Of a DNA stretch of 61,669 nt, positions 1 through 61,669 are shown one piece after another. Made by a program: the position numbers and the translations under genes. The notes under the pieces were generated by a model. The model searched no databases. It was given only the letters and a program-made list of their open reading frames with translations, and was not told where the DNA came from. Source of the DNA: a virus; the IMG/VR virus record IMGVR_UViG_3300029985_000045, positions 1 through 61,669 of that record; one strand, written 5' to 3'. How positions within the stretch are numbered: the stretch's first letter is position 1; each line of letters opens with the position of its first letter.

Positions 1-738
1 CTTTAGTTCTTCTAAACTCCAAACTTCTACATTGATAGAAGGATAGTCTTGCTTAAGTAATTCATACTTAACTTTGGCGTCATCTTGCCACCAACCTTTT
101 ATCTCAACGTAGTGGTCTCTACTTCTATCATAGAAGTCAATTATATAAGTTCGACCATCAGAAAGATTAAAAGGAACTTGCCAGTCAAAATCTACCTTAT
201 TAGTATTTAAGTAGTTAACTACATTGCGCTCCCATTTTCCTTTACATTTAAGAATATCTAGTGTCTTCCAATGTTCAACTTCATAGATATTAGAACAGTT
301 AGTGACCCTTTTTAAGATAAGTTCTGGGTCATGGTTACGAGCTATGATTTTTTCTAAGTTGAGACAACCACAGGATTTAGCATTACCTGAAGTAAGTGAA
401 CCTGCTCTGATTGTGGTTTCTTTGCCACAGTCACACAAACATCTATAAACAACTCCCCTTTTAGGGAGTTGAATTCGTTCTAATGCTAAAAGCCTATTAA
501 GCTTTTGACCAGTGAGATTTTTATTGCGTGTTATACGTATCTTCTCTAAGTTTAGACAACCACAAGATTTGGTATTACCGGTTACTAGTCCATAACTTCT
601 TACAATAAGAGAATTACCACAATCGCATTTACATTCATAAGCAGTTTTGTCCAAACCACTTTCTTTTCCTGTAAGACGCTTAATTGTAAGTAAACGCCCA
701 AATCTTTTACCTGTATGATCTTTAGCTCCATTTTTCAT
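1..738 (-). CDS. Homing-type endonuclease: zinc-ribbon repeats plus PD-(D/E)XK nuclease, 3' end outside window
   Basis: The frame opens at an ATG (736-738) and runs 246 codons to the window edge without a stop, so the C-terminus is missing. Two tandem Cys modules (about residues 36-61 and 100-125, each CxCxC then CGC) resemble DNA-binding repeats of free-standing phage endonucleases. The last 80 residues contain a VSR-like core with IIDFYD and YVEIKGWW, which gives the D...ExK metal-binding signature. There is no Shine-Dalgarno site; a TATAAT six bases before the ATG suggests a leaderless mRNA. The gene is AT-rich compared with its neighbours, as expected for a mobile gene. The target site is unknown. 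Confidence 0.8.
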   Translation of the reverse strand, partial: MKNGAKDHTGKRFGRLLTIKRLTGKESGLDKTAYECKCDCGNSLIVRSYGLVTGNTKSCGCLNLEKIRITRNKNLTGQKLNRLLALERIQLPKRGVVYRCLCDCGKETTIRAGSLTSGNAKSCGCLNLEKIIARNHDPELILKRVTNCSNIYEVEHWKTLDILKCKGKWERNVVNYLNTNKVDFDWQVPFNLSDGRTYIIDFYDRSRDHYVEIKGWWQDDAKVKYELLKQDYPSINVEVWSLEELK

Positions 739-744
739 ATAACT

Positions 745-750
745 ATTATA
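745..750 (-). promoter_or_regulatory. -10 box, leaderless arrangement
   Basis: TATAAT on the minus strand, separated from the ATG of the endonuclease at 738 by exactly six bases. A sigma70-type polymerase would start at or beside the A of the ATG. No -35 hexamer is obvious. Confidence 0.6.
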
Positions 751-776
751 CTAGATATGGCGATTAAATTAACAGT

Positions 777-2168
777 TTATTTTCTATGGCTTGTACTACC
801 ATCAGGACATTTTACTGTGTCACCCAAATTTTTCATTGGGTGGTCTTCTGTTCCGCCCTTAGAGATAATCCATAGTATTTGAGGAGGATTTTGACCTGGT
901 CTAAGCCATGACTCCCAGTCAACCTTACTGTAACATCCATCGGTAATAAAAATATTAAGATCACCTTTGCGCTTAAATACATCCTCAAGCGACTTAGTGA
1001 GATCTGTACCACCAGACTGAATCATAGATTTGTCAATCTTCGTGCCCATCTTGTACTGCTGACGTCCGTAGAGATCAGTGTGGAAGAACGAGAGGTTACA
1101 CTTTCGTGCGCCAACCTTCAAGAACTGATCCACGATCTCAAGGAATTCATTCAACTCCTCAGTGCTGATAGAACCAGACGTATCGAGGTGAAGCTCAAGC
1201 TTAGGCAGATCGCCTACTTTAGTGCCTGGAGCTTTGAAGCCCAGACGCTTGTTCTTGCGCATCCACGTGCCTTTGCGGTTGTGACCGTTGGCGTGTTTCT
1301 TCATCGCCATCAAGATCAACGCTTTGTAGTTCAACTCAGCACGGCGAGTCTTGATGTCCTCAAGAAGATCTTTGACGTGACCAGGGAGATCGTCGTATGA
1401 CAGACGAGCTTTAACCATTGCACGTTTTACGAGCTCTTCAGTAGCATCGAGCATCTCTTTTTCGTCGCCAGCGCCATCCCACATGTGTTCGTCGATCGTC
1501 TGTGGAAGGTCACCAGTCTCAGCTCCGCCACCAGCATTGCCCTGACCTTCGCCATCGCCATCGCCATCTTCTGGATCTTCAAAGCGCTTGATCAATTTCT
1601 CGTAGTAATGTTCCATGGTCTGAACAGTCTGCCAAGGAGTCTTGGTGCCAGTCTTTTCATCTACGTCATGGTAATGAGCTACATCGATACACTGGCCTGG
1701 GCAAAGCTCATTGGGGCAAGGCTGACCGTCTTTAGTACACTGTGGGCAACCAGCAGGAAGATCCTTAATGAATTGATTGATCGCCATATCAGCTGCGATG
1801 TTCATGAGCATGCGCTTACGAGCGCTGATCTTCATGAACGGAACGCGCAATGGATGCTTATGTGTGATGTGAGAAAGTTCATGAATAAACACGGCTTTAC
1901 GCTGAGCTGCGTTCAATTTCTTACAGAAGAAGTACGGATTTACCAACATATCCCAGCGCTTAGCATCTGTATTGAACATGATACCGGCTGTAGGAAGTTG
2001 GTGGGAATAGGAGATTGTCAAGCACTGCAGAACCGATCCTAAGAACGGGTGCGTTTTTGAAGTCTCATAGATGGTAGTGGCCAAGCATTGGGATTTCTCC
2101 TCAACTGGCACGAACTCTTTGTCCATCTGCTTTTTAATCTCTTTAGGATCTCTAATTCTTGATGACAT
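777..2168 (-). CDS. VWA-domain metallopeptidase-like protein (DUF2201 type)
   Basis: 463 residues. The N-terminal half has a putative metallopeptidase motif HELSH at 96-100 and a Cys-rich patch (CPQC ... CPNELCPGQC) in the middle that may bind zinc. The C-terminal half is a von Willebrand A domain with the MIDAS motif DTSGS (329-333), a downstream GGTDL and ITDG. Such proteins usually pair with MoxR-type AAA ATPases as chaperone or substrate-remodelling systems, and a MoxR gene lies immediately upstream in the transcript. The start is supported by AGGGAG nine bases before the ATG. Specific substrate unknown. Confidence 0.82.
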   Translation of the reverse strand: MSSRIRDPKEIKKQMDKEFVPVEEKSQCLATTIYETSKTHPFLGSVLQCLTISYSHQLPTAGIMFNTDAKRWDMLVNPYFFCKKLNAAQRKAVFIHELSHITHKHPLRVPFMKISARKRMLMNIAADMAINQFIKDLPAGCPQCTKDGQPCPNELCPGQCIDVAHYHDVDEKTGTKTPWQTVQTMEHYYEKLIKRFEDPEDGDGDGEGQGNAGGGAETGDLPQTIDEHMWDGAGDEKEMLDATEELVKRAMVKARLSYDDLPGHVKDLLEDIKTRRAELNYKALILMAMKKHANGHNRKGTWMRKNKRLGFKAPGTKVGDLPKLELHLDTSGSISTEELNEFLEIVDQFLKVGARKCNLSFFHTDLYGRQQYKMGTKIDKSMIQSGGTDLTKSLEDVFKRKGDLNIFITDGCYSKVDWESWLRPGQNPPQILWIISKGGTEDHPMKNLGDTVKCPDGSTSHRK

Positions 2169-2220
2169 ATAATTGTCTCCCTCGTTACACTACTATTGTA
2201 TCAGCACGAGTCGCCCCCGG

Positions 2221-2272
2221 TTAAAGAAAAGGAACCAACCTGGGTGCTAGGGAGGAGTCACACCCAGGTTGG
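2221..2272 (-). terminator. Rho-independent terminator-like hairpin after the MoxR gene
   Basis: Perfect 12-bp inverted repeat (2235-2246 with 2261-2272; arm CCAACCTGGGTG) with a 14-base loop. On the minus strand it is followed by a T-rich run, TTCCTTTTCTTT. It lies between the MoxR gene and the VWA gene, so it may reduce VWA expression relative to MoxR. Confidence 0.75.
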
Positions 2273-2283
2273 TATAGTCGCTA

Positions 2284-3423
2284 TTACTTAGTCTTTTTAT
2301 CGACGCCAGTAGCACGACTGATTTTGATATTGTCTTTAAGGACTTTAACCAGTTCAGGATGGCGGCCAGTGAACTCTTTGAAGAAGTTCGTGATCTGACC
2401 TTTCGACTGCTTGTAACCACATTGTTTGATGAGGTTTACAGCGTGATCGGCAGGGATGATCTTGGCAACTTCTGCCATTATATCCTCGTCGATCTGGTCA
2501 GCCTTACAATCTTTCTTCAAACCACCGTAGTATTTCTCGATGGACTCAACAGTTGCAGCGATCATATCGCCTTGGTATGTCTGTGGATCCGACATAGAGA
2601 CGAGACGCTTCATTGCTGCAGAACGATCTTTCAACAAATCCTGAGCAGTAACCGGAGCCGAGTCGTAGCAGAACTTGTGGTATTCGTTACCGATGTCTTT
2701 ACCGAGGATCGAGCAGACAGTCAAACGGTGAAGAGCGCGGTTCTGATTGACACCAGCAAGCTCAGCAGCGTTAACTTTCGACCAAGTACGTGAAGAGATG
2801 TACTTGCCGTCTTTACCGATCTCTTTCGTGGACTTGTAAGTCCAGATACCAGAAGACACGAACATTTGGACAGAATCATGCCAGTTGGCAGCGTCCATGA
2901 AATCGATGAACGCAACGTGGTCGAATTCAACTTCGAACTCAACGAAACGATCTTTAAGAGCAGCATCCATTGTGTTGACATCGTACTCAGACGAGTCAGG
3001 GTTGATACATGAAGCAATCATCCAACCTGCGGGAACTGTGTAGTTGTGGACTTTGAAATCGGTCAACAGCTGCATTAAACAATTCATGACGCCAGTTGTT
3101 CCACGATTCGGTTCTTCAAGAAGGATCAAGCCTTCACCTTCAGTTGGCCAGAATTCAGGGAGCAAATGCTTCGTACGAGCAAGACCGTTCACGTCAACGC
3201 CTTCTGAAGGGAACCCGATCAAATCCGGTGCCTCCATGTATGCGATACGAAGATCGATGAATCCGAAGTTCGGATTACGCTTCTGCTCTTTTTTCACCCA
3301 TGCTTGGGTGATCTCAGATTTACCGAGACCAGCTTCGCCGGTGAAGATAGGGTTGATTGTTTTGCCCATAAGGCGTGACTTATATGCCAGATCCAATACT
3401 GCGAAAATGTTACTAGGTTTCAT
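2284..3423 (-). CDS. MoxR-family AAA+ ATPase
   Basis: 379 residues. Walker A GEAGLGKS at 29-36, Walker B LILLEEP around 99-105 and a typical MoxR-like central region; the C-terminal third is Lys-rich. MoxR ATPases act with VWA proteins in assembling or activating protein complexes, and the next gene downstream encodes such a VWA protein, which makes a functional pair likely. GGAGGAG five bases before the ATG supports the start. ATPase assignment is firm; the cellular role during infection is inference. Confidence 0.85.
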   Translation of the reverse strand: MKPSNIFAVLDLAYKSRLMGKTINPIFTGEAGLGKSEITQAWVKKEQKRNPNFGFIDLRIAYMEAPDLIGFPSEGVDVNGLARTKHLLPEFWPTEGEGLILLEEPNRGTTGVMNCLMQLLTDFKVHNYTVPAGWMIASCINPDSSEYDVNTMDAALKDRFVEFEVEFDHVAFIDFMDAANWHDSVQMFVSSGIWTYKSTKEIGKDGKYISSRTWSKVNAAELAGVNQNRALHRLTVCSILGKDIGNEYHKFCYDSAPVTAQDLLKDRSAAMKRLVSMSDPQTYQGDMIAATVESIEKYYGGLKKDCKADQIDEDIMAEVAKIIPADHAVNLIKQCGYKQSKGQITNFFKEFTGRHPELVKVLKDNIKISRATGVDKKTK

Positions 3424-3471
3424 CTAATCTCCTCCAAAGAGATGTTTCGTTATTTTAATATAATTTCAGAA

Positions 3472-3813
3472 TTAGTGCACGTCTCTCGACAGCGGTTCAG
3501 GCATTTTTACACAATCCGCTAGCTTAGTCGCAAAAGCATTACTAAGTTGCCAGCGTGCTTGCAAGATCTTGAATGTCGGTGCATCATCTTTAGTTGCAGC
3601 TTCCATAGCAAGACTCTCAAATGTCTTAGTCACGATCGACATAAGGTTAGCAAACGTAAGCAGGTCAGACTCGCTAATAGCGATACTCACCATGCCAGGA
3701 TCAAGTTGTTGCCGCGGCTTGGGAAGGACTTCCTCAACCTTTGCGGGTGGAACCTCCGCCGCTGGTGGATTCGTCTTCGGTTTCTTCAAGTTCTTCTTCG
3801 TAATCTTCGCCAT
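3472..3813 (-). CDS. Hypothetical protein, Lys/Pro-rich N-terminus
   Basis: 113 residues from the ATG at 3813, chosen because GAGAGGAAAC precedes it; the longer frame to 3879 lacks a ribosome site. The first ~40 residues are basic and Pro-rich; the rest looks helical (residues about 50-100). It overlaps the 3' end of the upstream gene by 80 bases in another frame. No family recognised. Confidence 0.6.
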   Translation of the reverse strand: MAKITKKNLKKPKTNPPAAEVPPAKVEEVLPKPRQQLDPGMVSIAISESDLLTFANLMSIVTKTFESLAMEAATKDDAPTFKILQARWQLSNAFATKLADCVKMPEPLSRDVH

Positions 3814-4114
3814 CAGTTTCCTCTCTAATTTTCGCCAGTATCTTCTCCCGTAAAGCAGGAGGAAGCGCATTGAGATCAATGCTGAACGACGACTTGGCTT
3901 TCTTCGTTTTCAGCTTCTTCGTTTCACCGAAGAACAGATCTGCTTCCTCAAGAGTCAGAAATACAGCAGGACCACCATTGGTTGTCTTACGTGTAACATC
4001 TGGTTGCTTCTCTTTAGAGGACGCCGGAACAAACTGGATAGATCCGCCGCGAGCAAGATATTCTGCTACGGTTTCTACCTTCTTACGAGATTTCACTTTG
4101 GTGTTATCCGACAT
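3734..4114 (-). CDS. Hypothetical protein with basic N-terminus and acidic tail
   Basis: 126 residues. An SIQFVPA segment is followed by a Lys-rich stretch, then IDLNALPPALREKI, which resembles the C-terminal IDTNALPPELRNLV of the paralogous family at 29600-30085, and an acidic Glu-rich tail. GGAGGATTTAG precedes the ATG and a TATAAT lies 36 bases upstream. The tail overlaps the next gene. Function unknown. Confidence 0.65.
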   Translation of the reverse strand: MSDNTKVKSRKKVETVAEYLARGGSIQFVPASSKEKQPDVTRKTTNGGPAVFLTLEEADLFFGETKKLKTKKAKSSFSIDLNALPPALREKILAKIREETDGEDYEEELEETEDESTSGGGSTRKG

Positions 4115-4149
4115 CTAAATCCTCCGTTTACAGGACCATCTAATATCGG

Positions 4150-4155
4150 ATTATA
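4150..4155 (-). promoter_or_regulatory. -10 box (GTATAATC) upstream of the 4114 gene
   Basis: TATAAT on the minus strand in the context CGTATAATC. The same CGTATAATC string is seen on the minus strand near 14565 and 31785. No clear -35. Confidence 0.5.
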
Positions 4156-4173
4156 CGTACCAAAACTGTAGCT

Positions 4174-4641
4174 CTATTTGAACAGTTCGTCGGTACCAGT
4201 CGTGGGGAAGATAGCGTTTAGCTTCTTCATGTAGTCGAGGTATTCTTTTTCGTTCTTGCGAGCGATTAAATCTCTTCGCAAGCGCATGAACATGCGATAG
4301 GATCTATTGAAAGACAGGGGAAGATGCTGGTGATATTGTACGACGGCAGACGTATCAGCGTGGCCGGAGTAGCTCATAGTGTTGATTTCTTTATTATAAA
4401 TCTGACAGGTTAGCTGTCGCGCAATAGAGTTATAGCTCACTATGATAGTCTTAGTTGAATTAAGCGGATCAGATATGAACTTATTCGCTTCGACTTCGAC
4501 CTTGAATTGCCAGATCACAGTTGGTCCGGGAAATCCGTTACTGCCAGTGCTAGGATCCTCAAGACGAAAGTTCTCTGGAGTAGTCTTGAGTGACTCGCAG
4601 AGTGACTTCAGTGTGATATGGACCAATTCCTCTTTTGTCAT
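4174..4641 (-). CDS. Hypothetical protein
   Basis: 155 residues, no recognised motif. N-terminal part mixed helix/strand, C-terminal part rich in Arg and Lys. AAGGGATT precedes the ATG. It is divergent from the ClpP-like gene at 4705; the shared spacer contains an imperfect palindrome around 4657-4672 (GGTAT...ATACC). Confidence 0.65.
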   Translation of the reverse strand: MTKEELVHITLKSLCESLKTTPENFRLEDPSTGSNGFPGPTVIWQFKVEVEANKFISDPLNSTKTIIVSYNSIARQLTCQIYNKEINTMSYSGHADTSAVVQYHQHLPLSFNRSYRMFMRLRRDLIARKNEKEYLDYMKKLNAIFPTTGTDELFK

Positions 4642-4657
4642 GCAATCCCTTGTCAGG

Positions 4658-4663
4658 TATAAT
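4658..4663 (+). promoter_or_regulatory. -10 box for the ClpP-like gene
   Basis: TATAAT about 42 bases before the ATG at 4705, with a leader containing AGAGGA as the ribosome site. It sits inside the divergent spacer, so one site could regulate both directions. Confidence 0.5.
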
Positions 4664-4704
4664 GTAAATACCTAAGTCTATCTTATCAGAGGAACTAGTT
4701 ATTT

Positions 4705-5535
4705 ATGGCTGCAATCACTGAGCTAACAGATAATCTGGCATACGGAGTCGATGTAAAAAATCGCCGAATCTACTTTGGTGTTAACTTAGATACAGCAGAG
4801 TCCACTGAAGCCACCGACTTTACTTTAGCCTCGGTAGAGATGGCTGTTAGAGCCATGCATAGAATGGCTTCGGATGCACCTAATAAACCTATTGAACTAC
4901 ACATGTCTTCGTATGGTGGAGACACGTACGCGATGCTCCGGTTGCACGACGAGATCTTGGCATGCCCTTGTCAGGTTCGCTTCTTCGGAAGCGGTCCTAT
5001 CATGTCCTCGGCCACTTTTATAATGTCTGTCTGTGACGAGCGTAATCTGCATGCTAACACCGTTGTAATGGTTCATGAACTTACTTCTGGTGGCGGTGGA
5101 AAACACACTGACATTAAGATCGACGCTGCTGAGAACATGCGACTCATGGACCAACTCTGTGGTATCTATGAAGCCAACTCTCGTATGCCCAAGGAGTTCT
5201 GGTTAGACATCTGTCAACGGGACGTGTACCTGACGGCCGGCGAAGCAGTGTCATTAGGTCTCGCCGATCGCATCTTAGAACCTAAGAAACGTGGTAACTT
5301 ACGTAAGGCTCGCCAAGTAGCTATGCGTAAAGAAGTAGATGTTAAAGAGATGAAGGACTTAGTGAAGAGCTTGTATGAGCGTACGAGCCGCACTCGTATT
5401 CCTAAGCTAGAATTCAACGAGATCAAGAAAGAAGTAGCTGATCCACATCTGTTCGTAGATGAAAGCAAAACGCCTGAGAAATCCGTCTTGGATGCTCAGG
5501 CGCCCATCGTTCAGCTAGATGTAAAGAAAGATTAG
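4705..5535 (+). CDS. ClpP-like serine protease (copy 1)
   Basis: 276 residues. ClpP fold signatures: SSYGGD at 68-73, nucleophile region GPIMSSATF with Ser101, His124 in VMVHEL, and Asp173 in RDVYLTAGEAVSLGLAD, so the triad looks complete. The tail beyond residue ~200 is long and basic/acidic with no counterpart in bacterial ClpP. Phage ClpP-like proteins serve as prohead proteases or as cytoplasmic peptidases. No capsid gene is adjacent here, so a non-capsid role is at least as likely. One of three ClpP-family genes in the window. Confidence 0.85.
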   Translation: MAAITELTDNLAYGVDVKNRRIYFGVNLDTAESTEATDFTLASVEMAVRAMHRMASDAPNKPIELHMSSYGGDTYAMLRLHDEILACPCQVRFFGSGPIMSSATFIMSVCDERNLHANTVVMVHELTSGGGGKHTDIKIDAAENMRLMDQLCGIYEANSRMPKEFWLDICQRDVYLTAGEAVSLGLADRILEPKKRGNLRKARQVAMRKEVDVKEMKDLVKSLYERTSRTRIPKLEFNEIKKEVADPHLFVDESKTPEKSVLDAQAPIVQLDVKKD

Positions 5536-5592
5536 ACAGTGCGGTCCTCCAAAGCTTTTGCCGCCATTATTAAGCTTCTGTCTAAAAATTGA

Positions 5593-5841
5593 TTAAGCGT
5601 TACGAACCAGAGAGATGAGGATGCTTTTTGCATCCGAACCTTCAGCGTATTTGAATACGTCACGAAGATTGCTAACACCAACCACGGACTTCAATGCAGC
5701 AACTTTAGCACTGCGCAATCCTACGCGCGGGCTAAGTGCAGTTGCCAGTGTGTTAAAGCTAGAGAAGTTGTTCGCACCCAATTTGCGAAGTTCTTTAGCA
5801 AGCACCGGACGAGTGTACTTTTTAGTCGAGAAATTAGCCAT
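5593..5841 (-). CDS. Small hypothetical protein, basic
   Basis: 82 residues, Lys/Arg/Ala/Leu rich and predicted mostly helical. GGAG six bases before the ATG and a TATAAT near 5882-5887 support expression. Convergent with the ClpP-like gene. No family recognised. Confidence 0.65.
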   Translation of the reverse strand: MANFSTKKYTRPVLAKELRKLGANNFSSFNTLATALSPRVGLRSAKVAALKSVVGVSNLRDVFKYAEGSDAKSILISLVRNA

Positions 5842-6132
5842 TCATTACTCCTGTTTTAATTTAGCGGACATTTGAAATATCATTATACGAATCATCTTTA
5901 GAGGGTTAAGGAATAGCGGGTTTGATGTCATCGCCCCCGCACCAGTCAACCCATTCATCTTTTAACAAGTACGCCATAATTCCCCAGCCGTTCAGACTGC
6001 TCCAGCTAGTTTACCGGTGGTTTCCCGACATGCCTATATGGTTTGGTCCTACTCTACAGCATGCTACTCGTGTAGGCCATTCCACCGTAAATTTAGTACA
6101 GGAAGCGGGTGGACGCGCTTCATCCCTGTATT
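5842..6132 (-). other. Gap without a confident gene; possible decayed small gene
   Basis: About 290 bases. On the minus strand one frame reads through most of the gap (starting beyond 6132) and is broken by a single TAA, then continues into a 23-codon ORF (5906-5977, ATG GCG) rich in Trp and Asp. No ribosome site is visible for it. This may be a degraded gene or chance. A TATAAT for the 5841 gene lies at the left end. No tRNA or clear hairpin found. Confidence 0.35.
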
Positions 6133-6354
6133 TTAGGCTAATAAAAGTCTTTCAACTTTTGCCATAATTGTCTTGAATTTATACTTTGCTTGTTTCTTAG
6201 CGTATTTATAGTCTCTGTATGTGCCGACTACTCTTCCATCTGGATCATGTAGCTCAAACTTCCACCAAGCATAGTCATCACTGAATATATCATCATTCCA
6301 CTCTTCTTGTGGAATATCTATCTGAACTATCTTGTAGTAGTCTGACCACTTCAT
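6133..6354 (-). CDS. Small hypothetical protein, Trp/Tyr-rich
   Basis: 73 residues from the ATG at 6354, which overlaps the upstream stop as ATGA and has AAGGCGAG before it; the longer frame to 6384 would overlap more and lacks a ribosome site. Many aromatic and acidic residues, then a basic helix (YKYAKKQAKYKFKTI). Last of three coupled small genes following the AAA ATPase. Confidence 0.65.
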   Translation of the reverse strand: MKWSDYYKIVQIDIPQEEWNDDIFSDDYAWWKFELHDPDGRVVGTYRDYKYAKKQAKYKFKTIMAKVERLLLA

Positions 6355-6554
6355 AGTCTCGCCTTGAGAATGATCTCGTAACAACCGTCGTAGTCTTTAA
6401 CATAGGTCAGGACTTTAAGGTAATCAAGCATCTCTAAAAGAAGATGTCGCTTAAATACATCCTCTAAGACTTTATCTGACGGATCGAGGTCGCCTAAATG
6501 ATGGAAGTAACGATAATAAAGGTTACCGTCAAAGCCTTCTATCGGTTGCCACAT
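6351..6554 (-). CDS. Small protein of the LLxxLxI-type family
   Basis: 67 residues. The C-terminal half contains LLLEMLDYLKVLTYV, matching the hydrophobic helix-then-strand signature that recurs in many tiny genes of this phage; the neighbour upstream has LLYLLHLLKVVECDYV. Translationally coupled (ATGA) to the next gene. Function unknown. Confidence 0.65.
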   Translation of the reverse strand: MWQPIEGFDGNLYYRYFHHLGDLDPSDKVLEDVFKRHLLLEMLDYLKVLTYVKDYDGCYEIILKARL

Positions 6555-6751
6555 ATCCTTATTCCATCCAGACCTTCATATACATAGTCGCACTCAACAA
6601 CCTTTAAAAGGTGTAGCAGATATAGAAGGTTTCGAGTCTCTCTAATAATTTCATGGTCATCAAACGTATACATCCAAGTACTTCCCTGCGGAGGGTTATG
6701 CTCCGCCCAGAAGTCATTGTTAGGACCGTAGTGCCAGAAATTTCTAGTCAT
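6539..6751 (-). CDS. Small protein of the LLxxLxI-type family
   Basis: 70 residues from the ATG at 6751, which overlaps the stop of the AAA ATPase and has GGAG three bases before it. Trp-rich N-terminus, then LLYLLHLLKVV and a short YVYEG strand-like end. The longer frame to 6805 lies inside the ATPase gene and is rejected. Function unknown. Confidence 0.65.
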   Translation of the reverse strand: MTRNFWHYGPNNDFWAEHNPPQGSTWMYTFDDHEIIRETRNLLYLLHLLKVVECDYVYEGLDGIRICGNR

Positions 6752-7751
6752 CGTCTCCGCCGAAGCCAAGACCCAAGCGGCCTTTTGCTTTCTCTTCGAA
6801 GTCACGCTTGAAGAGCTTAGAGTGTTCGACGATCTCTTTCACAACCTGCATATAGGTCTTGTCATCGAGCTCTGCACGGACAGCGATCTCTTCCAAGTGG
6901 GCAACCGAGAACTCTTCAGTTCCCTTTGTGCCAAGGCATTCCTTCTCGTCTTCAGTGAGATCACGCTTGCTGATGAATGTCATCAGGCTGATCTTCTCGT
7001 CATGACTCGGAGGAGCGAGCTTCAACATGAGGTCAAAGCGACCTGGGCGATCTGCGAGAGATGCCAACAGGCTCTGTGGATGGTTAGTAGTAGCTACAAT
7101 GAACGTAGGGAGGCTGAATACAACCCCAACGCCATCAAGGAGGTTCAACATTCCCGAGTCAACACCCGAGTTAGAGCGATGACGCTCGCTGTCGCCTCCA
7201 CCGATGTCCTCGATGACGAGGATCATGCGGGTGCAATCCGCAGTGTACTTGCTGTTAGTAGACAGGAGCTTGGCGATATCATCAGCCTCGATCTCTGAGG
7301 TCGGCCACATGATAACTACTGTACCTGGATCTTCAGCGATGAGGTCAGAACAGAACTTCTCGATAGCAGAGCTCTTACCCATACCTGGGGCAGAGTAGAG
7401 CAATACGCCACGCTTCTTAAGGCGACCAAGCTTCTCGTACACGTGGAGACGCGAGAAGAACTTGTTGGCTTCAGCCATGATCTTAGTGGTGTTCGTAACC
7501 GTCTCAAGGAGGTTACGCTTCTTAAACTCGATTGGACGAAGTCCAAGACCAGCCATCGTCTTAGTGAAGACGAAAGTGCCAGGCTTGATCTCGTACTGGC
7601 GCTCGTCTTCAGGCTTCTCAAACTTATACTGATAGATGAACTGACCATCCTGGAAGCAGAGATCCGACTCAGGGAGCTCGTTCTCTAGACCAGCGTTCAT
7701 GTCGTTAAAGGATGTTTTCTTCTTCAGTACGAACTTGCCTTCGTCAATCAT
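6744..7751 (-). CDS. AAA+ ATPase (Bcs1/FtsH-like core)
   Basis: 335 residues. An N-terminal domain of ~110 residues precedes the AAA core: Walker A SAPGMGKS (120-127), Walker B MILVIED (about 176-182), then VATTNHP and DRPGRFD (sensor 1 and arginine finger). The order is that of classic AAA unfoldases and Bcs1-like proteins. The short acidic Asp-rich C-terminus resembles peptidase-docking tails, but this is only suggestive. GGGAG precedes the ATG, which overlaps the upstream stop as TAATG. It could unfold substrates for the phage ClpP-like proteins; that is inference. Confidence 0.82.
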   Translation of the reverse strand: MIDEGKFVLKKKTSFNDMNAGLENELPESDLCFQDGQFIYQYKFEKPEDERQYEIKPGTFVFTKTMAGLGLRPIEFKKRNLLETVTNTTKIMAEANKFFSRLHVYEKLGRLKKRGVLLYSAPGMGKSSAIEKFCSDLIAEDPGTVVIMWPTSEIEADDIAKLLSTNSKYTADCTRMILVIEDIGGGDSERHRSNSGVDSGMLNLLDGVGVVFSLPTFIVATTNHPQSLLASLADRPGRFDLMLKLAPPSHDEKISLMTFISKRDLTEDEKECLGTKGTEEFSVAHLEEIAVRAELDDKTYMQVVKEIVEHSKLFKRDFEEKAKGRLGLGFGGDDD

Positions 7752-8047
7752 TATGAGCTCCCTCTGCCATTCACTTTTTCTTGTTTGTAGTGAACATAAC
7801 CACTCTTGCCGTGGGCTCTGTTCTTCTTTTTCATTACATCTTTACGAAGAAACTCATCGTTAGGACCGGAACCAACAACTCGAGGGTTTCTCGCGATGTC
7901 TGCATTCCATAATCTTCTCGATACCTTATGTGTTTCCTTTAATGTGTTATACTCTAATCCATATCCTGGGTCACCCCAGCGGAACACTCTCTTGCCCTCA
8001 GCTAGAGCCTTCTTAAACTTATTGAGTAGCCCAAGTAAACTGCTCAT
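7751..8047 (-). CDS. Hypothetical basic protein
   Basis: 98 residues, very rich in Lys and Arg, with a short hydrophobic N-terminal segment (SSLLGLLNKF). Coupled to both neighbours: ATGA overlap at its start and TAATG at its stop. Nothing recognised. Confidence 0.65.
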   Translation of the reverse strand: MSSLLGLLNKFKKALAEGKRVFRWGDPGYGLEYNTLKETHKVSRRLWNADIARNPRVVGSGPNDEFLRKDVMKKKNRAHGKSGYVHYKQEKVNGRGSS

Positions 8048-8304
8048 GCTTCTTCATTCTTACCTACATGGTTACCATCAAAGTTAATCCCTTGCGAAGA
8101 TATTAACCATGTTTTCTTATTGATGCCATAGCTACCAGAAGTTCCATCAACATATCCTACATAAGCATGATCAGAATGAAACATTAACGAGTTAGGTGAC
8201 ACACTATAGTCATTAGACATCCAATTAGCTTTATTAGGACGATGTCCTTCCCACTTGTCGCCATATCTACGCTTGTAATCAACTACCCGATTTGCCATTT
8301 TCAT
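8044..8304 (-). CDS. Hypothetical protein
   Basis: 86 residues, Asn/Ser/Gly/Tyr rich. The start could be the ATG at 8304 or the second ATG two codons later; AAGGATCAAG lies upstream of both. It overlaps the 3' end of the 271-residue gene by 26 bases. No family recognised. Confidence 0.6.
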   Translation of the reverse strand: MKMANRVVDYKRRYGDKWEGHRPNKANWMSNDYSVSPNSLMFHSDHAYVGYVDGTSGSYGINKKTWLISSQGINFDGNHVGKNEEA

Positions 8305-9094
8305 CTTGATCCTTATTCTTTAGAACTGTATCTTCGAAGATCTTTTGTTGCAGAGCTTGTAGATCAATCCCCATCTCTTTCATGACCTTGCGGTAAGTCG
8401 TTTTCTTTAGAGTTACTGTTCTCTTACCGTTATACTCACCATACGTAACTGAAACAGAGTCGGGATTGTATTCATTCTCAATGTTATAAGAGACACCTGC
8501 ATCCCAGAATGACTCAAGGGGTGTGTAAGCACCTTTCATAGCAATCTTGATCTCACAGATGCGAACCTGCTTCTCTACATATTCCTCGTATGCATCAGGA
8601 GTATGAAAGTAGCAGTGAAGCGTTCCGTACTTCTCTTTCAGCTGACCAAGAGTGATCTTGGGCTTATCAATCTTATTGAGTATAGGGTTAACATACTTAA
8701 TCTTAAGAGCTTTTGCGCCATAGAAATAGCTATGGAAGAAGCTACTGATAACTTTGCCAATCGCCTTAATGGGGTTTTTCTCTCGGTACTTGCCGTGCTT
8801 ACCAAAACCCAATTGAGTCTTAATAGCGTGGAACATGTTCTTCCAGGGTTCAACGATAAACCAAGCTCCGGCTCCGCTTCGGATATAGTAACCGCGCATA
8901 GTAGATTCATTGCGCTTGAAGCCTAATTCCTTCTGGAGCAGATCCATCATCTCAAGTACTTCTGGTGCCCAAGCTAGTGGACAATCAGGTGAGCACTCAG
9001 ATTTACTGAAGTACTTACGCTCTAGCTCTGCAAGAGCCTTCTCGTTCTCAGGTGTCTTCCACTTATCGTGGTAAGTAACTTCATTATTAAACAT
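8279..9094 (-). CDS. Phage hypothetical protein with KEKYGTL motif
   Basis: 271 residues. KITLGQLKEKYGTLHCYF (about 152-169) matches a motif (KEKFGTLRFYY-like) seen in uncharacterised proteins of many tailed phages. Two Cys near residues 34-38 (CSPDCP) and two later Cys could bind metal. Start overlaps the upstream membrane-protein stop as TAATG. Function unknown. Confidence 0.65.
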   Translation of the reverse strand: MFNNEVTYHDKWKTPENEKALAELERKYFSKSECSPDCPLAWAPEVLEMMDLLQKELGFKRNESTMRGYYIRSGAGAWFIVEPWKNMFHAIKTQLGFGKHGKYREKNPIKAIGKVISSFFHSYFYGAKALKIKYVNPILNKIDKPKITLGQLKEKYGTLHCYFHTPDAYEEYVEKQVRICEIKIAMKGAYTPLESFWDAGVSYNIENEYNPDSVSVTYGEYNGKRTVTLKKTTYRKVMKEMGIDLQALQQKIFEDTVLKNKDQDENGKSGS

Positions 9095-9510
9095 TAGTCG
9101 ATCTCTCTTTCGTACTCAGTGATCCACATCAGGATGAATCCAACTACTGCCATGCCGACAGCAGTGCCTAGAGCCATAGTTGTTCCGCTCACACCGAGAG
9201 TGTGATACAAGATGGAGCAGATTACGCCAACCTCTGCATCAGCTTTCGATCTCATCGCTCCTTTATAGGCTGAATCTATGCAATTTTTCTCAATGTTGTA
9301 CTGAGGTTCACCTTTGTCAGGATAGTAGCGACATTCCCAGTCAGAGTATTTTGCGAACTGTTCAATCATATCTTTACCAAAGTCGCCAGTAACGTAATGC
9401 GTATCATCTATAGTAACAGCTTTGTATCCATCTGTTAAAAACAGGAATAGGCCACCAATAAAGAACATAATTAAAAGTAATGAATTAAGTCTTACTAAAA
9501 ACTGCTTCAT
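9094..9510 (-). CDS. Small membrane protein, two transmembrane helices
   Basis: 138 residues. Hydrophobic helices at about 8-27 and 105-131 flank a charged loop with two Cys (WECRYY, NCIDS), which could lie in the periplasm and form a disulfide. GAGGAGACTAG precedes the ATG. No family recognised. Confidence 0.65.
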   Translation of the reverse strand: MKQFLVRLNSLLLIMFFIGGLFLFLTDGYKAVTIDDTHYVTGDFGKDMIEQFAKYSDWECRYYPDKGEPQYNIEKNCIDSAYKGAMRSKADAEVGVICSILYHTLGVSGTTMALGTAVGMAVVGFILMWITEYEREID

Positions 9511-9522
9511 GTCTAGTCTCCT

Positions 9523-9759
9523 CTATTCGCATGTTTCGCTGGAGTAAACTACAGTCTTGTCATTAAGAGTGTACTTGCATCCATCCCACTCAGTTAGATC
9601 GCAGGTAACATTAGAACACTTAGTGTATTTAATATCTTTCTTAGATACGATCTGCTCGGTACGAAGATTAGATGTACCGTGATCAGTGCATGAAAGAACT
9701 TGTTTGTTTCCATGCTGGGTCATAGTACAGACCAGAACAGCAACAGTTAAAAATCCCAT
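9523..9759 (-). CDS. Small Cys-rich secreted or membrane-anchored protein
   Basis: 78 residues from the ATG at 9759 (AGAGGTG before it). A short hydrophobic N-terminus (GFLTVAVLVC) may be a signal or lipoprotein anchor, although it lacks positive charges. Six Cys in total in a chain otherwise rich in Thr and Lys suggest disulfides. No homologue recognised. Confidence 0.55.
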   Translation of the reverse strand: MGFLTVAVLVCTMTQHGNKQVLSCTDHGTSNLRTEQIVSKKDIKYTKCSNVTCDLTEWDGCKYTLNDKTVVYSSETCE

Positions 9760-9788
9760 TAGCACCTCTGAATGTTTATATATTCAGA

Positions 9789-9941
9789 TTACTTATACTT
9801 TTGTCTGTAAATGAAAAGTCTGACATTATCCATTGTTAGGTAGCGATCGCCTTTAATAACTTTGAGTTGGCGGAGTAGAGGCATCATAGCGCTAGTGGCA
9901 TTTTCTTTCTTAAGATATTCTGCAGGATGAATAGGTTTCAT
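9789..9941 (-). CDS. 50-residue LLxxLxI-type mini-protein directly behind a tRNA
   Basis: ATG at 9941, only seven bases after the encoded CCA of the tRNA at 9949-10026, so after tRNA 3' processing the mRNA would start just before the ATG. It has no Shine-Dalgarno site. The protein has MMPLLRQLKVIKGDRYL and then a VRLFI strand, closely paralleling the end of the 10736-11038 protein (LLSGLKAAG ... VENIRVFI). Function unknown. Confidence 0.6.
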   Translation of the reverse strand: MKPIHPAEYLKKENATSAMMPLLRQLKVIKGDRYLTMDNVRLFIYRQKYK

Positions 9942-9948
9942 AGAAAGA

Positions 9949-10026
9949 TGGTTGCGGGGGTGAGACTTGCACTCACATCATTTTGGCTTATGAGGCCAAG
10001 CTGGCACTTCTTCCAGTCACCCCGCG
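9949..10026 (-). tRNA. tRNA-Met(CAU), initiator-like
   Basis: 78 bases including an encoded CCA. Acceptor CGCGGGG/CCCCGCA leaves C1 and A72 unpaired, the hallmark of bacterial initiator tRNA, with discriminator A73. Anticodon stem TTGGC/GCCAA with loop CTCATAA; only two of the three initiator G:C pairs are in GGG/CCC order. D arm CTGG/CCAG with loop AAGAAGTG lacks the usual GG, and the T loop TGCAAGT lacks TTC, so it is divergent. A TATAAT is placed so that transcription would begin at about nucleotide 1. Confidence 0.85.
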
Positions 10027-10033
10027 AAGACAT

Positions 10034-10039
10034 ATTATA
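10034..10039 (-). promoter_or_regulatory. -10 box for the tRNA
   Basis: TATAAT seven bases before nucleotide 1 of the tRNA, so little or no 5' leader would be made. It overlaps the stop codon of the 10035-10232 gene. Confidence 0.55.
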
Positions 10040-10232
10040 CACGTGTTGGTGGTTTCCCCAAAGGGGAATGTTTCATTATGAAACTGTGCGAACTAAAAAC
10101 TGAGTCACCTAAGTTGACAGCATTTAGCTTGTGAAGGAATAGACGCAGGTTCATTATATGTGCCTTTATCTCTTCTAGCTTCTCATCCACGGCTTGCATT
10201 CGAATAGACTTAAGATACTCTGATCCTGTCAC
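10035..10232 (-). CDS. Small protein of the LLxxLxI-type family (divergent)
   Basis: 65 residues. GTG start overlapping the upstream TGA (GTGA), with AGGA before it. Middle segment IMNLRLFLHKLNAVNL fits the recurring hydrophobic helix. Its stop codon lies inside the tRNA promoter. Function unknown. Confidence 0.55.
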   Translation of the reverse strand: MTGSEYLKSIRMQAVDEKLEEIKAHIMNLRLFLHKLNAVNLGDSVFSSHSFIMKHSPLGKPPTRV

Positions 10233-10624
10233 ACTAGAGTCCTAGCGTAGTCAGCTAACTCTTGTGGCAATAGGTCAGGGTTCACACCTTTGGGCACGAT
10301 TTTCGCTTTGACTCGGATCGTGCGAGGAACTGGATCGCTGATGCTAACAGGAGTACTAGTAAAGCTGTTTCCACCGTTTAATTCCTTGGCTTTCTTAATG
10401 TGGTTCATCACCATGCTTCGTGCATAGCTACGGACTTCGCCGTGGTTGTTTCTATCTTTAGAGTAGTCGATGAGACCATTGATGATACCATTCATCACGT
10501 TAGCTTTCACCGTCTCAAGTTGAGCAGAACTAAGAGCAATAAGAGCGTTATCAACATACTTATTAAACTGCGGCACCTGAAGTAAAATCTCAGCAATAAC
10601 CGCTTCTTTTTGACCTAAGCTCAT
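10229..10624 (-). CDS. Divergent member of the QKEAV paralogous family
   Basis: 131 residues. Begins MSLGQKEAV and contains Y...N...K...LNGG followed by a Ser/Pro stretch and DP, then ends with a LLPQELADYA-like segment. This is the same architecture as the three close paralogues at 29600, 37101 and 40530 but much diverged. GGGAGTTTAAA precedes the ATG. Function unknown. Confidence 0.65.
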   Translation of the reverse strand: MSLGQKEAVIAEILLQVPQFNKYVDNALIALSSAQLETVKANVMNGIINGLIDYSKDRNNHGEVRSYARSMVMNHIKKAKELNGGNSFTSTPVSISDPVPRTIRVKAKIVPKGVNPDLLPQELADYARTLV

Positions 10625-10734
10625 TTTAAACTCCCAATGAACCCGTTCAAGTGTACGTGGATTCCGAGCGTATTAAATGAAAAGCCCACTAGGCAAATGT
10701 AAATAACAAAAGCAAGAAATAAAAGTCTCAGCAT
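10621..10734 (-). CDS. 37-residue membrane mini-protein
   Basis: A single hydrophobic helix (about residues 2-22) is followed by a short tail. GGAGGCTGAT precedes the ATG and the stop overlaps the next start (AAAATGA). The strong ribosome site and coupling argue that it is real although too short for usual ORF cut-offs. Function unknown. Confidence 0.6.
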   Translation of the reverse strand: MLRLLFLAFVIYICLVGFSFNTLGIHVHLNGFIGSLK

Positions 10735-10735
10735 A

Positions 10736-11038
10736 TCAGCCTCCAAACGTAAATTCTTTTTGATTCCTATCAGTAATAATAAAGACTCTAATGTTCTCTA
10801 CAGGAAGCACTGTCCACTCGTATTGACAGAGCTGAAGTTTACCTGCAGCTTTGAGACCAGAGAGTAGCTTCTGCACCTCTTTAGCATGGTCTGGCTGCTG
10901 CTTTACTGTACGAATAACACCATCATCGATGAGAAGTTCTTGTTTCAGAAAGTAAATGATTTCATCTAGCTGCTGAGTCGTTTCCTGCAACCTCTGTAAG
11001 CACTGAATCTCTCTAGATACTTTCCCGTGTACGCTCAC
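10736..11038 (-). CDS. Hypothetical protein, helical N-terminus, LLxxLxI-type C-terminus
   Basis: 100 residues from a GTG at 11038 that overlaps the upstream TGA and has GGAG before it. N-terminal ~45 residues look like a Gln/Leu coiled helix; then KLLSGLKAAGKLQLC and VENIRVFIITD, similar to the 9789-9941 protein. Function unknown. Confidence 0.6.
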   Translation of the reverse strand: MSVHGKVSREIQCLQRLQETTQQLDEIIYFLKQELLIDDGVIRTVKQQPDHAKEVQKLLSGLKAAGKLQLCQYEWTVLPVENIRVFIITDRNQKEFTFGG

Positions 11039-11601
11039 ATCATCTCCATCAGCTTCATCCACACAGCCATAGTGGCTTGCGTGTCGTACTTCGCCTCGTG
11101 TACTTCACCAGGTATTACGATCTTGAAGTATTCTACCAATGAGCCTAAAGACAGACCAAGGTCTGGCGGAAGCTTACCCTTAATCAGAAGACTGAATGCA
11201 ATGCCAGTGATATCAACTGTGCGATAAGACACGAACTTATCCATCGTTTTCTTGCCCAGCAAATGCTCCTGCAACCAGGCTACATCGCGATGGACCTGCT
11301 TACCGACAGGAATTAACTGGATCTTGCCGTCATTAGAGTTCTTCTGTAAGAACCGGAACAACTTCTGTCCTGCCTCAGAGTAAGTGATAGAGACTTTGTC
11401 GTGGTTCACAAGATTGATCTTGTTGATCTCAAGACCACCAGCTTCAACGTGGTAGACTCCATCGTTAGGCTTGACGAACATAGACAGACAGTCTACTACT
11501 TCCAGCTTAGTGTTCACTACTTCAAGATAGGTAGAGAGCAGGGAAACACCCTTGCTCAATCCACCTGTCTCATTGTCCATCGGTAAGAATAAGAACTCCA
11601 T
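11035..11601 (-). CDS. DEDDh 3'-5' exonuclease (DnaQ-like)
   Basis: 188 residues. Exo motifs in order: FLPMDNETGG (first Asp and Glu, residues 9-11), GKQVHRDVAWL (second Asp), and HEAKYDTQA near residue 170 (His and last Asp). This is the RNase T/DnaQ fold, close to small stand-alone phage exonucleases. It probably trims DNA or RNA 3' ends during replication or repair; proofreading is possible but no polymerase gene lies nearby. Start coupled to the upstream stop as TAATG. Confidence 0.75.
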   Translation of the reverse strand: MEFLFLPMDNETGGLSKGVSLLSTYLEVVNTKLEVVDCLSMFVKPNDGVYHVEAGGLEINKINLVNHDKVSITYSEAGQKLFRFLQKNSNDGKIQLIPVGKQVHRDVAWLQEHLLGKKTMDKFVSYRTVDITGIAFSLLIKGKLPPDLGLSLGSLVEYFKIVIPGEVHEAKYDTQATMAVWMKLMEMM

Positions 11602-11915
11602 TAGATCTCCCCAGGCTCTTTGCCGTCAATAACCATATTCTCGATACCTAGCTGCAGCTCTAGCTCGTCTCTCTGCTTGCGTAGGTCCTCAATGCACTCG
11701 ATAAGCTTTACCATGTTGTTCATTGCAGCTGCAGCAAACTGAGCGTCATCGCCGCACCATGCAACATGTTGCTTATACTGTTCTGGCACATCTGTAACAT
11801 TGAACCATCTATTGAATGGTCCACGTACTGTACCGCCATTGGCATACCACTCATTAACTTTAGTGGACGCAGCAGCGATTGCTTTAAGCTTCTCTAACTC
11901 TGCGATTGAGATCAT
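11601..11915 (-). CDS. Hypothetical protein, Ea22-like pattern
   Basis: 104 residues. The segment WCGDDAQFAAAAMNNMVKLIE plus a following coiled helix (LRKQRDELELQL) resembles the DAEFIAAARNAM-type segment of lambda Ea22-like proteins. Coupled to both neighbours. Role unknown. Confidence 0.6.
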   Translation of the reverse strand: MISIAELEKLKAIAAASTKVNEWYANGGTVRGPFNRWFNVTDVPEQYKQHVAWCGDDAQFAAAAMNNMVKLIECIEDLRKQRDELELQLGIENMVIDGKEPGEI

Positions 11916-11989
11916 TAGTTCACCAATACAAAGAGTACCAATAGAGTTGGTTCAAGGTAAAGATACAGGAAGTAGGTTGCAAACATCAT
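11915..11989 (-). CDS. 24-residue hydrophobic mini-protein
   Basis: An almost entirely hydrophobic peptide (single transmembrane helix). The ATG overlaps the DNA ligase stop (ATGA), AAGGATGAG is upstream, and its TAA overlaps the next ATG (TAATG). The double coupling is the main evidence that it is translated. Confidence 0.45.
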   Translation of the reverse strand: MMFATYFLYLYLEPTLLVLFVLVN

Positions 11990-13119
11990 AACTCATCCTT
12001 AAACCGCTCGCCGACGGGGAAGATTGGGATACCGTACTTAGAGATATACTGGTACTTAACAACAAGGGTTTTACCCTGCCACAATGAATGGTCGTTGAAG
12101 AAGTCCATTAGGCGTTCTTTAGGACCGCGCATCTTAACATCAAACGTGTCCTCACCTTTGGGTGCAGTAGGCGAATGACATACGAAGATGGCGCAGCCAG
12201 CATAGCCGCCACGACCCTCTTTAATACCGACGATTTGGAAGTCTGCGTCTTGAAACTCTTTAATCTTCTGTAGTCCATAGCTACGCTTACCTTGGTACTC
12301 GCCCTCGATATTGCGAGCCATTCCGCCTTCATATCCACGCTTCAAGAAAGACTCAAACGCATTCATCATGTCGTCTTCAGTCTTAACAGATACAGTCTCA
12401 GTAACGAATATGTAGTTGCACATACCGTTGACCATCTCGTAGCAATGAACGCTAGTGCGAAGGTTTTCAAATCTAGTAGCAAAACCATCCTTAGATGGCT
12501 TGTCGTACACGTGGTATTGAACCTCAGTACAGTTCTTCGCAGGCACTTCTTGACGAATCAATGAAGCAAGCTCTTCGAAGTTATCTTTGTAGGCGTGATT
12601 GTAAAGCTCTCCGTCGATCTCGTGGTATCCAGTAGTGAAGATCTTTTGAAGCTCCTCTACGATATGAGGACAGCTTGTGATGGGCTTGCGAGTACGAGAC
12701 CAGAGCTTAGCAACACCGTCTTTAATGGTAGCAAGACAACGGTGACCGTTCAACTTAGGTTGAGTGTACGCTGGATACTTGATCTTATGGCCGTGGTCTG
12801 CGAACTTGTGAGCAAGCATGCAGTCATATCCACCGTCGATGTCTTTTTCGCCAGCTTCAGCACGGGAAACGTCTTCAACGTATCCCTTCTTGATCTTGCC
12901 TTCCCACTTTGCAGTGGCTTCGGCTAATGCTTGTTGTTCAGGAGTAGTAGCGTTCGCACGACCGGCATTCTTGCCCTCTTTGATTACTTCTTCAGTGCGT
13001 TGAATCTTACCGTCTTGTTGCCCAAAGTTAACAATAATGTTATTGCCATCAACACCAATTGACCACATTTGAGTCTTACCAGAACTAGCTTTTTTATACA
13101 AAACCGGCAAAGTTTTCAT
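11986..13119 (-). CDS. ATP-dependent DNA ligase with WGR-like N-terminal domain
   Basis: 377 residues. Motif I is KLNG (Lys122, the AMP-accepting residue), motif III HEIDGELY, then GYEGGMAR and QKIKEF for motifs IV-V, and a C-terminal OB-like region. The first ~75 residues (MWSIGVDGNNIIVNFGQQDG) look like a WGR domain, an uncommon addition that could bind DNA ends. Start at 13119 preferred (GGTGGTGA upstream); an ATG at 13134 would add five residues. Seals nicks during phage replication. Confidence 0.85.
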   Translation of the reverse strand: MKTLPVLYKKASSGKTQMWSIGVDGNNIIVNFGQQDGKIQRTEEVIKEGKNAGRANATTPEQQALAEATAKWEGKIKKGYVEDVSRAEAGEKDIDGGYDCMLAHKFADHGHKIKYPAYTQPKLNGHRCLATIKDGVAKLWSRTRKPITSCPHIVEELQKIFTTGYHEIDGELYNHAYKDNFEELASLIRQEVPAKNCTEVQYHVYDKPSKDGFATRFENLRTSVHCYEMVNGMCNYIFVTETVSVKTEDDMMNAFESFLKRGYEGGMARNIEGEYQGKRSYGLQKIKEFQDADFQIVGIKEGRGGYAGCAIFVCHSPTAPKGEDTFDVKMRGPKERLMDFFNDHSLWQGKTLVVKYQYISKYGIPIFPVGERFKDEL

Positions 13120-13160
13120 GTATTTCACCACCATAAGATCAAATTTATCCAGTTATATGA

Positions 13161-13166
13161 TATAAT
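13161..13166 (+). promoter_or_regulatory. Extended -10 box, leaderless arrangement
   Basis: TGATATAAT, with the last T exactly six bases before the ATG at 13173. No ribosome binding site in the six-base gap. Confidence 0.6.
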
Positions 13167-13172
13167 CAGAAT

Positions 13173-13694
13173 ATGAAAAATTGTTCCAATTCTAGTTGTA
13201 CACAAGTAAATCCTCAACCATTAATTAACTTTGCTAAAAATCAAAAGAGCAAAGATAAACTACAACCATGGTGCAAATTATGTTGTAAAAGGCGACAAGC
13301 TGAATATCAAGTACAAAATAGAGAAAGTGTCAACAAAACTGCAAGAGAGTGGTGTAGACGCAATAAAGAAAAAACCAACAAGAAATGCAAAGAATATTAT
13401 GACAATAATCCAGATAAAGTTAAAGACTATAAGTTGCGAACTAGTTTTGGCATAACATTAGAACAATATAGGAAAATGTCTGCAAGTCAGAATCACACTT
13501 GTGCTATATGTAAACAGCCAGAAACTTCTAAAGATCATAGAGGGAAGTTGAGATATTTAGCAGTCGATCACTGTCATAAAACAGGTAAAATTAGAGGCCT
13601 ATTGTGTCAAAAACATAATAGAATGCTTGGTCTTGCAAACGATGAACAACATATACTGTTGGCAGCTGCAGATTACGTTAGTAAAAATAAATAA
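13173..13694 (+). CDS. Homing endonuclease, endonuclease VII type
   Basis: 173 residues. N-terminal zinc ribbon with CSNSSC and CKLCC; basic linker; C-terminal recombination-endonuclease-VII domain with FGITLEQY, CAICKQ, VDHCHKTGKIRGLLC and a following N. Inserted on the plus strand between minus-strand ligase and CoaD-like genes, AT-rich, and apparently leaderless. All fit a free-standing mobile endonuclease. Confidence 0.85.
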   Translation: MKNCSNSSCTQVNPQPLINFAKNQKSKDKLQPWCKLCCKRRQAEYQVQNRESVNKTAREWCRRNKEKTNKKCKEYYDNNPDKVKDYKLRTSFGITLEQYRKMSASQNHTCAICKQPETSKDHRGKLRYLAVDHCHKTGKIRGLLCQKHNRMLGLANDEQHILLAAADYVSKNK

Positions 13695-14117
13695 TCATTT
13701 AAACTTCTCCACTGCTCTGATTGCAGAGCTAGAAATATGAACCAAAGTGCGATCACAGATGAAATATACGATCGGAATCGTAAGTCCAAGGTCCTCACAC
13801 CAGTACTGCTGAGTCTTCTCTGCATCTAGATCTTTGCCGTCACGTAGGCCACGAATGATTGCTACTGCGTCAACATGTTTTGCAAAGTCAGGAAGTAGTC
13901 CGTCATAAGTTTGCACATCAACATACTGATCGTTATATCTAACGTGTTCTGGAATCCTAAAGATTGGATTGTTATTGTGAGGGTTATTGAAGTTCTTTTC
14001 TGGGTTATTACCAATGCCAATAATAACCTTATCGAACAAGAGCAATGACTTATTTAGTATTTCTTCGTGACCTTTATGCCACGGGTTAAAGCTTCCTGGA
14101 TATATTGCTACTCTCAT
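13695..14117 (-). CDS. coaD: Pantetheine-phosphate adenylyltransferase-like nucleotidyltransferase
   Basis: 140 residues. GSFNPWHKGH near the N-terminus is the nucleotidyltransferase HxGH motif in CoaD context, and ISSSAIR near the C-terminus is the second ATP-binding motif. Bacterial CoaD makes dephospho-CoA from phosphopantetheine and ATP. Differences from standard GSFDPIT and a shorter chain leave open another cytidylyl/adenylyltransferase substrate. Coupled to the membrane protein upstream by ATGA. A CoA gene is uncommon in phages. Confidence 0.78.
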   Translation of the reverse strand: MRVAIYPGSFNPWHKGHEEILNKSLLLFDKVIIGIGNNPEKNFNNPHNNNPIFRIPEHVRYNDQYVDVQTYDGLLPDFAKHVDAVAIIRGLRDGKDLDAEKTQQYWCEDLGLTIPIVYFICDRTLVHISSSAIRAVEKFK

Positions 14118-14545
14118 AAGAACAGCCCAGCCATAGCAAGAATGGTTAGACCATGCAAGAGCTGATCAAACCCGATTGTGGTGTAAAACAGGTGATCATT
14201 CCAGTACTGCCAGTTCTTACCACTCTCAGCCATCCACTTATTTTTCTCTTCTTGAGAAATTGTGAAGGCATCAGCTTCTTTCTTGATTCGATAGTAGGCG
14301 CTTGCCTTATATAAGCGCCAGATGTTCCAATCAATCACGCCATGAATAAGGGAATTTAGTAGGGCAATCTTAAGTGCTATCAACGGATTGACAACGATCA
14401 TAAGTCCAAATAAGAAGAATGCGGTTTGAATAGCCAGGTGCTTTGCGAGCCAGATAAACTCTGAACTCTTCTTTTGACCCATCTCACGCGATTGAAATAT
14501 AAAATCTGCCACAAAATGCAGAATAAACATGTATGCGATGATCAT
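14114..14545 (-). CDS. DUF3307-like integral membrane protein
   Basis: 143 residues with about four hydrophobic segments (near 1-12, 32-65, and 120-143). The N-terminal HFVADFIFQS motif and later HGVIDW are characteristic of DUF3307 membrane proteins. AAGGAGGG precedes the ATG, and a CGTATAATC promoter lies just upstream. Function not known for the family. Confidence 0.75.
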   Translation of the reverse strand: MIIAYMFILHFVADFIFQSREMGQKKSSEFIWLAKHLAIQTAFFLFGLMIVVNPLIALKIALLNSLIHGVIDWNIWRLYKASAYYRIKKEADAFTISQEEKNKWMAESGKNWQYWNDHLFYTTIGFDQLLHGLTILAMAGLFL

Positions 14546-14563
14546 AGACCCTCCTTATAGAGG

Positions 14564-14569
14564 ATTATA
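14564..14569 (-). promoter_or_regulatory. -10 box for the DUF3307-coaD pair
   Basis: TATAAT in CGTATAATC context, 19 bases before the ATG at 14545. CTGAT immediately upstream gives CTGATCGTATAAT, which also fits the CTGA-N3-TA motif. Confidence 0.5.
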
Positions 14570-14577
14570 CGATCAGA

Positions 14578-15252
14578 TTATTCGTCAGTGCCCGAGCATG
14601 TATGAGGAGCAAGGTAAGAGATATACACGTCGCAATCGAGCTTAACGATCTTCTGAGCGAGGTGTAACTTCACCATCTCTTCAGAGTCAACAGACCATTC
14701 GGTATCGGTGATCTTTTTTTCGTAATCAGCCTTAGACATACCAATCACAGAGTAGATGGCTTCGTCGAACTCATCAGATGATCTCTGTAAGCCCTCGATG
14801 GCACGAGTATTGTGAACTAGTTTAGCAGTTGCGTGTTGCCAGAACATCTCGTGCATAATCATTCTAGAGTTTGCTACGACAAGGCGATGTAGACTGGTTG
14901 CTTGGATGTATCCTGCAGCAGAGCCACAGTACTTACAGATAACTACGACATTGGGGAGTTGAGCTATTAGCTTTCTGAGTACGACTGCTTGGTCGTATTG
15001 TCCGCCACCAGAGTTAATAATAAGGTAGATATTCTGGTCTTGTGGAACCATCACGCGCTTACCAATGATGGCATTGAACCAAGTGTTGACGGATACCGCG
15101 GTGAACTCACCCTCGAGCACCATCGTATTTTGAGCTGTCATGGTGACTGTTTCAATTGGCTTATTAGGAGTTACGGCTGCGACAACCACTAGGGTGAAGA
15201 ACAATGACAAGAAAAGAATTGACATTCTTTTAAGGATCTGTCTGACGATCAT
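14578..15252 (-). CDS. Membrane-anchored ClpP/S49-like protein (copy 2)
   Basis: 224 residues from the ATG at 15252 (GGAG six bases upstream). An N-terminal anchor or signal helix (about 8-28) precedes a ClpP-like domain: LIINSGGG (77-84), GSAAGYIQ with candidate nucleophile Ser111, His134 in MIMHEM, and Asp183 in ITDTEW. The nucleophile loop is one residue off the ClpP pattern and closer to signal-peptide peptidase SppA. Probably acts at or across the inner membrane. Activity not certain. Confidence 0.72.
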   Translation of the reverse strand: MIVRQILKRMSILFLSLFFTLVVVAAVTPNKPIETVTMTAQNTMVLEGEFTAVSVNTWFNAIIGKRVMVPQDQNIYLIINSGGGQYDQAVVLRKLIAQLPNVVVICKYCGSAAGYIQATSLHRLVVANSRMIMHEMFWQHATAKLVHNTRAIEGLQRSSDEFDEAIYSVIGMSKADYEKKITDTEWSVDSEEMVKLHLAQKIVKLDCDVYISYLAPHTCSGTDE

Positions 15253-15302
15253 AATTAACTCCAGGTTCATCTTCTAATGATACCCTGGATAAGGATTAGA
15301 CA

Positions 15303-16109
15303 CTATTGGTTACCGAGTAGTTCTCGCACCATTTTGCCAGTCTTAATCGCTGTTGCTTGCGATGTTCCAGTCATGAATGCTTGACCTTCAGCAGATGAAT
15401 ACGAGCGTGCGTTTGTACCAAACTCCCACACTTTTACAGTCGAACCATAGTTAGAAGTTGGTGCTCTCTTGCCACTCTCTTCCTTATTGCCGACAACAAC
15501 GATGCGCTTGTCGTAGTAAGCAGGATAGTAATGCTTGCCAGCCTGATCGATGTCAGACTTCTCATTGCCTGCAGCAAATACCAGAGTGATACCCTTGTTC
15601 AAGGCTTCCTCAACAAGAGCTTTCTCTTCTGAACTTGAGTCAGTACCGCCACCAGAGATGTTGATAAAGTCTACCTTCTCGTCTATAGCAGCCCTAATAG
15701 CCTTTTTCATTGATTCGAGGTTATTATTGTAAGGTTTAGTGGGGTCATAATACTTCAGAACCACGATGCAGAAATTAGCTTTCATGTTTGCAATTGTCTT
15801 AGGATAGACGCCATAACCTAGGAATTTGTTCTTGGCATATTGATCGATGAGACCAGCGATATGAGTGCCATGGCCATGATGATCTGTCAGACCAGTATCA
15901 GTGAAGTCCTTGCTTCCGGTCTCGCAGATCATTGGGGAATAGCGTAAAGAATCGGCGATACCTGTGTCGATAACTGCGATCTTAATAAGATGATGTAGCT
16001 TGCTAGCCTGAGTAACCACTTCTTTAGCCGGAGGCGTGGTATTTGCCTCACTGGCCGAACAGCCAGCGATTATAGCTATACTAGGTATTAGAACCTTTAG
16101 GCTTTTCAT
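15303..16109 (-). CDS. Subtilisin-like (S8) serine protease, lipoprotein
   Basis: 268 residues from the ATG at 16109 (AAGGTG upstream). Lipobox IIAGC with Cys17; catalytic Asp48 (AVIDTG), His80 (HGHGTHIAG), oxyanion Asn182 (AAGNE) and Ser250 (TGTSQATA). All four are present, so it should be active and exported to the periplasmic face of a membrane. No long propeptide. Role could be superinfection exclusion, receptor processing or lysis; context does not decide. Confidence 0.88.
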   Translation of the reverse strand: MKSLKVLIPSIAIIAGCSASEANTTPPAKEVVTQASKLHHLIKIAVIDTGIADSLRYSPMICETGSKDFTDTGLTDHHGHGTHIAGLIDQYAKNKFLGYGVYPKTIANMKANFCIVVLKYYDPTKPYNNNLESMKKAIRAAIDEKVDFINISGGGTDSSSEEKALVEEALNKGITLVFAAGNEKSDIDQAGKHYYPAYYDKRIVVVGNKEESGKRAPTSNYGSTVKVWEFGTNARSYSSAEGQAFMTGTSQATAIKTGKMVRELLGNQ

Positions 16110-16311
16110 TCGAAACACCTTCCGCAAGTCTTATTACTCGTGTAAGTATCTCATTTCGGAAACTACATTTAGTCTCGTGCCTAGCAAATTCGGCATATCG
16201 TTTGATATATGCCGAATCATAGTTCATCGACTTTAATCCTTCGAAGAGTTCGTAGGCTTCGTTCGATGTCCGGTTTTTGGCCCTAATCCTGTCGTCTTCT
16301 GAGAATCCCAT
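16081..16311 (-). CDS. Small hypothetical protein
   Basis: 76 residues, charged, helical by composition. Overlaps the protease start by 29 bases and the upstream gene end by 79 bases, so it is wedged between two genes in a different frame. Weak ribosome site AAGAGCG. No family recognised. Confidence 0.5.
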   Translation of the reverse strand: MGFSEDDRIRAKNRTSNEAYELFEGLKSMNYDSAYIKRYAEFARHETKCSFRNEILTRVIRLAEGVSNEKPKGSNT

Positions 16312-16829
16312 TTGTCACGCTCTTCTTTCCGTTTCTTCTCTTCGATCTCATACGCGTAATGCTCACGCATTAATTCTTCTACCTGTTCGCGTGAATAGGT
16401 CGGATAGTTCTTAGGCATCGTCATCATTGGAGGCTGTTCATACGGAGCATTAGAAGCAGCAAGAAGCTCTGCAACCTGCTCACGAGTATAAGTTCCATAA
16501 GCGCTTGGGCCGTTCTTAGGCTTGTCGGCGGCTTTCTTATTGATCTTAAACTCTAACTCAGGATCAAACTCAGGTTCTTCATACTTCTCAGGATGAGACT
16601 CGCGGAGTTCAAACTCTTCTTCTTGCTCAGGGGTAAGCTGTCTTTCTTTGAGAGCATCGAGCATAGCCTTTTCGATATCTTTGAACTTAGTTCCAAGTAT
16701 CTCATGGCAAATAGCCTGTTTAAGTTCAACAGAGTTGAGAATCTCGTTAGCGCGGAGTACTTTTTCCTCGCGACTTAGTTTATCAAGGCCACAGAGCTGC
16801 TGAATTCGACGCTTCAATTTTTTACTCAA
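16233..16829 (-). CDS. Hypothetical protein with duplicated REQVxEL motif
   Basis: 198 residues, TTG start with GAGGAG seven bases upstream. Acidic middle; two similar segments YGTYTREQVAELL and YPTYSREQVEELM about 33 residues apart, suggesting an internal duplication; basic C-terminus. Function unknown. Confidence 0.6.
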   Translation of the reverse strand: MSKKLKRRIQQLCGLDKLSREEKVLRANEILNSVELKQAICHEILGTKFKDIEKAMLDALKERQLTPEQEEEFELRESHPEKYEEPEFDPELEFKINKKAADKPKNGPSAYGTYTREQVAELLAASNAPYEQPPMMTMPKNYPTYSREQVEELMREHYAYEIEEKKRKEERDKWDSQKTTGLGPKTGHRTKPTNSSKD

Positions 16830-16849
16830 GAAGACTCCTCGTTAAGAAC

Positions 16850-16855
16850 ATTATA
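16850..16855 (-). promoter_or_regulatory. Extended -10 box
   Basis: TGATATAAT on the minus strand, 20 bases before the TTG start at 16829. Confidence 0.5.
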
Positions 16856-16905
16856 TCACCCGGGCCACTAGGACCCAGATGACGGTGTCTAACTAACGGG
16901 CACTC

Positions 16906-17241
16906 TTACTTGTTATTAACGTCGAGCGTCTTCTCCAAGTCTTGGTCGAATTGTAAGTCGAATGATACAGCTGCAGTCTCTTCAACAATCTTATTGAACA
17001 TCTCATCCTTGAAGGCCTGATGATCAGTCTCAGAGATAGCTTTGCAGATCTCCAACTTCACTACTTCTTGGTTCTGCCAAGTTGGATCCTTAGCGAATAC
17101 ATCCATGGCAGCCTGTAAGTTAGCAGGAATTGGGATATTAAAGTGTCTCCAAAAATCAAGAGCGGCATTGCAATCTTCAGGGGAGATTGCGACCTTTTGA
17201 TCTACTTCGTTTGTTGCTTTTTGCTCGTTTTGATCCGACAT
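16906..17241 (-). CDS. Hypothetical protein, paralogue of the 38352-38690 gene
   Basis: 111 residues from the ATG at 17241 (GGGAGGTCCT upstream). The segment ALDFWRHFNIPIPANLQAA and the following helices align with AMQFFYESNIPVSPIAQAV of the gene at 38352. Two copies 21 kb apart imply duplication within this phage. Function unknown. Confidence 0.65.
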   Translation of the reverse strand: MSDQNEQKATNEVDQKVAISPEDCNAALDFWRHFNIPIPANLQAAMDVFAKDPTWQNQEVVKLEICKAISETDHQAFKDEMFNKIVEETAAVSFDLQFDQDLEKTLDVNNK

Positions 17242-17252
17242 AGGACCTCCCA

Positions 17253-17969
17253 TTAACGTTTCTTAGTATCGGTTTTCTTTTTAGGAGACGATTTGCGTTT
17301 TCCAGCAGTCTTTTTACCTGTCGTAATTGACTGCTTCTGACGTGAAGCAAACGGAGCCTTAATGGGTTGTTTAGTAACTTCGTATTGAACTTTACCAAAG
17401 ACCTTAGGTGTACCGATAGTGTCTACGATGCCGAACTTAACAGCTTCTTGGCCGACTAAGTAACGATCAGTTCCGTCTTGTTGCTTGATAACTGAGCGGA
17501 ATTCATCATAGTTCTTGAAGCCGCAGTTGCGTGCCAACAGACCCATGAAATACTCGTTTAAGCGAGTAGTCTCATTAACGTCTGCCTTCATGTCGTGTAC
17601 GTTCCCGCCGGTCCCAGATGAGACTTCGTGGACCATGACACGTGAGTGTCGGCCCAAGAAACGGACGTCCCCGTGTGACAATAGGACAGCTCCGCAGCTC
17701 ATTGCCTTACCCATACAGACAGTAACAATGGGGTTCGGGACTTCATCAATGGTCTCAATCATCTTGGCCAAGGCGTCTACATAGCCACCATAAGAGTCGA
17801 TGTGAATAGTAATAGGTCGGCTGGGGTCAGTTGCAGCGATAGCTATAACTGATGCTCTGAACTTTTGCGCGTGTTCCTCGTCGAATTTGGTAACCCAGAT
17901 TTCTGGGAGCTTAAGAGTATCGTCTTCCATTAGAACCACCTTTCCAGTAAAAGAATTGTACTTGGCCAT
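17253..17969 (-). CDS. ClpP-like serine protease (copy 3)
   Basis: 238 residues. SYGGY at 59-63, GKAMSCGAVLL with Ser91, His114 in VMVHEV, Asp168 in DRYLVGQEAVKFGIVD: a complete ClpP triad. The tail from ~200 is very basic (Lys/Arg/Ser/Thr-rich) and may bind nucleic acid or partners. It differs from copy 1 more than a recent duplicate would. No ribosome site is visible before the ATG. Confidence 0.85.
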   Translation of the reverse strand: MAKYNSFTGKVVLMEDDTLKLPEIWVTKFDEEHAQKFRASVIAIAATDPSRPITIHIDSYGGYVDALAKMIETIDEVPNPIVTVCMGKAMSCGAVLLSHGDVRFLGRHSRVMVHEVSSGTGGNVHDMKADVNETTRLNEYFMGLLARNCGFKNYDEFRSVIKQQDGTDRYLVGQEAVKFGIVDTIGTPKVFGKVQYEVTKQPIKAPFASRQKQSITTGKKTAGKRKSSPKKKTDTKKR

Positions 17970-18009
17970 AATTCATAACTAATAGAGTTGACATAGTAAA
18001 ATAGCTAAT

Positions 18010-18483
18010 ATGGTAAAACAATGTCGTAGATGTAATGAGTCAAAATCTGTCGGTGATTTTCCAAAATGCAAAACCAATAAAGATGGTCTATACTCTTATT
18101 GTAAAGAATGCAATTCTCGTAAAGTTAAAGGCCACTACGTGGTTAAATCAGAAGAAAGAAAAGCATATCAAAGGTCTGTATCTAAGGCAATACAAAAGGA
18201 TAGGGATCTTAAGTCAGTTTATGGAATTACTCTCGAGCAATATAAGTTAATGCTGAAAAATCAAGACGGTAAGTGTGCAATTTGCAAACAATATGAGACA
18301 AAAGTTAATTCAAAAAGCAAAGAAACTTTAATGCTCTCTGTGGATCATAGTCATAGAACGGGCAAAGTAAGGGCCTTATTGTGTAATAGATGCAATAGAG
18401 GACTTGGTTACTTTAAAGATAATCCAGAGTTTTGCATTTCTGCGGCAAATTATCTAACCGAACATAAAGATATAATAGAGTGA
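18010..18483 (+). CDS. Homing endonuclease, endonuclease VII type
   Basis: 157 residues. Zinc ribbon (CRRC ... CKEC) at the N-terminus, then YGITLEQY, CAICKQ, VDHSHRTGKVRALLC, as in the 13173 gene. No Shine-Dalgarno; TAAAAT seven bases before the ATG. Inserted between the divergent ClpP copy and the following plus-strand gene. Confidence 0.85.
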   Translation: MVKQCRRCNESKSVGDFPKCKTNKDGLYSYCKECNSRKVKGHYVVKSEERKAYQRSVSKAIQKDRDLKSVYGITLEQYKLMLKNQDGKCAICKQYETKVNSKSKETLMLSVDHSHRTGKVRALLCNRCNRGLGYFKDNPEFCISAANYLTEHKDIIE

Positions 18484-18496
18484 GAACGAGGTCATA

Positions 18497-19297
18497 ATGG
18501 ATAAAATCGACGCACTCATAAAGAAACTCCAAGAAGCTAAAGAAGAGCTGTCTAAAGCTGATGTCGTGAAGCCAGACACCGGATACGGAAAGATTACAAT
18601 CAAGGATAATACTCCGAAGTCGCAGAAACCTGCTGACCCACAGAAACCCTACGGTAAGGTAATCATCAAGGCTGAATCTGCTCCTGCAGCACCTAAGCCA
18701 CAAGCCGTTAGCATCGGTAAGCACTCCAATGGCAAGTTTAAAGCTTATAACTGGAAGGCAGGCCAAGTAGCTATGCACCCAGAAGAGTTCGACACTCATG
18801 ATGCAGCTAAGGCTCACTATGAAGCCAAAGGTCATATGATCAAGTCTGAAGAAGAATTAGAGAAAGATGCAGCTAACCCTAAGCTTGCACCCAAAGAAGT
18901 AAAGATCAAAGAACTTCAAGGCAAGATCGACTCAGGTACCTACAAAATTCCTGCTGCCAAAATTGCTGACAAGATGCTTGGTAAGAGCGACAAAGAGACT
19001 GAAAAAGAAGCTATGGACGCTGAGTTCGGCAAAATGGCTAAAGATGAAGCAATGATGATGGGCGAAGGATGCGGAATGGAAGCTATGGCTATGTCTAAAG
19101 ACGGCCAATGGTCTTTCAAGAAATCTGCATTCAAAGAGCTCGAAAGCAAACTCGAGCATGAAGGCAAGTCGAAAGAATCAGCCGGCGCTATTGCTTACTC
19201 TGTAGGCGAGAAGAAATACGGTAAAGCTGGTATGGAAGCGAAAGCTAAAGCCGGCGAAGCCAAGAAAGGCGACATGGGCGACGGAGAGATGTGCTGA
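18497..19297 (+). CDS. Hypothetical protein with FlgM-like anti-sigma segment
   Basis: 266 residues. Two short repeats YGKITIKDN and YGKVIIKAE (30-38, 52-60); residues 133-161 (EVKIKELQGKIDSGTYK and then IPAAKIADKML) match the sigma28-binding helices of FlgM; the Ala/Gly/Met-rich C-terminus includes AFKELESKLEHEGKSKESAG and KKYGKAGMEA, a pattern seen in small uncharacterised phage proteins. GAGGTCATA precedes the ATG. It could be a virion protein or a transcription modulator. Confidence 0.65.
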   Translation: MDKIDALIKKLQEAKEELSKADVVKPDTGYGKITIKDNTPKSQKPADPQKPYGKVIIKAESAPAAPKPQAVSIGKHSNGKFKAYNWKAGQVAMHPEEFDTHDAAKAHYEAKGHMIKSEEELEKDAANPKLAPKEVKIKELQGKIDSGTYKIPAAKIADKMLGKSDKETEKEAMDAEFGKMAKDEAMMMGEGCGMEAMAMSKDGQWSFKKSAFKELESKLEHEGKSKESAGAIAYSVGEKKYGKAGMEAKAKAGEAKKGDMGDGEMC

Positions 19298-19894
19298 TTA
19301 CCAAATCAAAGGTCCTCTTAGTAACTTGAGGACTTTGATGATTTCTAAGAATTCTGAGTAAGAAACTAAATCAGACTTAAGTCTGTTGCAGCTTTCACAA
19401 CATGTAACTACGTTTTGTTTAATGTATCCAAGCGAAGAGTCTTTTCTATCAAGACCATTATAGACATAAGCACCATTCAGTCTAGAATCGTTCATTAAAG
19501 TCGACGGCTTCATGTCGCAATAATGACAATCCATTTTAGTTAGAAGACTAAAATCCTCTTTAGAAATCTCAAAGACTAAATCTCTTAACTTTGCTGAACC
19601 TTTATAGTTCTTATAGACATAATTCATGGCAGCTTCACCAACGGGCTTTGTATGAGCTGGTTGTTTACCTCTTGCTAGGTTGCCAATAAAGCTTTTTAGA
19701 TGTTCTTTCTTCAGACAGCCACAGCTCTTCTTGCTTCCGCGTTTTAAATTGCTGGCATTCACCTTAACCTTATTTCCACAAGAGCAAATGCAGTTAGTAT
19801 AAAGTCGACCTCTCTCGCCTACAAAAGTAGATTCAACATATAGTCGGCCAAATTGCTTATTTAATACTTCTTCTTTTAGATGCGGATTGTTCAT
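19298..19894 (-). CDS. HNH homing endonuclease
   Basis: 198 residues. N-terminal zinc module (CICSCG ... SCGCL) similar to those of the 1-738 gene, then an HNH domain: CHYCDM, NGLDRKDSSLGY, NVVTCCESCNRLK. AT-rich and, by promoter position, leaderless (TATCAT-N6-ATG). Inserted between the FlgM-like gene and thyX. Confidence 0.85.
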   Translation of the reverse strand: MNNPHLKEEVLNKQFGRLYVESTFVGERGRLYTNCICSCGNKVKVNASNLKRGSKKSCGCLKKEHLKSFIGNLARGKQPAHTKPVGEAAMNYVYKNYKGSAKLRDLVFEISKEDFSLLTKMDCHYCDMKPSTLMNDSRLNGAYVYNGLDRKDSSLGYIKQNVVTCCESCNRLKSDLVSYSEFLEIIKVLKLLRGPLIW

Positions 19895-19900
19895 GGTTTA

Positions 19901-19906
19901 ATGATA
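19901..19906 (-). promoter_or_regulatory. -10-like box, leaderless arrangement
   Basis: TATCAT six bases before the ATG at 19894; one mismatch from TATAAT. Confidence 0.45.
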
Positions 19907-19919
19907 CCACATACGAACC

Positions 19920-20624
19920 TTAACTAAAAAGTTCAGTGTAGTTTTCTCTTAAAGATTGAGCTATATCAGGCAACTCTTTTTCAAAAACTTCAAACGCTGC
20001 TGCTGCAATTTCTCTATGTTCTAGTTGAGTTGACTTATCAAGTCTTGTCATAAAATAAGTCATCCACGATCTAATAGATCCACTCATATAGAGTGTAGTT
20101 GAGCAACCGAGAGGCAATACAAATCTAGCACATTCCTTAGCAATCCCATTGTCAAGCGCCCAAGTATAATGTTCAAATGAACTCTTCCAATTCTGGTCTT
20201 GGCGATCGAGCCACTCTTGCTTTACTAATTCTGACAGATCGTCTATTGAATTCTGGCGGTTCTTTACGTCTTGTCTTCTTGCAGCATATAGCTGAAGTCC
20301 GCCTGCGTCTACCGCCGCATATCGCTGGCTAAACTCTTGAAATGTAAAAGAACGATGTCTCAATAGTTGAGGACTAATTCCTCTTGAGGTTTTCACTTGA
20401 ATGGTGAGAGTTCCCATCTCAAATGGACTCCAATGTTTATGCTTTAACAGATAATTTATCAACCTAATTGAAGTGTCGAACTTAAGTTGATTTTGTGGCG
20501 CAGAAACTCTCGCACAATACACAATTAACTCCTGAGCTCCAGGCGTACAAGATAATAATTCGACTAGCTTTTCTGAAGAAGAAACATTCGATAATTCTTC
20601 GATAATTTTGTCATCACTCTGCAT
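19920..20624 (-). CDS. thyX: Flavin-dependent thymidylate synthase ThyX
   Basis: 234 residues from the ATG at 20624 (AGGAG eight bases upstream; a longer frame to 20657 lacks a site). RHRSFTFQEFSQRY is the ThyX signature for dUMP and FAD binding. Converts dUMP to dTMP using methylene-tetrahydrofolate. Divergent from the ribonucleotide reductase gene, with which it supplies deoxynucleotides. Confidence 0.92.
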   Translation of the reverse strand: MQSDDKIIEELSNVSSSEKLVELLSCTPGAQELIVYCARVSAPQNQLKFDTSIRLINYLLKHKHWSPFEMGTLTIQVKTSRGISPQLLRHRSFTFQEFSQRYAAVDAGGLQLYAARRQDVKNRQNSIDDLSELVKQEWLDRQDQNWKSSFEHYTWALDNGIAKECARFVLPLGCSTTLYMSGSIRSWMTYFMTRLDKSTQLEHREIAAAAFEVFEKELPDIAQSLRENYTELFS

Positions 20625-20704
20625 TATTTGGCTCCTCATTTCTGGTAAGATTATCATACCGCGAACGACCGCAATTCAAATAAAAAGTTAAAAGGAAATA
20701 CAAC

Positions 20705-22594
20705 ATGAATGTGAAGACTCCATGGGGCGAGATTGGCTATGTTACGTACAAGAGAACTTACTCTCGCAAGATGAACGACACTACGGAAGAATTCACAGAC
20801 ACGGTTGAACGAGTCCTTAACGCAGCAGACACACAACTCAATGTTGGATTCACTGCAGCTGAGCGTGCGCGAGCTCGAGACTATATGCTCGGACTAAAAG
20901 GAATTGTCGCGGGACGTTTCCTCTGGCAACTTGGAACAAAGACAGTAGAGAAGTTTGGACTCGCATCGCTTCAGAACTGCGCAGTCACTCTCGTAGATCA
21001 TCCAATTCGTCCTTTCACTTGGGCATTTGATATGCTCATGCTTGGATCTGGCGTAGGATACAACATCCAACGCGAGTACGTATATAAGATCCCACCTGTA
21101 ATGGATCGCGAGATCAAGGTCACACGCAAAGATACTAACGATGCTGACTTCATTATTCCTGATTCTCGTGAAGGATGGGTTAAGCTTCTTGAACACACGC
21201 TCTCCGCTTATCTCGTAGAAGGTAAGTCTTTCTCGTACTCTACTGTTCTCGTCCGTGGCAAAGGTGCTCCAATCAAGAGCTTCGGTGGTACTGCATCAGG
21301 ACCAGAAGAGCTCTGCTGGGGTATTGAGCAGATCTGCAAGGTGCTTGACTCTCGTCGTGGCAAACAGGTTCGTCCTATCGATTGCCTAGACATCATGAAC
21401 ATCATCGGATACATCGTTGTATCTGGTAACGTACGTCGCTCAGCTCAGATCGCTATCGGTGATATGGATGACCTTCAGTTCCTCAATGCTAAGCGTTGGG
21501 ACTTAGGCAATATCCCTAACTGGCGCGCGATGTCTAATAACTCGGTTGTATGCAATGACATGGCACTTCTCCCTGAAGCATTCTGGCAAGGTTACATCGG
21601 TAACGGTGAACCTTACGGACTCATCAATCTTAAGCTCGCCCGTGAAGTCGGTCGCTTAGCAGATGGCGACATGTACCCAGATCAAAAGATCATCGGCTTT
21701 AATCCTTGCGCAGAGCAATCGTTAGAAGACAAAGAGACCTGCTGTCTCGCTGAGATCTTCTTGCCTAACATCGCTTCTAAAGAAGAGCTTATGGACGTTG
21801 CTACAATTCTATACAGGATCAACAAGCATTCGTTAGCTCTGTCGTGCCATCACCCAGAGACAGAAGAAGTCGTTCACCGCAACATGCGTATGGGCATAGG
21901 CATGACTGGTATCCTTCAAGCATCTGATGAACAACGCTCGTGGCTGTCTGACTGCTATAAGCATTTACGTCAATATGACGCTCGCTACTCTGCTGAGAAG
22001 GGTTGGCCGAAATCTATTAAGCTTACTACTGTTAAGCCTAGTGGAACACTTAGCACACTCGCTGGGGTTACGTCAGGCGTTCACCCAGCTATCTACCAAC
22101 ACTTCATCCGTCGTATCCGCATGGCATCAGACTCTCCGCTAATCGCCGTCTGTCGCACCAATGGGTACAAAGTAGAGTACCAGAAGAACTTCGATGGAAC
22201 AGACGATAAGAACACCATGGTAGTGGAGTTCCCATGCTCGTATCCTAAAGGAACAGTATTGGCGAACGATACTACAGCTATCGATCAGCTCAAATGGGTT
22301 AAGAAGCTTCAAACTGAATGGTCTGACAACTCTGTCTCTTGTACTGTCTACTACCGCAAGGAAGAGCTTGAAGACATCAAAGCTTGGTTGCTTGCTAACT
22401 ACAATAACTCCCATAAGACTGTTAGCTTCTTACTACATAACGACCATGGGTTCACACAAGCTCCGTACGAAGAGATCACTGAAGATCAGTACAATACTCT
22501 ACGTGCTAACACTACACCTATTCATGGTATTGAAGAAGAGTTCGAGTTTATGGATAGTTTAGAGTGCGAAGGTGGCGTGTGCCCAATCAAGTGA
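20705..22594 (+). CDS. Adenosylcobalamin-dependent ribonucleoside-triphosphate reductase (class II)
   Basis: 629 residues, somewhat shorter than the ~740-residue Lactobacillus enzyme. FNPCAEQSL carries the thiyl-radical Cys and catalytic Glu, followed by a second Cys pair (ETCCLAEI); KPSGTLSTLAG is the conserved substrate loop; the C-terminus ends CEGGVCPIK, the redox-shuttle Cys pair of monomeric RTPR. Oxygen-independent, B12-requiring deoxynucleotide supply. AAAGGAAA precedes the ATG. Confidence 0.92.
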   Translation: MNVKTPWGEIGYVTYKRTYSRKMNDTTEEFTDTVERVLNAADTQLNVGFTAAERARARDYMLGLKGIVAGRFLWQLGTKTVEKFGLASLQNCAVTLVDHPIRPFTWAFDMLMLGSGVGYNIQREYVYKIPPVMDREIKVTRKDTNDADFIIPDSREGWVKLLEHTLSAYLVEGKSFSYSTVLVRGKGAPIKSFGGTASGPEELCWGIEQICKVLDSRRGKQVRPIDCLDIMNIIGYIVVSGNVRRSAQIAIGDMDDLQFLNAKRWDLGNIPNWRAMSNNSVVCNDMALLPEAFWQGYIGNGEPYGLINLKLAREVGRLADGDMYPDQKIIGFNPCAEQSLEDKETCCLAEIFLPNIASKEELMDVATILYRINKHSLALSCHHPETEEVVHRNMRMGIGMTGILQASDEQRSWLSDCYKHLRQYDARYSAEKGWPKSIKLTTVKPSGTLSTLAGVTSGVHPAIYQHFIRRIRMASDSPLIAVCRTNGYKVEYQKNFDGTDDKNTMVVEFPCSYPKGTVLANDTTAIDQLKWVKKLQTEWSDNSVSCTVYYRKEELEDIKAWLLANYNNSHKTVSFLLHNDHGFTQAPYEEITEDQYNTLRANTTPIHGIEEEFEFMDSLECEGGVCPIK

Positions 22595-22596
22595 TA

Positions 22597-22806
22597 CTAG
22601 TCAACGGCGTTCCCCACGTTTTTCTGTGGGGAATTCTTACTCCGCTCTGCAAGCCGGTTCGATGCGTTCGGGACTCTTTCCCAATACGTTGACCAGTATC
22701 TAAATTCATAATTGTGATTACTCCTTGATATTCCTAGTTTTTCTAGGAGTTGGAGTAGTTCATATAGATCTGAATTATTGGTCCACATCTTTTTGCCGTC
22801 TCTCAT
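22597..22806 (-). CDS. Small protein of the LLxxLxI-type family
   Basis: 69 residues. LYELLQLLEKLGISRSN followed by a Tyr/Trp-rich strand-like stretch and a charged tail; one of the clearest matches to the family signature. Convergent with the reductase gene. GGGTTGAT before the ATG is a weak ribosome site. Confidence 0.65.
   Translation of the reverse strand: MRDGKKMWTNNSDLYELLQLLEKLGISRSNHNYEFRYWSTYWERVPNASNRLAERSKNSPQKNVGNAVD
22610..22633 (+). terminator. Possible terminator hairpin after the reductase gene
   Basis: Perfect 8-bp stem TTCCCCAC/GTGGGGAA with an 8-base T-rich loop, starting 16 bases after the reductase stop. The U-tract is poor, and the hairpin lies inside the convergent 22597-22806 gene. 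Confidence 0.4.
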
Positions 22807-22807
22807 A

Positions 22808-23128
22808 TCAACCCAGCTTCGTTAAGATAAGACCCAATACAATGAAGACACATCCGGCTAACGTGTAACCCGTTGGCCGGACTCCGTATAGGACTAGTGG
22901 CACGAGCACGTATGCTCCCACAATCATGGAGTCCCAAATCAAAGCACGCACGTATAGCTGATCCTTAAGCGGAGATTCCTTCGCGATATATAGCCATAAG
23001 AAATTTACAATGACCGCAAGAATCAAACCTATTGGGAAGAACCAATGTGTTTGCTTAAGACCATTCGAATACGATACAACCACGGATAGGATGTAGATAA
23101 CGAACCCGACTAGGTATGGTATCATCAT
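22808..23128 (-). CDS. Small membrane protein, about four transmembrane helices
   Basis: 106 residues from ATG ATG at 23128 (GGGAG upstream). Four hydrophobic segments (about 4-20, 29-47, 62-82, 86-104), overall like a small transporter or holin-like protein, but no specific motif. The frame continues upstream through a repeat element and another gene and is not used there. Confidence 0.6.
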   Translation of the reverse strand: MMIPYLVGFVIYILSVVVSYSNGLKQTHWFFPIGLILAVIVNFLWLYIAKESPLKDQLYVRALIWDSMIVGAYVLVPLVLYGVRPTGYTLAGCVFIVLGLILTKLG

Positions 23129-23177
23129 TGGGACTCCCTTATTACAGGGGTTTATAGCGTCGGGACGCGAGCGGCCC

Positions 23178-23194
23178 GGCGTAGCAGTGTCAGT
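23178..23194 (-). repeat. 17-bp intergenic element, copy 1
   Basis: Minus-strand core ACTGACACTGCTACGCC. Directly flanked by a perfect 6-bp inverted pair CGGCCC/GGGCCG (23172-23177, 23195-23200), so RNA or single strands can form a hairpin with the 17-base core as the loop. The stop codon of the 23190-23591 gene lies inside the core. Confidence 0.8.
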
Positions 23195-23591
23195 GGGCCG
23201 GTGCAATGCGCTCGACGAATTCTTTCGCTGCGGTAAGCGATTCGTTTGGAGACTGTAGTTTGAGCTTTCGCAACATAGACATGACCTGTCTAGTGCGCTT
23301 AACCTTATGGATGAATTGCCTGACGTCATCTCTATCTTGGGGAGTTTCTTGTTGTTGATTGTAGTAGTCGTACTTCATCTCAACATAATCCTTAGACTCT
23401 TTGAGTCCCCAACCAAACACTTGCTGAATGAATGGTCCAGATGTTACACCAGGGTCATAATGTGATCTGTAACAAGATGGTATGCGTGTAGCTTTACCAA
23501 GGAAGCTGGTGAGCAGGCGAACAGCTTTGATATCATAAATCTTGTTCTCTACTCGACGGCGAGGTTTATTCTTGATCGGCGATGATGTCAT
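23190..23591 (-). CDS. Hypothetical protein with LLxxLxI-type C-terminus
   Basis: 133 residues. Basic N-terminus, aromatic middle, and a C-terminal segment QVMSMLRKLKLQSPNESL that matches the mini-protein signature. ATG supported by GGATGG; overlaps the upstream gene by 26 bases. Stop lies in the repeat core. Function unknown. Confidence 0.65.
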   Translation of the reverse strand: MTSSPIKNKPRRRVENKIYDIKAVRLLTSFLGKATRIPSCYRSHYDPGVTSGPFIQQVFGWGLKESKDYVEMKYDYYNQQQETPQDRDDVRQFIHKVKRTRQVMSMLRKLKLQSPNESLTAAKEFVERIAPAH

Positions 23592-23874
23592 CGATGTCCA
23601 TCCCTAATAAGATGTAGTCAATTGAGCGATCCTCGTGCCACTGACGAAACTCTGCTTGAATAGAACCTTGGATATAGGTCATGCCACCGTCTTTGTTCTT
23701 CATGTATAGGTTGACAGATCCATCCTTCTCTTTTATGGCAGCGATCTTGCCAAACGATGTAGCAGAAGAACTAGTAGCTCTGATCCAGTCAGGAGCAAAC
23801 CAGTATGGAACACCACGCTTAGATACGTGGTCACTTTCTCTTAGAGGCTTTTCGATCTTTGATTTCTTGCTCAC
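23566..23874 (-). CDS. Hypothetical protein
   Basis: 102 residues, GTG start with GAGGAGTTAAAG upstream. Basic N-terminus, central beta-like region (IAAIKEKDGSVNLYM) and acidic C-terminus. No family recognised. Confidence 0.6.
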   Translation of the reverse strand: MSKKSKIEKPLRESDHVSKRGVPYWFAPDWIRATSSSATSFGKIAAIKEKDGSVNLYMKNKDGGMTYIQGSIQAEFRQWHEDRSIDYILLGMDIDDIIADQE

Positions 23875-24019
23875 GTTTCTTTAACTCCTCTACTGCGTCT
23901 CGCTTAGCCATTCTTCTTGTTAGATAGTATATCCATGTCCCGTGCACCATGCTCGGATCCGGACTCTTTAACTTCAGCTTCACTAGCAATTTGTAAAGAC
24001 CTCTTGCGTTCCTCAGCAT
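23831..24019 (-). CDS. Small protein of the LLxxLxI-type family
   Basis: 62 residues. LYKLLVKLKLKSPDPS, then an aromatic strand and a charged helix. GAGTGAGAC precedes the ATG, which lies inside the upstream gene. Close in pattern to the C-terminus of the 23190-23591 protein (MLRKLKLQSPN). Confidence 0.6.
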   Translation of the reverse strand: MLRNARGLYKLLVKLKLKSPDPSMVHGTWIYYLTRRMAKRDAVEELKKREQEIKDRKASKRK

Positions 24020-24152
24020 GTCTCACTCTCGCAGCATACATCGCAAAGTTAAATTCTTTATTGTCTGGCCAATCCCACGGCAGAATATCTTGTCCTATAT
24101 CTATTACCTTCAGACGAAATAGCACATGAGATAATTTATCAAGTGATTGCAT
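23904..24152 (-). CDS. Small protein of the LLxxLxI-type family, start uncertain
   Basis: About 82 residues if started at the ATG at 24152, just after the RNase H stop; the frame is open to 24269 but that part overlaps RNase H. LDKLSHVLFRLKVIDIG fits the family signature. No strong ribosome site at either start. Confidence 0.5.
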   Translation of the reverse strand: MQSLDKLSHVLFRLKVIDIGQDILPWDWPDNKEFNFAMYAARVRHAEERKRSLQIASEAEVKESGSEHGARDMDILSNKKNG

Positions 24153-24168
24153 CTCATTGAGAGTTTTT

Positions 24169-24642
24169 CTACGGGCTGCAAGGAAGTTTTGGTTCAACGA
24201 GGCCAGTGGTTCCTTTTCCAAGGCGAGCTGCTTTAGCCAATCGATCACAGCCTTCATTATGCTCATCACCGGAATGCCCCTTCACCCAACGTGTAGTCGC
24301 TTTAGTAGTTCCGTATATGCTTCTAAGTTTGATATAGAGTGGCGCAAGGTGGAGCGCTTTGCATTGGTATGCTCCGCTTGCATATCCGAGTACAAGCTGT
24401 GAGTCAGAGACGAGCACAACTTCATGAGGACCCTGTGCGAGTACATCTTGTGTGTTGAGTATCTTGAAGACGTGTTCAAGACCGACGATCGCAGCTGTAA
24501 TTTCTGCAACATTGTTAGTAGCTTTCGTGAGGTATCCATTCCCCTCTGAATGCAAGGATCCGTCGATGACGCATCTCCATCCATAGCCACCATCAGAGTC
24601 GAATGTATTCCCGGATCCGTCAGCATATAGTTCAACCTTCAT
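24169..24642 (-). CDS. rnhA: Ribonuclease HI
   Basis: 157 residues. Active-site set: YADGSGN (Asp8), NNVAEITAAI (Glu), VSDSQLV (Asp), HNEGCDRLA (Asp near the end), in the right order for RNase HI. Removes RNA from RNA:DNA hybrids such as Okazaki primers. AGGAAAG precedes the ATG. Gene symbol by function. Confidence 0.9.
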   Translation of the reverse strand: MKVELYADGSGNTFDSDGGYGWRCVIDGSLHSEGNGYLTKATNNVAEITAAIVGLEHVFKILNTQDVLAQGPHEVVLVSDSQLVLGYASGAYQCKALHLAPLYIKLRSIYGTTKATTRWVKGHSGDEHNEGCDRLAKAARLGKGTTGLVEPKLPCSP

Positions 24643-24802
24643 TATCTTTCCTATTCTGGAGTCGTGTTAACATACGAAGTCCTACTGAGGTTTCATAGTA
24701 TTGAGGCGCCACTCCAAATTTCCATAGTAATTTGTACAGCGCCATCCAAGCATTAATGGCTCTATCGTCTAGGTTTAAATGACCTGTCTTTAGTCTTCCC
24801 AT
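24632..24802 (-). CDS. Small protein of the LLxxLxI-type family
   Basis: 56 residues from the ATG at 24802; the frame continues upstream without a plausible start. WMALYKLLWKFGVAPQYYE matches the family signature. Overlaps the RNase H start by 11 bases. Confidence 0.6.
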   Translation of the reverse strand: MGRLKTGHLNLDDRAINAWMALYKLLWKFGVAPQYYETSVGLRMLTRLQNRKDNEG

Positions 24803-24804
24803 AG

Positions 24805-24810
24805 TATAAT
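24805..24810 (+). promoter_or_regulatory. -10 box for the 24837 gene
   Basis: AGTATAAT on the plus strand, 26 bases before the ATG, with TAGGAG as ribosome site between. Confidence 0.5.
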
Positions 24811-24836
24811 AAACCTTACGTAGGAGATTGTACGAA

Positions 24837-25103
24837 ATGGCAATGCAACCAGATGCTCTCAAAGCTAAGATGAAAGATACCATCTACAACGGTCTTAAAG
24901 CTCAGTTCGGTTCAGCAGCTGGCAAAGGTGCTAACTACACACCTATCGCAGATGCTCAATGGCAGGCGATGGCTGAAGCAATCTCAGGTATTGCAGCCGA
25001 CATCGTGATGGAGATCACGACGAATGCTACAGTATTACCTGGTATTCCAACTGCTGGATCACCTGCAGCTCAAGTCACTGTTGGACCTGGACAGATCCTT
25101 TAA
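24837..25103 (+). CDS. Small putative virion-associated protein
   Basis: 88 residues. IADIVMEITTNATVLPGIPT and the Gly/Ala/Pro-rich end follow a pattern common in small tailed-phage proteins of unknown function located near structural genes (helix, then AxV...GIxT, then Gly-rich tail). Here it stands alone in an early-type region. TAGGAG precedes the ATG. Confidence 0.6.
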   Translation: MAMQPDALKAKMKDTIYNGLKAQFGSAAGKGANYTPIADAQWQAMAEAISGIAADIVMEITTNATVLPGIPTAGSPAAQVTVGPGQIL

Positions 25104-25384
25104 TAGTTCTTCGTGATCTTAAACGAATTGATCTTACTAGCACGAGGCTCTTGCTTCTCGTGCTCAGGGTAAATCTCTACTTTCATTCTAGTCTCGCCAT
25201 CATCATGCTCAGTAGTAGGTTTGATTGCCTCGATAGTGAGGCATTCAACCATTGCACCTGTGCCTGGATCCTCTTCACTGATAGTGAGATCAAGAGTAAG
25301 GTCTTTACTGTTAGATCCATAGCCAAGCATCTCGTATCCAATCTTAGACAGGACCATATCAAGCTGTGCCTTAGAGATCTTCAT
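25100..25384 (-). CDS. Hypothetical acidic protein
   Basis: 94 residues, alternating strand-like pattern with many Glu and Lys. AAGGGAG precedes the ATG. Its stop overlaps the convergent gene by four bases. No family recognised. Confidence 0.6.
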   Translation of the reverse strand: MKISKAQLDMVLSKIGYEMLGYGSNSKDLTLDLTISEEDPGTGAMVECLTIEAIKPTTEHDDGETRMKVEIYPEHEKQEPRASKINSFKITKNY

Positions 25385-25393
25385 ATTGCTCCC

Positions 25394-25687
25394 TTAAAAT
25401 AGTTCGTCACCATCGTACACAATACCCTTACCGTTATATCCACGCGGAGCAGCGTCAGATGAACCGGTAATGAATCGAGCTTCAAGTGAGTTGATAAAGT
25501 CTAATGCATGATCGACAGCAAGATGGTGGTGTGACCGCTCATCTTCCCGCTTATTAAAGAATCGCTTCGGGTATTTCGTATCTGCCTCATCTCTGATGCC
25601 TTCGATACGAGCCTTAATCATGTCCATGCTCTCAAGCCCTTGGCTAACGAAATGAATAGCCTGCTTCATAGCATGATGATAAGCCAT
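25394..25687 (-). CDS. Hypothetical His-rich helical protein
   Basis: 97 residues from the ATG at 25687, one base after the upstream stop with AAAAGGTAAG as ribosome site. Clustered His (AYHHAM, RSHHHLAVDH) could bind metal. Predicted helical. Function unknown. Confidence 0.6.
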   Translation of the reverse strand: MAYHHAMKQAIHFVSQGLESMDMIKARIEGIRDEADTKYPKRFFNKREDERSHHHLAVDHALDFINSLEARFITGSSDAAPRGYNGKGIVYDGDELF

Positions 25688-25688
25688 C

Positions 25689-26249
25689 TTACCTTTTGGC
25701 GTCGGGATGCGCTTGTATACGAACTTCCCCATCGATTTCATCAACACTACCGCGGTCGCCGATACACTTAGGACTGACGTTGAAGAGCTCATCGACTAGA
25801 TCCTCTCTATTCTTCTTGTAGTATGTTGATTCCAATATATGCGGGAACATAATTGAAACCGGACCATCCTTCGTGACTGCTTTGCAGTGTTCGCGAGGTA
25901 TTAGACAATGACCCATCTCGTGGAATACTAATTCTTCCCTTTGATACTCATCCATCTTTTTCCAAGACTTCGAATGGATCTTAATAACCATTCTACCTGC
26001 CCTGTTTCGCGCACAGTAACCCACAGTTCGGTCAGTCCAACTCGTACGAATATCTCCGAAGGACATATTCATCTTGTCGAGACTTACAGGATGCCCTCTC
26101 AATCGTGCTTCATATATGAACGATTCTATGATCGGATTAAAGGTCTTATCAATGTAGTCTGTCTTGTACTCTATTGGAGTAGGAGAGGCATTTATTGTGG
26201 TGCAACTGAGTGAACAACTTAAGGTGAGGATTAAGAATAGGTAACGCAC
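25689..26249 (-). CDS. Putative zinc metalloprotease lipoprotein
   Basis: 186 residues, GTG start with GGAG upstream. Signal with lipobox-like SLSC at about residues 13-16; HEMGHCLIPREH gives HExxH plus a third His six residues on, and a later SIMFP could serve as a Met-turn. One residue longer between the His ligands than metzincins. Probably acts in the periplasm or outer membrane. Catalysis likely but unproven. Confidence 0.7.
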   Translation of the reverse strand: MRYLFLILTLSCSLSCTTINASPTPIEYKTDYIDKTFNPIIESFIYEARLRGHPVSLDKMNMSFGDIRTSWTDRTVGYCARNRAGRMVIKIHSKSWKKMDEYQREELVFHEMGHCLIPREHCKAVTKDGPVSIMFPHILESTYYKKNREDLVDELFNVSPKCIGDRGSVDEIDGEVRIQAHPDAKR

Positions 26250-26264
26250 AGCCCAACTCCGCTA

Positions 26265-26270
26265 TATAAT
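26265..26270 (+). promoter_or_regulatory. -10 box, leaderless arrangement
   Basis: TATAAT with the last T exactly six bases before the ATG at 26277. Confidence 0.55.
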
Positions 26271-26276
26271 AGACCT

Positions 26277-26507
26277 ATGAACAACTGCAAAATCTGTATC
26301 CTAAGTCACATGCAAATGCACCCAGAACTAGTGTTCTGGATGAAGTGTCCATCTTGTGGCTACACTCAGTACGATGCAGCCTCGCACAAGAGATATCCCA
26401 AAGTCTCCCGCTTCTTTAGATACGACGGAACTGATCTATCGACTCAGCCGGTAGATAAGTCAGAAGTACCAGATGCGGACTCGTCCAGCGCTTCACATAA
26501 GGAATAG
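26277..26507 (+). CDS. Small zinc-ribbon-like protein, leaderless
   Basis: 76 residues with two CxxC pairs (CKIC, CPSC) about 20 residues apart, as in a zinc ribbon, followed by a Ser/Asp/Pro-rich tail. It stands on the plus strand among minus-strand genes and overlaps the convergent gene by 92 bases. Existence is supported mainly by the perfectly placed TATAAT and the Cys spacing. Confidence 0.6.
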   Translation: MNNCKICILSHMQMHPELVFWMKCPSCGYTQYDAASHKRYPKVSRFFRYDGTDLSTQPVDKSEVPDADSSSASHKE

Positions 26508-26670
26508 ATCCTTCAGGAGCGTCAACGTAAAACAACCGGCCTTCAGCTGGTTGTAACGTAAAGAACTCATTATTGGCTTCACCATACGGCATCTCAGGAT
26601 GCGGCTTTGGTTGACCGTTAACCTGTATCGTTATCGGCGTCTTCTCATCATTTAGATAGTAGATCTCCAT
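26416..26670 (-). CDS. Hypothetical protein
   Basis: 84 residues from the ATG at 26670, overlapping the upstream stop as TGATG with GGAG before it. Pro/Glu/Tyr-rich beta-like protein. The last third overlaps the convergent zinc-ribbon gene. Confidence 0.6.
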   Translation of the reverse strand: MEIYYLNDEKTPITIQVNGQPKPHPEMPYGEANNEFFTLQPAEGRLFYVDAPEGSIPYVKRWTSPHLVLLTYLPAESIDQFRRI

Positions 26671-26954
26671 CACCAACTCCACAGCAGTCCAGCTGCTTGC
26701 TTCTTAATATCAATGTTCAATACTAAATGTCTAGCCAGAGTAATCGCTACAGGCTTACCAGTAGCAACAGCAGCGACTGGTGTTAATGCGAATACGATAT
26801 ACTTATTGTTGTCCGCTATCTTCTGACCATACTTTTCAATGTTCTTAACTGTTTGCTTTAACTCAACATTCTGTTCGTAATAGGCATTAGTAGCAGATCC
26901 GCATCCAGCTCTTCCAGCCAAACATGTACCAACAACTAAAGCCTCTAACAACAT
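26670..26954 (-). CDS. Small membrane-associated protein
   Basis: 94 residues. Hydrophobic N-terminus (LLEALVVGTCLAGRAGC) that could be a signal or anchor with two Cys, and a second hydrophobic stretch at about 52-66. Coupled to the upstream gene by TAATG. Confidence 0.55.
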   Translation of the reverse strand: MLLEALVVGTCLAGRAGCGSATNAYYEQNVELKQTVKNIEKYGQKIADNNKYIVFALTPVAAVATGKPVAITLARHLVLNIDIKKQAAGLLWSW

Positions 26955-27178
26955 TACTTTGCCTCTGTATGGGAAAACTGCCCATTATCGAAATGCGCTG
27001 TCTTGTGGTTCAGTACATGTAGGTTAATAACTGCTGCATCAACTTCACCATCATCTACTTTAAGATTGTCAACTAAGAAATCACAGGCAGGATCAATGGA
27101 TAGGAACTTACGGTGTGTTACTTTACCACTCTCCGCGAATGTTACAACCCATTGAAAGCCATCGAATTTAAGATTCAT
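26954..27178 (-). CDS. Hypothetical protein
   Basis: 74 residues, beta-rich by composition (FDGFQWVVTFAESG). AGGAGATAGCG precedes the ATG. Nothing recognised. Confidence 0.6.
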   Translation of the reverse strand: MNLKFDGFQWVVTFAESGKVTHRKFLSIDPACDFLVDNLKVDDGEVDAAVINLHVLNHKTAHFDNGQFSHTEAK

Positions 27179-27317
27179 CGCTATCTCCTAACTGGTTTTT
27201 CAAAGACATAACTGTCAGTTCGTCTATCAATTTATCGAACCGGGAAGGAGAGATGACTTTGATTCTATACAGGATCCTCAGTAGTTTTGCTATCGCTTGA
27301 GCTCTCTGTACGGTCAT
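27168..27317 (-). CDS. Small protein of the LLxxLxI-type family
   Basis: About 49 residues from the ATG at 27317; no good ribosome site, and translation may be coupled to the overlapping upstream gene. AIAKLLRILYRIKVISPSRF is a clear match to the family signature. Confidence 0.5.
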   Translation of the reverse strand: MTVQRAQAIAKLLRILYRIKVISPSRFDKLIDELTVMSLKNQLGDSDES

Positions 27318-27555
27318 TGAACGGGTTGTCATCATAGTCATAATCATCGTAATCCCGCTCATAGTTGTCCCACTCGCATGGACAGTTATCTTTGCGCTGC
27401 CGGCACTCTTCGTGACAATCATCTTCTAATATGTCTTGAACGTGGAACAACTCTTTCTCAGCAGATCGAACCCAACCATGCAATAGCTTTAATAAGCCTT
27501 CACATGCTTCCAACGAATCCATATCTTCTTCAAGATCAATCTTCCGCTGCTTCAT
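27265..27555 (-). CDS. Hypothetical acidic protein
   Basis: 96 residues. Helical N-terminal half with GLLKLLHGWVRSAEKEL (weak family resemblance), then six Cys/His-containing segment (DDCHEECRQRKDNCPCEW) and a very acidic Asp/Tyr-rich tail. AAGGTGAG precedes the ATG. Confidence 0.6.
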   Translation of the reverse strand: MKQRKIDLEEDMDSLEACEGLLKLLHGWVRSAEKELFHVQDILEDDCHEECRQRKDNCPCEWDNYERDYDDYDYDDNPFNDRTESSSDSKTTEDPV

Positions 27556-27688
27556 TTGGGCTCACCTTGTTTTTACGCTTATAGTCTTTCTTAGTCTTAT
27601 GCCGCTTATTAGAAGGTAGAGTCAAGCGAACTCCATATAGTCCACGCTTGATCTTCTCTTTAGCTTTCTTTGCCTTCTTCTTGTCCAC
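27536..27688 (-). CDS. 50-residue very basic protein
   Basis: GTG start directly after the upstream TAA, with GAGGAATAA as ribosome site. About one third Lys/Arg (KKKAKKAKEKIKRG at the start), likely nucleic-acid binding. Overlaps the next start by 20 bases. Confidence 0.55.
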   Translation of the reverse strand: MDKKKAKKAKEKIKRGLYGVRLTLPSNKRHKTKKDYKRKNKVSPNEAAED

Positions 27689-27886
27689 TTATTCCTCGTA
27701 TTTGCAGAATGTAGTTTTAAGATTACGTAGGCATTCAGCGTAACATATTACTTTAGAGTCCCTAGCGCAAGCTGTCGCTTTTGCATCCAACTGATCGAGT
27801 AGAACAGGACTGCAGCTATAGTTGTCTGGATTACTACGTCCGCAACCAGCAACAGCAAGAAACAATACAGCATATAAAAACCTCAT
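27689..27886 (-). CDS. Small Cys-rich lipoprotein
   Basis: 65 residues. Signal peptide ending in lipobox AVAGC (Cys15), then six more Cys. AGGATTAAC precedes the ATG. Likely anchored in a cell membrane; candidate for superinfection exclusion or lysis timing, with no direct evidence. Confidence 0.7.
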   Translation of the reverse strand: MRFLYAVLFLAVAGCGRSNPDNYSCSPVLLDQLDAKATACARDSKVICYAECLRNLKTTFCKYEE

Positions 27887-27887
27887 G

Positions 27888-28154
27888 TTAATCCTTTTTC
27901 TTCTTCTTGGGTTTCTCTACTGGTTCACAAGGCGGATCGCCCCAAACCAATACAGTCGCACCATTGTGCCCGTGTATATCCATAAGAGCATCTACACTCT
28001 TATGTAACTCAAACGATGACTTAAAAGAAACCCATAGCATGTGTGCTTCGCCATTAGGATACACGGAACCAACAGCAATGATACCAGTTCCAGACATTCC
28101 GCTAATATCAGTGATACGGTTCAGATAAAACGTCCGGATCTTTAGAGATAACAT
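27888..28154 (-). CDS. Hypothetical protein
   Basis: 88 residues from the ATG at 28154 (GGAGTGAGT upstream). Gly-rich beta-like middle (GTGIIAVGSVYPNGEAH), ends in a run of Lys. No family recognised. Confidence 0.6.
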   Translation of the reverse strand: MLSLKIRTFYLNRITDISGMSGTGIIAVGSVYPNGEAHMLWVSFKSSFELHKSVDALMDIHGHNGATVLVWGDPPCEPVEKPKKKKKD

Positions 28155-28156
28155 AC

Positions 28157-28693
28157 TCACTCCTCAATCATCTTGCCAATGGCAAGAGCTAGTCTGTATT
28201 GAGCAGCGTGGTCAGCAATCTCTTTAAGAGTCAGAGGAGTACCGTTGACGCTGATGTTAACTATAGATCCATTATCGTAACGAATACTACCATTAACCCT
28301 TTTCAATATCTCTTTTACCCGGTCTGTTGTCTTGAGAGATAATTCCATGGTCTCATGCTTAGCTAGAGCGTATTCGCCTTCACCTTGTAACTTCAAGGAT
28401 CTTAGCTTGTGAAGTCCCATTGTCTGCCATTTAACAGGCTTGGGATGTTTCTTAACCAACCAAGCCATGTGACTTTTAATAGAGTCAATCTTTGCTTGAT
28501 GCTTATTTTGGTAGTTACGTAACTCTAAATGTCTGAGTTCTGAACTAGATTCAGCGTGTGCTTCAACCACTGCAATCGCATGAGCATAATAGTTCTTGCG
28601 AAAGCGGGCACGGTGTCTGCGAGTGTTAATATCATTGCGAGTAACAGCTATATCGCAGAGTTCGCGTACCAGTGGAAGAAGCTCGTTGTCCAT
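28157..28693 (-). CDS. Hypothetical helical protein
   Basis: 178 residues, Lys/His/Arg-rich, predicted mostly helical. GGAGAATAAG precedes the ATG. Nothing recognised. Confidence 0.6.
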   Translation of the reverse strand: MDNELLPLVRELCDIAVTRNDINTRRHRARFRKNYYAHAIAVVEAHAESSSELRHLELRNYQNKHQAKIDSIKSHMAWLVKKHPKPVKWQTMGLHKLRSLKLQGEGEYALAKHETMELSLKTTDRVKEILKRVNGSIRYDNGSIVNISVNGTPLTLKEIADHAAQYRLALAIGKMIEE

Positions 28694-28694
28694 C

Positions 28695-28886
28695 TTATTC
28701 TCCGAAGTGTTTTAGTTGTAAAGCCATAGGCAATACATCCACTTGTATTTCTACAAACTTCTCTTTTGGCGGAGCGCGTTTACCCTTAGGCTTTTGCGGC
28801 TCAAGCTTTGTTACTTGGTTACCCAAGCTCAAGAACACAGACATTCCAGCTTCTAACTCTTTACGGATCTGTTGACGTGTTTTCAT
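28695..28886 (-). CDS. Small hypothetical protein
   Basis: 63 residues with a Lys/Pro-rich centre (PQKPKGKRAPPKEK). GGGAGGTATT before the ATG is a very strong ribosome site; a CTGA-N3-TA motif lies 25 bases upstream of the start. Confidence 0.6.
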   Translation of the reverse strand: MKTRQQIRKELEAGMSVFLSLGNQVTKLEPQKPKGKRAPPKEKFVEIQVDVLPMALQLKHFGE

Positions 28887-28910
28887 AATACCTCCCAGTA
28901 TTACACATTC

Positions 28911-28920
28911 TTAGGATCAG
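28911..28920 (-). promoter_or_regulatory. CTGA-N3-TA promoter-like motif
   Basis: Minus-strand CTGATCCTAA, 25 bases before the ATG at 28886. One of a dozen similar sites in this region. Confidence 0.5.
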
Positions 28921-28923
28921 AGA

Positions 28924-29169
28924 TTAGTTCTTAGCGCAGCCTGATTTGGAGTGTTGTATGGCTTTCTGGATCAGTTGATCCATAGCTTCATCGTTCTTGG
29001 AGAACTTATTGAAGTCCTCATTCTTAATCTTGAACTTAGTCTCGCAGCCATCGATCACAACTCTAACCATCTGAAACTTAGGATCGCCTGAGTTAGGCAT
29101 ATCCACGTCGTAGTCCATGGCTTGAGCTGTGGTCGATAGCATCGCGATGATTACCAACAGTGCTTTCAT
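28924..29169 (-). CDS. Small secreted (periplasmic) protein
   Basis: 81 residues. Clear signal peptide with probable cleavage after TAQA, then a charged domain with two Cys (DGCETK, SGCAKN) that could pair. Coupled to the upstream membrane-protein gene by TAATG. Confidence 0.65.
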   Translation of the reverse strand: MKALLVIIAMLSTTAQAMDYDVDMPNSGDPKFQMVRVVIDGCETKFKIKNEDFNKFSKNDEAMDQLIQKAIQHSKSGCAKN

Positions 29170-29504
29170 TACTTCCCCTGTGGTTTATTGTTGTTGATGA
29201 TAGCCTGAGTCTCAGTCGTGAACCGGATACGAGCTACGTCCAATTCCATTGTGGAACCAGATGCGTTGTTTCCTTTAACGAATAAGAGAAGCAGTCCAGC
29301 GATCAGTCCAGCAATACCTGTACCAAACATAATGAGATACATGATTGGGATGAACTCAATATAGTGGTACTCGTGACCCATGATCCAAGAATCATAGATC
29401 CAAGGGATAACGAATAGCACACCGATAACGGTAAACATAATGCCACGGCTGACATTTGCTGCCCGTTTCTTCTTCTCTTGCTTTTTGAATTGGTTGGTGT
29501 CCAT
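29169..29504 (-). CDS. Membrane protein, two transmembrane helices
   Basis: 111 residues. Basic N-terminus, helices at about 20-40 and 52-75, then a soluble tail. AGGAGAACAAT precedes the ATG; the CTGA motif lies 20 bases further upstream. Possibly acts with the secreted product of the next gene. Confidence 0.65.
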   Translation of the reverse strand: MDTNQFKKQEKKKRAANVSRGIMFTVIGVLFVIPWIYDSWIMGHEYHYIEFIPIMYLIMFGTGIAGLIAGLLLLFVKGNNASGSTMELDVARIRFTTETQAIINNNKPQGK

Positions 29505-29523
29505 ATTGTTCTCCTAACAGAAT

Positions 29524-29533
29524 TTAGGATCAG
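29524..29533 (-). promoter_or_regulatory. CTGA-N3-TA promoter-like motif
   Basis: Minus-strand CTGATCCTAA, identical in its ten bases to the copy at 28911, 20 bases before the ATG at 29504. Confidence 0.5.
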
Positions 29534-29548
29534 ATATGGGTAGAAAGT

Positions 29549-29588
29549 GGGCGGCTTATCCTACCGCCCGTGAGCCAGCATAGCTGGC
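29549..29588 (-). terminator. Two adjacent hairpins after the 29600 gene
   Basis: GCCAGC/GCTGGC (29574-29588, 3-base loop) and GGGCGG/CCGCCC (29549-29569, 9-base loop). On the minus strand these follow the stop of the 29600 gene and are followed by ACTTTCTA, a short pyrimidine run. Probable transcription end. Confidence 0.6.
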
Positions 29589-29599
29589 AAGTTCAATCA

Positions 29600-30085
29600 T
29601 TACTTAACGAGATTGCGGAGTTCAGGAGGCAACGCATTTGTATCGATGTTGACAGTCTTAACTTTAGAAGCTTGGATCTGAGCAACACGATTGTTAATAG
29701 CTACTTCAACTTCTTTGCGGTCTGTATCAGTAGAGAGTGTAGTGAGCAATGCTCGCATAGCCTTCAACTGAGGATCGCTGGAGCCAATACGTGAACCAGG
29801 GTTTTTAGCGGAGTAATTAGCCCCACCATTCAGTCGTTTGTCTTTGCGTAACCAGTTAGACTGGAGACCAGATACGTATCCTTTAAGGTCTGAGTCGCCG
29901 CGAGTACTATCAAGTTCGATGGTGCGAGCAGTGAATCCCTCAAACAGGATAGCATTCACTTGACTGCGTAGTTCTCGGTTCATAAGAGCTCCAACATTGG
30001 TTCCTTCAGTAAAGGCAATGTTGTTCTCCTTCAGAACAGAGATGACTGCATTATAGACCGCTTCCTTCTGTGACATCTTGGACAT
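29600..30085 (-). CDS. QKEAV-family protein, paralogue 1
   Basis: 161 residues from the ATG at 30085 (GAGGAGGACTTTT upstream). SQKEAVYNAV, VNAILFEGF, DLKGYVSGLQSNWLRKDKRL, NPGSRIGSSDPQLKAMRALL and NALPPELRNLV are shared with the genes at 37101 and 40530. This family is present in many large phages, with function not known to me. A 20-bp palindrome lies just upstream. Confidence 0.75.
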   Translation of the reverse strand: MSKMSQKEAVYNAVISVLKENNIAFTEGTNVGALMNRELRSQVNAILFEGFTARTIELDSTRGDSDLKGYVSGLQSNWLRKDKRLNGGANYSAKNPGSRIGSSDPQLKAMRALLTTLSTDTDRKEVEVAINNRVAQIQASKVKTVNIDTNALPPELRNLVK

Positions 30086-30106
30086 AAAAGTCCTCCTCAT
30101 AAAAAT

Positions 30107-30126
30107 AGATAACATAATTGTTATCT
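30107..30126. promoter_or_regulatory. Palindrome, operator-like
   Basis: AGATAACA-TAAT-TGTTATCT, perfect 8-bp arms, 22 bases before the ATG at 30085. It has no U-tract and sits where a repressor would block the gene, so an operator is more likely than a terminator. Confidence 0.4.
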
Positions 30127-30139
30127 AATAGAAACTAAA

Positions 30140-30703
30140 TTATTCGTTAAATTCACCCGGAAAATCTTCCAATTCTCCGTCTTGTAAATCGTCATCGTCG
30201 GTTGATACTAATGGAACGAATTCATCTCCGTCCCATTCCCCTTCGATTTCTTCATCAATTTTACCCGCGGTCTCGAGAGCATAGATTTCGTCTTCATCCT
30301 CATCGTCAATTGCTGGATTGTATTTACTCATCGGCATTTCCTCCTCATTAATTAACATGTTTTCAATATGTTGATTCATCTCAGCCTCAACGACCTGCCG
30401 CAATGCCTCAAACGTTTCAGCCTCTCGTGTTACACCAGGCGTAAGTGTTACATCACCAGCGATGATAGCATCGTAATGCGCATCCAGTACATCTTTATTG
30501 TTCATGTATAATGCTTTGGCTGCAAACCAATTAGCTGCAGCATAACGATCAGGATCTAAGATTTCTTGCTGACGAATATGATCTGGGTGATTAGTATTGA
30601 ACCTCTGGCGCCACATGACCCATGTGGACACTTCTACTGCGGTCTTAAGGCATGTACCTATCATTGACCACATCTCAGCTACGTCAGGTTGTTCATTGCT
30701 CAT
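30140..30703 (-). CDS. Hypothetical protein with acidic C-terminus
   Basis: 187 residues from the ATG at 30703 (GGTGAATACC upstream). First 120 residues Trp/His/Asn-rich and helical; the last 55 are strongly acidic (DDEDEDEIY, DDDDLQDGE), resembling a DNA-mimic or disordered acidic tail. No family recognised. Confidence 0.6.
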   Translation of the reverse strand: MSNEQPDVAEMWSMIGTCLKTAVEVSTWVMWRQRFNTNHPDHIRQQEILDPDRYAAANWFAAKALYMNNKDVLDAHYDAIIAGDVTLTPGVTREAETFEALRQVVEAEMNQHIENMLINEEEMPMSKYNPAIDDEDEDEIYALETAGKIDEEIEGEWDGDEFVPLVSTDDDDLQDGELEDFPGEFNE

Positions 30704-30719
30704 GGTATTCACCGTACCC

Positions 30720-31112
30720 CTAATTTGTATCGGATTGATACTGGTCGCCGAACAGTGCGCGTCTAGTTAGTTCTGACTTAACAGCTTCAAGGACTTTGTC
30801 TGTACGTCTAATGAAGCCATTCTCATGTACAATAATGATGTCTTCTAGCGTCTTGGTATTTGAAATCAGCAAGTTCTCAAGATATTTAGCGCTAGATTGC
30901 GCCTTCTTGCCCATGATCTCATTGTATCGTTCTTCTGCACACAGATCTTTTGCGCCATCTTCTTCAACGTCTTGCATCATAATACATACTTCGCGGTAGT
31001 TATCGCTATCTGAACGATCTATGCCCCACACGTCACATACTGCATCGCGATAGGCGTCACGAGTCAGATCCCTTATCTTTTCTTTCATTCGCTTTGTGCA
31101 TCGTCGCGTCAT
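30720..31112 (-). CDS. Hypothetical protein
   Basis: 130 residues from the ATG at 31112 (AAGGAA about 12 bases upstream; a TTG three codons earlier is possible). Charged, helical. Overlaps the previous small gene by 56 bases. Confidence 0.55.
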   Translation of the reverse strand: MTRRCTKRMKEKIRDLTRDAYRDAVCDVWGIDRSDSDNYREVCIMMQDVEEDGAKDLCAEERYNEIMGKKAQSSAKYLENLLISNTKTLEDIIIVHENGFIRRTDKVLEAVKSELTRRALFGDQYQSDTN

Positions 31113-31218
31113 AATAGTCAAATTCCTTATAGCTCATTCGGTCTTCAAAGTCTACACCTAATAGGTGCATAAGCTTGATGAGTGATAGATATGTGGACCA
31201 TCTATTTAGAGTGCTCAC
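31057..31218 (-). CDS. Small protein of the LLxxLxI-type family
   Basis: 53 residues, GTG start with GGAGAAGATTA upstream. TYLSLIKLMHLLGVDFED matches the family, followed by an acidic/aromatic strand. The same frame extends upstream through the membrane-protein gene as a shadow and is not used. Confidence 0.6.
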   Translation of the reverse strand: MSTLNRWSTYLSLIKLMHLLGVDFEDRMSYKEFDYYDATMHKANERKDKGSDS

Positions 31219-31468
31219 TAATCTTCTCCATCTGAACATCGATGTCGTCAAGTGTATCCTTGAATGTATCGGCTGCAATAGCACACTTAAGGACCTTGTC
31301 ATCGGTGAGTGGCTTAGATCCCAACTCGCATCCGTAGTAATAGGCATCTCGCATGTCCATCGATTTAAATGGAGCACCCGCCATTACATCCACGAGCACC
31401 AAGATTGATGCACAGAGGACAAGGATGATACTGTACATGGCAATGCGATAGAAGATGGGATGTTTCAT
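31202..31468 (-). CDS. Single-pass membrane protein
   Basis: 88 residues. Transmembrane helix at about 9-30; soluble domain with two Cys (YGCELG, LKCAIA) that may sit in the periplasm. AGTAGGTAT precedes the ATG. Confidence 0.6.
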   Translation of the reverse strand: MKHPIFYRIAMYSIILVLCASILVLVDVMAGAPFKSMDMRDAYYYGCELGSKPLTDDKVLKCAIAADTFKDTLDDIDVQMEKISEHSK

Positions 31469-31472
31469 ATAC

Positions 31473-31766
31473 CTACTTTAATAGAGTCCGTTCAATAATA
31501 CTCGCCTCAATCTCAATCACTAACATTCTGTGATAATCGCCATACCAGGGTGGTATAGCTCCACCGCTCTTTAGATCACTCAGAAGAATTTGTAGATATT
31601 TAACATTAAGCTTGCGAAGATCAGTGAGCAAAGCATTAAAGTTTCTCATACCTTCTTCGCTTTGCCCACTATAAGGATGACTGTCAAATATACGCTTATA
31701 ACGAAATCGACGCTTCTGCAACTGATGCTTCTTGCGTGCTTGTTGTCTCTGCATCTTGGATGGCAT
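31473..31766 (-). CDS. Hypothetical basic protein
   Basis: 97 residues from the ATG at 31766 (GGAGACACGAA upstream; a CGTATAATC box lies 19 bases further up, inside the upstream gene). Basic N-terminus (QRQQARKKHQLQKRRFRYKR) then Leu-rich helices. Confidence 0.6.
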   Translation of the reverse strand: MPSKMQRQQARKKHQLQKRRFRYKRIFDSHPYSGQSEEGMRNFNALLTDLRKLNVKYLQILLSDLKSGGAIPPWYGDYHRMLVIEIEASIIERTLLK

Positions 31767-32013
31767 TTCGTGTCTCCGTGATGCGATTATACGTAGGAAC
31801 AATTGACTCCATTGCTTCGATTGGATGCGAGTGTTGAGATACTTCTAAGATCTCTCCAGTCTCTTGGTCAATCGCTTCTGCAATCCACTCTGAGTCTTGC
31901 ACACGAACCTCAAACATAAAACCGCTGAAGTCGTTACATACCCAGTTCTTATGAGCCTTGTGATTCCACAACATATATGGTTCTCCCTTATCTAGGTATC
32001 TTGTATCAGGCAT
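31696..32013 (-). CDS. Hypothetical protein
   Basis: 105 residues. Beta-like N-terminal half (FSGFMFEVRVQDSEWIAEA), Thr/Glu/Ala-rich C-terminal half. Starts 22 bases after repeat element copy 2. No family recognised. Confidence 0.6.
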   Translation of the reverse strand: MPDTRYLDKGEPYMLWNHKAHKNWVCNDFSGFMFEVRVQDSEWIAEAIDQETGEILEVSQHSHPIEAMESIVPTYNRITETRNAIQDAETTSTQEASVAEASISL

Positions 32014-32035
32014 AGCGTCCAGCGCCTAGGCCGCT

Positions 32036-32052
32036 GGCGTAGCAGTGTCAGT
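32036..32052 (-). repeat. 17-bp intergenic element, copy 2
   Basis: Core identical to copy 1. Flanked by CCGCT (32031-32035) and AGCGG (32056-32060), again self-complementary but of different sequence from copy 1. Confidence 0.8.
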
Positions 32053-32079
32053 TGTAGCGGGTGGGCTACAACAAGGGAA

Positions 32080-32109
32080 ATAAGAAACGGACCGCAGTTG
32101 CGGTCCGTT
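32080..32109 (-). terminator. Rho-independent terminator
   Basis: Perfect 11-bp stem AACGGACCGCA/TGCGGTCCGTT with a 2-base loop, followed on the minus strand by TTTCTTATTT. Follows the collagen-like lipoprotein gene. Confidence 0.8.
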
Positions 32110-32140
32110 AAAGAAAGATCATCCGTGATATTGGGAGAGC

Positions 32141-32818
32141 TTAGTGGAAGAGGAAGCGCGGATCAAGGAGTGCGCCATCTTCATTTAAGATGAGTGCCTC
32201 AGAACCAGTGCCTTGCAAGTAGTCGAGTTCGAAGCTATGAACACCAGCAGACAGGAACTTAGTTGCAGATTTGGTCGTAATAGCGTGCATCCCGTCGTTG
32301 TTAACCAAGATACCATCGACATATAAGTTAGTACCATCGTCAGATGACAGAGAGAACTCATGATAGTTGTCGTCAATGTTTACGATCTCGCCATAGCATT
32401 TAACGATATACCAGTTTTGGTAGATAGGCTGCAATGCAGTAGGCAACACATCGAGACCGTTAGAGGTCGGACCATTAGCTACATTGAAGTTACTGTTATA
32501 AGTCCAGCTTCCAACACCAGTCAATGTGGCTCCGATGATTGCTGTAGTCGTAGTAGGAACAGTATAGAGGCTGCAAGTTAGTCCGTTTGTAACAGGATCA
32601 GAACCTTGAGCGACTCGAAGGTTGTTGTATTGGCCAACCAACAGATTGATTGCATCTGCTGTCGGATCATCAGGTGACGGAGTAGGCGTTGGTGCTGCAG
32701 GACCTTGAGGACCAACTGCTCCTGTTTGGCCGGTAGCTCCAGTTGCGCCCGTATCGCCAGTTTTTCCGCACGCGCACAAGACCATAGACGCGATAATCGC
32801 GATCGTTAACATTTTCAT
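32141..32818 (-). CDS. Collagen-like lipoprotein with PA14-like domain
   Basis: 225 residues. Signal peptide ending near LCAC (lipobox Cys15 or Cys17), six Gly-X-Y collagen triplets (GDTGATGATGQTGAVGPQGP), a Pro/Thr linker, and a C-terminal PA14-like region (SSDDGTNLYVDGILV, AGVHSFELDYLQGTG). Exported, probably trimeric, carbohydrate-binding. Unusual away from tail fibres; may decorate the infected cell. GGGAGAGC precedes the ATG. Confidence 0.78.
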   Translation of the reverse strand: MKMLTIAIIASMVLCACGKTGDTGATGATGQTGAVGPQGPAAPTPTPSPDDPTADAINLLVGQYNNLRVAQGSDPVTNGLTCSLYTVPTTTTAIIGATLTGVGSWTYNSNFNVANGPTSNGLDVLPTALQPIYQNWYIVKCYGEIVNIDDNYHEFSLSSDDGTNLYVDGILVNNDGMHAITTKSATKFLSAGVHSFELDYLQGTGSEALILNEDGALLDPRFLFH

Positions 32819-32926
32819 AATTGCTCTCCCAGTTAATTGTTACAGGGCGTAATTGTCCTGTTGATAACACATAATAGTATCGGTAAAAGCAACCGAATAC
32901 TTTAGACGAATTTGTTTACCAAATCC

Positions 32927-33163
32927 TTAAGCAGCTTCATCAAACAAGGATAATTGTAAGTCTATCTTCTGAGTATCTTCTAGTCCAATGAGTTCCTGGC
33001 GCTCTCGCTCTGCTATATTAAGCAGCAATCGCCTACTTGGTTCATGAATGATCTCATCAACTAAAGCTAATACGTCACAGTCAGAGTAGAAACTAACTGT
33101 GTGCGTCTCAAAGATAACAGTCGCAGTGCGACGATCTGAGCTCAGCACAATTTTGTCTATCAT
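32927..33163 (-). CDS. Hypothetical protein
   Basis: 78 residues. Beta-like N-terminal half (RRTATVIFETHTVSFYS), helical C-terminal half ending acidic. GGGAGGACTT precedes the ATG. No family recognised. Confidence 0.6.
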   Translation of the reverse strand: MIDKIVLSSDRRTATVIFETHTVSFYSDCDVLALVDEIIHEPSRRLLLNIAERERQELIGLEDTQKIDLQLSLFDEAA

Positions 33164-33181
33164 AAGTCCTCCCAGACTTAA

Positions 33182-33439
33182 TTACCCTCCATGCCTTTCA
33201 CGGTTAGATGGGTAATCTTTTGGATTCTCGCGAACATCGTACCAATGAGGCACAGTTGTCCCATTGTTTACTGCTTCGCAATAAGCCAGCATATAACGTT
33301 CCAATAACTGTAAGTTATTGACCATTGAGTCATAAGTCTCTTTATTCATAACCAAGCGACCATCATCGGTCTTATCAACTTCAACTTGAAGTAGGACTAG
33401 GGCATTGGCAACACCATTAAGCTCTATTCCGTGTTTCAT
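33182..33439 (-). CDS. Hypothetical protein
   Basis: 85 residues, helical by composition (LQLLERYMLAYCEAVNNG). GAGGATGAGTT precedes the ATG, which overlaps the upstream stop as ATGA. Confidence 0.6.
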   Translation of the reverse strand: MKHGIELNGVANALVLLQVEVDKTDDGRLVMNKETYDSMVNNLQLLERYMLAYCEAVNNGTTVPHWYDVRENPKDYPSNRERHGG

Positions 33440-33570
33440 AACTCATCCTCATTTCGAGCGAGATTAAGTTTCTTGTACGGCTTACCATTCTTTCGGCAGT
33501 AAGCAATAGCAATATCAGTCTTGCTCTGAGGTCTAACAAAGAAGTAATAGATCTTCCAAAGCGTTCTCAT
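33436..33570 (-). CDS. 44-residue basic protein
   Basis: Aromatic, basic N-terminus (MRTLWKIYYFFVRPQ) and an acidic end. Overlaps both neighbours as ATGA; no separate ribosome site, so expression is by coupling. Confidence 0.55.
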   Translation of the reverse strand: MRTLWKIYYFFVRPQSKTDIAIAYCRKNGKPYKKLNLARNEDEL

Positions 33571-33896
33571 AGTTCTATCTTTCTTCCGTCTATCTCAATA
33601 GCAACAGGGAATATGTAGTTCCCATCATGCTTCTTCATGAGATCAAGAGTCTTGTGTAAACTCTTTGGTCCATTGTATTCGCACAAGAAACAAGACTCTC
33701 CAAACTTAGACCACTCAAGAGTTCCACTGCTCTTATAAGAGATATAACTATCTCCATTAGAGCGGATCTTTCTGCGCCTAGCAGGAAACTTGTCGTCGTC
33801 ATATTTAGTACCAAAGTAGACTATGATCTCTTTGTGGTACCGAGCCATGGAGAGGATCTTCTTTAACTTTTCAGTCTTAGTCATCTTCTTTGCCAC
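33567..33896 (-). CDS. Hypothetical basic protein
   Basis: 109 residues, GTG start at 33896 with AAGGAGGTTGCT upstream; the ATG at 33914 is less well placed. Lys/Tyr-rich, one Cys pair (SCFLCEYNG). No family recognised. Confidence 0.6.
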   Translation of the reverse strand: MAKKMTKTEKLKKILSMARYHKEIIVYFGTKYDDDKFPARRRKIRSNGDSYISYKSSGTLEWSKFGESCFLCEYNGPKSLHKTLDLMKKHDGNYIFPVAIEIDGRKIEL

Positions 33897-33906
33897 AGCA
33901 ACCTCC

Positions 33907-34002
33907 TTAATCAAGAAAGAAAGACATCCAAACCATTGCCCACAACCACGTAGGGAACGAAGCGCTTGAGAATGCCATACATATTAAGATAAAGAATGAC
34001 AT
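33907..34002 (-). CDS. 31-residue membrane mini-protein
   Basis: Hydrophobic throughout with Trp and Phe (MSFFILICMAFSS at the start). ATG overlaps the upstream stop as TAATG. Likely a single transmembrane helix. Confidence 0.5.
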   Translation of the reverse strand: MSFFILICMAFSSASFPTWLWAMVWMSFFLD

Positions 34003-34184
34003 TACACTTGCTCCTTGAGAAGAGGGCAATTGGTATTCATTACGTCTTGCAGTTTTAATCTTAGCGCTCGCATCTCAGTATCGATCATGCGAACAGTCTC
34101 AGGGTAATCAATAGAAACTGTTCTGAACTCTTCGAGATCAGCGAGTCTCTTGTATATCTGTAACAACAGTTGATTTCGTAACAT
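34002..34184 (-). CDS. Small helical protein
   Basis: 60 residues, Leu/Arg/Glu helix pattern, probable coiled coil. GGAGGAAGCAG precedes the ATG. Overlaps the next upstream gene by 47 bases. Confidence 0.6.
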   Translation of the reverse strand: MLRNQLLLQIYKRLADLEEFRTVSIDYPETVRMIDTEMRALRLKLQDVMNTNCPLLKEQV

Positions 34185-34281
34185 CTGCTTCCTCCTTTGG
34201 CAATGGCATTGGTTTAGTCAGCTCAACGCTGTCCAACCACTCTTCAAACTCCTTGTCTAATTGTTCTTTGTTCTGTTCCAT
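34138..34281 (-). CDS. 47-residue acidic protein
   Basis: ATG at 34281 with AAAGAGATATAC upstream. Glu/Lys/Gln-rich (EQLDKEFEEWLDSVEL). Overlaps the downstream gene in another frame, so only the first ~30 codons are free of constraint. Confidence 0.5.
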   Translation of the reverse strand: MEQNKEQLDKEFEEWLDSVELTKPMPLPKEEADVTKSTVVTDIQETR

Positions 34282-34305
34282 GTATATCTCTTTATTCGGG
34301 CAGAG

Positions 34306-34773
34306 TTAAATATCGTAAGCGAAATCGTTATTGCGAACCGCATGGTCATAGAACTTATATTTAATACGCTTAAGGATAGTTAACTTAGCATGAGCTTGAC
34401 TAACGTGGTGTATATACTCAACCGTGTTGGATGAGCGAGCACGTGCATGAACTGTATATTTAGCATCAACACTGTAGTACTTAAGCGATTGCTGATACCA
34501 TTGCTCAAACGATACACCGTTGACGTCTTGATATTTGGTACATGAGTCGACATACATTTTTTCCACTTCTTCATCAGTTATAGCCTCAGCTCGCGCTAAG
34601 TCCAGTTCTTCTTGTTCTTGTTTTAATTCAGCTGCACGTTTCGCTTTAGAGATCTTAGTTGTATCCTCACGCTCTGAGTAGATCTCGTTAAGTTCTCTAT
34701 TGTATGCGGCAAACTCTGCATCTGTTAGATCATCACGTTCCATTTGGCGTTCAAGCCATAAAGTTCTGTTCAT
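34306..34773 (-). CDS. Hypothetical helical protein
   Basis: 155 residues (ATG at 34773; a GTG one codon earlier is possible; AAGGTAACGAC upstream). Charged Glu/Arg-rich N-terminal two thirds resembling a coiled coil; basic aromatic C-terminus. No family recognised. Confidence 0.6.
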   Translation of the reverse strand: MNRTLWLERQMERDDLTDAEFAAYNRELNEIYSEREDTTKISKAKRAAELKQEQEELDLARAEAITDEEVEKMYVDSCTKYQDVNGVSFEQWYQQSLKYYSVDAKYTVHARARSSNTVEYIHHVSQAHAKLTILKRIKYKFYDHAVRNNDFAYDI

Positions 34774-34780
34774 CACGTCG

Positions 34781-35035
34781 TTACCTTATAGTAGATTTAC
34801 GATCTTTAAGTTTTGATTTACGTTTGCGGCTAACCTTCTCAGGTCCACCGCGTTTTTCTGGAGGCATATACTTAACCATGAAGTCGCGCCACCCAGTAGG
34901 TTTCGCGTCGTCCTTCCAAAGTTCTGAATCTTGCTCAATACCTAATAAGTTGTGAAGGAATAGCTTCAGCTTAAAAAGCTGGGCATATCCTTCACGTCTA
35001 GCCTTAGTGCTAGGTTTACCATTAGTAGAACTCAT
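34781..35035 (-). CDS. Small protein of the LLxxLxI-type family
   Basis: 84 residues from the ATG at 35035 overlapping the upstream stop as ATGA. LFKLKLFLHNLLGIEQDSE matches the signature; Lys/Arg-rich tail may bind nucleic acid. Confidence 0.6.
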   Translation of the reverse strand: MSSTNGKPSTKARREGYAQLFKLKLFLHNLLGIEQDSELWKDDAKPTGWRDFMVKYMPPEKRGGPEKVSRKRKSKLKDRKSTIR

Positions 35036-35304
35036 GGAGTAGGCTGTTTCCAATGACAAGAGATTGAGTTTGCGCTACTGTTATCAGCCACACTTTCATA
35101 GCAAATCACTTCATCAGTTTCGAAGCGATACGTAGATCTAACATTTATTACATCATTGACTTTATAGTGAGATGTAATCTTATGTTTCTCCCTAGCAGCA
35201 TCCACTGCGGATTGCTGTTGCTTACGAGTTGAACTATTTTCACCATCGTCTGAACAGCCAGCTACTAATACCATTGTAAGAGCTATAACCAAATACTTAG
35301 CCAT
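35032..35304 (-). CDS. Small lipoprotein
   Basis: 90 residues from the ATG at 35304 (AAGGAGGAGAGCA upstream). Signal peptide with lipobox LVAGC (Cys17), then a Ser/Gln linker and a beta-like domain with two Cys (VICYES, SISCHW). The longer frame to 35361 is rejected. Confidence 0.72.
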   Translation of the reverse strand: MAKYLVIALTMVLVAGCSDDGENSSTRKQQQSAVDAAREKHKITSHYKVNDVINVRSTYRFETDEVICYESVADNSSANSISCHWKQPTP

Positions 35305-35500
35305 TGCTCTCCTCCTTGAAATCAACTTTAGGAACATCTTTCCAATAGAGTGTGCCTTCAACTAGCTCAGCTTGTTGATCTAATGCAGAGCGATAGATCT
35401 TATGTCCACTCTTTAAGAGAGTGATAACATTATCATTGCTAACCCAAGTGTAGGTCAATTCGCGGTTCATACTAACAGCGAGAACATAATATTTGCTCAT
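35297..35500 (-). CDS. Small hypothetical protein
   Basis: 67 residues. GGGAGGT-TATT-type ribosome site identical to that of the 28886 gene, and a CTGA motif 24 bases before the ATG. Beta-like, with Tyr and Trp. No family recognised. Confidence 0.6.
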   Translation of the reverse strand: MSKYYVLAVSMNRELTYTWVSNDNVITLLKSGHKIYRSALDQQAELVEGTLYWKDVPKVDFKEESNG

Positions 35501-35523
35501 AATACCTCCCAGTTATATTCATC

Positions 35524-35534
35524 TATAGTCTCAG
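35524..35534 (-). promoter_or_regulatory. CTGA-N3-TA promoter-like motif
   Basis: Minus-strand CTGAGACTATA, 24 bases before the ATG at 35500; overlaps the stop codon of the upstream gene. Confidence 0.5.
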
Positions 35535-36019
35535 AAAATAGTTGTTAACAGCCAACATTCTTCATCTTCAAAAGATAAGGAGTCAACTACAAGAGATCTT
35601 AAATAGGTCATTTGATCTTGTTTAAGATCAGCATAAGTAGCATAATAAGCAGTAGCATAAGCAGCATAAGCAACATAAGCAGCAGCATCAGCAGCATCAG
35701 CAGCATCAGCAGCAACATCAGCAACAACAGCAACAGCAGCATAAGCAACATAAGCAGCATAAGCAGCAGCATCAGCAGCATAAGCAGCATAAGCAGCATA
35801 AGCAGCAGCATCAGCAGCCTTACATTCCTCTTTTGTAGTTTTGCCTTCCATGAAGAGAGAAGTTACTTCTAACGCTTTAAGACTTCTTTCATCTTCCATG
35901 AGATGTTTAACTTGATTGGCGCAAAATAGAGCGAACTTTACTTGACTCAAATGTGGCAGTAGATAAAGAAAATGCTTTCTATTGTCCCAAGTGAAATCTT
36001 TTTCAAATAAAGAATCCAT
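35531..36019 (-). CDS. Ala-rich AAY/AAD repeat protein
   Basis: 162 residues from the ATG at 36019 (GGGAGGTAATT upstream). Unique N-terminal ~70 residues (KHFLYLLPHLSQVKFAL), then about 65 residues made almost wholly of Ala-Ala-Tyr/Asp/Val triplets, then an acidic end. Similar Ala/Tyr/Asp repeats occur in other phage and in putative immunity proteins; I cannot assign a function. The repeat probably forms an amphipathic helix or helical solenoid. Confidence 0.7.
   Translation of the reverse strand: MDSLFEKDFTWDNRKHFLYLLPHLSQVKFALFCANQVKHLMEDERSLKALEVTSLFMEGKTTKEECKAADAAAYAAYAAYAADAAAYAAYVAYAAVAVVADVAADAADAADAAAYVAYAAYATAYYATYADLKQDQMTYLRSLVVDSLSFEDEECWLLTTIF
35640..35822. repeat. Near-perfect trinucleotide-type coding repeat
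   Basis: Runs of GCA, TCA and TAA-containing triplets on the plus strand (for example GCAGCATAAGCAGCA) encode the Ala-Ala-Tyr/Asp repeats on the minus strand. Length likely varies by slippage without changing frame. Confidence 0.7.
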
Positions 36020-36044
36020 AATTACCTCCCAGTAACAACCATCC

Positions 36045-36054
36045 ATAAAATCAG
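36045..36054 (-). promoter_or_regulatory. CTGA-N3-TA promoter-like motif
   Basis: Minus-strand CTGATTTTAT, 26 bases before the ATG at 36019. Confidence 0.45.
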
Positions 36055-36080
36055 ATCAATGTTTGGTCTGACCCTTTGCT

Positions 36081-36515
36081 TCACGTTTTCAAGCTCTTAA
36101 TGGCAAACTTTAGTTCAGCTAGTTCTTTTTTTAATGCTTTGTTTTCTTCTATAATTGGATGTTCAGAAAAATAGTAGTCACGCATTTTTCTTAGCATTTC
36201 ATTGTCAGCTAGTATCGCAAAATATTTTTCAGTTTCAACCCAAACACCAGATGCGGCCATGCGGTGATATGACTTGAGCTGTTCGTTCGCAAAATACAGT
36301 TCACGACTAAGGCGCTCAGCCCTAGCGAATTCAGTTTCGGTGTCTTTAACAATGACTGCATGGTCAATCCCATCTTCAATGAAAAATGGTGCATTAGGTT
36401 TCTTGTTACTATTCACGTGCTCATACTCCTTTTCAAAGGAATGGATCGAACCGCAGTCGATAATGAATCGCCCACAGACTTTGCATTTGTCGTCGTACTT
36501 AGCATTCTCACTCAT
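36081..36515 (-). CDS. Hypothetical protein with zinc-knuckle-like N-terminus and coiled coil
   Basis: 144 residues. CKVCGRFIIDCG near residues 11-22 may bind zinc; the C-terminal ~40 residues (NKALKKELAELKFAI) form a coiled coil. GGAGGATCT precedes the ATG, which overlaps the upstream stop. Confidence 0.6.
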   Translation of the reverse strand: MSENAKYDDKCKVCGRFIIDCGSIHSFEKEYEHVNSNKKPNAPFFIEDGIDHAVIVKDTETEFARAERLSRELYFANEQLKSYHRMAASGVWVETEKYFAILADNEMLRKMRDYYFSEHPIIEENKALKKELAELKFAIKSLKT

Positions 36516-36772
36516 AGATCCTCCAACATCTTGTTTATAGCTATTTGAGCTTTAACCTCGTCTTCTATGTTCTTTCCATAAGAACCTAACGTTGTATATC
36601 TTTGAAACAAGGATAATAGTCCCTCATCATCGCACAGTTCGTGCATCTCATTCATGGTCCAACGAATTGGTTGAGTTAACATATCATCAGGACCAGCATA
36701 TCCGCTTTGAAATATATGAGTTATCATCTTGCATCTTAACTCACCTTGTATGCAGAATGTATTCCTTCTCAT
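36512..36772 (-). CDS. Hypothetical protein
   Basis: 86 residues from the ATG at 36772, overlapping the upstream stop as TAATG. Met/Cys-containing, helical. The longer frame to 36886 reads through the membrane gene as a shadow. Confidence 0.6.
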   Translation of the reverse strand: MRRNTFCIQGELRCKMITHIFQSGYAGPDDMLTQPIRWTMNEMHELCDDEGLLSLFQRYTTLGSYGKNIEDEVKAQIAINKMLEDL

Positions 36773-36918
36773 TATTGCACGTATGAGCGACGGTAGGACC
36801 AGATGTTTAAGGCGCAGAAAGCGCCTTGGAACAGAGCCCAACCATAAGCACCAGCCATTAGGTCCACAGCACAGAAGAATGCGCACATAGCGATGACACC
36901 AATGCTAAAATACTTCAT
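36772..36918 (-). CDS. 48-residue membrane mini-protein
   Basis: Two hydrophobic segments (about 4-18 and 22-38) with a basic Arg-Arg C-terminus. AAGGAGTGATT precedes the ATG. Coupled to the next gene by TAATG. Confidence 0.6.
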   Translation of the reverse strand: MKYFSIGVIAMCAFFCAVDLMAGAYGWALFQGAFCALNIWSYRRSYVQ

Positions 36919-36920
36919 AA

Positions 36921-37013
36921 TCACTCCTTAACGTAGTGTTTACCAATCCAGTTAATCAGCTCTTGCTGTCTGCGGTCATATATCTTCAGGGATTTGATCT
37001 TATCGAGCTCCAT
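36921..37013 (-). CDS. 30-residue charged mini-protein
   Basis: ATG two bases before repeat copy 3 ends, so the repeat forms its immediate upstream region; no ribosome site. Charged helix (MELDKIKSLKIYDRRQQEL). Its stop is three bases from the next ATG, with that gene's ribosome site inside its end. Confidence 0.4.
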   Translation of the reverse strand: MELDKIKSLKIYDRRQQELINWIGKHYVKE

Positions 37014-37032
37014 GCGTAGCAGCAGTGTCAGT
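37014..37032 (-). repeat. 17-bp intergenic element, copy 3 (with 3-bp insertion)
   Basis: Minus-strand ACTGACACTGCTGCTACGC: the core with one extra GCT and without the last C. Flanking complementarity is weak (TCC...GGA). Confidence 0.7.
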
Positions 37033-37100
37033 GGTGCGGACGGGAATAGAGAATGGGTCATAGTCGGAGGAAGCTATGACCCATTGATTGAGGTTGGATA

Positions 37101-37565
37101 TTACTTCGAGAACTTAGCAGCAAGGTCAGCAGGAAGAGCTGAGAAGTCAACTGTGACTTTCTTAGTCTTAGTTGCATTGATATCGCTAACACGAGCGTCA
37201 ATGTAAGCTTGAACTTCAGCTTTCTCTTCGTCGGTAGTCAACGTCGAGATCAAAGCGCGCATTGCTTTGAGTTGCGGGTCGCCAGAGCCAGCGCGTGATC
37301 CAGGGTTCTTAGCAACGTAAGCGACATTGCCGTTAAGGCGTTTGTCTTTACGCAACCAATTCGACTGAAGACCAGAGACATACGACTTCAAGTCGCTGTC
37401 AGTGATGTCTGTCTTCTCGAGCTCGATCTTTCCGCTACGGAAACCCTCGAACAAGATAGCGTTCACTTGAACGCGCTCTTCTTTGGTTGGGCTATAGCTA
37501 TCAGCTTGGCCGCAAACGTTAGTAACGGCTTGGAATACTGCTTCTTTTTGCGACACTTTAGACAT
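37101..37565 (-). CDS. QKEAV-family protein, paralogue 2
   Basis: 154 residues. Shares SQKEAVFQAV, VNAILFEGFRSGKIE, DLKSYVSGLQSNWLRKDKRL, NPGSRAGSGDPQLKAMRALI and FSALPADLAAKFSK with paralogue 3 at 40530, to which it is closest. GGGAGG precedes the ATG. Function unknown. Confidence 0.75.
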   Translation of the reverse strand: MSKVSQKEAVFQAVTNVCGQADSYSPTKEERVQVNAILFEGFRSGKIELEKTDITDSDLKSYVSGLQSNWLRKDKRLNGNVAYVAKNPGSRAGSGDPQLKAMRALISTLTTDEEKAEVQAYIDARVSDINATKTKKVTVDFSALPADLAAKFSK

Positions 37566-37622
37566 GGAAAACCTCCCGAGGTTTGTCTATTACAACCAAA
37601 GCGTTATTGCCTTGTTGTTTTG

Positions 37623-37826
37623 TTACCTTGTTCTAGTTTCAGATTCTTCACTATGTCTGAGTGATAGATTAACACTAAGTACTTTTCTCTTACCTACTAA
37701 AAAGTAAAGGTCCAACCAGACATAAGCTGTATACTCGTCGTATCTATAACGACTAGGTATCAGCCATCTCCAGCCAGACCTTATAGGAATAGCAAGCATC
37801 AAGACATCAACTATCCGTTTAGTCAT
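37623..37826 (-). CDS. Small hypothetical protein
   Basis: 67 residues from the ATG at 37826 (GGAGAAACTGT upstream). Hydrophobic/aromatic with many Arg (SGWRWLIPSRYRYDEYTAY); may be membrane-associated. Ends within a CTGA motif region. Confidence 0.5.
   Translation of the reverse strand: MTKRIVDVLMLAIPIRSGWRWLIPSRYRYDEYTAYVWLDLYFLVGKRKVLSVNLSLRHSEESETRTR
37633..37642 (-). promoter_or_regulatory. CTGA-N3-TA promoter-like motif
   Basis: Minus-strand CTGAAACTAG, 68 bases before the ATG of the 37565 gene and inside the 3' end of the 37623 gene. Confidence 0.4.
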
Positions 37827-37843
37827 ACAGTTTCTCCTGCTGC

Positions 37844-38143
37844 TCACATATCATCAGCCACATCGTCCTCAGGCTTGTCAACCTTGACCTTACCCTCTAA
37901 TACCACTACATTGACAACTCTGCCAGTGCCATGGTTAGCACCACCACAAGCACAGTCGCATGATGGACCATGAGCATGAGTGCATCTACCATCGCAAGCA
38001 GGTCTAGTCCCAGTCTTCTCCCACTTCTCACCCTTAATAATGCCCATAAAGATGACAGGACCATCGCAGTCGTATGTGTCAATCTTTCTTTCAGCACTCG
38101 CAAATGGAGTGAGACAGTCTAAGCACTTATGATAATAGAGCAT
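37844..38143 (-). CDS. Cys-rich zinc-binding phage protein
   Basis: 99 residues from the ATG at 38143 (GGAGGGTTTT upstream). An N-terminal CLDC and the central CDGRCTHAHGPSCDCACGG motif followed by NHG are a recurrent pattern in uncharacterised phage proteins, probably a zinc site. Acidic C-terminus. Confidence 0.7.
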   Translation of the reverse strand: MLYYHKCLDCLTPFASAERKIDTYDCDGPVIFMGIIKGEKWEKTGTRPACDGRCTHAHGPSCDCACGGANHGTGRVVNVVVLEGKVKVDKPEDDVADDM

Positions 38144-38157
38144 AAAACCCTCCAAGG

Positions 38158-38352
38158 TTAAAAACCTGTGTAGTAAGCTTGTTTGTACTCGTGCAATACT
38201 AAGTCAAAATCTTTATGAGTCATTATGGTGCAGACAAACCACTCCATATCGTGGGCATCTAATACTCTCTTAGCCCACTTAATTGTGGTAACTCTGTGCT
38301 CTATGCTCGTAGAACTAACATATACACTCAATGCTTTGCTAAGTTTACTCAT
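38158..38352 (-). CDS. Small hypothetical protein
   Basis: 64 residues, ATG overlapping the upstream stop as TGATG with GTAGGTAAG before it. Mixed helix; His/Trp-containing end. No family recognised. Confidence 0.6.
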   Translation of the reverse strand: MSKLSKALSVYVSSTSIEHRVTTIKWAKRVLDAHDMEWFVCTIMTHKDFDLVLHEYKQAYYTGF

Positions 38353-38690
38353 CACTTACCTACCTTATTGGCGTTCATCAAGTTCTCGGCGCACTCAACC
38401 TTAATGTCTTTCCATAGTGGATCAGCCCAAATCTTATGTATGTTCATGGCGATACTGCCAATGATAAACCGAACTATGATTCGTTGGTCATCAAGCGTTA
38501 GAACACCACCAGCTTTAAGCTTATCTACTACTGCTTGGGCGATTGGACTTACCGGTATATTAGACTCGTAAAAGAACTGCATTGCTTCGATAAGTTCCTC
38601 ACTAGAGACCATTACCTTCCTATTCCATTCTGGGTTGATCTTATCTACAGCAGACTTAATGGTTTTCTTAATAACTTTTTTAATAGACAT
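38352..38690 (-). CDS. Hypothetical protein, paralogue of the 16906-17241 gene
   Basis: 112 residues. Basic N-terminal helix, then AMQFFYESNIPVSPIAQAV, matching the paralogue. GAGGTGATGT precedes the ATG; a run of CT dinucleotides (GA on the coding strand) and a CTGA motif lie upstream. Confidence 0.65.
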   Translation of the reverse strand: MSIKKVIKKTIKSAVDKINPEWNRKVMVSSEELIEAMQFFYESNIPVSPIAQAVVDKLKAGGVLTLDDQRIIVRFIIGSIAMNIHKIWADPLWKDIKVECAENLMNANKVGK

Positions 38691-38722
38691 ACATCACCTC
38701 TCTCTCTCTCTCATACACCTCT

Positions 38723-38732
38723 CTAGGATCAG
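38723..38732 (-). promoter_or_regulatory. CTGA-N3-TA promoter-like motif
   Basis: Minus-strand CTGATCCTAG, 33 bases before the ATG at 38690. Confidence 0.45.
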
Positions 38733-39237
38733 GGAGAGCAACCTAGTATCATTACAATACAACCTACAGGCCACTTCTATCCCTTACCTATTAGCAAGGG
38801 ATTAGAGCAACCAGAGGCTAACCAGTGGACCACCAGGTTTTACGGTAAGGAATAAGATCAGGTATAGCGTAACCCGCTGATAAGACTAGGGCAAGGCGCG
38901 AATAGGCCCATGGGTGTAGCGACGCCCACTCTGGGTTCGCTTTCCCCTCAACTATATTCTGGCCTGTATAGGTCCTGTCTTCCTCCCCTTCCCCTACGTA
39001 GGTAATCGGCGGGACCTGTATAGGTCTTATCGGGACATCTATAAGCCTGATCGTTGTGCTTATATAGGCCTAGATTCAGGACTTAACTATGCCGATACCT
39101 TGGGCCTTATTTTGGTTGTATCTAATGGATCGTTTCAGGATATGGGTAACCTGAGGGAGGATGTATCATTGTGGTGCAGTGTGATCGGGTTGTTTTTGGG
39201 CTACTCGGGTCAGGTAGTCAGGATGGCCTGAGCTCCC

Positions 39238-39254
39238 GGCGTAGCAGTGTCAGT
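39238..39254 (-). repeat. 17-bp intergenic element, copy 4
   Basis: Exact core. Flanked by CCC/GGG (3 bp) and, further out, by a direct repeat GGCCTGAGCT on each side. Confidence 0.8.
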
Positions 39255-39312
39255 ATGGGCCTGAGCTGTTGCCCGACCCATCTGACTGCTGGCAGGTTAT
39301 TATGGCTGGATA

Positions 39313-39567
39313 TCAGGCTGCTTCGTCCTGGCATGTGTACATGAAGCCGCCAAGGACTCCGAAGTATGCGAGGTCGTGGTTGTGCTTTGCCATCTCGTTC
39401 AGTGCTGCAGAGATGTCCTTAGCTATATCCGCTGATGTGATGTGGTTGTAGCGGCTGAAGTGCGCGAACACTATGCGGTTGACATGGGCTTGGTCATCGC
39501 ACCACACAACCTTGCCGTTAGGAAACTCTACACCCAAGAGTCCATCGATCGTTCTGAGTAATTTCAT
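39313..39567 (-). CDS. Hypothetical protein
   Basis: 84 residues. Mixed alpha/beta (LLGVEFPNGKVVWCDDQAHV). GGAGGCATACT precedes the ATG, which overlaps the upstream mini-gene stop as ATGA. Confidence 0.6.
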   Translation of the reverse strand: MKLLRTIDGLLGVEFPNGKVVWCDDQAHVNRIVFAHFSRYNHITSADIAKDISAALNEMAKHNHDLAYFGVLGGFMYTCQDEAA

Positions 39568-39659
39568 AGTATGCCTCCTAAGATAAGTACAGTTAATATC
39601 AGCAGGCCAAACCAGACTCCTACATAGACACGCTTACAACTGATAGCATCTTGGCTCAT
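39564..39659 (-). CDS. 31-residue membrane mini-protein
   Basis: Short basic start then one transmembrane helix (VWFGLLILTVLILGGIL). ATGA overlaps at both ends; its last codons contain the ribosome site of the next gene. Confidence 0.55.
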   Translation of the reverse strand: MSQDAISCKRVYVGVWFGLLILTVLILGGIL

Positions 39660-39856
39660 GCTGCAACCTCGATGTGAAAGGATACAGATGGAGTCACTGC
39701 AAGCTGCTGCTTCATCCACTTGACATCAGCTGCTTTAAGGCCGAACACATGCTTTAAGTTCCAGACTAGGTTCTTCTCATTGAAGATGCGGAGGATAGGT
39801 CCTGACTCAGTGGTCAAGACGTAGTGCTTGTTGCTCTGTGTTATAGTCAGGTTCAT
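39656..39856 (-). CDS. Small hypothetical protein
   Basis: 66 residues from the ATG at 39856 (GGAGTGAAC upstream). Beta-like with basic patches. No family recognised. Confidence 0.6.
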   Translation of the reverse strand: MNLTITQSNKHYVLTTESGPILRIFNEKNLVWNLKHVFGLKAADVKWMKQQLAVTPSVSFHIEVAA

Positions 39857-39873
39857 GTTCACTCCTTTGTTAG

Positions 39874-40119
39874 TTAAGATGCAAGTCTTTCAAACTCTTG
39901 TTCAGTGATCAGTTCGGTATATCCACTCACGACCTTAGCACAGCGATTGCCGTTCATTCTCAGCTTACCAAAGTCACGCTCTATCTGATTGAGCTTTAAG
40001 ACCTTGTCAGTCTTGCGACCCAGTACATCGACTGTGGTGACGTGATAGTCACACATCGTCTCAGTGTTCTCGTTGCCGATTGCCTTGTTAAGCTTGATAA
40101 GTTGATAGCCTTTGAACAT
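39874..40119 (-). CDS. Hypothetical protein
   Basis: 81 residues, basic and beta-like N-terminus, Glu-rich end. AAAGGAGCAAGCA precedes the ATG; CTGA motif 27 bases before the start. Confidence 0.6.
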   Translation of the reverse strand: MFKGYQLIKLNKAIGNENTETMCDYHVTTVDVLGRKTDKVLKLNQIERDFGKLRMNGNRCAKVVSGYTELITEQEFERLAS

Positions 40120-40145
40120 TGCTTGCTCCTTTGTTATAAGTAAGT

Positions 40146-40155
40146 ATAAGATCAG
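40146..40155 (-). promoter_or_regulatory. CTGA-N3-TA promoter-like motif
   Basis: Minus-strand CTGATCTTAT, 27 bases before the ATG at 40119. A further copy, CTGAACCTATAGA, lies at 40248-40260. Confidence 0.5.
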
Positions 40156-40284
40156 GACACTTATTCATGTCTTTCAATGAAAGAGGCGAGCTCGCGTTGC
40201 TCCACTTAAGGACTGCGATTCACCATTCATGTCCCGTCTTATAATGGTCTATAGGTTCAGGCAATGCCCCAAGCTGAGGCACTA

Positions 40285-40301
40285 GGCGTAGCAGTGTCAG
40301 T
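40285..40301 (-). repeat. 17-bp intergenic element, copy 5
   Basis: Exact core; its last ten bases also form one arm of a larger hairpin (see next entry). Confidence 0.8.
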
Positions 40302-40325
40302 AGGCGACTAAGCCTACTGACACTG
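40292..40325 (-). terminator. 14-bp perfect hairpin built on repeat copy 5
   Basis: CAGTGTCAGTAGGC (40292-40305) pairs perfectly with GCCTACTGACACTG (40312-40325) around a 6-base loop. It lies just after the stop of the 40332 gene; there is no U-tract, so it may instead stabilise RNA ends or bind protein. Confidence 0.5.
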
Positions 40326-40331
40326 GACTAG

Positions 40332-40454
40332 TTAGAAGAGTGGTGGATTATTAGCGAACCACTCTGCTAGTTGGTTAGCAGTCGCCTCATCCTCAGTGAC
40401 TGCATCATACTCATCAGCTTCTAGATATATCTCACTCGGTTGTGCTTCGTTCAT
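40332..40454 (-). CDS. 40-residue acidic protein
   Basis: Glu/Asp/Ala-rich (EIYLEADEYDAVTEDEATAN). CCAGGAGGACAT before the ATG is a strong ribosome site, and a CTGA motif lies 19 bases upstream of the start. Function unknown. Confidence 0.6.
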   Translation of the reverse strand: MNEAQPSEIYLEADEYDAVTEDEATANQLAEWFANNPPLF

Positions 40455-40472
40455 ATGTCCTCCTGGTTATGT

Positions 40473-40482
40473 TTAGAATCAG
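40473..40482 (-). promoter_or_regulatory. CTGA-N3-TA promoter-like motif
   Basis: Minus-strand CTGATTCTAA, 19 bases before the ATG at 40454. Confidence 0.5.
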
Positions 40483-40529
40483 GACTCAAGCGAGACCAGG
40501 ACCGAAGTCCTGGTCTCAATGAACACTGA

Positions 40530-40991
40530 TTACTTAGAGAACTTAGCAGCGAGATCAGCAGGCAGAGCAGAGAAGTCAACAGTCTTGGCGACCTTCGTTG
40601 CGTTCAGCTCAGCGACTCGTGCATCGATGTAAGCTTGAACTTCAGCTTTCTCTTGATCAGTAGTCAGGGTCGTGATCAGAGCGCGCATCGCCTTCAGCTG
40701 GGGATCAGTCGAACCAGCGCGCGAGCCAGGGTTCTTAGCGGTATACTGAACACCACCGTTCAAGCGCTTGTCCTTGCGAAGCCAGTTGCTCTGTAAGCCA
40801 GACACATAACCCTTCAGGTCGCTATCGCTCTTCTCAGTATCAATCTCGATCTTGCCTGAGCGGAAACCCTCAAAGAGGATCGCATTCACTTGAGCGCGCT
40901 GTTCCTTAGTAGGTGCATACACACCGTCTTGCTCGCCCATGACATTGATGATAGCTGCGAATGCCGCTTCTTTTTGTGACATCTTGCTCAT
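40530..40991 (-). CDS. QKEAV-family protein, paralogue 3
   Basis: 153 residues, very similar to paralogue 2 over the whole length. GGGAGGATATGTT precedes the ATG; CTGA motif 53 bases upstream of it. High, regular codon bias suggests strong expression. Confidence 0.75.
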   Translation of the reverse strand: MSKMSQKEAAFAAIINVMGEQDGVYAPTKEQRAQVNAILFEGFRSGKIEIDTEKSDSDLKGYVSGLQSNWLRKDKRLNGGVQYTAKNPGSRAGSTDPQLKAMRALITTLTTDQEKAEVQAYIDARVAELNATKVAKTVDFSALPADLAAKFSK

Positions 40992-41043
40992 AACATATCC
41001 TCCCAGATATTGACTCGGCTTAATTGCCTCATCATGTTACTCA

Positions 41044-41053
41044 TTAGTTTCAG
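41044..41053 (-). promoter_or_regulatory. CTGA-N3-TA promoter-like motif
   Basis: Minus-strand CTGAAACTAA upstream of paralogue 3. A variant CCGAACCTATAG lies at about 41106. Confidence 0.45.
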
Positions 41054-41277
41054 ATCGTGCATCATAACTTAGCAAAGTCTTTATCATTGCCTCGTTATGC
41101 TACTCTATAGGTTCGGGAAACTGGCGCCCGCTATCCTCAGCTTAAAAGGGAACCCCTATTTTCAGGTCGGTACCCGCCGTCATTACTCCGTGTACATAAG
41201 CTTTTTCCTATAAAACAGGCCCCGCCACCTTCCAACCCTAATAGGCACAATGTACCACCTGGCCCTTTTCTAATAGG

Positions 41278-41283
41278 TATAAT
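41278..41283 (+). promoter_or_regulatory. -10 box, near-leaderless arrangement
   Basis: TATAAT seven bases before the ATG at 41291; drives the chain of eight coupled mini-genes. The ~285 bases between 40992 and 41277 hold no gene. Confidence 0.5.
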
Positions 41284-41290
41284 TTTTCTG

Positions 41291-41449
41291 ATGAAACTCA
41301 CATTTGATTTCCTTAATGATGATCTATATCTGGTCCCCGCCCACAAGCGGAACCTACTAGTACTACTCGCTACACTCAACATCATCAACATCACATTTGA
41401 AGACCGCTTCATCGTTAAATGGACCAACCAGGACCAACTTAAATTATGA
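41291..41449 (+). CDS. 52-residue LLxxLxI-type mini-protein
   Basis: First of eight plus-strand genes linked by short overlaps. NLLVLLATLNIINITFED matches the family, followed by a FIVKW strand. No ribosome site; TATAAT seven bases before the ATG. Stop overlaps the next start (ATGA). Confidence 0.6.
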   Translation: MKLTFDFLNDDLYLVPAHKRNLLVLLATLNIINITFEDRFIVKWTNQDQLKL

Positions 41450-41667
41450 AGAAAAACCACCACGCCACCCTCACCAAGCGCCAATTCGAGGACTTCGCTC
41501 CTTACAAGGACAAAATCCAGAACTCACAGGTCTACCGCTTTCACTCATCAGGCGCACAACTATCTGTCCGCGCCTCCGTCGCGGCCAACGGGCTCCACTA
41601 CATCTCCACAAACATGGCCCCCGCTAGCCTCATAATAATCTTGATTAAACTGGGCCTTCACCTATGA
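41446..41667 (+). CDS. Mini-protein ending in an LLxxLxI-type helix
   Basis: 73 residues. Basic N-terminus, beta-like centre, and ends SLIIILIKLGLHL, so here the family helix is at the very C-terminus. ATGA overlaps at both ends. Confidence 0.55.
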   Translation: MKKNHHATLTKRQFEDFAPYKDKIQNSQVYRFHSSGAQLSVRASVAANGLHYISTNMAPASLIIILIKLGLHL

Positions 41668-41822
41668 ATGACTACATGACTAAACTAAAACACTACTCTC
41701 AGCTCTACATGTTCCTCAAACAATTGGGCCTATCCGCTCCACTCGTCATGAACTCCAACGACGTCCACAACATTCACTTTGACGGGCAGACCCTCTCCTA
41801 CTCTGGGACCACATCATGGTAG
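41664..41822 (+). CDS. 52-residue LLxxLxI-type mini-protein
   Basis: LYMFLKQLGLSAPLVM followed by a beta-hairpin-like IHFDGQTLSYSG. Coupled by ATGA upstream; the next gene starts inside its last codons. Confidence 0.6.
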   Translation: MNDYMTKLKHYSQLYMFLKQLGLSAPLVMNSNDVHNIHFDGQTLSYSGTTSW

Positions 41823-42070
41823 TAGCCGAACGCCCACTCACCTGTCAAATTGAGATGAACTATGGAAACGTCGACATCTCGTTCGTGGTTCCTCATCGTG
41901 CTCACGAGTCCAAACTTCCGCAGCTACAACAGGCCCTCTACTCTTCGCTCTACCAGCGATTCATCGGGCAAAGACAGACCTCGGCCCGCCTCGATGAGAT
42001 GCGATCGATCGTGGACTCGACGGCTCCACTTCTCTATCTACTCCTTCAACTTGGCGTGAGGATAGCATGA
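41816..42070 (+). CDS. Mini-protein ending in an LLxxLxI-type helix
   Basis: 84 residues. Beta-like start (CQIEMNYGNVDISFVV), long helix, and C-terminal APLLYLLLQLGVRIA. Overlaps the previous stop by seven bases and the next start as ATGA. Confidence 0.5.
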   Translation: MVVAERPLTCQIEMNYGNVDISFVVPHRAHESKLPQLQQALYSSLYQRFIGQRQTSARLDEMRSIVDSTAPLLYLLLQLGVRIA

Positions 42071-42216
42071 TCCACGTCCTTACTCCTGAGGAGTTCTCAC
42101 ACTTCGTCGACCTATGGAATATCTTGGGTAAACTCAAGGCCATGCCGTCCTACAGCATCGTCTACCATCGGGACCGATCTGGCCGCTGCACCGAAGTACA
42201 TGTGGAGTTCCCATGA
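42067..42216 (+). CDS. 49-residue LLxxLxI-type mini-protein
   Basis: FVDLWNILGKLKAMPSYSIVY then an RCTEVHVEF strand. ATGA overlaps at both ends; no separate ribosome site. Confidence 0.55.
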   Translation: MIHVLTPEEFSHFVDLWNILGKLKAMPSYSIVYHRDRSGRCTEVHVEFP

Positions 42217-42386
42217 GCTACATTCCTTGCTCGTGCGACGACCTCGTCGGAGCACCTATCACCGAGATCAATGTCAAGGCACTTCCGCTCATCAAGCTCT
42301 TGCATAAACTTCTCCACGGGAACAGGCCTCACCGTCTTGACCCGTACTGGGAGCCGGACGACTACTATGACACAGGTGTATCGTGA
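42213..42386 (+). CDS. 57-residue LLxxLxI-type mini-protein
   Basis: LPLIKLLHKLLHGNRPHRLD followed by an acidic, aromatic end (YWEPDDYYDTG). Two Cys near the start. The next gene's GTG overlaps its stop. Confidence 0.55.
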   Translation: MSYIPCSCDDLVGAPITEINVKALPLIKLLHKLLHGNRPHRLDPYWEPDDYYDTGVS

Positions 42387-42529
42387 GACTTCACGGCATC
42401 TCTATAGAGTTCAAAGACTCCGAGTATCGAGGAGTCAGTACTCTTCACTGCACGCGTGCTCTTCCACGGCTTCTGAACCTAATGTTTCAGCTGAACCTCA
42501 TCAAGGGCTTCTCGGTGACCGAGCTATGA
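42383..42529 (+). CDS. 48-residue LLxxLxI-type mini-protein
   Basis: GTG start overlapping the upstream TGA. Beta-like first half, then LPRLLNLMFQLNLIKGFSV. Stop overlaps the next ATG. Confidence 0.55.
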   Translation: MRLHGISIEFKDSEYRGVSTLHCTRALPRLLNLMFQLNLIKGFSVTEL

Positions 42530-42732
42530 GCTTGTTTCAGAAGTGGAGCCACTACAGGTATATTGGCGAGACCGACGATGAGTTCCGGACCCGTATCATC
42601 GGGGATGCGAACCAGCGCTTCAACATGATCATCGTCTTAGCCAAGCTCGGTATTCAGGAAGCTAGAGATCAGCTGAGCAAGGCCGGAGTTGAGTGGGCGA
42701 GCGACAGATGGTTTAACGACGGCGGACGATAG
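42526..42732 (+). CDS. 68-residue LLxxLxI-type mini-protein
   Basis: Last of the coupled chain. FNMIIVLAKLGIQEARDQL in the middle, closest to the KLGIKSAR motif of the 43064 and 43596 genes; Trp-containing end. Confidence 0.6.
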   Translation: MSLFQKWSHYRYIGETDDEFRTRIIGDANQRFNMIIVLAKLGIQEARDQLSKAGVEWASDRWFNDGGR

Positions 42733-42745
42733 CCCAAAGTTCTAG

Positions 42746-42751
42746 TATAAT
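42746..42751 (+). promoter_or_regulatory. -10 box, leaderless arrangement
   Basis: TATAAT with exactly six bases to the ATG at 42758. Confidence 0.55.
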
Positions 42752-42757
42752 AAAGAT

Positions 42758-43051
42758 ATGGAATACTTGGCACTCTCAGCAAACGGTCAGTGGTCTTTAC
42801 ATAAGAACACTAACGACCACGATGCAGACTCGGTTGCTCCGCACACAGCGGACACACGACCGTATGAAGTATTTCAAGGACACTCGATGACGGGTCAACT
42901 CGCAGTTGACCACGGCAGTCAGGGTACTCTCCACGATTTCGGCGGCGGTAGCCGACCGAAAGCAGAACACACCAAGCAAGCACGCATCGGACAACCGAAT
43001 CACCCGGTAGACTCGATGTACAGTGATCGTCACCCGGGCGACGGCGAATAG
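42758..43051 (+). CDS. Hypothetical His/Asp-rich protein, leaderless
   Basis: 97 residues, unusually rich in His, Asp, Gly and Pro, low in hydrophobics, probably disordered. The start MEYLALSANGQWSLHK resembles MSKDGQWSFKK in the FlgM-like protein at 18497. No ribosome site. Function unknown. Confidence 0.55.
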   Translation: MEYLALSANGQWSLHKNTNDHDADSVAPHTADTRPYEVFQGHSMTGQLAVDHGSQGTLHDFGGGSRPKAEHTKQARIGQPNHPVDSMYSDRHPGDGE

Positions 43052-43057
43052 TATAAT
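43052..43057 (+). promoter_or_regulatory. -10 box, leaderless arrangement
   Basis: TATAAT with exactly six bases to the ATG at 43064; just after the stop of the preceding gene. Confidence 0.55.
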
Positions 43058-43063
43058 CGCCGC

Positions 43064-43312
43064 ATGGCGATTGTTCCAAAGACATTTGATCAGATAATGG
43101 GCGAGAGCATTGCTTCTTTGAGCAAGGCACTTGAGGTAGAGATGTTCTATGGACATCCACGCCCTGAGGAAAAGCTTTGCGGTTTGCTCAGCAAGCTTGG
43201 TATTAAGAGTGCTCGCAGCTTCAGCATGTTTAAGTTTGAAGGACTTGACACAATTTTGAAGTCTGTTACGTTTGATAGCACTCAGCTCAAACTATGGAAA
43301 GATATTAAGTAA
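43064..43312 (+). CDS. LLxxLxI-type mini-protein, leaderless
   Basis: 82 residues. EEKLCGLLSKLGIKSARSFS is a model example of the family helix; KLGIKSAR is repeated exactly in the 43596 gene. Beta-like C-terminal part. Confidence 0.65.
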   Translation: MAIVPKTFDQIMGESIASLSKALEVEMFYGHPRPEEKLCGLLSKLGIKSARSFSMFKFEGLDTILKSVTFDSTQLKLWKDIK

Positions 43313-43384
43313 CTTAGTTCTAACTCATTATATTGCATCTGGCAAGGGGCCCCGTCGAAGCGCGGGCGCTTAGGAGAAATACGA

Positions 43385-43603
43385 ATGCTGACAAATATGT
43401 TCGATAGCACTTCCACTCTGAAGCTGTTTCGTATTCTGTATCAACTGAACATCATCACTGATTTTTATCATAAGAAACATGCATTTTCGGCTCTGACTAA
43501 AATGATTAACCCGCCAGAGCCGAAAGAGAACTGGATTAGATTCGCCAGCGTAAGTCTTCAGATAGATTATATTGAGCTAATACCGGTGACCAGACGTGGA
43601 TGA
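43385..43603 (+). CDS. LLxxLxI-type mini-protein
   Basis: 72 residues. TLKLFRILYQLNIITDFY near the N-terminus. TAGGAGAAATACGA before the ATG is a normal ribosome site, unlike the leaderless genes just upstream. A GGGGCCCC palindrome lies in the leader. Confidence 0.65.
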   Translation: MLTNMFDSTSTLKLFRILYQLNIITDFYHKKHAFSALTKMINPPEPKENWIRFASVSLQIDYIELIPVTRRG

Positions 43604-43703
43604 TTACGTCGATCGACGCAAGTCAACCAAGCTAAAGATCTTACTCGCGAAGCTTGGAATCAAGAGCGCACGCCCTGCTGTTTCAAGCTTATCAGGTTAC
43701 TAA
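43596..43703 (+). CDS. 35-residue LLxxLxI-type mini-protein
   Basis: GTG start inside the end of the previous gene. LKILLAKLGIKSARPAV and a short tail: close to the minimal unit of the family. Confidence 0.55.
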   Translation: MDDYVDRRKSTKLKILLAKLGIKSARPAVSSLSGY

Positions 43704-43742
43704 TTGAGTTGAAATGTGTAAGCTGCAAAAGAATCAGCTTGT

Positions 43743-44024
43743 CTACTTCTTGGCACGCTGAGACGACGTTAAGTCTTGAATATGGCGTTCAAGGGCCATC
43801 GACGCTTCAAAGTAAGCCTCGGCCTTTTCATAAGGTGTTAAACACCCTTTAGTAGAAGGATCATAGGATACAAGAGTGAGCTGGTAGCGAACTGGCCCAC
43901 CGTCTTCTGAGAGTTGTATTCTCTTTGTAACGGTCTCAATAGTACCTATGACTCTAAGACGCCTCAATAGCATATAGACATGATGCACTGAAGTAACTTG
44001 ATCGGACGTCAATCTGTTGAACAT
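43743..44024 (-). CDS. LLxxLxI-type protein
   Basis: 93 residues. VHHVYMLLRRLRVIGTIETV, then beta strands and a C-terminal helix. GAGGATGC precedes the ATG; overlaps the upstream gene by 16 bases. Confidence 0.6.
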   Translation of the reverse strand: MFNRLTSDQVTSVHHVYMLLRRLRVIGTIETVTKRIQLSEDGGPVRYQLTLVSYDPSTKGCLTPYEKAEAYFEASMALERHIQDLTSSQRAKK

Positions 44025-44194
44025 GCATCCTCTGCAATCATCTTGCCAAGTCGAGCCATATAGTCAGTCCAGGTTGCTGCCGCAGGTTCAAATGATGAGC
44101 GAATGCCAAGGTCACGAAGAAAATACAATAGTCGGAAATGTAGTTCCAACTTCTGTAGATCTTGTATCTTCTGGTACCGCCCAATCCGCGTCAT
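44009..44194 (-). CDS. LLxxLxI-type mini-protein
   Basis: 61 residues. LHFRLLYFLRDLGIRSSFEP; a TATAAC box lies seven bases before the ATG, so it may have its own near-leaderless transcript although AGGTAC could act as a weak ribosome site. Confidence 0.6.
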   Translation of the reverse strand: MTRIGRYQKIQDLQKLELHFRLLYFLRDLGIRSSFEPAAATWTDYMARLGKMIAEDACSTD

Positions 44195-44202
44195 GTACCT
44201 AG

Positions 44203-44334
44203 TTATACTAGCTTCGACTTATGTGTGTATAGCAATTTGGCAAGAAAGAACTTTAGGTCAATAGCATAGTACAGATCGATTGCCTCTTTATTGTTCTTGA
44301 AACGAATAACAACAGGGCGCTTTTGATCTTTCAT
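44203..44334 (-). CDS. 43-residue LLxxLxI-type mini-protein (divergent)
   Basis: AAAGGAAGTACTT precedes the ATG. Ends YAIDLKFFLAKLLYTHKSKL, with the helix at the C-terminus. Its stop overlaps the TATAAC box of the next gene. Confidence 0.55.
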   Translation of the reverse strand: MKDQKRPVVIRFKNNKEAIDLYYAIDLKFFLAKLLYTHKSKLV

Positions 44335-44363
44335 AAGTACTTCCTTTGATGAGGACCTAGTAC

Positions 44364-44627
44364 TTATATTTTATCAGGTTCTTCGGAAAGCATCTCTTCT
44401 ATAAGCTTATCGCCTAGCTTTTGTTCGTATAGGTCTTTCAGCAGCTTATCGTATGTAGATGTTCTTAGGTTGTAGCCGTACTTCTGTTCCCGGCGCATTT
44501 TGTTCTTAGGTCCGCCTAGTGTGCCCTGAAGATAAGAGATATCGTCACAGCTTACGAAACGTAGTTCAGATTTGATCTTGTCAACAACTAGTTGTTCTCT
44601 TCTAATGTCTTCTGTGTCGAACGCCAT
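44364..44627 (-). CDS. Hypothetical charged protein
   Basis: 87 residues from the ATG at 44627 (GGGAGATGGT upstream). Helical, Asp/Glu/Lys-rich, Tyr-containing. No family recognised. Confidence 0.6.
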   Translation of the reverse strand: MAFDTEDIRREQLVVDKIKSELRFVSCDDISYLQGTLGGPKNKMRREQKYGYNLRTSTYDKLLKDLYEQKLGDKLIEEMLSEEPDKI

Positions 44628-44646
44628 ACCATCTCCCAAGACACTC

Positions 44647-44748
44647 TCACTTGATCTTCAATAAACGATACATAAAAGTAATGAGATGATACTTCGCCTG
44701 ATCTTGCTTATGTCGAAGGAATAAGTCAGTTACTACTGCTTGTCCCAT
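44647..44748 (-). CDS. 33-residue LLxxLxI-type mini-protein (possible)
   Basis: ATG at 44748 inside the end of the upstream gene with GAGCAGCATCG before it. Ends KYHLITFMYRLLKIK. The frame is open further upstream but that portion lacks coding character. Confidence 0.45.
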   Translation of the reverse strand: MGQAVVTDLFLRHKQDQAKYHLITFMYRLLKIK

Positions 44749-44978
44749 CGATGCTGCTCGATGTCCAGGGGTTCCTGCTCGTCCACAAGAGCATGATGTG
44801 TTATGACATCCAAAGCCATTTTTGCTCTTTGTGCTGGTGACGGTGGGTTCGGGTACAGAAACTCCGGGAGACACATTGCTTTGAACGGACATACTTTACA
44901 CCTTTGCGATTCCATGCACTTCCCGTCTAGGGAAGCAATCTGTTCTAAAATTGTTGAGTCATTTTTACTTAGTGCCAT
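44733..44978 (-). CDS. Cys-rich protein, paralogue A
   Basis: 81 residues from the ATG at 44978 (GGAGAGCCAG upstream). ILEQIASLDGKC ... CKVCPFKAMCLPEFL: the spacing GxC-x(6)-CxxCP parallels paralogue B upstream, consistent with a zinc or iron-sulfur site. Acidic C-terminus. Confidence 0.65.
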   Translation of the reverse strand: MALSKNDSTILEQIASLDGKCMESQRCKVCPFKAMCLPEFLYPNPPSPAQRAKMALDVITHHALVDEQEPLDIEQHRWDKQ

Positions 44979-45228
44979 CTGGCTCTCCAAGCAAATCATC
45001 AACAGCTTTATCAATCAGTATACGTGAGGCGACTTCTTTATATTTAGCGTCGGCCTGCTCTTCAGATAGATCTTCTACCCCAAGGGCTTCCACACATGAC
45101 AAGAATGAGCCGTTTGATTTCTTTTTGAGCTTAGACAACGGACAGGACTTACAGATGGACGGTTTGGCCCACAGGGTACAAGAGCCCTCGGAATCTACGA
45201 TTTTCTTCAATATGTCCATGCTATCCAT
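44965..45228 (-). CDS. Cys-rich protein, paralogue B
   Basis: 87 residues. ILKKIVDSEGSC ... CKSCPLSKL ... FLSCVEAL, same layout as paralogue A. A TATAAT lies about 23 bases before the ATG. Four Cys suggest a metal site. Function unknown. Confidence 0.65.
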   Translation of the reverse strand: MDSMDILKKIVDSEGSCTLWAKPSICKSCPLSKLKKKSNGSFLSCVEALGVEDLSEEQADAKYKEVASRILIDKAVDDLLGEPDGTK

Positions 45229-45280
45229 TTGTTTCAGATGATCCTAAAGAAGATTATACAGTACCTATTAACTAGGATGA

Positions 45281-45286
45281 TATAAT
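45281..45286 (+). promoter_or_regulatory. Extended -10 box, leaderless arrangement
   Basis: TGATATAAT with exactly six bases to the ATG at 45293. Confidence 0.55.
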
Positions 45287-45292
45287 GTGTCA

Positions 45293-45784
45293 ATGGAAGA
45301 GACAAAGTATTGTCAGTACTGCGATAAGAATAAACCACTAGATGCATTTCAAAAGAGTCGTGCTAAGTGCAGACCTTGTAGAACTCTTGAGACCAAGAAG
45401 TGGAAACAAGAGAATTCTGACCAGCATTATCTATATCAAAAAGAGTATAAGGCAAAACGATATAAGTCGGATCTCAACTTTAAGATTAAGGTCATCTTAA
45501 GATCTCGTGTTCGTAAATTTCTCAAGAACAATTGGAAGAGTGGGTCGTCAGTCGACATGCTCGGTTGCTCTGTAGAAGATTTTAAGTTACATATAGAGTC
45601 AAAGTGGCAAGAAGGAATGTCGTGGGATAACTGGTCAAAACTTGGCTGGCATCTAGACCACATACTTCCTCTAGACTCATTCGATCTTTCTAAACCAGAA
45701 GATATGGCTAAGGCATGCCACTTCACGAATCTCCAACCGTTATGGGCTCTAGAGAATTGTATTAAGTCAAACAAGGTAGAATAA
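45293..45784 (+). CDS. HNH homing endonuclease
   Basis: 163 residues from the ATG at 45293; a GTG two codons earlier is also in frame. Zinc ribbon CQYC ... CRPC, basic linker, and an HNH of the GWHLDHILPLDSF ... NLQPLW type. Leaderless by promoter position. Placed directly before the first head-tail gene. Confidence 0.88.
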   Translation: MEETKYCQYCDKNKPLDAFQKSRAKCRPCRTLETKKWKQENSDQHYLYQKEYKAKRYKSDLNFKIKVILRSRVRKFLKNNWKSGSSVDMLGCSVEDFKLHIESKWQEGMSWDNWSKLGWHLDHILPLDSFDLSKPEDMAKACHFTNLQPLWALENCIKSNKVE

Positions 45785-45788
45785 AGCC

Positions 45789-46613
45789 ATGAGTATGGAT
45801 CGCCCGAACCAACAGTTTCCGAACCCACCCGCGACCTCAGTCACCTCGACTCCGTCGCCGATGCCGATCTATCTTCCAGATCCTAGTATCAAGGGTGCCA
45901 GTTTCGATCAACTCCTTTCTCAACGTGGAATTCGCTTCATTCACTACAAAGCGATTCCTTGCATGAACATCAAGAGCACTGACTTTGAAGCTCATGAGCC
46001 TGACTGTCAGTTCTGCGATGACTCAGGAATTATCTACTACGCTCAAAACGAGATCTGGGGCGTATTTTCAGGAAATAGTATAGAGAAGACGTTTGAAGCC
46101 CACGGTGTGTGGGAGACTGGTAGCGCAGTCGTAACGCTTCCTACAACGTACCCAGACGGCACGCAAGCAGACTTCAATACCTTTGACAGGCTAGAGATGC
46201 CGGATTACACCGTGCGCCTCTGGGAGCTTAAGGGATATGAGCCTCGTCCCGGCAACATACAAGAGCTTCGTTATCCCGTTGAGAAGGTTGAGTTCGCATC
46301 TACAATTGTAGATGGAGTCCAGACTTTTTATTATCCAGATGTTGACTTCACGGTGAACGCCGACGGTCAGATCGTTTGGATAGATGGCCGTCAGCCAGAG
46401 TATAGTGCTGCTTTAGAGCGTGGTGCTGTTGTTGGTTGGGCGTATTTCGCTAAGCCAGTCTATGTGGTTCTCCAGTCACTTCGTGAACTTAGAATCACAC
46501 AGGAACTCGTCGGCGGAGTAAAAACCGCTATACGCTTGCCTCAACAAATCCTTGTTAGACGCGACTTTATGGTGGGTTCTGGTGAAAAGATTGTTAATGC
46601 CCCTATACGCTGA
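45789..46613 (+). CDS. Head-tail junction (neck) structural protein, putative
   Basis: 274 residues. Pro/Ser/Thr-rich first 30 residues, then IPCMNIKSTDF ... DCQFCDDSGIIYY, a Cys pattern (C...C-x2-C..GxxYY) typical of myovirus proteins encoded between capsid and tail genes. Mostly beta by composition. First gene of the structural run; assignment rests on this pattern and gene order. Confidence 0.6.
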   Translation: MSMDRPNQQFPNPPATSVTSTPSPMPIYLPDPSIKGASFDQLLSQRGIRFIHYKAIPCMNIKSTDFEAHEPDCQFCDDSGIIYYAQNEIWGVFSGNSIEKTFEAHGVWETGSAVVTLPTTYPDGTQADFNTFDRLEMPDYTVRLWELKGYEPRPGNIQELRYPVEKVEFASTIVDGVQTFYYPDVDFTVNADGQIVWIDGRQPEYSAALERGAVVGWAYFAKPVYVVLQSLRELRITQELVGGVKTAIRLPQQILVRRDFMVGSGEKIVNAPIR

Positions 46614-46674
46614 GTTAAGCTCGATCTTGAGTTATAATGAACCTATCGAGTTGACGGGAGCTAATTAAACTTAT

Positions 46675-47316
46675 ATGATAAACTATAGCGATAAAATGAA
46701 AATTGCTAGACTATCTAATCCACTGAAAATGGATACAGTTTATCGTTGTTTTTGTGATACCTGCGGTAAAGATAGGGGCTATAAGCGCAAAGTGGATGCT
46801 AATAGGTCATGTTCTTCATGCGTTGCAAAGCAGCGCGTTATTTCAGAGGAAACTAAAGTTAGAATTAGCGATAGTATTAAAAAGTTGCCACCAATTTCAA
46901 AAGAATCTAGACTTAAGGCTGGATTAAAATTAAAGGGCAGAAAAGTCTCCTTAGAGACTAAGAAAAAATTAAGTTGCATAAAGAGATCTATACCTATAGA
47001 TCAATTTGATGATTTTTTAAACCCTATTAATAAAAGAGATAGGGATTTAATATATAAGAGTGGTCTATCTAAGTCAATTTACGAACGAGATAACTTCAGT
47101 TGTCAAGTTTGCTATAAAAATGGTAAACTCGTTGCTCACCATAAGAATGGTTTTGACCTATTTCCTCAAGAGCGCTTTGATGTTAACAACATAATAACTT
47201 TATGCAATAATTGTCATCAAAAGTTTCATAAAAAATTTGGTTATAAAAACAACACCAAAGATCAATTTCAATTATTTTTAAGTGAGGTTGTAAGTGCCAA
47301 CAGCAGTCTCACGTAA
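46675..47316 (+). CDS. HNH homing endonuclease with NUMOD3-like motifs
   Basis: 213 residues. N-terminal CDTCG/CSSC zinc motif, two NUMOD3-like segments (ISEETKVRISDSIKK and VSLETKKKLS), then HNH with CQVCYKNGKLVAHHKNGFD and CNNCHQKFH. Very AT-rich. Its last 23 bases overlap the start of the next structural gene, whose ribosome site lies inside it. Confidence 0.88.
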   Translation: MINYSDKMKIARLSNPLKMDTVYRCFCDTCGKDRGYKRKVDANRSCSSCVAKQRVISEETKVRISDSIKKLPPISKESRLKAGLKLKGRKVSLETKKKLSCIKRSIPIDQFDDFLNPINKRDRDLIYKSGLSKSIYERDNFSCQVCYKNGKLVAHHKNGFDLFPQERFDVNNIITLCNNCHQKFHKKFGYKNNTKDQFQLFLSEVVSANSSLT

Positions 47317-48823
47317 ACAATTTCGCCTTATGCAGGCAATTTTGCACGGCAAAATTGATGCTTCAAGATCTCCAAGGGGGGTTCCACCAAAATCTGTAGC
47401 GGCGAAGTATACTTCGCCAGGCGCTGGAGCAAGTGAACAGCATGGTGAAGACCGTGGTGGTTCTTGGGGTGCTAAACATCACGAAAAAGCTAAATCTAAA
47501 GTCAAAGAAGCCCGCAAGGAACGCAAGAAATCTAAGAAAGATTTAAAGAAGTCTTTTGAAGATCACTATGAAGGTCATGCAGCTGCATCTATTGTCATGA
47601 ACGACAATAATCAGATCCTTCTTGGTCGCCACTCTACTGGCGGCATGGCATTTCCTGGCGGCCACATGGATATGGCAGACGGCAGTACTGAGATTACAGC
47701 TCTTCGCGAACTTAAAGAAGAAGCTGGTATCACCGGTCGCAACCCCACTAAGGTGTGGTCTGGGAAGTTGAACGGCAACAAGTGCGATGTGTACTTGGTT
47801 GAGTCATTTACTGGTGAACCAAAGTCTACTAAAGAGTTAAAAGATCCTCGCTGGGTCGACGTTGAAGATATCCCTTGGGATGACTTGCGTGACTGCTGCC
47901 ACGAGCCATTAGAAAATTTTGTTCGTACTAAGATGCTCAAGTCTCTGCAAGGAATGATTGCAATTGAAAAGCTTGAGAAGAACATCATTCGTCAGCGTGC
48001 TGATGCAGTGATGGAAGTTACTCACGGTGATGCTCTGCGTCTTGTCGGTAACGGCATGTTCCGTAAACTTCGTTCTGAAGTGAAGGGCATGAAAGATGAG
48101 GACTTCAAAGACTTCCACATCGACACACATAAAGTTACTATCCGTCGCCACATGAGCGATGTATACTCTGGACGCGTCGAAGACGGTCACAAAGTCGTTT
48201 ATCAGTTTACAAACAAGAGCTTACCAGAACTTACTGCCGCTCTTATGTCTGTATTCGAGTGGTATGTTCCTGAGGATGAAGATTTCCTCAATGACGTACA
48301 CGACGACGCCTTAGATGACGATGTTATTCATGGTGGGGTTCAGAACCTCATTGAGAATTACAAGCGCCACAACATCGGCAACATCTATCAAGAGATGGAA
48401 ACTATTCGCGAGCAGATTCGCAATGGTATGGCCGTTGACTTGCAACAAGTTGAAGCCCGCATCATGAAACTCTTCGATAAACTAGAAGAAGTAGTCCATG
48501 ATGTGAGTGATAAACACAACCATCTCGTCGAGATGGCCGGATCAGAGATCGATGAACTTGAGAGCAAACTTCGTGCGTTGCAGAGCAAGATCGATGACAT
48601 GGGTAAAGGTCCTGAGACTGTTACTGCTTACAGCTCTTCACGTCCTAACGTCGCCCAGATCCATGACGACAGTTATCCTTATCTTCCGCGCCCTCAAGTT
48701 GAGATCTCTCCGAACGGAGCTATTAAAATTAGCTTCGGTACTGACTGGACTGACCTTGAGAAACAGAACTTTCTGCATGATATGCGTGCGAAGGTTGTGA
48801 AGCGCGAGAAGATAAATGGTTAA
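47294..48823 (+). CDS. Structural-locus protein with embedded Nudix domain
   Basis: 509 residues, GTG start with GAGGTTGTAA upstream. Residues 1-20 SRKQFRLMQAILHG resemble an N-terminal motif of phage head-assembly proteins; Lys-rich linker to ~90; Nudix domain 95-210 with PGGHMDMADGSTE and RELKEEAGI (REUXEEXGU half complete, the upstream Glu replaced); ~210-420 helical with coiled coil (IDELESKLRALQSKIDD); C-terminal ISFGTDWT. Such a fusion in a head-tail gene is unusual. Confidence 0.7.
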   Translation: MPTAVSRKQFRLMQAILHGKIDASRSPRGVPPKSVAAKYTSPGAGASEQHGEDRGGSWGAKHHEKAKSKVKEARKERKKSKKDLKKSFEDHYEGHAAASIVMNDNNQILLGRHSTGGMAFPGGHMDMADGSTEITALRELKEEAGITGRNPTKVWSGKLNGNKCDVYLVESFTGEPKSTKELKDPRWVDVEDIPWDDLRDCCHEPLENFVRTKMLKSLQGMIAIEKLEKNIIRQRADAVMEVTHGDALRLVGNGMFRKLRSEVKGMKDEDFKDFHIDTHKVTIRRHMSDVYSGRVEDGHKVVYQFTNKSLPELTAALMSVFEWYVPEDEDFLNDVHDDALDDDVIHGGVQNLIENYKRHNIGNIYQEMETIREQIRNGMAVDLQQVEARIMKLFDKLEEVVHDVSDKHNHLVEMAGSEIDELESKLRALQSKIDDMGKGPETVTAYSSSRPNVAQIHDDSYPYLPRPQVEISPNGAIKISFGTDWTDLEKQNFLHDMRAKVVKREKING

Positions 48824-49460
48824 CATATATCTTGAACTTGAACGCTTAAAAGTTACTCTACGCAACAAAGGTATGGACGAAGATTTCGTTAATACTGTAG
48901 TTGATAAAGCTGAAGCTGAGATAAATGATCGGCTATCGGAACAGATGTCTAATGCCATGGAGAATGCCATCCAGTCTGGTATGCAGAAGAAGTCTGCCGA
49001 CTTCATTAATGACTTACGTCCTGCTCCTGGTGCATTTCAATTGGAGACTGCTTCGGGAAATACTGACTTCTCAGAACCACCCATGCCCATGCTCGATAGG
49101 CTTCTTGCCTCTGGTGCTAAGCCAATGAAGGATGGATCTGGTATTTATAAGATCATCCCAGTTGGTGCTCCTAGTAAGACGCCTAGACCTTCTGTAGCCA
49201 GTAATATCTTTGAGGCTCAGAAAGCAATAGCGGCCGAAAGGTATGAAACGGCATTAGCTCAGTATAATAAGGTGAAGCCAAAGGGATCCAAGGTAGAATT
49301 TAGGACCGTAACCAGTAAGCAGAATAGAGCAACACAGTGGATCCTACCAGCTAAAGATAAGGACTTCACTGAGGATCTCAAGTCAATTAATGCGCTCTTA
49401 GATGAGTCTCATGATGACATAGTAATGAGTATAATAAGAGAATATGAGGAAAACTTCTAG
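48816..49460 (+). CDS. Putative virion/neck protein
   Basis: 214 residues. Helical N-terminus, Pro-rich middle, and FRTVTSKQ ... ATQWILPAKDKDF, which resembles the FRTVSxKQ...W motif of minor head or neck proteins of large myoviruses. Start overlaps the upstream stop by eight bases. Confidence 0.6.
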   Translation: MVNIYLELERLKVTLRNKGMDEDFVNTVVDKAEAEINDRLSEQMSNAMENAIQSGMQKKSADFINDLRPAPGAFQLETASGNTDFSEPPMPMLDRLLASGAKPMKDGSGIYKIIPVGAPSKTPRPSVASNIFEAQKAIAAERYETALAQYNKVKPKGSKVEFRTVTSKQNRATQWILPAKDKDFTEDLKSINALLDESHDDIVMSIIREYEENF

Positions 49461-50035
49461 TGAAGACATGTAGCAAATGTAAGCAAATTAAAGTTAAAGA
49501 AGAATTTGGTAAACATAAGAATGGGAAAAATGGATTAGATTCGAGATGTAAAACATGTTTAACTCAATACAGAAAGAGCATGGTTGCAAACTCTAATGTT
49601 AGAAATAAAGCATGGTATGAGGCAAACAAGGATCGAAAATCCTTATATAACAAAATCTGGAAAGAAGCAAACTTAGAACATCTTAGTGATTATAACAGCG
49701 TATACCAAACAAATAGATATAAAACTGACATAGAGTACAAACTAAAAGTAAGTTTAAGATCTAGGCTAAATAAGGCAATTAGTGGTAATTATAAGTCTGG
49801 TTCTGCTGTAGAGGATTTAGGGTGCACAATTGACGAATTAAAAGTTCATCTCGAGGTACAATTTAAGTCAGGCATGAGTTGGGATAACCATGGTAGATTT
49901 GGTTGGCACATTGACCATATAGATCCGCTTACCGCATTTGACTTAACTGATCCAGTTCAAGTAAAGACAGCATGCAATTTTAAGAATCTTCAACCCTTGT
50001 GGTGGAAAGAAAACATCTTGAAAGGTGGAGCTTAA
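49460..50035 (+). CDS. HNH homing endonuclease
   Basis: 191 residues, GTG start sharing its G with the upstream TAG. Zinc ribbon CSKCKQIKV ... CKTC, basic helical linker and FGWHIDHIDPLTAFD ... NLQPLWWKEN. Closely related to the 45293 enzyme. AT-rich; its end contains the ribosome site of the next structural gene. Confidence 0.88.
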   Translation: MKTCSKCKQIKVKEEFGKHKNGKNGLDSRCKTCLTQYRKSMVANSNVRNKAWYEANKDRKSLYNKIWKEANLEHLSDYNSVYQTNRYKTDIEYKLKVSLRSRLNKAISGNYKSGSAVEDLGCTIDELKVHLEVQFKSGMSWDNHGRFGWHIDHIDPLTAFDLTDPVQVKTACNFKNLQPLWWKENILKGGA

Positions 50036-50036
50036 T

Positions 50037-50780
50037 ATGAGTTTTTGTATGCCGGAGATCGTCGTTGAGAAAGTGCTTGAGTACGGCATTAAAGAACTGC
50101 GCAACAACAAACGTGCATTCTACGACCTGTTCGCTCAGTTCACGCAAGATGAACTTAATTTAGACTATGGTCCCAAGTACTTAGACGACATCTGGAAGTG
50201 GTTCAGCACCACCAAGATTCCGGTCGTAAAGGCCTGGTCGTTCAATACCCAAGTTATCCCCTGCATCTCGGTTCACTTAGCTAACGAGACTGAGGATGAG
50301 AGCAAGGCCTCTATCGGCGACATCGCTGGTGACTTTGGTGGATTCGCTGAAATCAACACTGGGGTGTTCACTGTTATGGTGGACATCGGTATCCATGCCA
50401 ACAAGGCTGGCGACCACGTTCTCTGGCTGTATTACATTGTTGCTTATATCCTGTTCAAACATAAGCTTATGGCTCATCGCCTGGGCTTGAAGCTCCATAC
50501 GTTCTCTGCTTCTGATTACAACAAGGAACAGACTAAGATGACAGATAATATCTGGACTCGCTGGGTTCGCTTCCGTTGCACTACAGAGAACTTTTGGGAA
50601 GCTGAGCCTTTCAAAGAGATTTTGGCCATCAATACTGACCCCGCGGTCGGACTGGTTCCATCTGAGGATATCGCAGCCAGCATGGACGTTGATTTGACTA
50701 AGGTTAATAGAACAGAGAACCAAGGAATCAAAGTCGACCGTATTGGCGACTTAGATGATTCAGAAGATTTAGAGACTTAA
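50037..50780 (+). CDS. Putative neck / tail completion protein
   Basis: 247 residues from the ATG at 50037 (GGTGGAGCTTAAT upstream). Helical N-terminus, beta-rich middle (VHLANETEDES, GVFTVMVDIGIHA), acidic end. Its position just before the sheath and its size fit a tail terminator or connector; no sequence motif decides. Confidence 0.55.
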   Translation: MSFCMPEIVVEKVLEYGIKELRNNKRAFYDLFAQFTQDELNLDYGPKYLDDIWKWFSTTKIPVVKAWSFNTQVIPCISVHLANETEDESKASIGDIAGDFGGFAEINTGVFTVMVDIGIHANKAGDHVLWLYYIVAYILFKHKLMAHRLGLKLHTFSASDYNKEQTKMTDNIWTRWVRFRCTTENFWEAEPFKEILAINTDPAVGLVPSEDIAASMDVDLTKVNRTENQGIKVDRIGDLDDSEDLET

Positions 50781-50818
50781 GTGGTATATCCAGTTAAAAT
50801 AGAGAGTAAGGAGCTTAT

Positions 50819-51097
50819 ATGAGCAAAAAGTGGAAACACAGAGATAAAGACGGACGCGAGGTCATTGAAGACGTCGCCGATGATGCAGTCATTGCTGAAG
50901 AATCAGCTCCTGAAGAAGTCATCGAAATTCCGATGGTTGACTTCGATGGATGGTATGGTGCACGTCGCAGCCGTATCCCTGTTCATCACCATAAAGAGAT
51001 TTTGAAGGCTGATTTCAAAGCCCGCAAAATGCCGGTTATGGGTACGATGGCACAGTTTGATGAAATGTTGAAACTATATGGTGTGAAGCTAGCATAA
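50819..51097 (+). CDS. Small structural-locus protein
   Basis: 92 residues. Basic start, acidic middle, then DFDGWYGARRSRIPVHHHKEIL. GTAAGGAGCTTAT precedes the ATG. Conserved-looking, function unknown; may be a chaperone or minor tail protein. Confidence 0.55.
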   Translation: MSKKWKHRDKDGREVIEDVADDAVIAEESAPEEVIEIPMVDFDGWYGARRSRIPVHHHKEILKADFKARKMPVMGTMAQFDEMLKLYGVKLA

Positions 51098-51117
51098 TTC
51101 TAGCTAAGCATCTATGT

Positions 51118-51123
51118 TATAAT
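51118..51123 (+). promoter_or_regulatory. Extended -10 box for the sheath gene
   Basis: TGTTATAAT (TGnTATAAT), with a 37-base leader containing AGGAGACT before the ATG at 51161. Confidence 0.6.
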
Positions 51124-51160
51124 TGGGTGAGATACATACTTGACTCAGGAGACTTAACAC

Positions 51161-53401
51161 ATGGCAATTAATGTAAGCTTTAATGGTGCTACCATTTACA
51201 AACCAGGTGCTTACTCACAAGTAGAGATTGATCTCGGCGGAGGCTTCCCGTTAAGCCCTACCGGAATCATCGCTCTCTTTGGAGAAGCAGACGCGGGTGC
51301 TCCTGGCTCCGCAGAACCGAATCTTGCAAACAACGTTTTCGGTCCAGATCAATACAACCAAATTTTGGCTAAGTACGGTTCTGGTAACATCGTTGATGCA
51401 TGTAACTTCTTGTTTGCTCCGGGCGCTGATGGCGCAATTCCGGGTGGCGCACAAGCTGTGTACATCTACAAGACAAACGCTTCTACTCAAGCAACGCTTG
51501 ATCCGATTGCTGCTGGCGCAACTCCTTTCGGAATGTTGCAGTCACAAGCATACGGCGTCGGAGGTAACCTTGTTACTTTCAAAAACACTATCACTCCAGA
51601 AGGACAAGCTGTTCTGACGAGCGCTGTTATCACTTTCCCTGTTGTTGTTACAACCGGAACAAATGATACTCTCGCTTACTCGTTGAACGGTGGTGCTCCT
51701 GCTACTGCGACTGTTGCTGCTGACTCTTACGCTTCTGCTGCTGCTCTTGCTACGGCATTGAACACTGCACTCGGCGCAAACACTATGGTTGCTGCTGCTG
51801 GAACTGTAGCTAACACAATCACTTTGACTCAAGCAATTGCTTCGAACCCACAACGTAATGGTTACGGTCGTTCGATGCAGCTTGGTTCAGGAAACATCAG
51901 CACAAGCATCGGACTTTCGTCTAACGCTTTCGCTGCTGCTGCTTCTGAGCCTATGGCTACTCTGGTTGTTGCAAACCCTGTTTCGACTCTTACTGAGAGC
52001 GCAACTGTTGGTGGAGACATTCCTTTGTCGATCGGTCGTTCTGCAACTGGTGGCGTAACTGCTGCTTCAGTTACTATCGGAGCTACTGCGATCACGCTGA
52101 CTCAAACTGGTGCTACTCCTGCTTCGTACAGCCTCCCAATCGCTAACTTCCCTTCTATTCAGTCTGTTGCTTCTTTCATCAACACTCTGTCAGGATGGAG
52201 TGCTTCAGTAGAGAGCGTTCAAATCGGTCTTCAACCGATCACTGTTCTCGACCAAGTTTCAGCTGTTGGCGCTTTGTACAGCGGCGCAACTGCTCAACAA
52301 CCTGCTCGCATCAAAATGGATGCAAGTGAAGTTGTTGGCTTCTTCGCTGCAAGCACACAAGTTAACCTGGTTCCTTCGGTTTCTGCTTCGCAAACTGCAG
52401 TAAAAACTGTTGGTCTTCCAGATCAACAAGGCGTTCCAAACGCTCTCTACCTCACTGGTGGAGTTCTTGGAGCAACTGCTTCTGCTGACATCGTTAACGC
52501 ATTGAGCAAGTTTGAGAAATTCCGCGTTAACGCGGTTGTTCCTTTGTTCTCGCGTGATGCTTCACAAGACATCCTTGATGAAGTTACTGACCCGTCTTCG
52601 ACTTACACTATTGCTGCTGTTCACCAAGCTGTGAAAACTCACTGCTCGTTGATGGCGACTACTAAGAAAAAGTCTGAGCGTCAAGGTTACTTGTCGATGA
52701 AGGACACGTACGCAAACTGTAAATCTGAGATCGCTACTACTGCTGACGCACGTCAACAGATGGTCATCCAAGATATCCGTCAAGCTGATTCTGCTGGTAA
52801 CATCCAGTGGTTCCAACCTTGGGCTGGAGCTTGTTTGCTCGCTGGTGCTCGCGGCGGTTCGCCTGTCGGTAACCCGATGACATTCAAATATTTCAACATG
52901 TCTGGTATCCGCCAGACTGGTCAATTGCTCTCGACTGCTGAGCAGAACATTGTTATCGACTTCGATCCAGATGTCGCATACGATGACGCTATCCAAAATG
53001 GCGTTACGTTCTGGGAAGCACCACAAACTGGTGGATTCCGCCTCGTTGTCGATAACACGACCTACGGTAAAGATGGAAACTGGGTATACAACCGTGCCCA
53101 CGTTCTCTACGCTTCCGATGTCCTTGCTTATGACTTCCGTAACCAATTAGAGAACATCTACATTGGTCTGAAGAACACTGTGAACGCTGTCGAAGTTCAA
53201 TCGACTTGCGCAGCTATCTTGGCTACTTACCTGGCACAAGGAATCACGGTTTCTACTTCTGACGCGAAAAACGGCTACAAAGCCCTTGTAGTTCAGATCA
53301 ACGGAAACACGATCAATGTATCGGTAACTGTTAAGCTTGTTGAAGGTATCGACTTTATCTTGGCTAACATCACTCTGCAAAGAGCTAGTTCGTCAACATA
53401 A
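51161..53401 (+). CDS. Contractile tail sheath protein
   Basis: 746 residues, one of the longest genes here. N-terminus FNGATIYKPGAYSQVE is the usual sheath start; the Ala/Thr/Ser/Val-rich middle (about 130-430) is a surface insertion; the C-terminal part (NWVYNRAHVLYASDVLAY ... NQLENIYIGLKNT) is the conserved polymerisation and handshake domain. Strongly biased codon use fits very high expression. Followed by a classical terminator. Confidence 0.9.
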   Translation: MAINVSFNGATIYKPGAYSQVEIDLGGGFPLSPTGIIALFGEADAGAPGSAEPNLANNVFGPDQYNQILAKYGSGNIVDACNFLFAPGADGAIPGGAQAVYIYKTNASTQATLDPIAAGATPFGMLQSQAYGVGGNLVTFKNTITPEGQAVLTSAVITFPVVVTTGTNDTLAYSLNGGAPATATVAADSYASAAALATALNTALGANTMVAAAGTVANTITLTQAIASNPQRNGYGRSMQLGSGNISTSIGLSSNAFAAAASEPMATLVVANPVSTLTESATVGGDIPLSIGRSATGGVTAASVTIGATAITLTQTGATPASYSLPIANFPSIQSVASFINTLSGWSASVESVQIGLQPITVLDQVSAVGALYSGATAQQPARIKMDASEVVGFFAASTQVNLVPSVSASQTAVKTVGLPDQQGVPNALYLTGGVLGATASADIVNALSKFEKFRVNAVVPLFSRDASQDILDEVTDPSSTYTIAAVHQAVKTHCSLMATTKKKSERQGYLSMKDTYANCKSEIATTADARQQMVIQDIRQADSAGNIQWFQPWAGACLLAGARGGSPVGNPMTFKYFNMSGIRQTGQLLSTAEQNIVIDFDPDVAYDDAIQNGVTFWEAPQTGGFRLVVDNTTYGKDGNWVYNRAHVLYASDVLAYDFRNQLENIYIGLKNTVNAVEVQSTCAAILATYLAQGITVSTSDAKNGYKALVVQINGNTINVSVTVKLVEGIDFILANITLQRASSST

Positions 53402-53426
53402 TCAAGACTCTGAGTTAGTATCTAGA

Positions 53427-53460
53427 AGGCCCGGTGGAAACACTGGGCCTTTTTCTTTTC
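53427..53460 (+). terminator. Rho-independent terminator after the sheath gene
   Basis: Stem AGGCCCGGTG/CACTGGGCCT (one G-T pair) with GAAA tetraloop followed by TTTTCTTTTC. Confidence 0.92.
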
Positions 53461-53556
53461 TTAACTTAGTTTGGTGTATAGTATTCTCATGGGTTGCATA
53501 GTGCAGCCTCAAAAAATGGATGGTACTGGTCAACCACAAGACCAAAAGGAAAAAGT

Positions 53557-54120
53557 ATGGCAGCAAAGATGCCCTCATTTATCACAGGTGCGAATGCGAA
53601 GATTAAAGTAGGCGGTAAGACGTTTGCTTATGCTTCGGATGTCTCTTATCAAGTATCGGTAGACACCATTCCGATCGAAACTATGGGTCGTTACGAAGCA
53701 GTGTCGAACGAACCGGTTAACTACTCTGTTGCAGGAGAGTTAAGCGTTGTTCGTTATACCGCTATCGCAAACCAAAACGGTATGCCCGGAACGAACTCGA
53801 CTGGTAACGGTCTTGGTGAAGTTAACTACACTACTGGCGGAAACGGCAGTTTTGAAATTAACCCAGGTAACATTTTGCTTTCGCAAACATGGGACCTCGC
53901 CGTATTCCAAAAAACACAGACTGGCGCAACGGCTGGTGGCGGAACTGCTCAGGTTACTGATGCTGTTCAGTTCATCACGATCGCTGACTGCCGTTTCAAC
54001 CGTAAGAGCGCAGCGTTGAACAAACGCGGTATCTTGGTTGATCGTCTTTCGTTCGTTGGAATTCTTGCTAGTGACGACAGCTTCGAAGCGTCGAACTCTG
54101 GCGATACAGACTTGTCGTAA
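53557..54120 (+). CDS. Tail tube protein, copy 1
   Basis: 187 residues from the ATG at 53557 (AAAGGAAAAAGT upstream). SFITGANAKIKVGGKTFAY and SVAGELSVVRY are shared with the next gene; the beta-rich pattern fits tail tube proteins, which follow the sheath gene in myoviruses. Biased codons. Probably the main tube subunit. Confidence 0.75.
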   Translation: MAAKMPSFITGANAKIKVGGKTFAYASDVSYQVSVDTIPIETMGRYEAVSNEPVNYSVAGELSVVRYTAIANQNGMPGTNSTGNGLGEVNYTTGGNGSFEINPGNILLSQTWDLAVFQKTQTGATAGGGTAQVTDAVQFITIADCRFNRKSAALNKRGILVDRLSFVGILASDDSFEASNSGDTDLS

Positions 54121-54138
54121 TTTTAAGGAGCAGTACGG

Positions 54139-54822
54139 ATGGCCGCAGTTCGCCCATTCTTCATTACAGGTGCTAACGCAAAGGTTGTCTTGAACGGCAA
54201 GACTATGGCCTTCTGTACTGATCTCTCTTACTCTGTATCTATTCTCACTCAAACACCCAAAATTCTTGGGATGTACGAAGGCTCGTCAGTCGAGCCTCTC
54301 GGTTACTCTGTGACTGGCTCCTTCACAGTAATTCGCTACGCTAAAGATGCTCACTCGAACATTGGTGCAGTAGCTCCTGGCTTGATCACTCCTAACGATG
54401 CTGGTAACGGTATTGGTAACTGGGGCGCAGCTTGGGGCGGCGGACTTGGAAGCTTCCTCGCTGCTAACGGCGTAGGAAATGATGGTCGTCCAAACGAGAA
54501 CATGGACCCAAGCAAGCTTCAAAACGGTACTACTTTTGACATTCAAGTTTATCAGAAGATTCCAGCTCCTCAAAACAGCTCTTCAACTGATCAACAGCTC
54601 GGTAATGATGTCACTAATGTTCTTAATGCAATTACCGGCGATTCAACACAGACTGGAAACATCATTGGTGTGGCCAATCTTCGTTCTTGCAGAATCACTC
54701 AAGCTGACTTTAGTATAACTAAAAAAGGCGCAGCGATTCAGCGTTTTAACTTTGTTGCTCTGTACGCAGACGAAGATAGCTTCGTAGCTAACTTCTCAGG
54801 TACTGGTCAACAAAATACTTGA
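54139..54822 (+). CDS. Tail tube-like protein, copy 2
   Basis: 227 residues. Starts FFITGANAKVVLNGKTMAF and continues with SVTGSFTVIRYA, clearly homologous to copy 1 but with a Gly/Asn-rich insertion at about 90-125. Could form a specialised ring (tube end or baseplate junction). AAGGAGCAG precedes the ATG. Confidence 0.72.
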   Translation: MAAVRPFFITGANAKVVLNGKTMAFCTDLSYSVSILTQTPKILGMYEGSSVEPLGYSVTGSFTVIRYAKDAHSNIGAVAPGLITPNDAGNGIGNWGAAWGGGLGSFLAANGVGNDGRPNENMDPSKLQNGTTFDIQVYQKIPAPQNSSSTDQQLGNDVTNVLNAITGDSTQTGNIIGVANLRSCRITQADFSITKKGAAIQRFNFVALYADEDSFVANFSGTGQQNT

Positions 54823-54829
54823 GGTTTAG

Positions 54830-55456
54830 ATGTCAGGTTTTAATAACCAACCAGGCTTAGTACAAGGACTCGCAGATAATCTAGCACAGAATATCTCTGG
54901 GATCATTTCTACAAAGCAGACAGCTAAATACGCTTCAGGTGCTCGTACTGTTCTGAAGATCAACGGAAAGCCATGCGGTTTCGCATTCGGCGTATCGTGG
55001 AGAATCAACACTACAGTATCTGAGATCATGACTATCGATGATTACATGCCGGCAGAACTAGTTCCTCAGCGTATCAGCGTCGAAGGTACTATCAGTGCTT
55101 TGCATATTCCTGGACAAGGAGTTGGTGTACAGCTCTGGCAACCAGACGCTCTTAACTTCCTGTTCCAACAGTATATCACTATTGAAGTGCGTGACTCTGC
55201 AACAGATCAACTCTTATTCTTCACTGCACGGGCTATGATCACTAGCAGAGCAGAAGAACTTCGTGTTGACTCACTTGCCAATGTTACACTCAGTTTTAAA
55301 GCAATCGGCTTCCAAGACGAGCGCGTTCCTCAGCAAGCTGACGACGTTAATGGAGCTCAGCAAACGACTAGTGCGTTTGTTCTGCCTAACGTTCCTTCAC
55401 GCCTTGACGAGATCCCGTTTAATCCGACTTCTGGTGTTCCTACCCTTACTGCATAA
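54830..55456 (+). CDS. Tail tube-like protein, copy 3 (divergent)
   Basis: 208 residues. An extra 35-residue N-terminus, then ARTVLKINGKPCGFAFGVSW and ISVEGTISALHI align with the first two copies. Gln/Pro-rich C-terminus. Probably another tube-related or baseplate-hub ring. Confidence 0.65.
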   Translation: MSGFNNQPGLVQGLADNLAQNISGIISTKQTAKYASGARTVLKINGKPCGFAFGVSWRINTTVSEIMTIDDYMPAELVPQRISVEGTISALHIPGQGVGVQLWQPDALNFLFQQYITIEVRDSATDQLLFFTARAMITSRAEELRVDSLANVTLSFKAIGFQDERVPQQADDVNGAQQTTSAFVLPNVPSRLDEIPFNPTSGVPTLTA

Positions 55457-55473
55457 ACTTGCAGTTCTTAAGG

Positions 55474-55479
55474 TATAAT
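55474..55479 (+). promoter_or_regulatory. -10 box before the tail-chaperone genes
   Basis: TATAAT 25 bases before the ATG at 55505, with TAGGAG as ribosome site. Confidence 0.5.
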
Positions 55480-55504
55480 GACTTCTATACGCTATAGGAG
55501 CATT

Positions 55505-55903
55505 ATGGACTTACCAAGTAAAGAAAAGACTTTTTCATTCGACCATACCGGTCTCGATACTGGTAAAGAATACAAAGGGCAGTTTACTGTCTTGTGTCTT
55601 CTTAACGTAGGCCAGAAGCACCAGCTCTCTCTTGAGAAGACGCGGCTTCTTGGAAACTATGCAACGCCAACTGATGACCTGGCTGGATTCGCAGTTATCC
55701 TGGCTAATCTTCGTGCTAAGATTGTTGATGCCCCCGAGTGGTGGAAGCAGTCACAAGGTGGCGCTACAATTGACGACGAAGACGCTCTTGTAACCTTATA
55801 TCGTAAGCTAGAAGAAGCGGAGCTACAATGGAAAGCCGATTTAAAAAAGAAGACGGAAGCGATCCCGGAACAACCGAAGAATCCAACGTCCTCGAATCCA
55901 TAA
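55505..55903 (+). CDS. Tail assembly chaperone (gpG-like)
   Basis: 132 residues from the ATG at 55505. Position immediately before the tape measure gene, the overlap with the next frame, and a slippery heptamer near its end identify the G half of a G/G-T pair. Beta-like N-terminus, helical C-terminal half, Pro/Ser end. In lambda-like systems the G and G-T proteins coat the tape measure during tail assembly. Confidence 0.78.
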   Translation: MDLPSKEKTFSFDHTGLDTGKEYKGQFTVLCLLNVGQKHQLSLEKTRLLGNYATPTDDLAGFAVILANLRAKIVDAPEWWKQSQGGATIDDEDALVTLYRKLEEAELQWKADLKKKTEAIPEQPKNPTSSNP

Positions 55904-56340
55904 GAAAAATAGCTCAGTTTAATGCTAGATCACCACTAGATACAGAGGAGCAGTTATTACTGTTCCTTCAGTCGTGGTGGTCTAAGCTCTATAATCGTCC
56001 CCTCAAAGATCCCGTACTACTCTCATACACACTAGAAGAGCTCATTTATGAGTTCTATGACCGCATTGAGCGAGATAAAGCTGAACAAGAGCGTCTTGAG
56101 CAAGATGATGTTAAAATAGAAGTTGAGAAAGAGAAAGCTGATATGGATTGGGCAGAGCGGATGGAGCGTGAAGAACGCGAAGCCGAAATGCGCGAACAGG
56201 CAGCTAAGGCTAATCAGCCTACTCCAGATCCAACAAAAGATCCTGCCAACATCAAGTGGATGGAAGAGCAGATGGCCCAAGCGAAAGCTCAGTTTGGTCA
56301 GTCTTTTGGAGAAGACATAGACGAAACGTTTGAGGATTAG
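55828..56340 (+). CDS. Tail assembly chaperone T half (G-T fusion by -1 frameshift)
   Basis: The frame is open from 55828 and is in -1 phase to the G gene. Slippage at 55840-55846 would join ~114 G residues to KEDGSDPG... giving about 278 residues. Helical, Glu/Lys-rich with a coiled coil (about 85-130). It may also start independently at the ATG at 55828, but that ATG has no good ribosome site. Confidence 0.75.
   Translation: MESRFKKEDGSDPGTTEESNVLESIRKIAQFNARSPLDTEEQLLLFLQSWWSKLYNRPLKDPVLLSYTLEELIYEFYDRIERDKAEQERLEQDDVKIEVEKEKADMDWAERMEREEREAEMREQAAKANQPTPDPTKDPANIKWMEEQMAQAKAQFGQSFGEDIDETFED
55840..55846 (+). promoter_or_regulatory. -1 frameshift slippery site T TTA AAA
   Basis: In the G frame the codons are GAT TTA AAA AAG. 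Moving back one base places the ribosome in the downstream frame, which continues to the tape measure gene. The following A run and purines would favour slippage. Confidence 0.75.
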
Positions 56341-56342
56341 AG

Positions 56343-59288
56343 ATGGCGGACAACAAGACACCAGGCAATAAGCCGATGAATAGTTTCGGCTTGTCCGATA
56401 TCGAAAAGATCGGACAGACCGCCTATTTCACTCCAAAGTCAGAACAGCATGAGAGAATGCGCGCAGCAACTGCTCAAGAGCAGTTGAACTTATTGCAAGA
56501 TATTCCTGAAGATGTTATCGCTGGCTCAGGAGCAATGTCTCGCATCGCCAAGACTGCTCCGAATACTCTTCGCTCTGCAGAGACTCGCATTGAGTCATCT
56601 GTCGGAAGTCGTCTTGATCGCGCTAACTTACAAGTTGTAAATGCTATTGGTCGTCGCTATGCTGAGTCTACAATTAACGGGCAAGCAAAACGTATGGCCG
56701 AAGACAGAGATGTTCAATCACGCTCTCTAGGGATGATGGGTTCTTCTTATGAAGACCTTAATCAACGCAGAGATACTATCAATGGTCAGATTCAAGAATT
56801 AGGTAACCAGAGTGCTTACGCTGCTCGCGGATTATTCGGCGAACAAGGTAAACGTGGAAACCAGTCTAGAATCATCAGTCAGAATGCTCAGACCGCGTTC
56901 AGTAAGACACAAGAGATCGCAGCGATCGATGTTGCACAACGTGCAATGCGTCAGTCTGGCAATGATCCTCTGTCTAAATACGAGAATTTAACTGCCACAG
57001 GAAAAGCTGCACAAGACATGATGAGTGCTAAGGCGCTCGGCAGTGAAATTGCTTCTGGTGGAGTCAATGTAAGTCGTGATGGTAGACAAGAGAAGGTTGC
57101 TAACAAAGATATTGGTTCTGCTCTTGGAGCTGAAGCCGAAAAGCTTTCTAAGATCTTCGAACAGATGGCTAAGACTGGCCAAGACAATATTGAAGCACTC
57201 TCTTCACTTCGTAAGCAAGCTGAAGAGTCTGCTCAGAACTTTGAGAAGCTGAAACAAGCACAAGGTGCTGGCGGCGGCAATAACTACGGACAGTACGCTC
57301 AGTATGCGCAAGCAGCTGGTGGTATGTTCAATGCTGCAGGCTCTGCTATTCAACAGATTGGCGTTAATCAACGCTTAGGTCAAGTTGGAAACGTTCAAGG
57401 CTTCTCTAACATTGAAAATAACAAGTACGATATGTACAAGTCTGGTCGTGGCGGAGATGTAATGTCTCAGATGCTGCTTGGCCAGTACGGTAAAGCCGAA
57501 CAGTTCGGTAGCGAACTTCATACAGCGACTAACGTAGCTAACACTGCTTTCCTTGCAGGATCTGCTGCAACAGGTGTTGCTGGTGGATTCCAGATGGCAG
57601 AAGCCGGAGCACAGAAAGCTAACCCATTAGCTTATGCTTCGGGCGCATCAACTTCAAATACTCAAGCTATGCTTGGTGGAGCACAAAACGTCGTTCAAGG
57701 CGTTGCAGGTGTTGCTACTACTGGCATGGATATGTACCGTGGCGTCTCTGCTGGACAAGCTCAGATCCAAGGAACACAAGCTCAGATGGAAGCTCGTCGT
57801 GCAGTACTTAAAGTACAAGCCGAACAGCTTCAAGGGTTCCGTGACTTCGGTGTAGGCATGGGCGTTGCGGCTCAAGGCATGGGCGGACGCGGTGAAGCAT
57901 TCCTTCAGAACAGCATGTCCGATAAGAGCATGCAGAACATGGTCGGTGCCCGTATGTCTCCTGAGCAAATGGCTCAGATGTCTGCGTCTGGCGTTTCATC
58001 TATGGGAAGTCAATTCCAGACTTCACAAGTATTTGCAGCTCGTAATCTAGAACGCTCTGGTAACGGATCGATGGCTGAGAACATGCAGCGGATGGCTTCT
58101 TTGGCTGGTGCAGGATCTAACAATCCGCAAGCTGGATTATCCTCTGTTCTCGAATCGGCATTCAGCAAGAGCTTAGATTCTTCTAAAGCATTAACCATGG
58201 TTGCAGAAAACACTGGTGCATTGGTTGCCAGCGGTTCTGCTAGAGCTATGGGTATTGACACAACTGGTGCAGCTGCTGCTATATCAACTGCCGGCATAAA
58301 CAAGAGCGATCCTAACCAGGAATACGCTGTCAACCGCTCTATGCAAGTTCAAGATGTAGTTAACAGAAATGGTACTGACCAAGGTGTTAACTTTGCTGCT
58401 ATGGCAGCTACAGCCCGTATCAACAAGATGACTGGTTTATCAGGAACTCAATCGATCATTGCTCAGGGCTTCTCTGATACTGACCTTCGTGGTATGCGCG
58501 ACGAGACTGATAAGTCAAAAGTTGCTGAAGGTCTTCGCATGCGCGGTATCAATGTTAAAGGTGGAGACGATGCGGCTCGCTTAGTTTCTCAGTTGAGTAC
58601 AGCTCGTGTTATGACTAACTTGACTCAAGGTGGAACTGGTATCGCTACTGGTGCTTCTCAATATGCTGATAAGTTCGCAAGAGAAGTTGCTAATGATCCT
58701 TCTACTGTTGAGCGCTTAATCGCTGCACAGAAGACTGGTAAATACGAGTCTAACTCACAGAAACAATTCCTTCAATCTTCAGCTGAAGCTGCTGGCTTAC
58801 AGAAGGTTGGATTGGATGAGTACTTACGTTCGGCTGCTGGTGTTGTAGGTAAGAGCGATACTAACTCCGTTGGTAAAGCTTCTGATGCAATGAAGGACGA
58901 AGGCGGATCTGGTACACTCAAGACCCTTGACGATCTTCGTACTTCAGGATTTAAGCAGTTGTCAGAGGCTGCATTGCAGGCTGCATTGCAAGCTACTAAG
59001 AGCTTAGGTGGAACTGCTGCTGCACTAAAGACTCTCGCTGAATTAAGTGGTAACTTTGAAAAGATGGGTGCATCTGGAGCAGAAGGCAAGTTCTCAACTG
59101 CTGCCGGTGACTCTGCTGCTACATTCGGAAGCGCTGCTACTAAGTTTGATGTTGCCGTTGACCGCTTTGCCGGGATCATGGAAAAAGCAGGTCTTGGAAA
59201 AGACTCTACTTCTGATCGCGCAAAGAAGACCATGGATAAAGTTACTAGTTCATCTAGTGGAATCTTAGATAAGAAAAAAGGCCGCTAA
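56343..59288 (+). CDS. Tape measure protein
   Basis: 981 residues, the longest gene in the window, Ala/Gln/Gly/Ser-rich and almost all helical, with no enzyme motif. Hydrophobic Ala/Gly stretches around 390-430 fit a tape measure. Directly follows the frameshifted chaperones, the canonical position. GAGGATTAGAG precedes the ATG. Length would correspond to a tail of roughly 140-150 nm at 1.5 angstrom per residue. Confidence 0.82.
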   Translation: MADNKTPGNKPMNSFGLSDIEKIGQTAYFTPKSEQHERMRAATAQEQLNLLQDIPEDVIAGSGAMSRIAKTAPNTLRSAETRIESSVGSRLDRANLQVVNAIGRRYAESTINGQAKRMAEDRDVQSRSLGMMGSSYEDLNQRRDTINGQIQELGNQSAYAARGLFGEQGKRGNQSRIISQNAQTAFSKTQEIAAIDVAQRAMRQSGNDPLSKYENLTATGKAAQDMMSAKALGSEIASGGVNVSRDGRQEKVANKDIGSALGAEAEKLSKIFEQMAKTGQDNIEALSSLRKQAEESAQNFEKLKQAQGAGGGNNYGQYAQYAQAAGGMFNAAGSAIQQIGVNQRLGQVGNVQGFSNIENNKYDMYKSGRGGDVMSQMLLGQYGKAEQFGSELHTATNVANTAFLAGSAATGVAGGFQMAEAGAQKANPLAYASGASTSNTQAMLGGAQNVVQGVAGVATTGMDMYRGVSAGQAQIQGTQAQMEARRAVLKVQAEQLQGFRDFGVGMGVAAQGMGGRGEAFLQNSMSDKSMQNMVGARMSPEQMAQMSASGVSSMGSQFQTSQVFAARNLERSGNGSMAENMQRMASLAGAGSNNPQAGLSSVLESAFSKSLDSSKALTMVAENTGALVASGSARAMGIDTTGAAAAISTAGINKSDPNQEYAVNRSMQVQDVVNRNGTDQGVNFAAMAATARINKMTGLSGTQSIIAQGFSDTDLRGMRDETDKSKVAEGLRMRGINVKGGDDAARLVSQLSTARVMTNLTQGGTGIATGASQYADKFAREVANDPSTVERLIAAQKTGKYESNSQKQFLQSSAEAAGLQKVGLDEYLRSAAGVVGKSDTNSVGKASDAMKDEGGSGTLKTLDDLRTSGFKQLSEAALQAALQATKSLGGTAAALKTLAELSGNFEKMGASGAEGKFSTAAGDSAATFGSAATKFDVAVDRFAGIMEKAGLGKDSTSDRAKKTMDKVTSSSSGILDKKKGR

Positions 59289-59310
59289 GTGGAGAAGGTA
59301 AAATAAGCTT

Positions 59311-61080
59311 ATGGCCAGCAATTATGCAATCAAGACACCACATGCCGCAGTTCTAGTTTGGAACTACATTGATCGTATCGGCACAGAAGGAATGACTAGT
59401 TCACCAGAGAGTTCTGGAGTCGATGACCTTACTGGTGTAGAGCCGACTATTATTAGTACACTCTCTTGCATTTCTATTTCCACTTCTAAATCTAAAGGCC
59501 AACCAGAGGGATCGTTTCAGATTGTTCTTGCGCCTACTAAAGACTGGGTGAGTACGCTCACTGCAGGAAGCTGGCTTGCCATCCTCATGTCTAATGATCC
59601 TATTACACAGGACGATTTGAAATCGGCAAATAAGAGCCAGGTAAAAATGATCGGCAAGATTGAGTCGGTCCGCACTGAAGTAACCGTCGGAGATGATGGG
59701 GCGCGTCAAACACGTTTCTATGTCGCCGGTGTTGACTGGTGCCATATCTTTAATAATATCCTTTACGTCGACAACTTGATTGCTTCTTCTGATGACCCTA
59801 AGTCTCAGGGTAATGCTATTGCTGTCGCACTCCGTAACCTGTTGTTCGGAAATGACGGAACACCAAAGAGCTTTAACGTGGATGAAAATCTCACAGCTCT
59901 AATCGGCCTGTTCGGCAAGTCAGCTGGCGGGTTAATGAAGGCAGGAGTCGATATCAATCGTCTGGCTGCCTCTTTATATAGTTTTAATATGCCTAAGGAG
60001 ATGGTCCAGTACTTTAACTTCGTTGATTCAGATGGTGACCCATCTGACAGCGTTAAGATTAACGACAACCTCACTCTGACTAGTGGTAAGCTAATTGACA
60101 ACGATACTTATCTTCCGACTAATGAAGCTAAGGGATATATTGATCCTTTCACACTACAAGGACAACATACTTTCTGGCAAGTGTTAATGGACAATAGCAA
60201 TCCAGTTTTAAACGAGATGTATCCTGAGATGGCATGGGTTGGCGGAGATGATCCGAGTAATAACTCGCTTCAGCTCACTATCTACAATCGGATTAAGCCA
60301 TTTTCTTTCCGAGGTTTTGACTCAGAGGGCGGAGCGGGCGATGGTCCACTCAGCTACTTCCAGTATGTCAAGTTACACGACATTGATCCTGTTACAGTAA
60401 TGAGTATTAACGCAGGAACAAACTGGCGCGATAAATTTAACTTCATTGAGGTTAAACCTAACTTCCAAGATTTTAACGTTATCGCTAACTGGTACAAGCA
60501 GAAGAGCCAAGCTTTCGACGCACAAGCATTTGAGCGAGAAGGTTTCCGCCCTCTGATCCTTGAGACTAAGCAATTCCCGTCAGCTACTAATAAAGCAGGC
60601 GGAAACACTACAGATATCAACGTGGATTGGGACCAGCTTCAAAAGTGGGTTCTTCTTCTTCGTGAATGGTACTTCAATACTCACCGCATGCTGAATGGCA
60701 CCATGGTGATGTATGGAACCACTGACTATATTGCTGTAGGCGATAACATTCGTGTTCCAACTGAGTTATTAAGTGTTACACCCAACCTCACTGTTGACAT
60801 CGCTGACGATGCCAGCAATGATGACTGGTATGTTCTTGCTCAGGTTGAGAGCGTTTCCCACAACTTCACAGTTGGCGGAGATGGCGCTCGCTCTTACACT
60901 ACTACTATTCAATTCGTTCGTGGAATTATCGTCGACGGCGATAACGTTGCTCTTGGCGACGGACCACTCGATAAGCTTGCTGATGGTGTAACTCAGGGCC
61001 ATCGTGAAACAAACACGCAGAACGTTATTAGTTCATCGGACTCTTCGGATCCAGATGGAACTAAGCTGGCAGGCACATAA
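59311..61080 (+). CDS. Baseplate/tail hub structural protein
   Basis: 589 residues. Beta-rich with segments SFQIVLAPTKDWVSTL and MIGKIESVRTEV near the N-terminus, like gpD/gp27-type hub proteins, and VQFVRGIIVDGD near the end. Position after the tape measure and before an OB-fold spike-like gene supports a hub role. Overlaps the next start as TAATG. Confidence 0.65.
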   Translation: MASNYAIKTPHAAVLVWNYIDRIGTEGMTSSPESSGVDDLTGVEPTIISTLSCISISTSKSKGQPEGSFQIVLAPTKDWVSTLTAGSWLAILMSNDPITQDDLKSANKSQVKMIGKIESVRTEVTVGDDGARQTRFYVAGVDWCHIFNNILYVDNLIASSDDPKSQGNAIAVALRNLLFGNDGTPKSFNVDENLTALIGLFGKSAGGLMKAGVDINRLAASLYSFNMPKEMVQYFNFVDSDGDPSDSVKINDNLTLTSGKLIDNDTYLPTNEAKGYIDPFTLQGQHTFWQVLMDNSNPVLNEMYPEMAWVGGDDPSNNSLQLTIYNRIKPFSFRGFDSEGGAGDGPLSYFQYVKLHDIDPVTVMSINAGTNWRDKFNFIEVKPNFQDFNVIANWYKQKSQAFDAQAFEREGFRPLILETKQFPSATNKAGGNTTDINVDWDQLQKWVLLLREWYFNTHRMLNGTMVMYGTTDYIAVGDNIRVPTELLSVTPNLTVDIADDASNDDWYVLAQVESVSHNFTVGGDGARSYTTTIQFVRGIIVDGDNVALGDGPLDKLADGVTQGHRETNTQNVISSSDSSDPDGTKLAGT

Positions 61081-61669
61081 TGGATTCATTTGGAATTGTT
61101 AAGGATAGTAGTATTTGGCAGAACTCTAGTGACTTCTCTGCATTCAGCAGAAAAGACAATTCTATTCGTATCGGGATCATCAAGAAGGTGTATCGCGATG
61201 GGAATACAGGCGATCTGCGCTATCTAGCTGAGCTTCGCGATGCTAACGATGGTATTGAACTCAACTGTCGCCTAATGCGTAAATTTGGTGGCGTCTTCAA
61301 CTACGAAGATACCGTCATGCATGGCTACAAGTTCGATGACAAACCAGATCCTACTTCTAACTTCGCAGCTAAGGCTGGTGACGTCGTTCTTATTGCCCTA
61401 TTAAATGGACAAGCACGAGACGGCATCATCCTAGGATGCCTCACACATCCAGCACGCACGTCAGTCATAGACATTGACAATGGACCACAATTCGCATCTG
61501 AATTCAATGGGATTGAAACCCTGATCAATCAGGATGGTGAGTATACAGTTACGTTCAAGGGTATTCCTACGAACATCGATATGCTCGACAACGCTCCTGC
61601 ATCTGCTCTTCCTGCTCCGACCTACGATACAACAGTGGGCACATCATTCTATAAGTTTGACAAGACAGG
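61080..61669 (+). CDS. Baseplate spike/gpV-gp5-like OB-fold protein, 3' end outside window
   Basis: First ~196 codons. GDVVLIALLNGQARDGIILG and CLTHPAR form the OB-fold pattern of phage baseplate spike proteins (T4 gp5 N-domain, P2 gpV). No lysozyme or triple-helix repeat is visible in the part present. Start overlaps the hub gene stop. Confidence 0.68.
   Translation, partial: MDSFGIVKDSSIWQNSSDFSAFSRKDNSIRIGIIKKVYRDGNTGDLRYLAELRDANDGIELNCRLMRKFGGVFNYEDTVMHGYKFDDKPDPTSNFAAKAGDVVLIALLNGQARDGIILGCLTHPARTSVIDIDNGPQFASEFNGIETLINQDGEYTVTFKGIPTNIDMLDNAPASALPAPTYDTTVGTSFYKFDKT

Follow-up and report, generated by a model that had tools for sequence, protein, structure and literature searches.

What does an array of very small phage genes encode when its members share one short helix and are otherwise largely different? 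The stretch of DNA analysed here (the window, 61,669 nt) is a contig of an uncultured phage encoding a contractile tail, and in its relatives an array of genes of 35-100 residues lies near the sheath gene. Within the window, eight plus-strand ORFs tile positions 41291-42732 with seven overlaps, each of 4 or 7 nt (Table 1; genes are named by their first position and their products are called minis). An earlier note on this DNA had listed 27 ORFs as members of a family with a common helix motif; all 27 exist, and they do lie on both strands.

Table 1 Features of the mini-gene array, its flanks and the dispersed members and candidates in the window
Feature	Position	Strand	Remarks
Dispersed candidate	6351..6554	-	LLEMLDYLKV, then strands; strict motif, profile score negative
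Dispersed candidate	6539..6805	-	LLYLLHLLKV; strict motif, profile score 0
Dispersed member	22597..22806	-	LYELLQLLEKLGIS; 10.7 bits, not a profile row
Dispersed candidate	23831..24019	-	LYKLLVKLKLKSP; strict motif, 2.0 bits
Non-coding conserved element	41100..41285	.	directly 5' of the plus-strand array
Mini-gene	41291..41449	+	motif NLLVLLATLNI, then strand; TATAAT 13 nt before start
Mini-gene	41446..41667	+	C-terminal motif LIIILIKLGL; 4-nt overlap with preceding gene
Mini-gene	41664..41822	+	LYMFLKQLGLSAP; 4-nt overlap
Mini-gene	41816..42070	+	C-terminal LLYLLLQLGV; 7.5 bits; 7-nt overlap
Chain mini-gene	42067..42216	+	looser helix, outside strict motif
Chain mini-gene	42213..42386	+	LIKLLHKLLHG, outside strict motif
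Mini-gene, GTG start	42383..42529	+	LLNLMFQLNL; 4-nt overlap
Mini-gene	42526..42732	+	MIIVLAKLGIQEAR; strict motif, 5.2 bits; relatives in G005 and G030 (family 27)
Motif-less array gene, GQWSLHK family	42758..43051	+	orthologues in relatives
Chimeric mini-gene	43064..43312	+	baseplate-J-like N-terminus, capsid-spine-like segment, LCGLLSKLGIKSAR module, segment matching capsid N-arm
Mini-gene	43385..43603	+	LFRILYQLNI; orthologues in four other contigs (family 11)
Mini-gene, GTG start	43596..43703	+	LKILLAKLGIKSAR; 29.1 bits (profile row)
Conserved array gene	43743..44024	-	VYMLLRRLRVIG helix, then hairpin; orthologues in 11 contigs including the window
Conserved array gene	44009..44194	-	RLLYFLRDLGIRSS; 29.7 bits (profile row)
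Conserved array gene	44203..44334	-	LKFFLAKLLY, outside strict motif, 6.9 bits; orthologues in 11 contigs including the window
Motif-less array gene	44364..44639	-	family 12
Array gene	44647..44892	-	helix LITFMYRLLKIK, outside strict motif; family 1
Cys-rich flanking gene	44733..45014	-	found in 10 contigs (family 4)
Cys-rich flanking gene	44965..45228	-	found in 10 contigs (family 6); resembles 44733, probability 88

We described the motif in two ways, as a strict pattern, [LIVMFY]..[LIVMF][LIVMF]..L[GKNR][ILV], and as a core profile of 20 rows, L..LL.KLGIKSA, with a cut-off of 8 bits. The strict motif occurred in 84 of 191 motif-blind tiled ORFs over 14 arrays, where shuffling predicts 1.9, and in 7 of 13 in the window array against 0.2, part of this enrichment arising by construction since the array bounds were set partly by the module; taken as a group, the members show the pattern more often than chance allows. 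Outside the arrays it occurred in 47 of 758 small called genes (7.0 expected), and large genes held 28 motifs in 295,441 residues. The window's 728 six-frame ORFs gave 29 strict matches, some of which are probably non-genes, that is, ORFs overlapping larger genes. At least 8 bits in the core profile were reached by 90 of 14,053 ORFs (19 of them profile rows) and by no shuffled or reversed sequence; contigs without any profile row gave 39 of 6,626 against zero in both controls, a figure to which selection caveats apply. The profile search, named in the earlier note as a test that could refute relatedness, found members. No module match was seen in 17 of 41 related records, many of them short and some long.

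The module consists of an amphipathic helix, L..LL.KL, terminated by Gly (or Lys, Asn or Arg) plus a hydrophobic residue, and its fullest form continues as KSA. In the 44009 family LRDLGI is invariant in eight aligned sequences at 29-42% identity; the G030 member differs. Across 56 module copies Leu, Gly, Ile, Ser, Ala and Lys are each encoded by their full set of synonymous codons, so that selection acts on the protein. This codon spread argues against a DNA repeat or recombination-site array, the units having no conserved nucleotide sequence. The start of the module ranges from 0.04 to 0.82 of protein length (median 0.36, 90 ORFs). These data show a module that is conserved as protein, concentrated in the small genes of this phage group, placed at many positions and joined to many different partners.

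Membership proved narrower than the list of 27. The strict pattern fits 19 of them and fails for 34781, 10736, 24632, 27168, 42067, 42213, 44203 and 44647; four reach at least 8 bits, namely 43064, 43596 and 44009, which are themselves profile rows, and 22597, which is not (10.7). Two fall just under the cut-off (41816, 7.5; 44203, 6.9), and the scores of most others are around zero or negative. Such low scores among many of the listed dispersed ORFs are what one would expect of chance low-complexity helices or non-coding ORFs, an explanation that is refuted for the array, may hold for single dispersed ORFs and is highly improbable overall given the empty controls, the orthologues in up to 11 contigs, the start-stop overlaps and the balance of codon changes. 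Silent and amino-acid changes numbered 10 to 12 in seven minis and 45 to 43 in two; without constraint, amino-acid changes are expected to be about three times as frequent as silent ones, and this near balance argues against chance or non-coding ORFs.

The members had also been said to differ completely outside the motif, which largely holds between families, but not throughout, as several families have orthologues in relatives and some minis contain pieces of virion proteins. The profile matches, together with gain or loss between close strains, support the view that a small module has repeatedly arisen and diversified: of two strains 95-97% identical, one has a mini-gene missing from the other. 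Among individual genes, the N-terminus of 42758 resembles other phage proteins (E 4e-6), and an LLHxLLH ending akin to that of 42213 was seen by eye in the relatives G023_97170 and G011_176173.

Of the 14 array contigs, 10 (the window among them) match the element at 41100-41285 in BLASTN at E≤0.01, as do G003 and G011. The 12 aligned copies gave nine predicted pairs, three with two-sided change, and Rfam over 40.9-45.4 kb returned nothing at the element and one sub-threshold match elsewhere in that range; a structured RNA before the array is thus unsupported.

Two candidate sources of the module were rejected. For a larger phage protein as the source, 1,542 proteins were scanned, of which two reached 8 bits (one an array gene) against one shuffled; a capsid segment, GLLQQLLKG, looks module-like by eye and is not significant. 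A pattern scan of genome contigs for a bacterial origin gave, among the 80 of 95 stretches listed, chance-like fragments in frames under 140 aa; one contig there, an exception, is exactly as long as phage G004.

Structure prediction bears on whether the minis share a fold. The AF2 model of 43743 (mean pLDDT 87.8) places the motif in a helix followed by a hairpin, and neither the PDB nor the viral structures held a match at E≤0.001, so that no known fold could be assigned; the 43064-type model is poor. When the module profile was run against the PDB, the matches were weak (best E 0.09). The minis tested against Pfam, PHROGs and PADLOC matched nothing at E≤0.01 (best 0.022, PHROGs), tblastn in phage records found nothing for 44009 and one organism for 43743 (E 0.3), and open-access papers yielded no such arrays. 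One may postulate a takeover or anti-defence arsenal built on a diversified small alpha-beta fold, in which the motif would be a capped core helix and virion likeness a by-product of recombinational gene birth. The 43743 model and the many minis lacking a virion piece would fit, and the residues preferred behind the motif's final Leu fit a helix cap. The KSA extension and near-invariant KLGI, however, exceed the needs of a fold core, the non-virion families are almost devoid of matches in the mini search, and the 43064 type has no confident fold; we consider this scenario unlikely. An anti-defence or takeover role as such, which the earlier note had suggested, is plausible.

Virion-protein chimeras were absent from the earlier note. 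Most minis show no virion piece, and in some the module is joined to short stretches of virion proteins that these phages themselves encode. When the module was masked, ten minis had matches at E≤1, eight of them to virion proteins, against 0.1 per shuffled set; the other two were one self-match and one non-virion match. This search and segment profiles show, in a minority of minis, pieces of the capsid N-arm, the sheath N-terminus and a probable tail tube; there is weaker evidence for pieces of the capsid P-domain and spine, the baseplate N-terminus and a Gly-rich protein. Least certain are the Gly-rich matches, which are of low complexity. The tail-tube naming of 53557, 54139 and 54830 comes from gene order, PHROGs names being mixed, and 53557 and 54139 have no BLASTP match to SPO1 gp10.1.

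The chimera 43064 combines a module of 27.5 bits (a profile row), a capsid N-arm segment (24.4 bits with the segment profile; E 0.022 in the module-masked search), a baseplate-J-like N-terminus (score 37; none of 625 shuffles reached 36) and a spine-like segment (8.1 bits against a shuffle maximum of 5.3). A colinear capsid N-terminus for its first part scored 1.9 bits (1% level of the shuffles, 1.3; their maximum, 3.8), weaker than the spine, and is the less likely reading. Two further candidates were not supported: the 43743 family as a tail-tube mimic, suggested by eye (hhalign probability 0.1), and a baseplate source for the ETDxxxRxRI stretch of the 42526 family (E 4.8).

The likeliest of the explanations considered is that the locus is a hypervariable mini-gene array on one shared module whose partner parts would be competitive mimics of virion proteins aimed at host sensors, to which we give a rough probability of 0.38. 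As to function, we infer that the partner part would bind a target that normally meets the matching virion protein, the shared helix serving as a common hook or structural core; the likeliest target would be an immune sensor with which the host detects newly made virion proteins and which the mimic would occupy without activating it, and mini-gene turnover would follow host-sensor turnover. Known sensors watch the same virion proteins, which we count in favour of sensor mimicry. According to its authors' model, CapRel touches the capsid protein at the sheet of the P-domain and at the spine helix (PMC9712102); DSR2 senses the tail tube, with DSAD1 competing for that site (PMC11087589), and Thoeris senses capsid (PMC11312562). 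DSAD1 is a small phage protein on a sensor's virion-protein site, as proposed for the minis, but it is a single protein, with no shared module and no array (PMC11087589). The missing match to known families counts against sensor mimicry but is uninformative given novelty, and sensor mimicry leaves unexplained why the minis have one helix in common. Also against it are the many minis with no virion piece, which are the majority, and the 17 related records with no module match.

For the capsid N-arm pieces, 33, 71, 54 and 66 of 87 capsids match strictly better than their own, a preference that a decoy of the phage's own protein would not require and that counts against sensor mimicry. The same preference suits a different scenario, in which the virion pieces would act as dominant-negative fragments, entering the capsids or tails that co-infecting related phages or satellites assemble, and the helix would spoil the product: they fit the capsids of other phages at least as well as their own, and the proteins they come from self-assemble, the sheath (N-terminus) and capsid (N-arm) among them. 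Tab and anti-Tab are a known phage-encoded tail-assembly blocker with its own antidote (PMC10884400). Tab acts on another phage's virion assembly, as the pieces would, but it belongs to a prophage, is linked to the tape measure protein and is not described as a chimera of virion pieces (PMC10884400). Poisoning of targets conserved in the family would, however, bring self-harm unless timing or an antidote intervened, an antidote was not identified, and targets that stay conserved hardly account for fast turnover; we regard such poisoning as rather unlikely.

T4 internal proteins and Alt likewise place one short peptide on different small phage proteins at a variable locus, and the module or the virion piece might similarly be a packaging signal by which minis are injected, the virion pieces acting as docking parts. 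The T4 capsid-targeting sequence, however, is N-terminal and cleaved, whereas the module here lies anywhere, its spread of starts departing from the T4 arrangement, and has virion pieces attached; by eye, no cleavage site was noticed after it. Virion cargo therefore appears quite improbable. In SPO1, whose capsid protein is related, the host-takeover module likewise groups small genes together, but none of 505 ORFs from SPO1 (1-50 kb) carried the module at 8 bits. T4 Srd and Srh are phage proteins annotated as postulated decoys, which the minis may also be, but they are postulated to mimic host sigma factors, not the phage's own virion proteins.

Returning to mimicry of virion proteins, a broader form may be tentatively put forward: an evolving modular library of epitopes in which a common LLxKLGI module would be joined to target-specific bait, some baits being cut from capsid, sheath, tube and baseplate proteins of the phages themselves and blinding bacterial pattern-recognition sensors or jamming rivals, with baits gained and lost singly. 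Bacterial immune proteins sense capsid and tail proteins, and few phage answers are known. If true, this would represent a new route by which a virus constructs inhibitors, and would reveal which virion surfaces are important to hosts or rivals. The module would provide a sequence signature for spotting such genes that have no known homologues, and the array would be a natural case of gene birth from a fixed module and fragments of resident genes.

The small genes described in an earlier note, 27 ORFs said to share an LLxxLxI-type helix, are all present in the window, and 19 of the 27 match a strict form of the pattern ([LIVMFY]..[LIVMF][LIVMF]..L[GKNR][ILV]); the other 8 do not. Near the sheath gene, genes of 35-100 residues (minis) form an array in which eight tiled ORFs, overlapping at seven junctions by 4 or 7 nt, are faced by a converging set. 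The strict motif occurs in 7 of 13 ORFs tiled blind to it in the window array (0.2 expected) and, over 14 arrays including that of the window, in 84 of 191 tiled ORFs (1.9 expected), an enrichment that is partly by construction because module clusters helped to set the array bounds. Small called genes outside the arrays carry the motif in 47 of 758 cases (7.0 expected), and large genes have 28 occurrences in 295,441 residues. At nine loci where array DNA is not alignable to the window, tiny ORFs with the same motif lie upstream of the sheath gene, often in the fuller form L..LL.KLGIKSA (the module).

The module is conserved as protein, not as DNA: across 56 copies, all six leucine, four glycine, three isoleucine, six serine, four alanine and both lysine codons are used. 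Profile similarity between module families centres on it (about 16-40 columns); a separate similarity links the two Cys-rich genes that flank the array. In the family of window gene 44009, LRDLGI does not vary across 8 aligned sequences with 29-42% identity to the window protein, and one further member, from contig G030, departs from the pattern. A structure model of 43743 (mean pLDDT 87.8) places the motif in a helix with a hairpin behind it; a helix C-cap would fit the choice of G, N, K or R following the last leucine and of I, V or L at the next position.

The window, a virus record of 61,669 bases, carries genes for a tail sheath (phrog_279, E 6e-29), a ribonucleotide reductase and a DNA ligase, and its phage belongs to a large family of uncultured contractile-tail phages; searches with sheath and capsid returned 52 loci and the best 80 of 102 loci, respectively. 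No nucleotide match to window stretches 41-45.5 kb and 40-61.7 kb was found among 50,697 phage records. Loci L002-L004 are near-identical assemblies of the window (99.95-100% over the compared stretch), and the 175-kb contig of L003, G001, encodes a major capsid protein (phrog_752, E 3e-52) that matches SPO1-type Gp6.1 in the PDB (E 2e-63; we take 9vel to be the SPO1 structure); the SPO1 record calls its coat protein gp6.1. LNEN01000305.1 (L146/L189), a 146,658-base contig assigned to the bin Cytophagales bacterium Ga0077538, equals phage contig G004 in length and in its module ORFs and is probably a misbinned phage. By eye, the window also holds small HNH-like, probably homing, endonuclease genes and three ClpP-like serine protease genes. 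One copy of a paralogue present three times across 11 kb of the window always adjoins the arrays where seen (7 contigs); the 40530 copy had no PHROGs match.

Within this phage group the module is concentrated in mini-genes, where it is joined to varied partners, virion pieces among them. A 20-row profile was searched against 14,053 ORFs from 20 contigs, with G001 dropped as a window duplicate; 90 ORFs scored at least 8 bits (19 being profile rows), against 0 shuffled and 0 reversed. In the 12 contigs contributing no row, 39 of 6,626 ORFs matched (both controls 0): 24 in six contigs fetched via the module or a module-bearing protein, and 15 in five contigs first fetched via sheath, which are not a random sample because a first module search had already shown matches in them when they were chosen for further analysis. 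That first search matched 24 of 41 records; the other 17 include several short records as well as the long G003, G009 (166 kb) and G010 (97 kb), and G003, a 153-kb sheath relative, gave no profile match. Looser helices were seen by eye in small genes of some non-matching records. No ORF matched in stretches of SPO1 (505 ORFs), T4 (494) or Mx1 (419); the top score in T4 was 7.3 bits.

Coordinates of features in the window and in related contigs or loci (G and L handles)
Feature	Record	Coordinates	Strand
Conserved non-coding element directly before array	window	about 41064-41290	
Eight tiled ORFs	window	41291-42732	+
Converging ORF set	window	45228 to 43743	-
Genes with TATAAT 12-13 nt before start codon	window	41291, 42758, 43064	
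Same spacing, examples	G001	98675-102703, 105287-107026, 126183-130871	
E.LKF..NGQWSL.KA carriers	window	42758-43051, 18497-19297	
E.LKF..NGQWSL.KA carriers	G006; G022; G007; G011	72951; 12990; 12696; 144713, 48217	
Paralogues of ~150-160 aa	window	29600-30085, 37101-37565, 40530-40991	
HNH-like genes	window	13173, 18010, 19298, 45287, 46675, 49460	
ClpP-like genes	window	4705-5535, 14578-15252, 17253-17930	
Protein with long Ala-rich AAYAADAA repeat	window	35531-36019	
155-aa protein without module, by eye resembling a shortened capsid protein	G012	23226-23693	-
102-aa protein, capsid N-arm-like end	G012	22191-22499	-
49-aa mini absent from L038	L037	746-895	

With the module masked, 102 minis were searched against 412 families of proteins (at least 110 aa) encoded by the phages themselves, and ten reached E<=1, where a shuffled set gives 0.1. 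Eight of these match virion proteins: capsid (G024_7594, 1e-5; G011_67078, 8e-4; G020_19578, 1e-3; window gene 43064, 0.022), probable tail tube (G024_6971, 7e-5; G004_124744, 0.09), a Gly-rich protein (G005_10485, 0.12) and sheath (G005_11402, 0.2); G004_125038 is a self-match and G030_9683 matches a protein not known as structural. Segment profiles were then run on 15,983 small ORFs. The capsid N-arm found 5 ORFs at 12 bits or more (0 shuffled), 4 with the module, and the sheath N-terminus 6 at 8 bits or more (0 shuffled), one of which (L015) is a truncated true sheath gene; 2 of the other five carry the module at threshold. Two tube segments gave 2 and 4 ORFs at 12 bits or more (0 shuffled), leaving two minis once L026, which is a truncated tube gene, and a module-less 35-aa ORF (G006) are set aside. 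Capsid P-domain and spine segments alone were weak at 10 bits (4 vs 1 and 0 vs 0). The two G012 proteins score 10.5 and 10.9 bits.

N-terminal peptides of three module minis score at least 36 (0 of 625 shuffles): two are sheath-like, and window gene 43064 resembles a 2,359-aa protein, taken by eye for baseplate J. Taken together, the matches of 43064 read as a baseplate N-terminus, a capsid-spine-like segment, the module and a capsid N-arm, the spine part being least sure. The N-arm pieces were not copied recently from the phage's own capsid gene, since 33, 71, 54 and 66 of 87 capsids strictly outscore the own capsid for the four minis in which that capsid is known (ties, counting the own capsid, number 22, 6, 20 and 7). 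Nothing comparable is seen for the sheath pieces (3, 6, 0 and 30 of 62 sheaths strictly better). One candidate explanation is that the minis interfere with virion assembly of other phages, for which Tab offers a precedent (PMC10884400); as the capsid pieces match other phages' capsids no worse than their own, we place it second.

Counting the window, 10 of the 14 array contigs carry the non-coding element before the array (E<=0.01). G003 and G011, whose array is poor or lies elsewhere, have it too; it has no Rfam match and weak predicted structure. TATAAT lies so close to several start codons, in the window and in many G001 genes, that leaderless transcripts from an ordinary promoter are suggested, with the ATG itself as a possible transcription start. 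In G001, TATAAW occurs within 45 nt upstream of 18 of 71 genes in the late region and of 27 of the remaining 183, compared with 2.9% of random stretches. A second dispersed peptide, E.LKF..NGQWSL.KA, stands at the start or inside of several otherwise different proteins (best E 4e-6, weakest 0.24) and could be a targeting signal.

Mini-genes differ even between close relatives. L037 and L038 share about 95-97% identity in their arrays, but L038 lacks one mini of L037; seven shared minis, one gapped mini left out, have 10 silent and 12 amino-acid-changing codon changes. Between L043 and L048, 4 of 8 minis lack a match, and two ungapped matched minis (two gapped left out) have 45 silent and 43 changing codon changes. 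The contrast between fast turnover of mini-genes and conservation of virion proteins leads us to place first the reading that minis would act as decoys, their virion pieces mimicking virion proteins before host sensors. Bacteria are known to have sensors for the virion proteins sampled: CapRel senses capsid, touching the sheet of the P-domain and the helix of the spine in a complex predicted by the authors (PMC9712102), and one CapRel domain senses two unrelated triggers (PMC11578894); DSR2 senses tail tube and is blocked by competing DSAD1 (PMC11087589); Thoeris senses capsid (PMC11312562). Searches of open-access literature showed no array of this kind.
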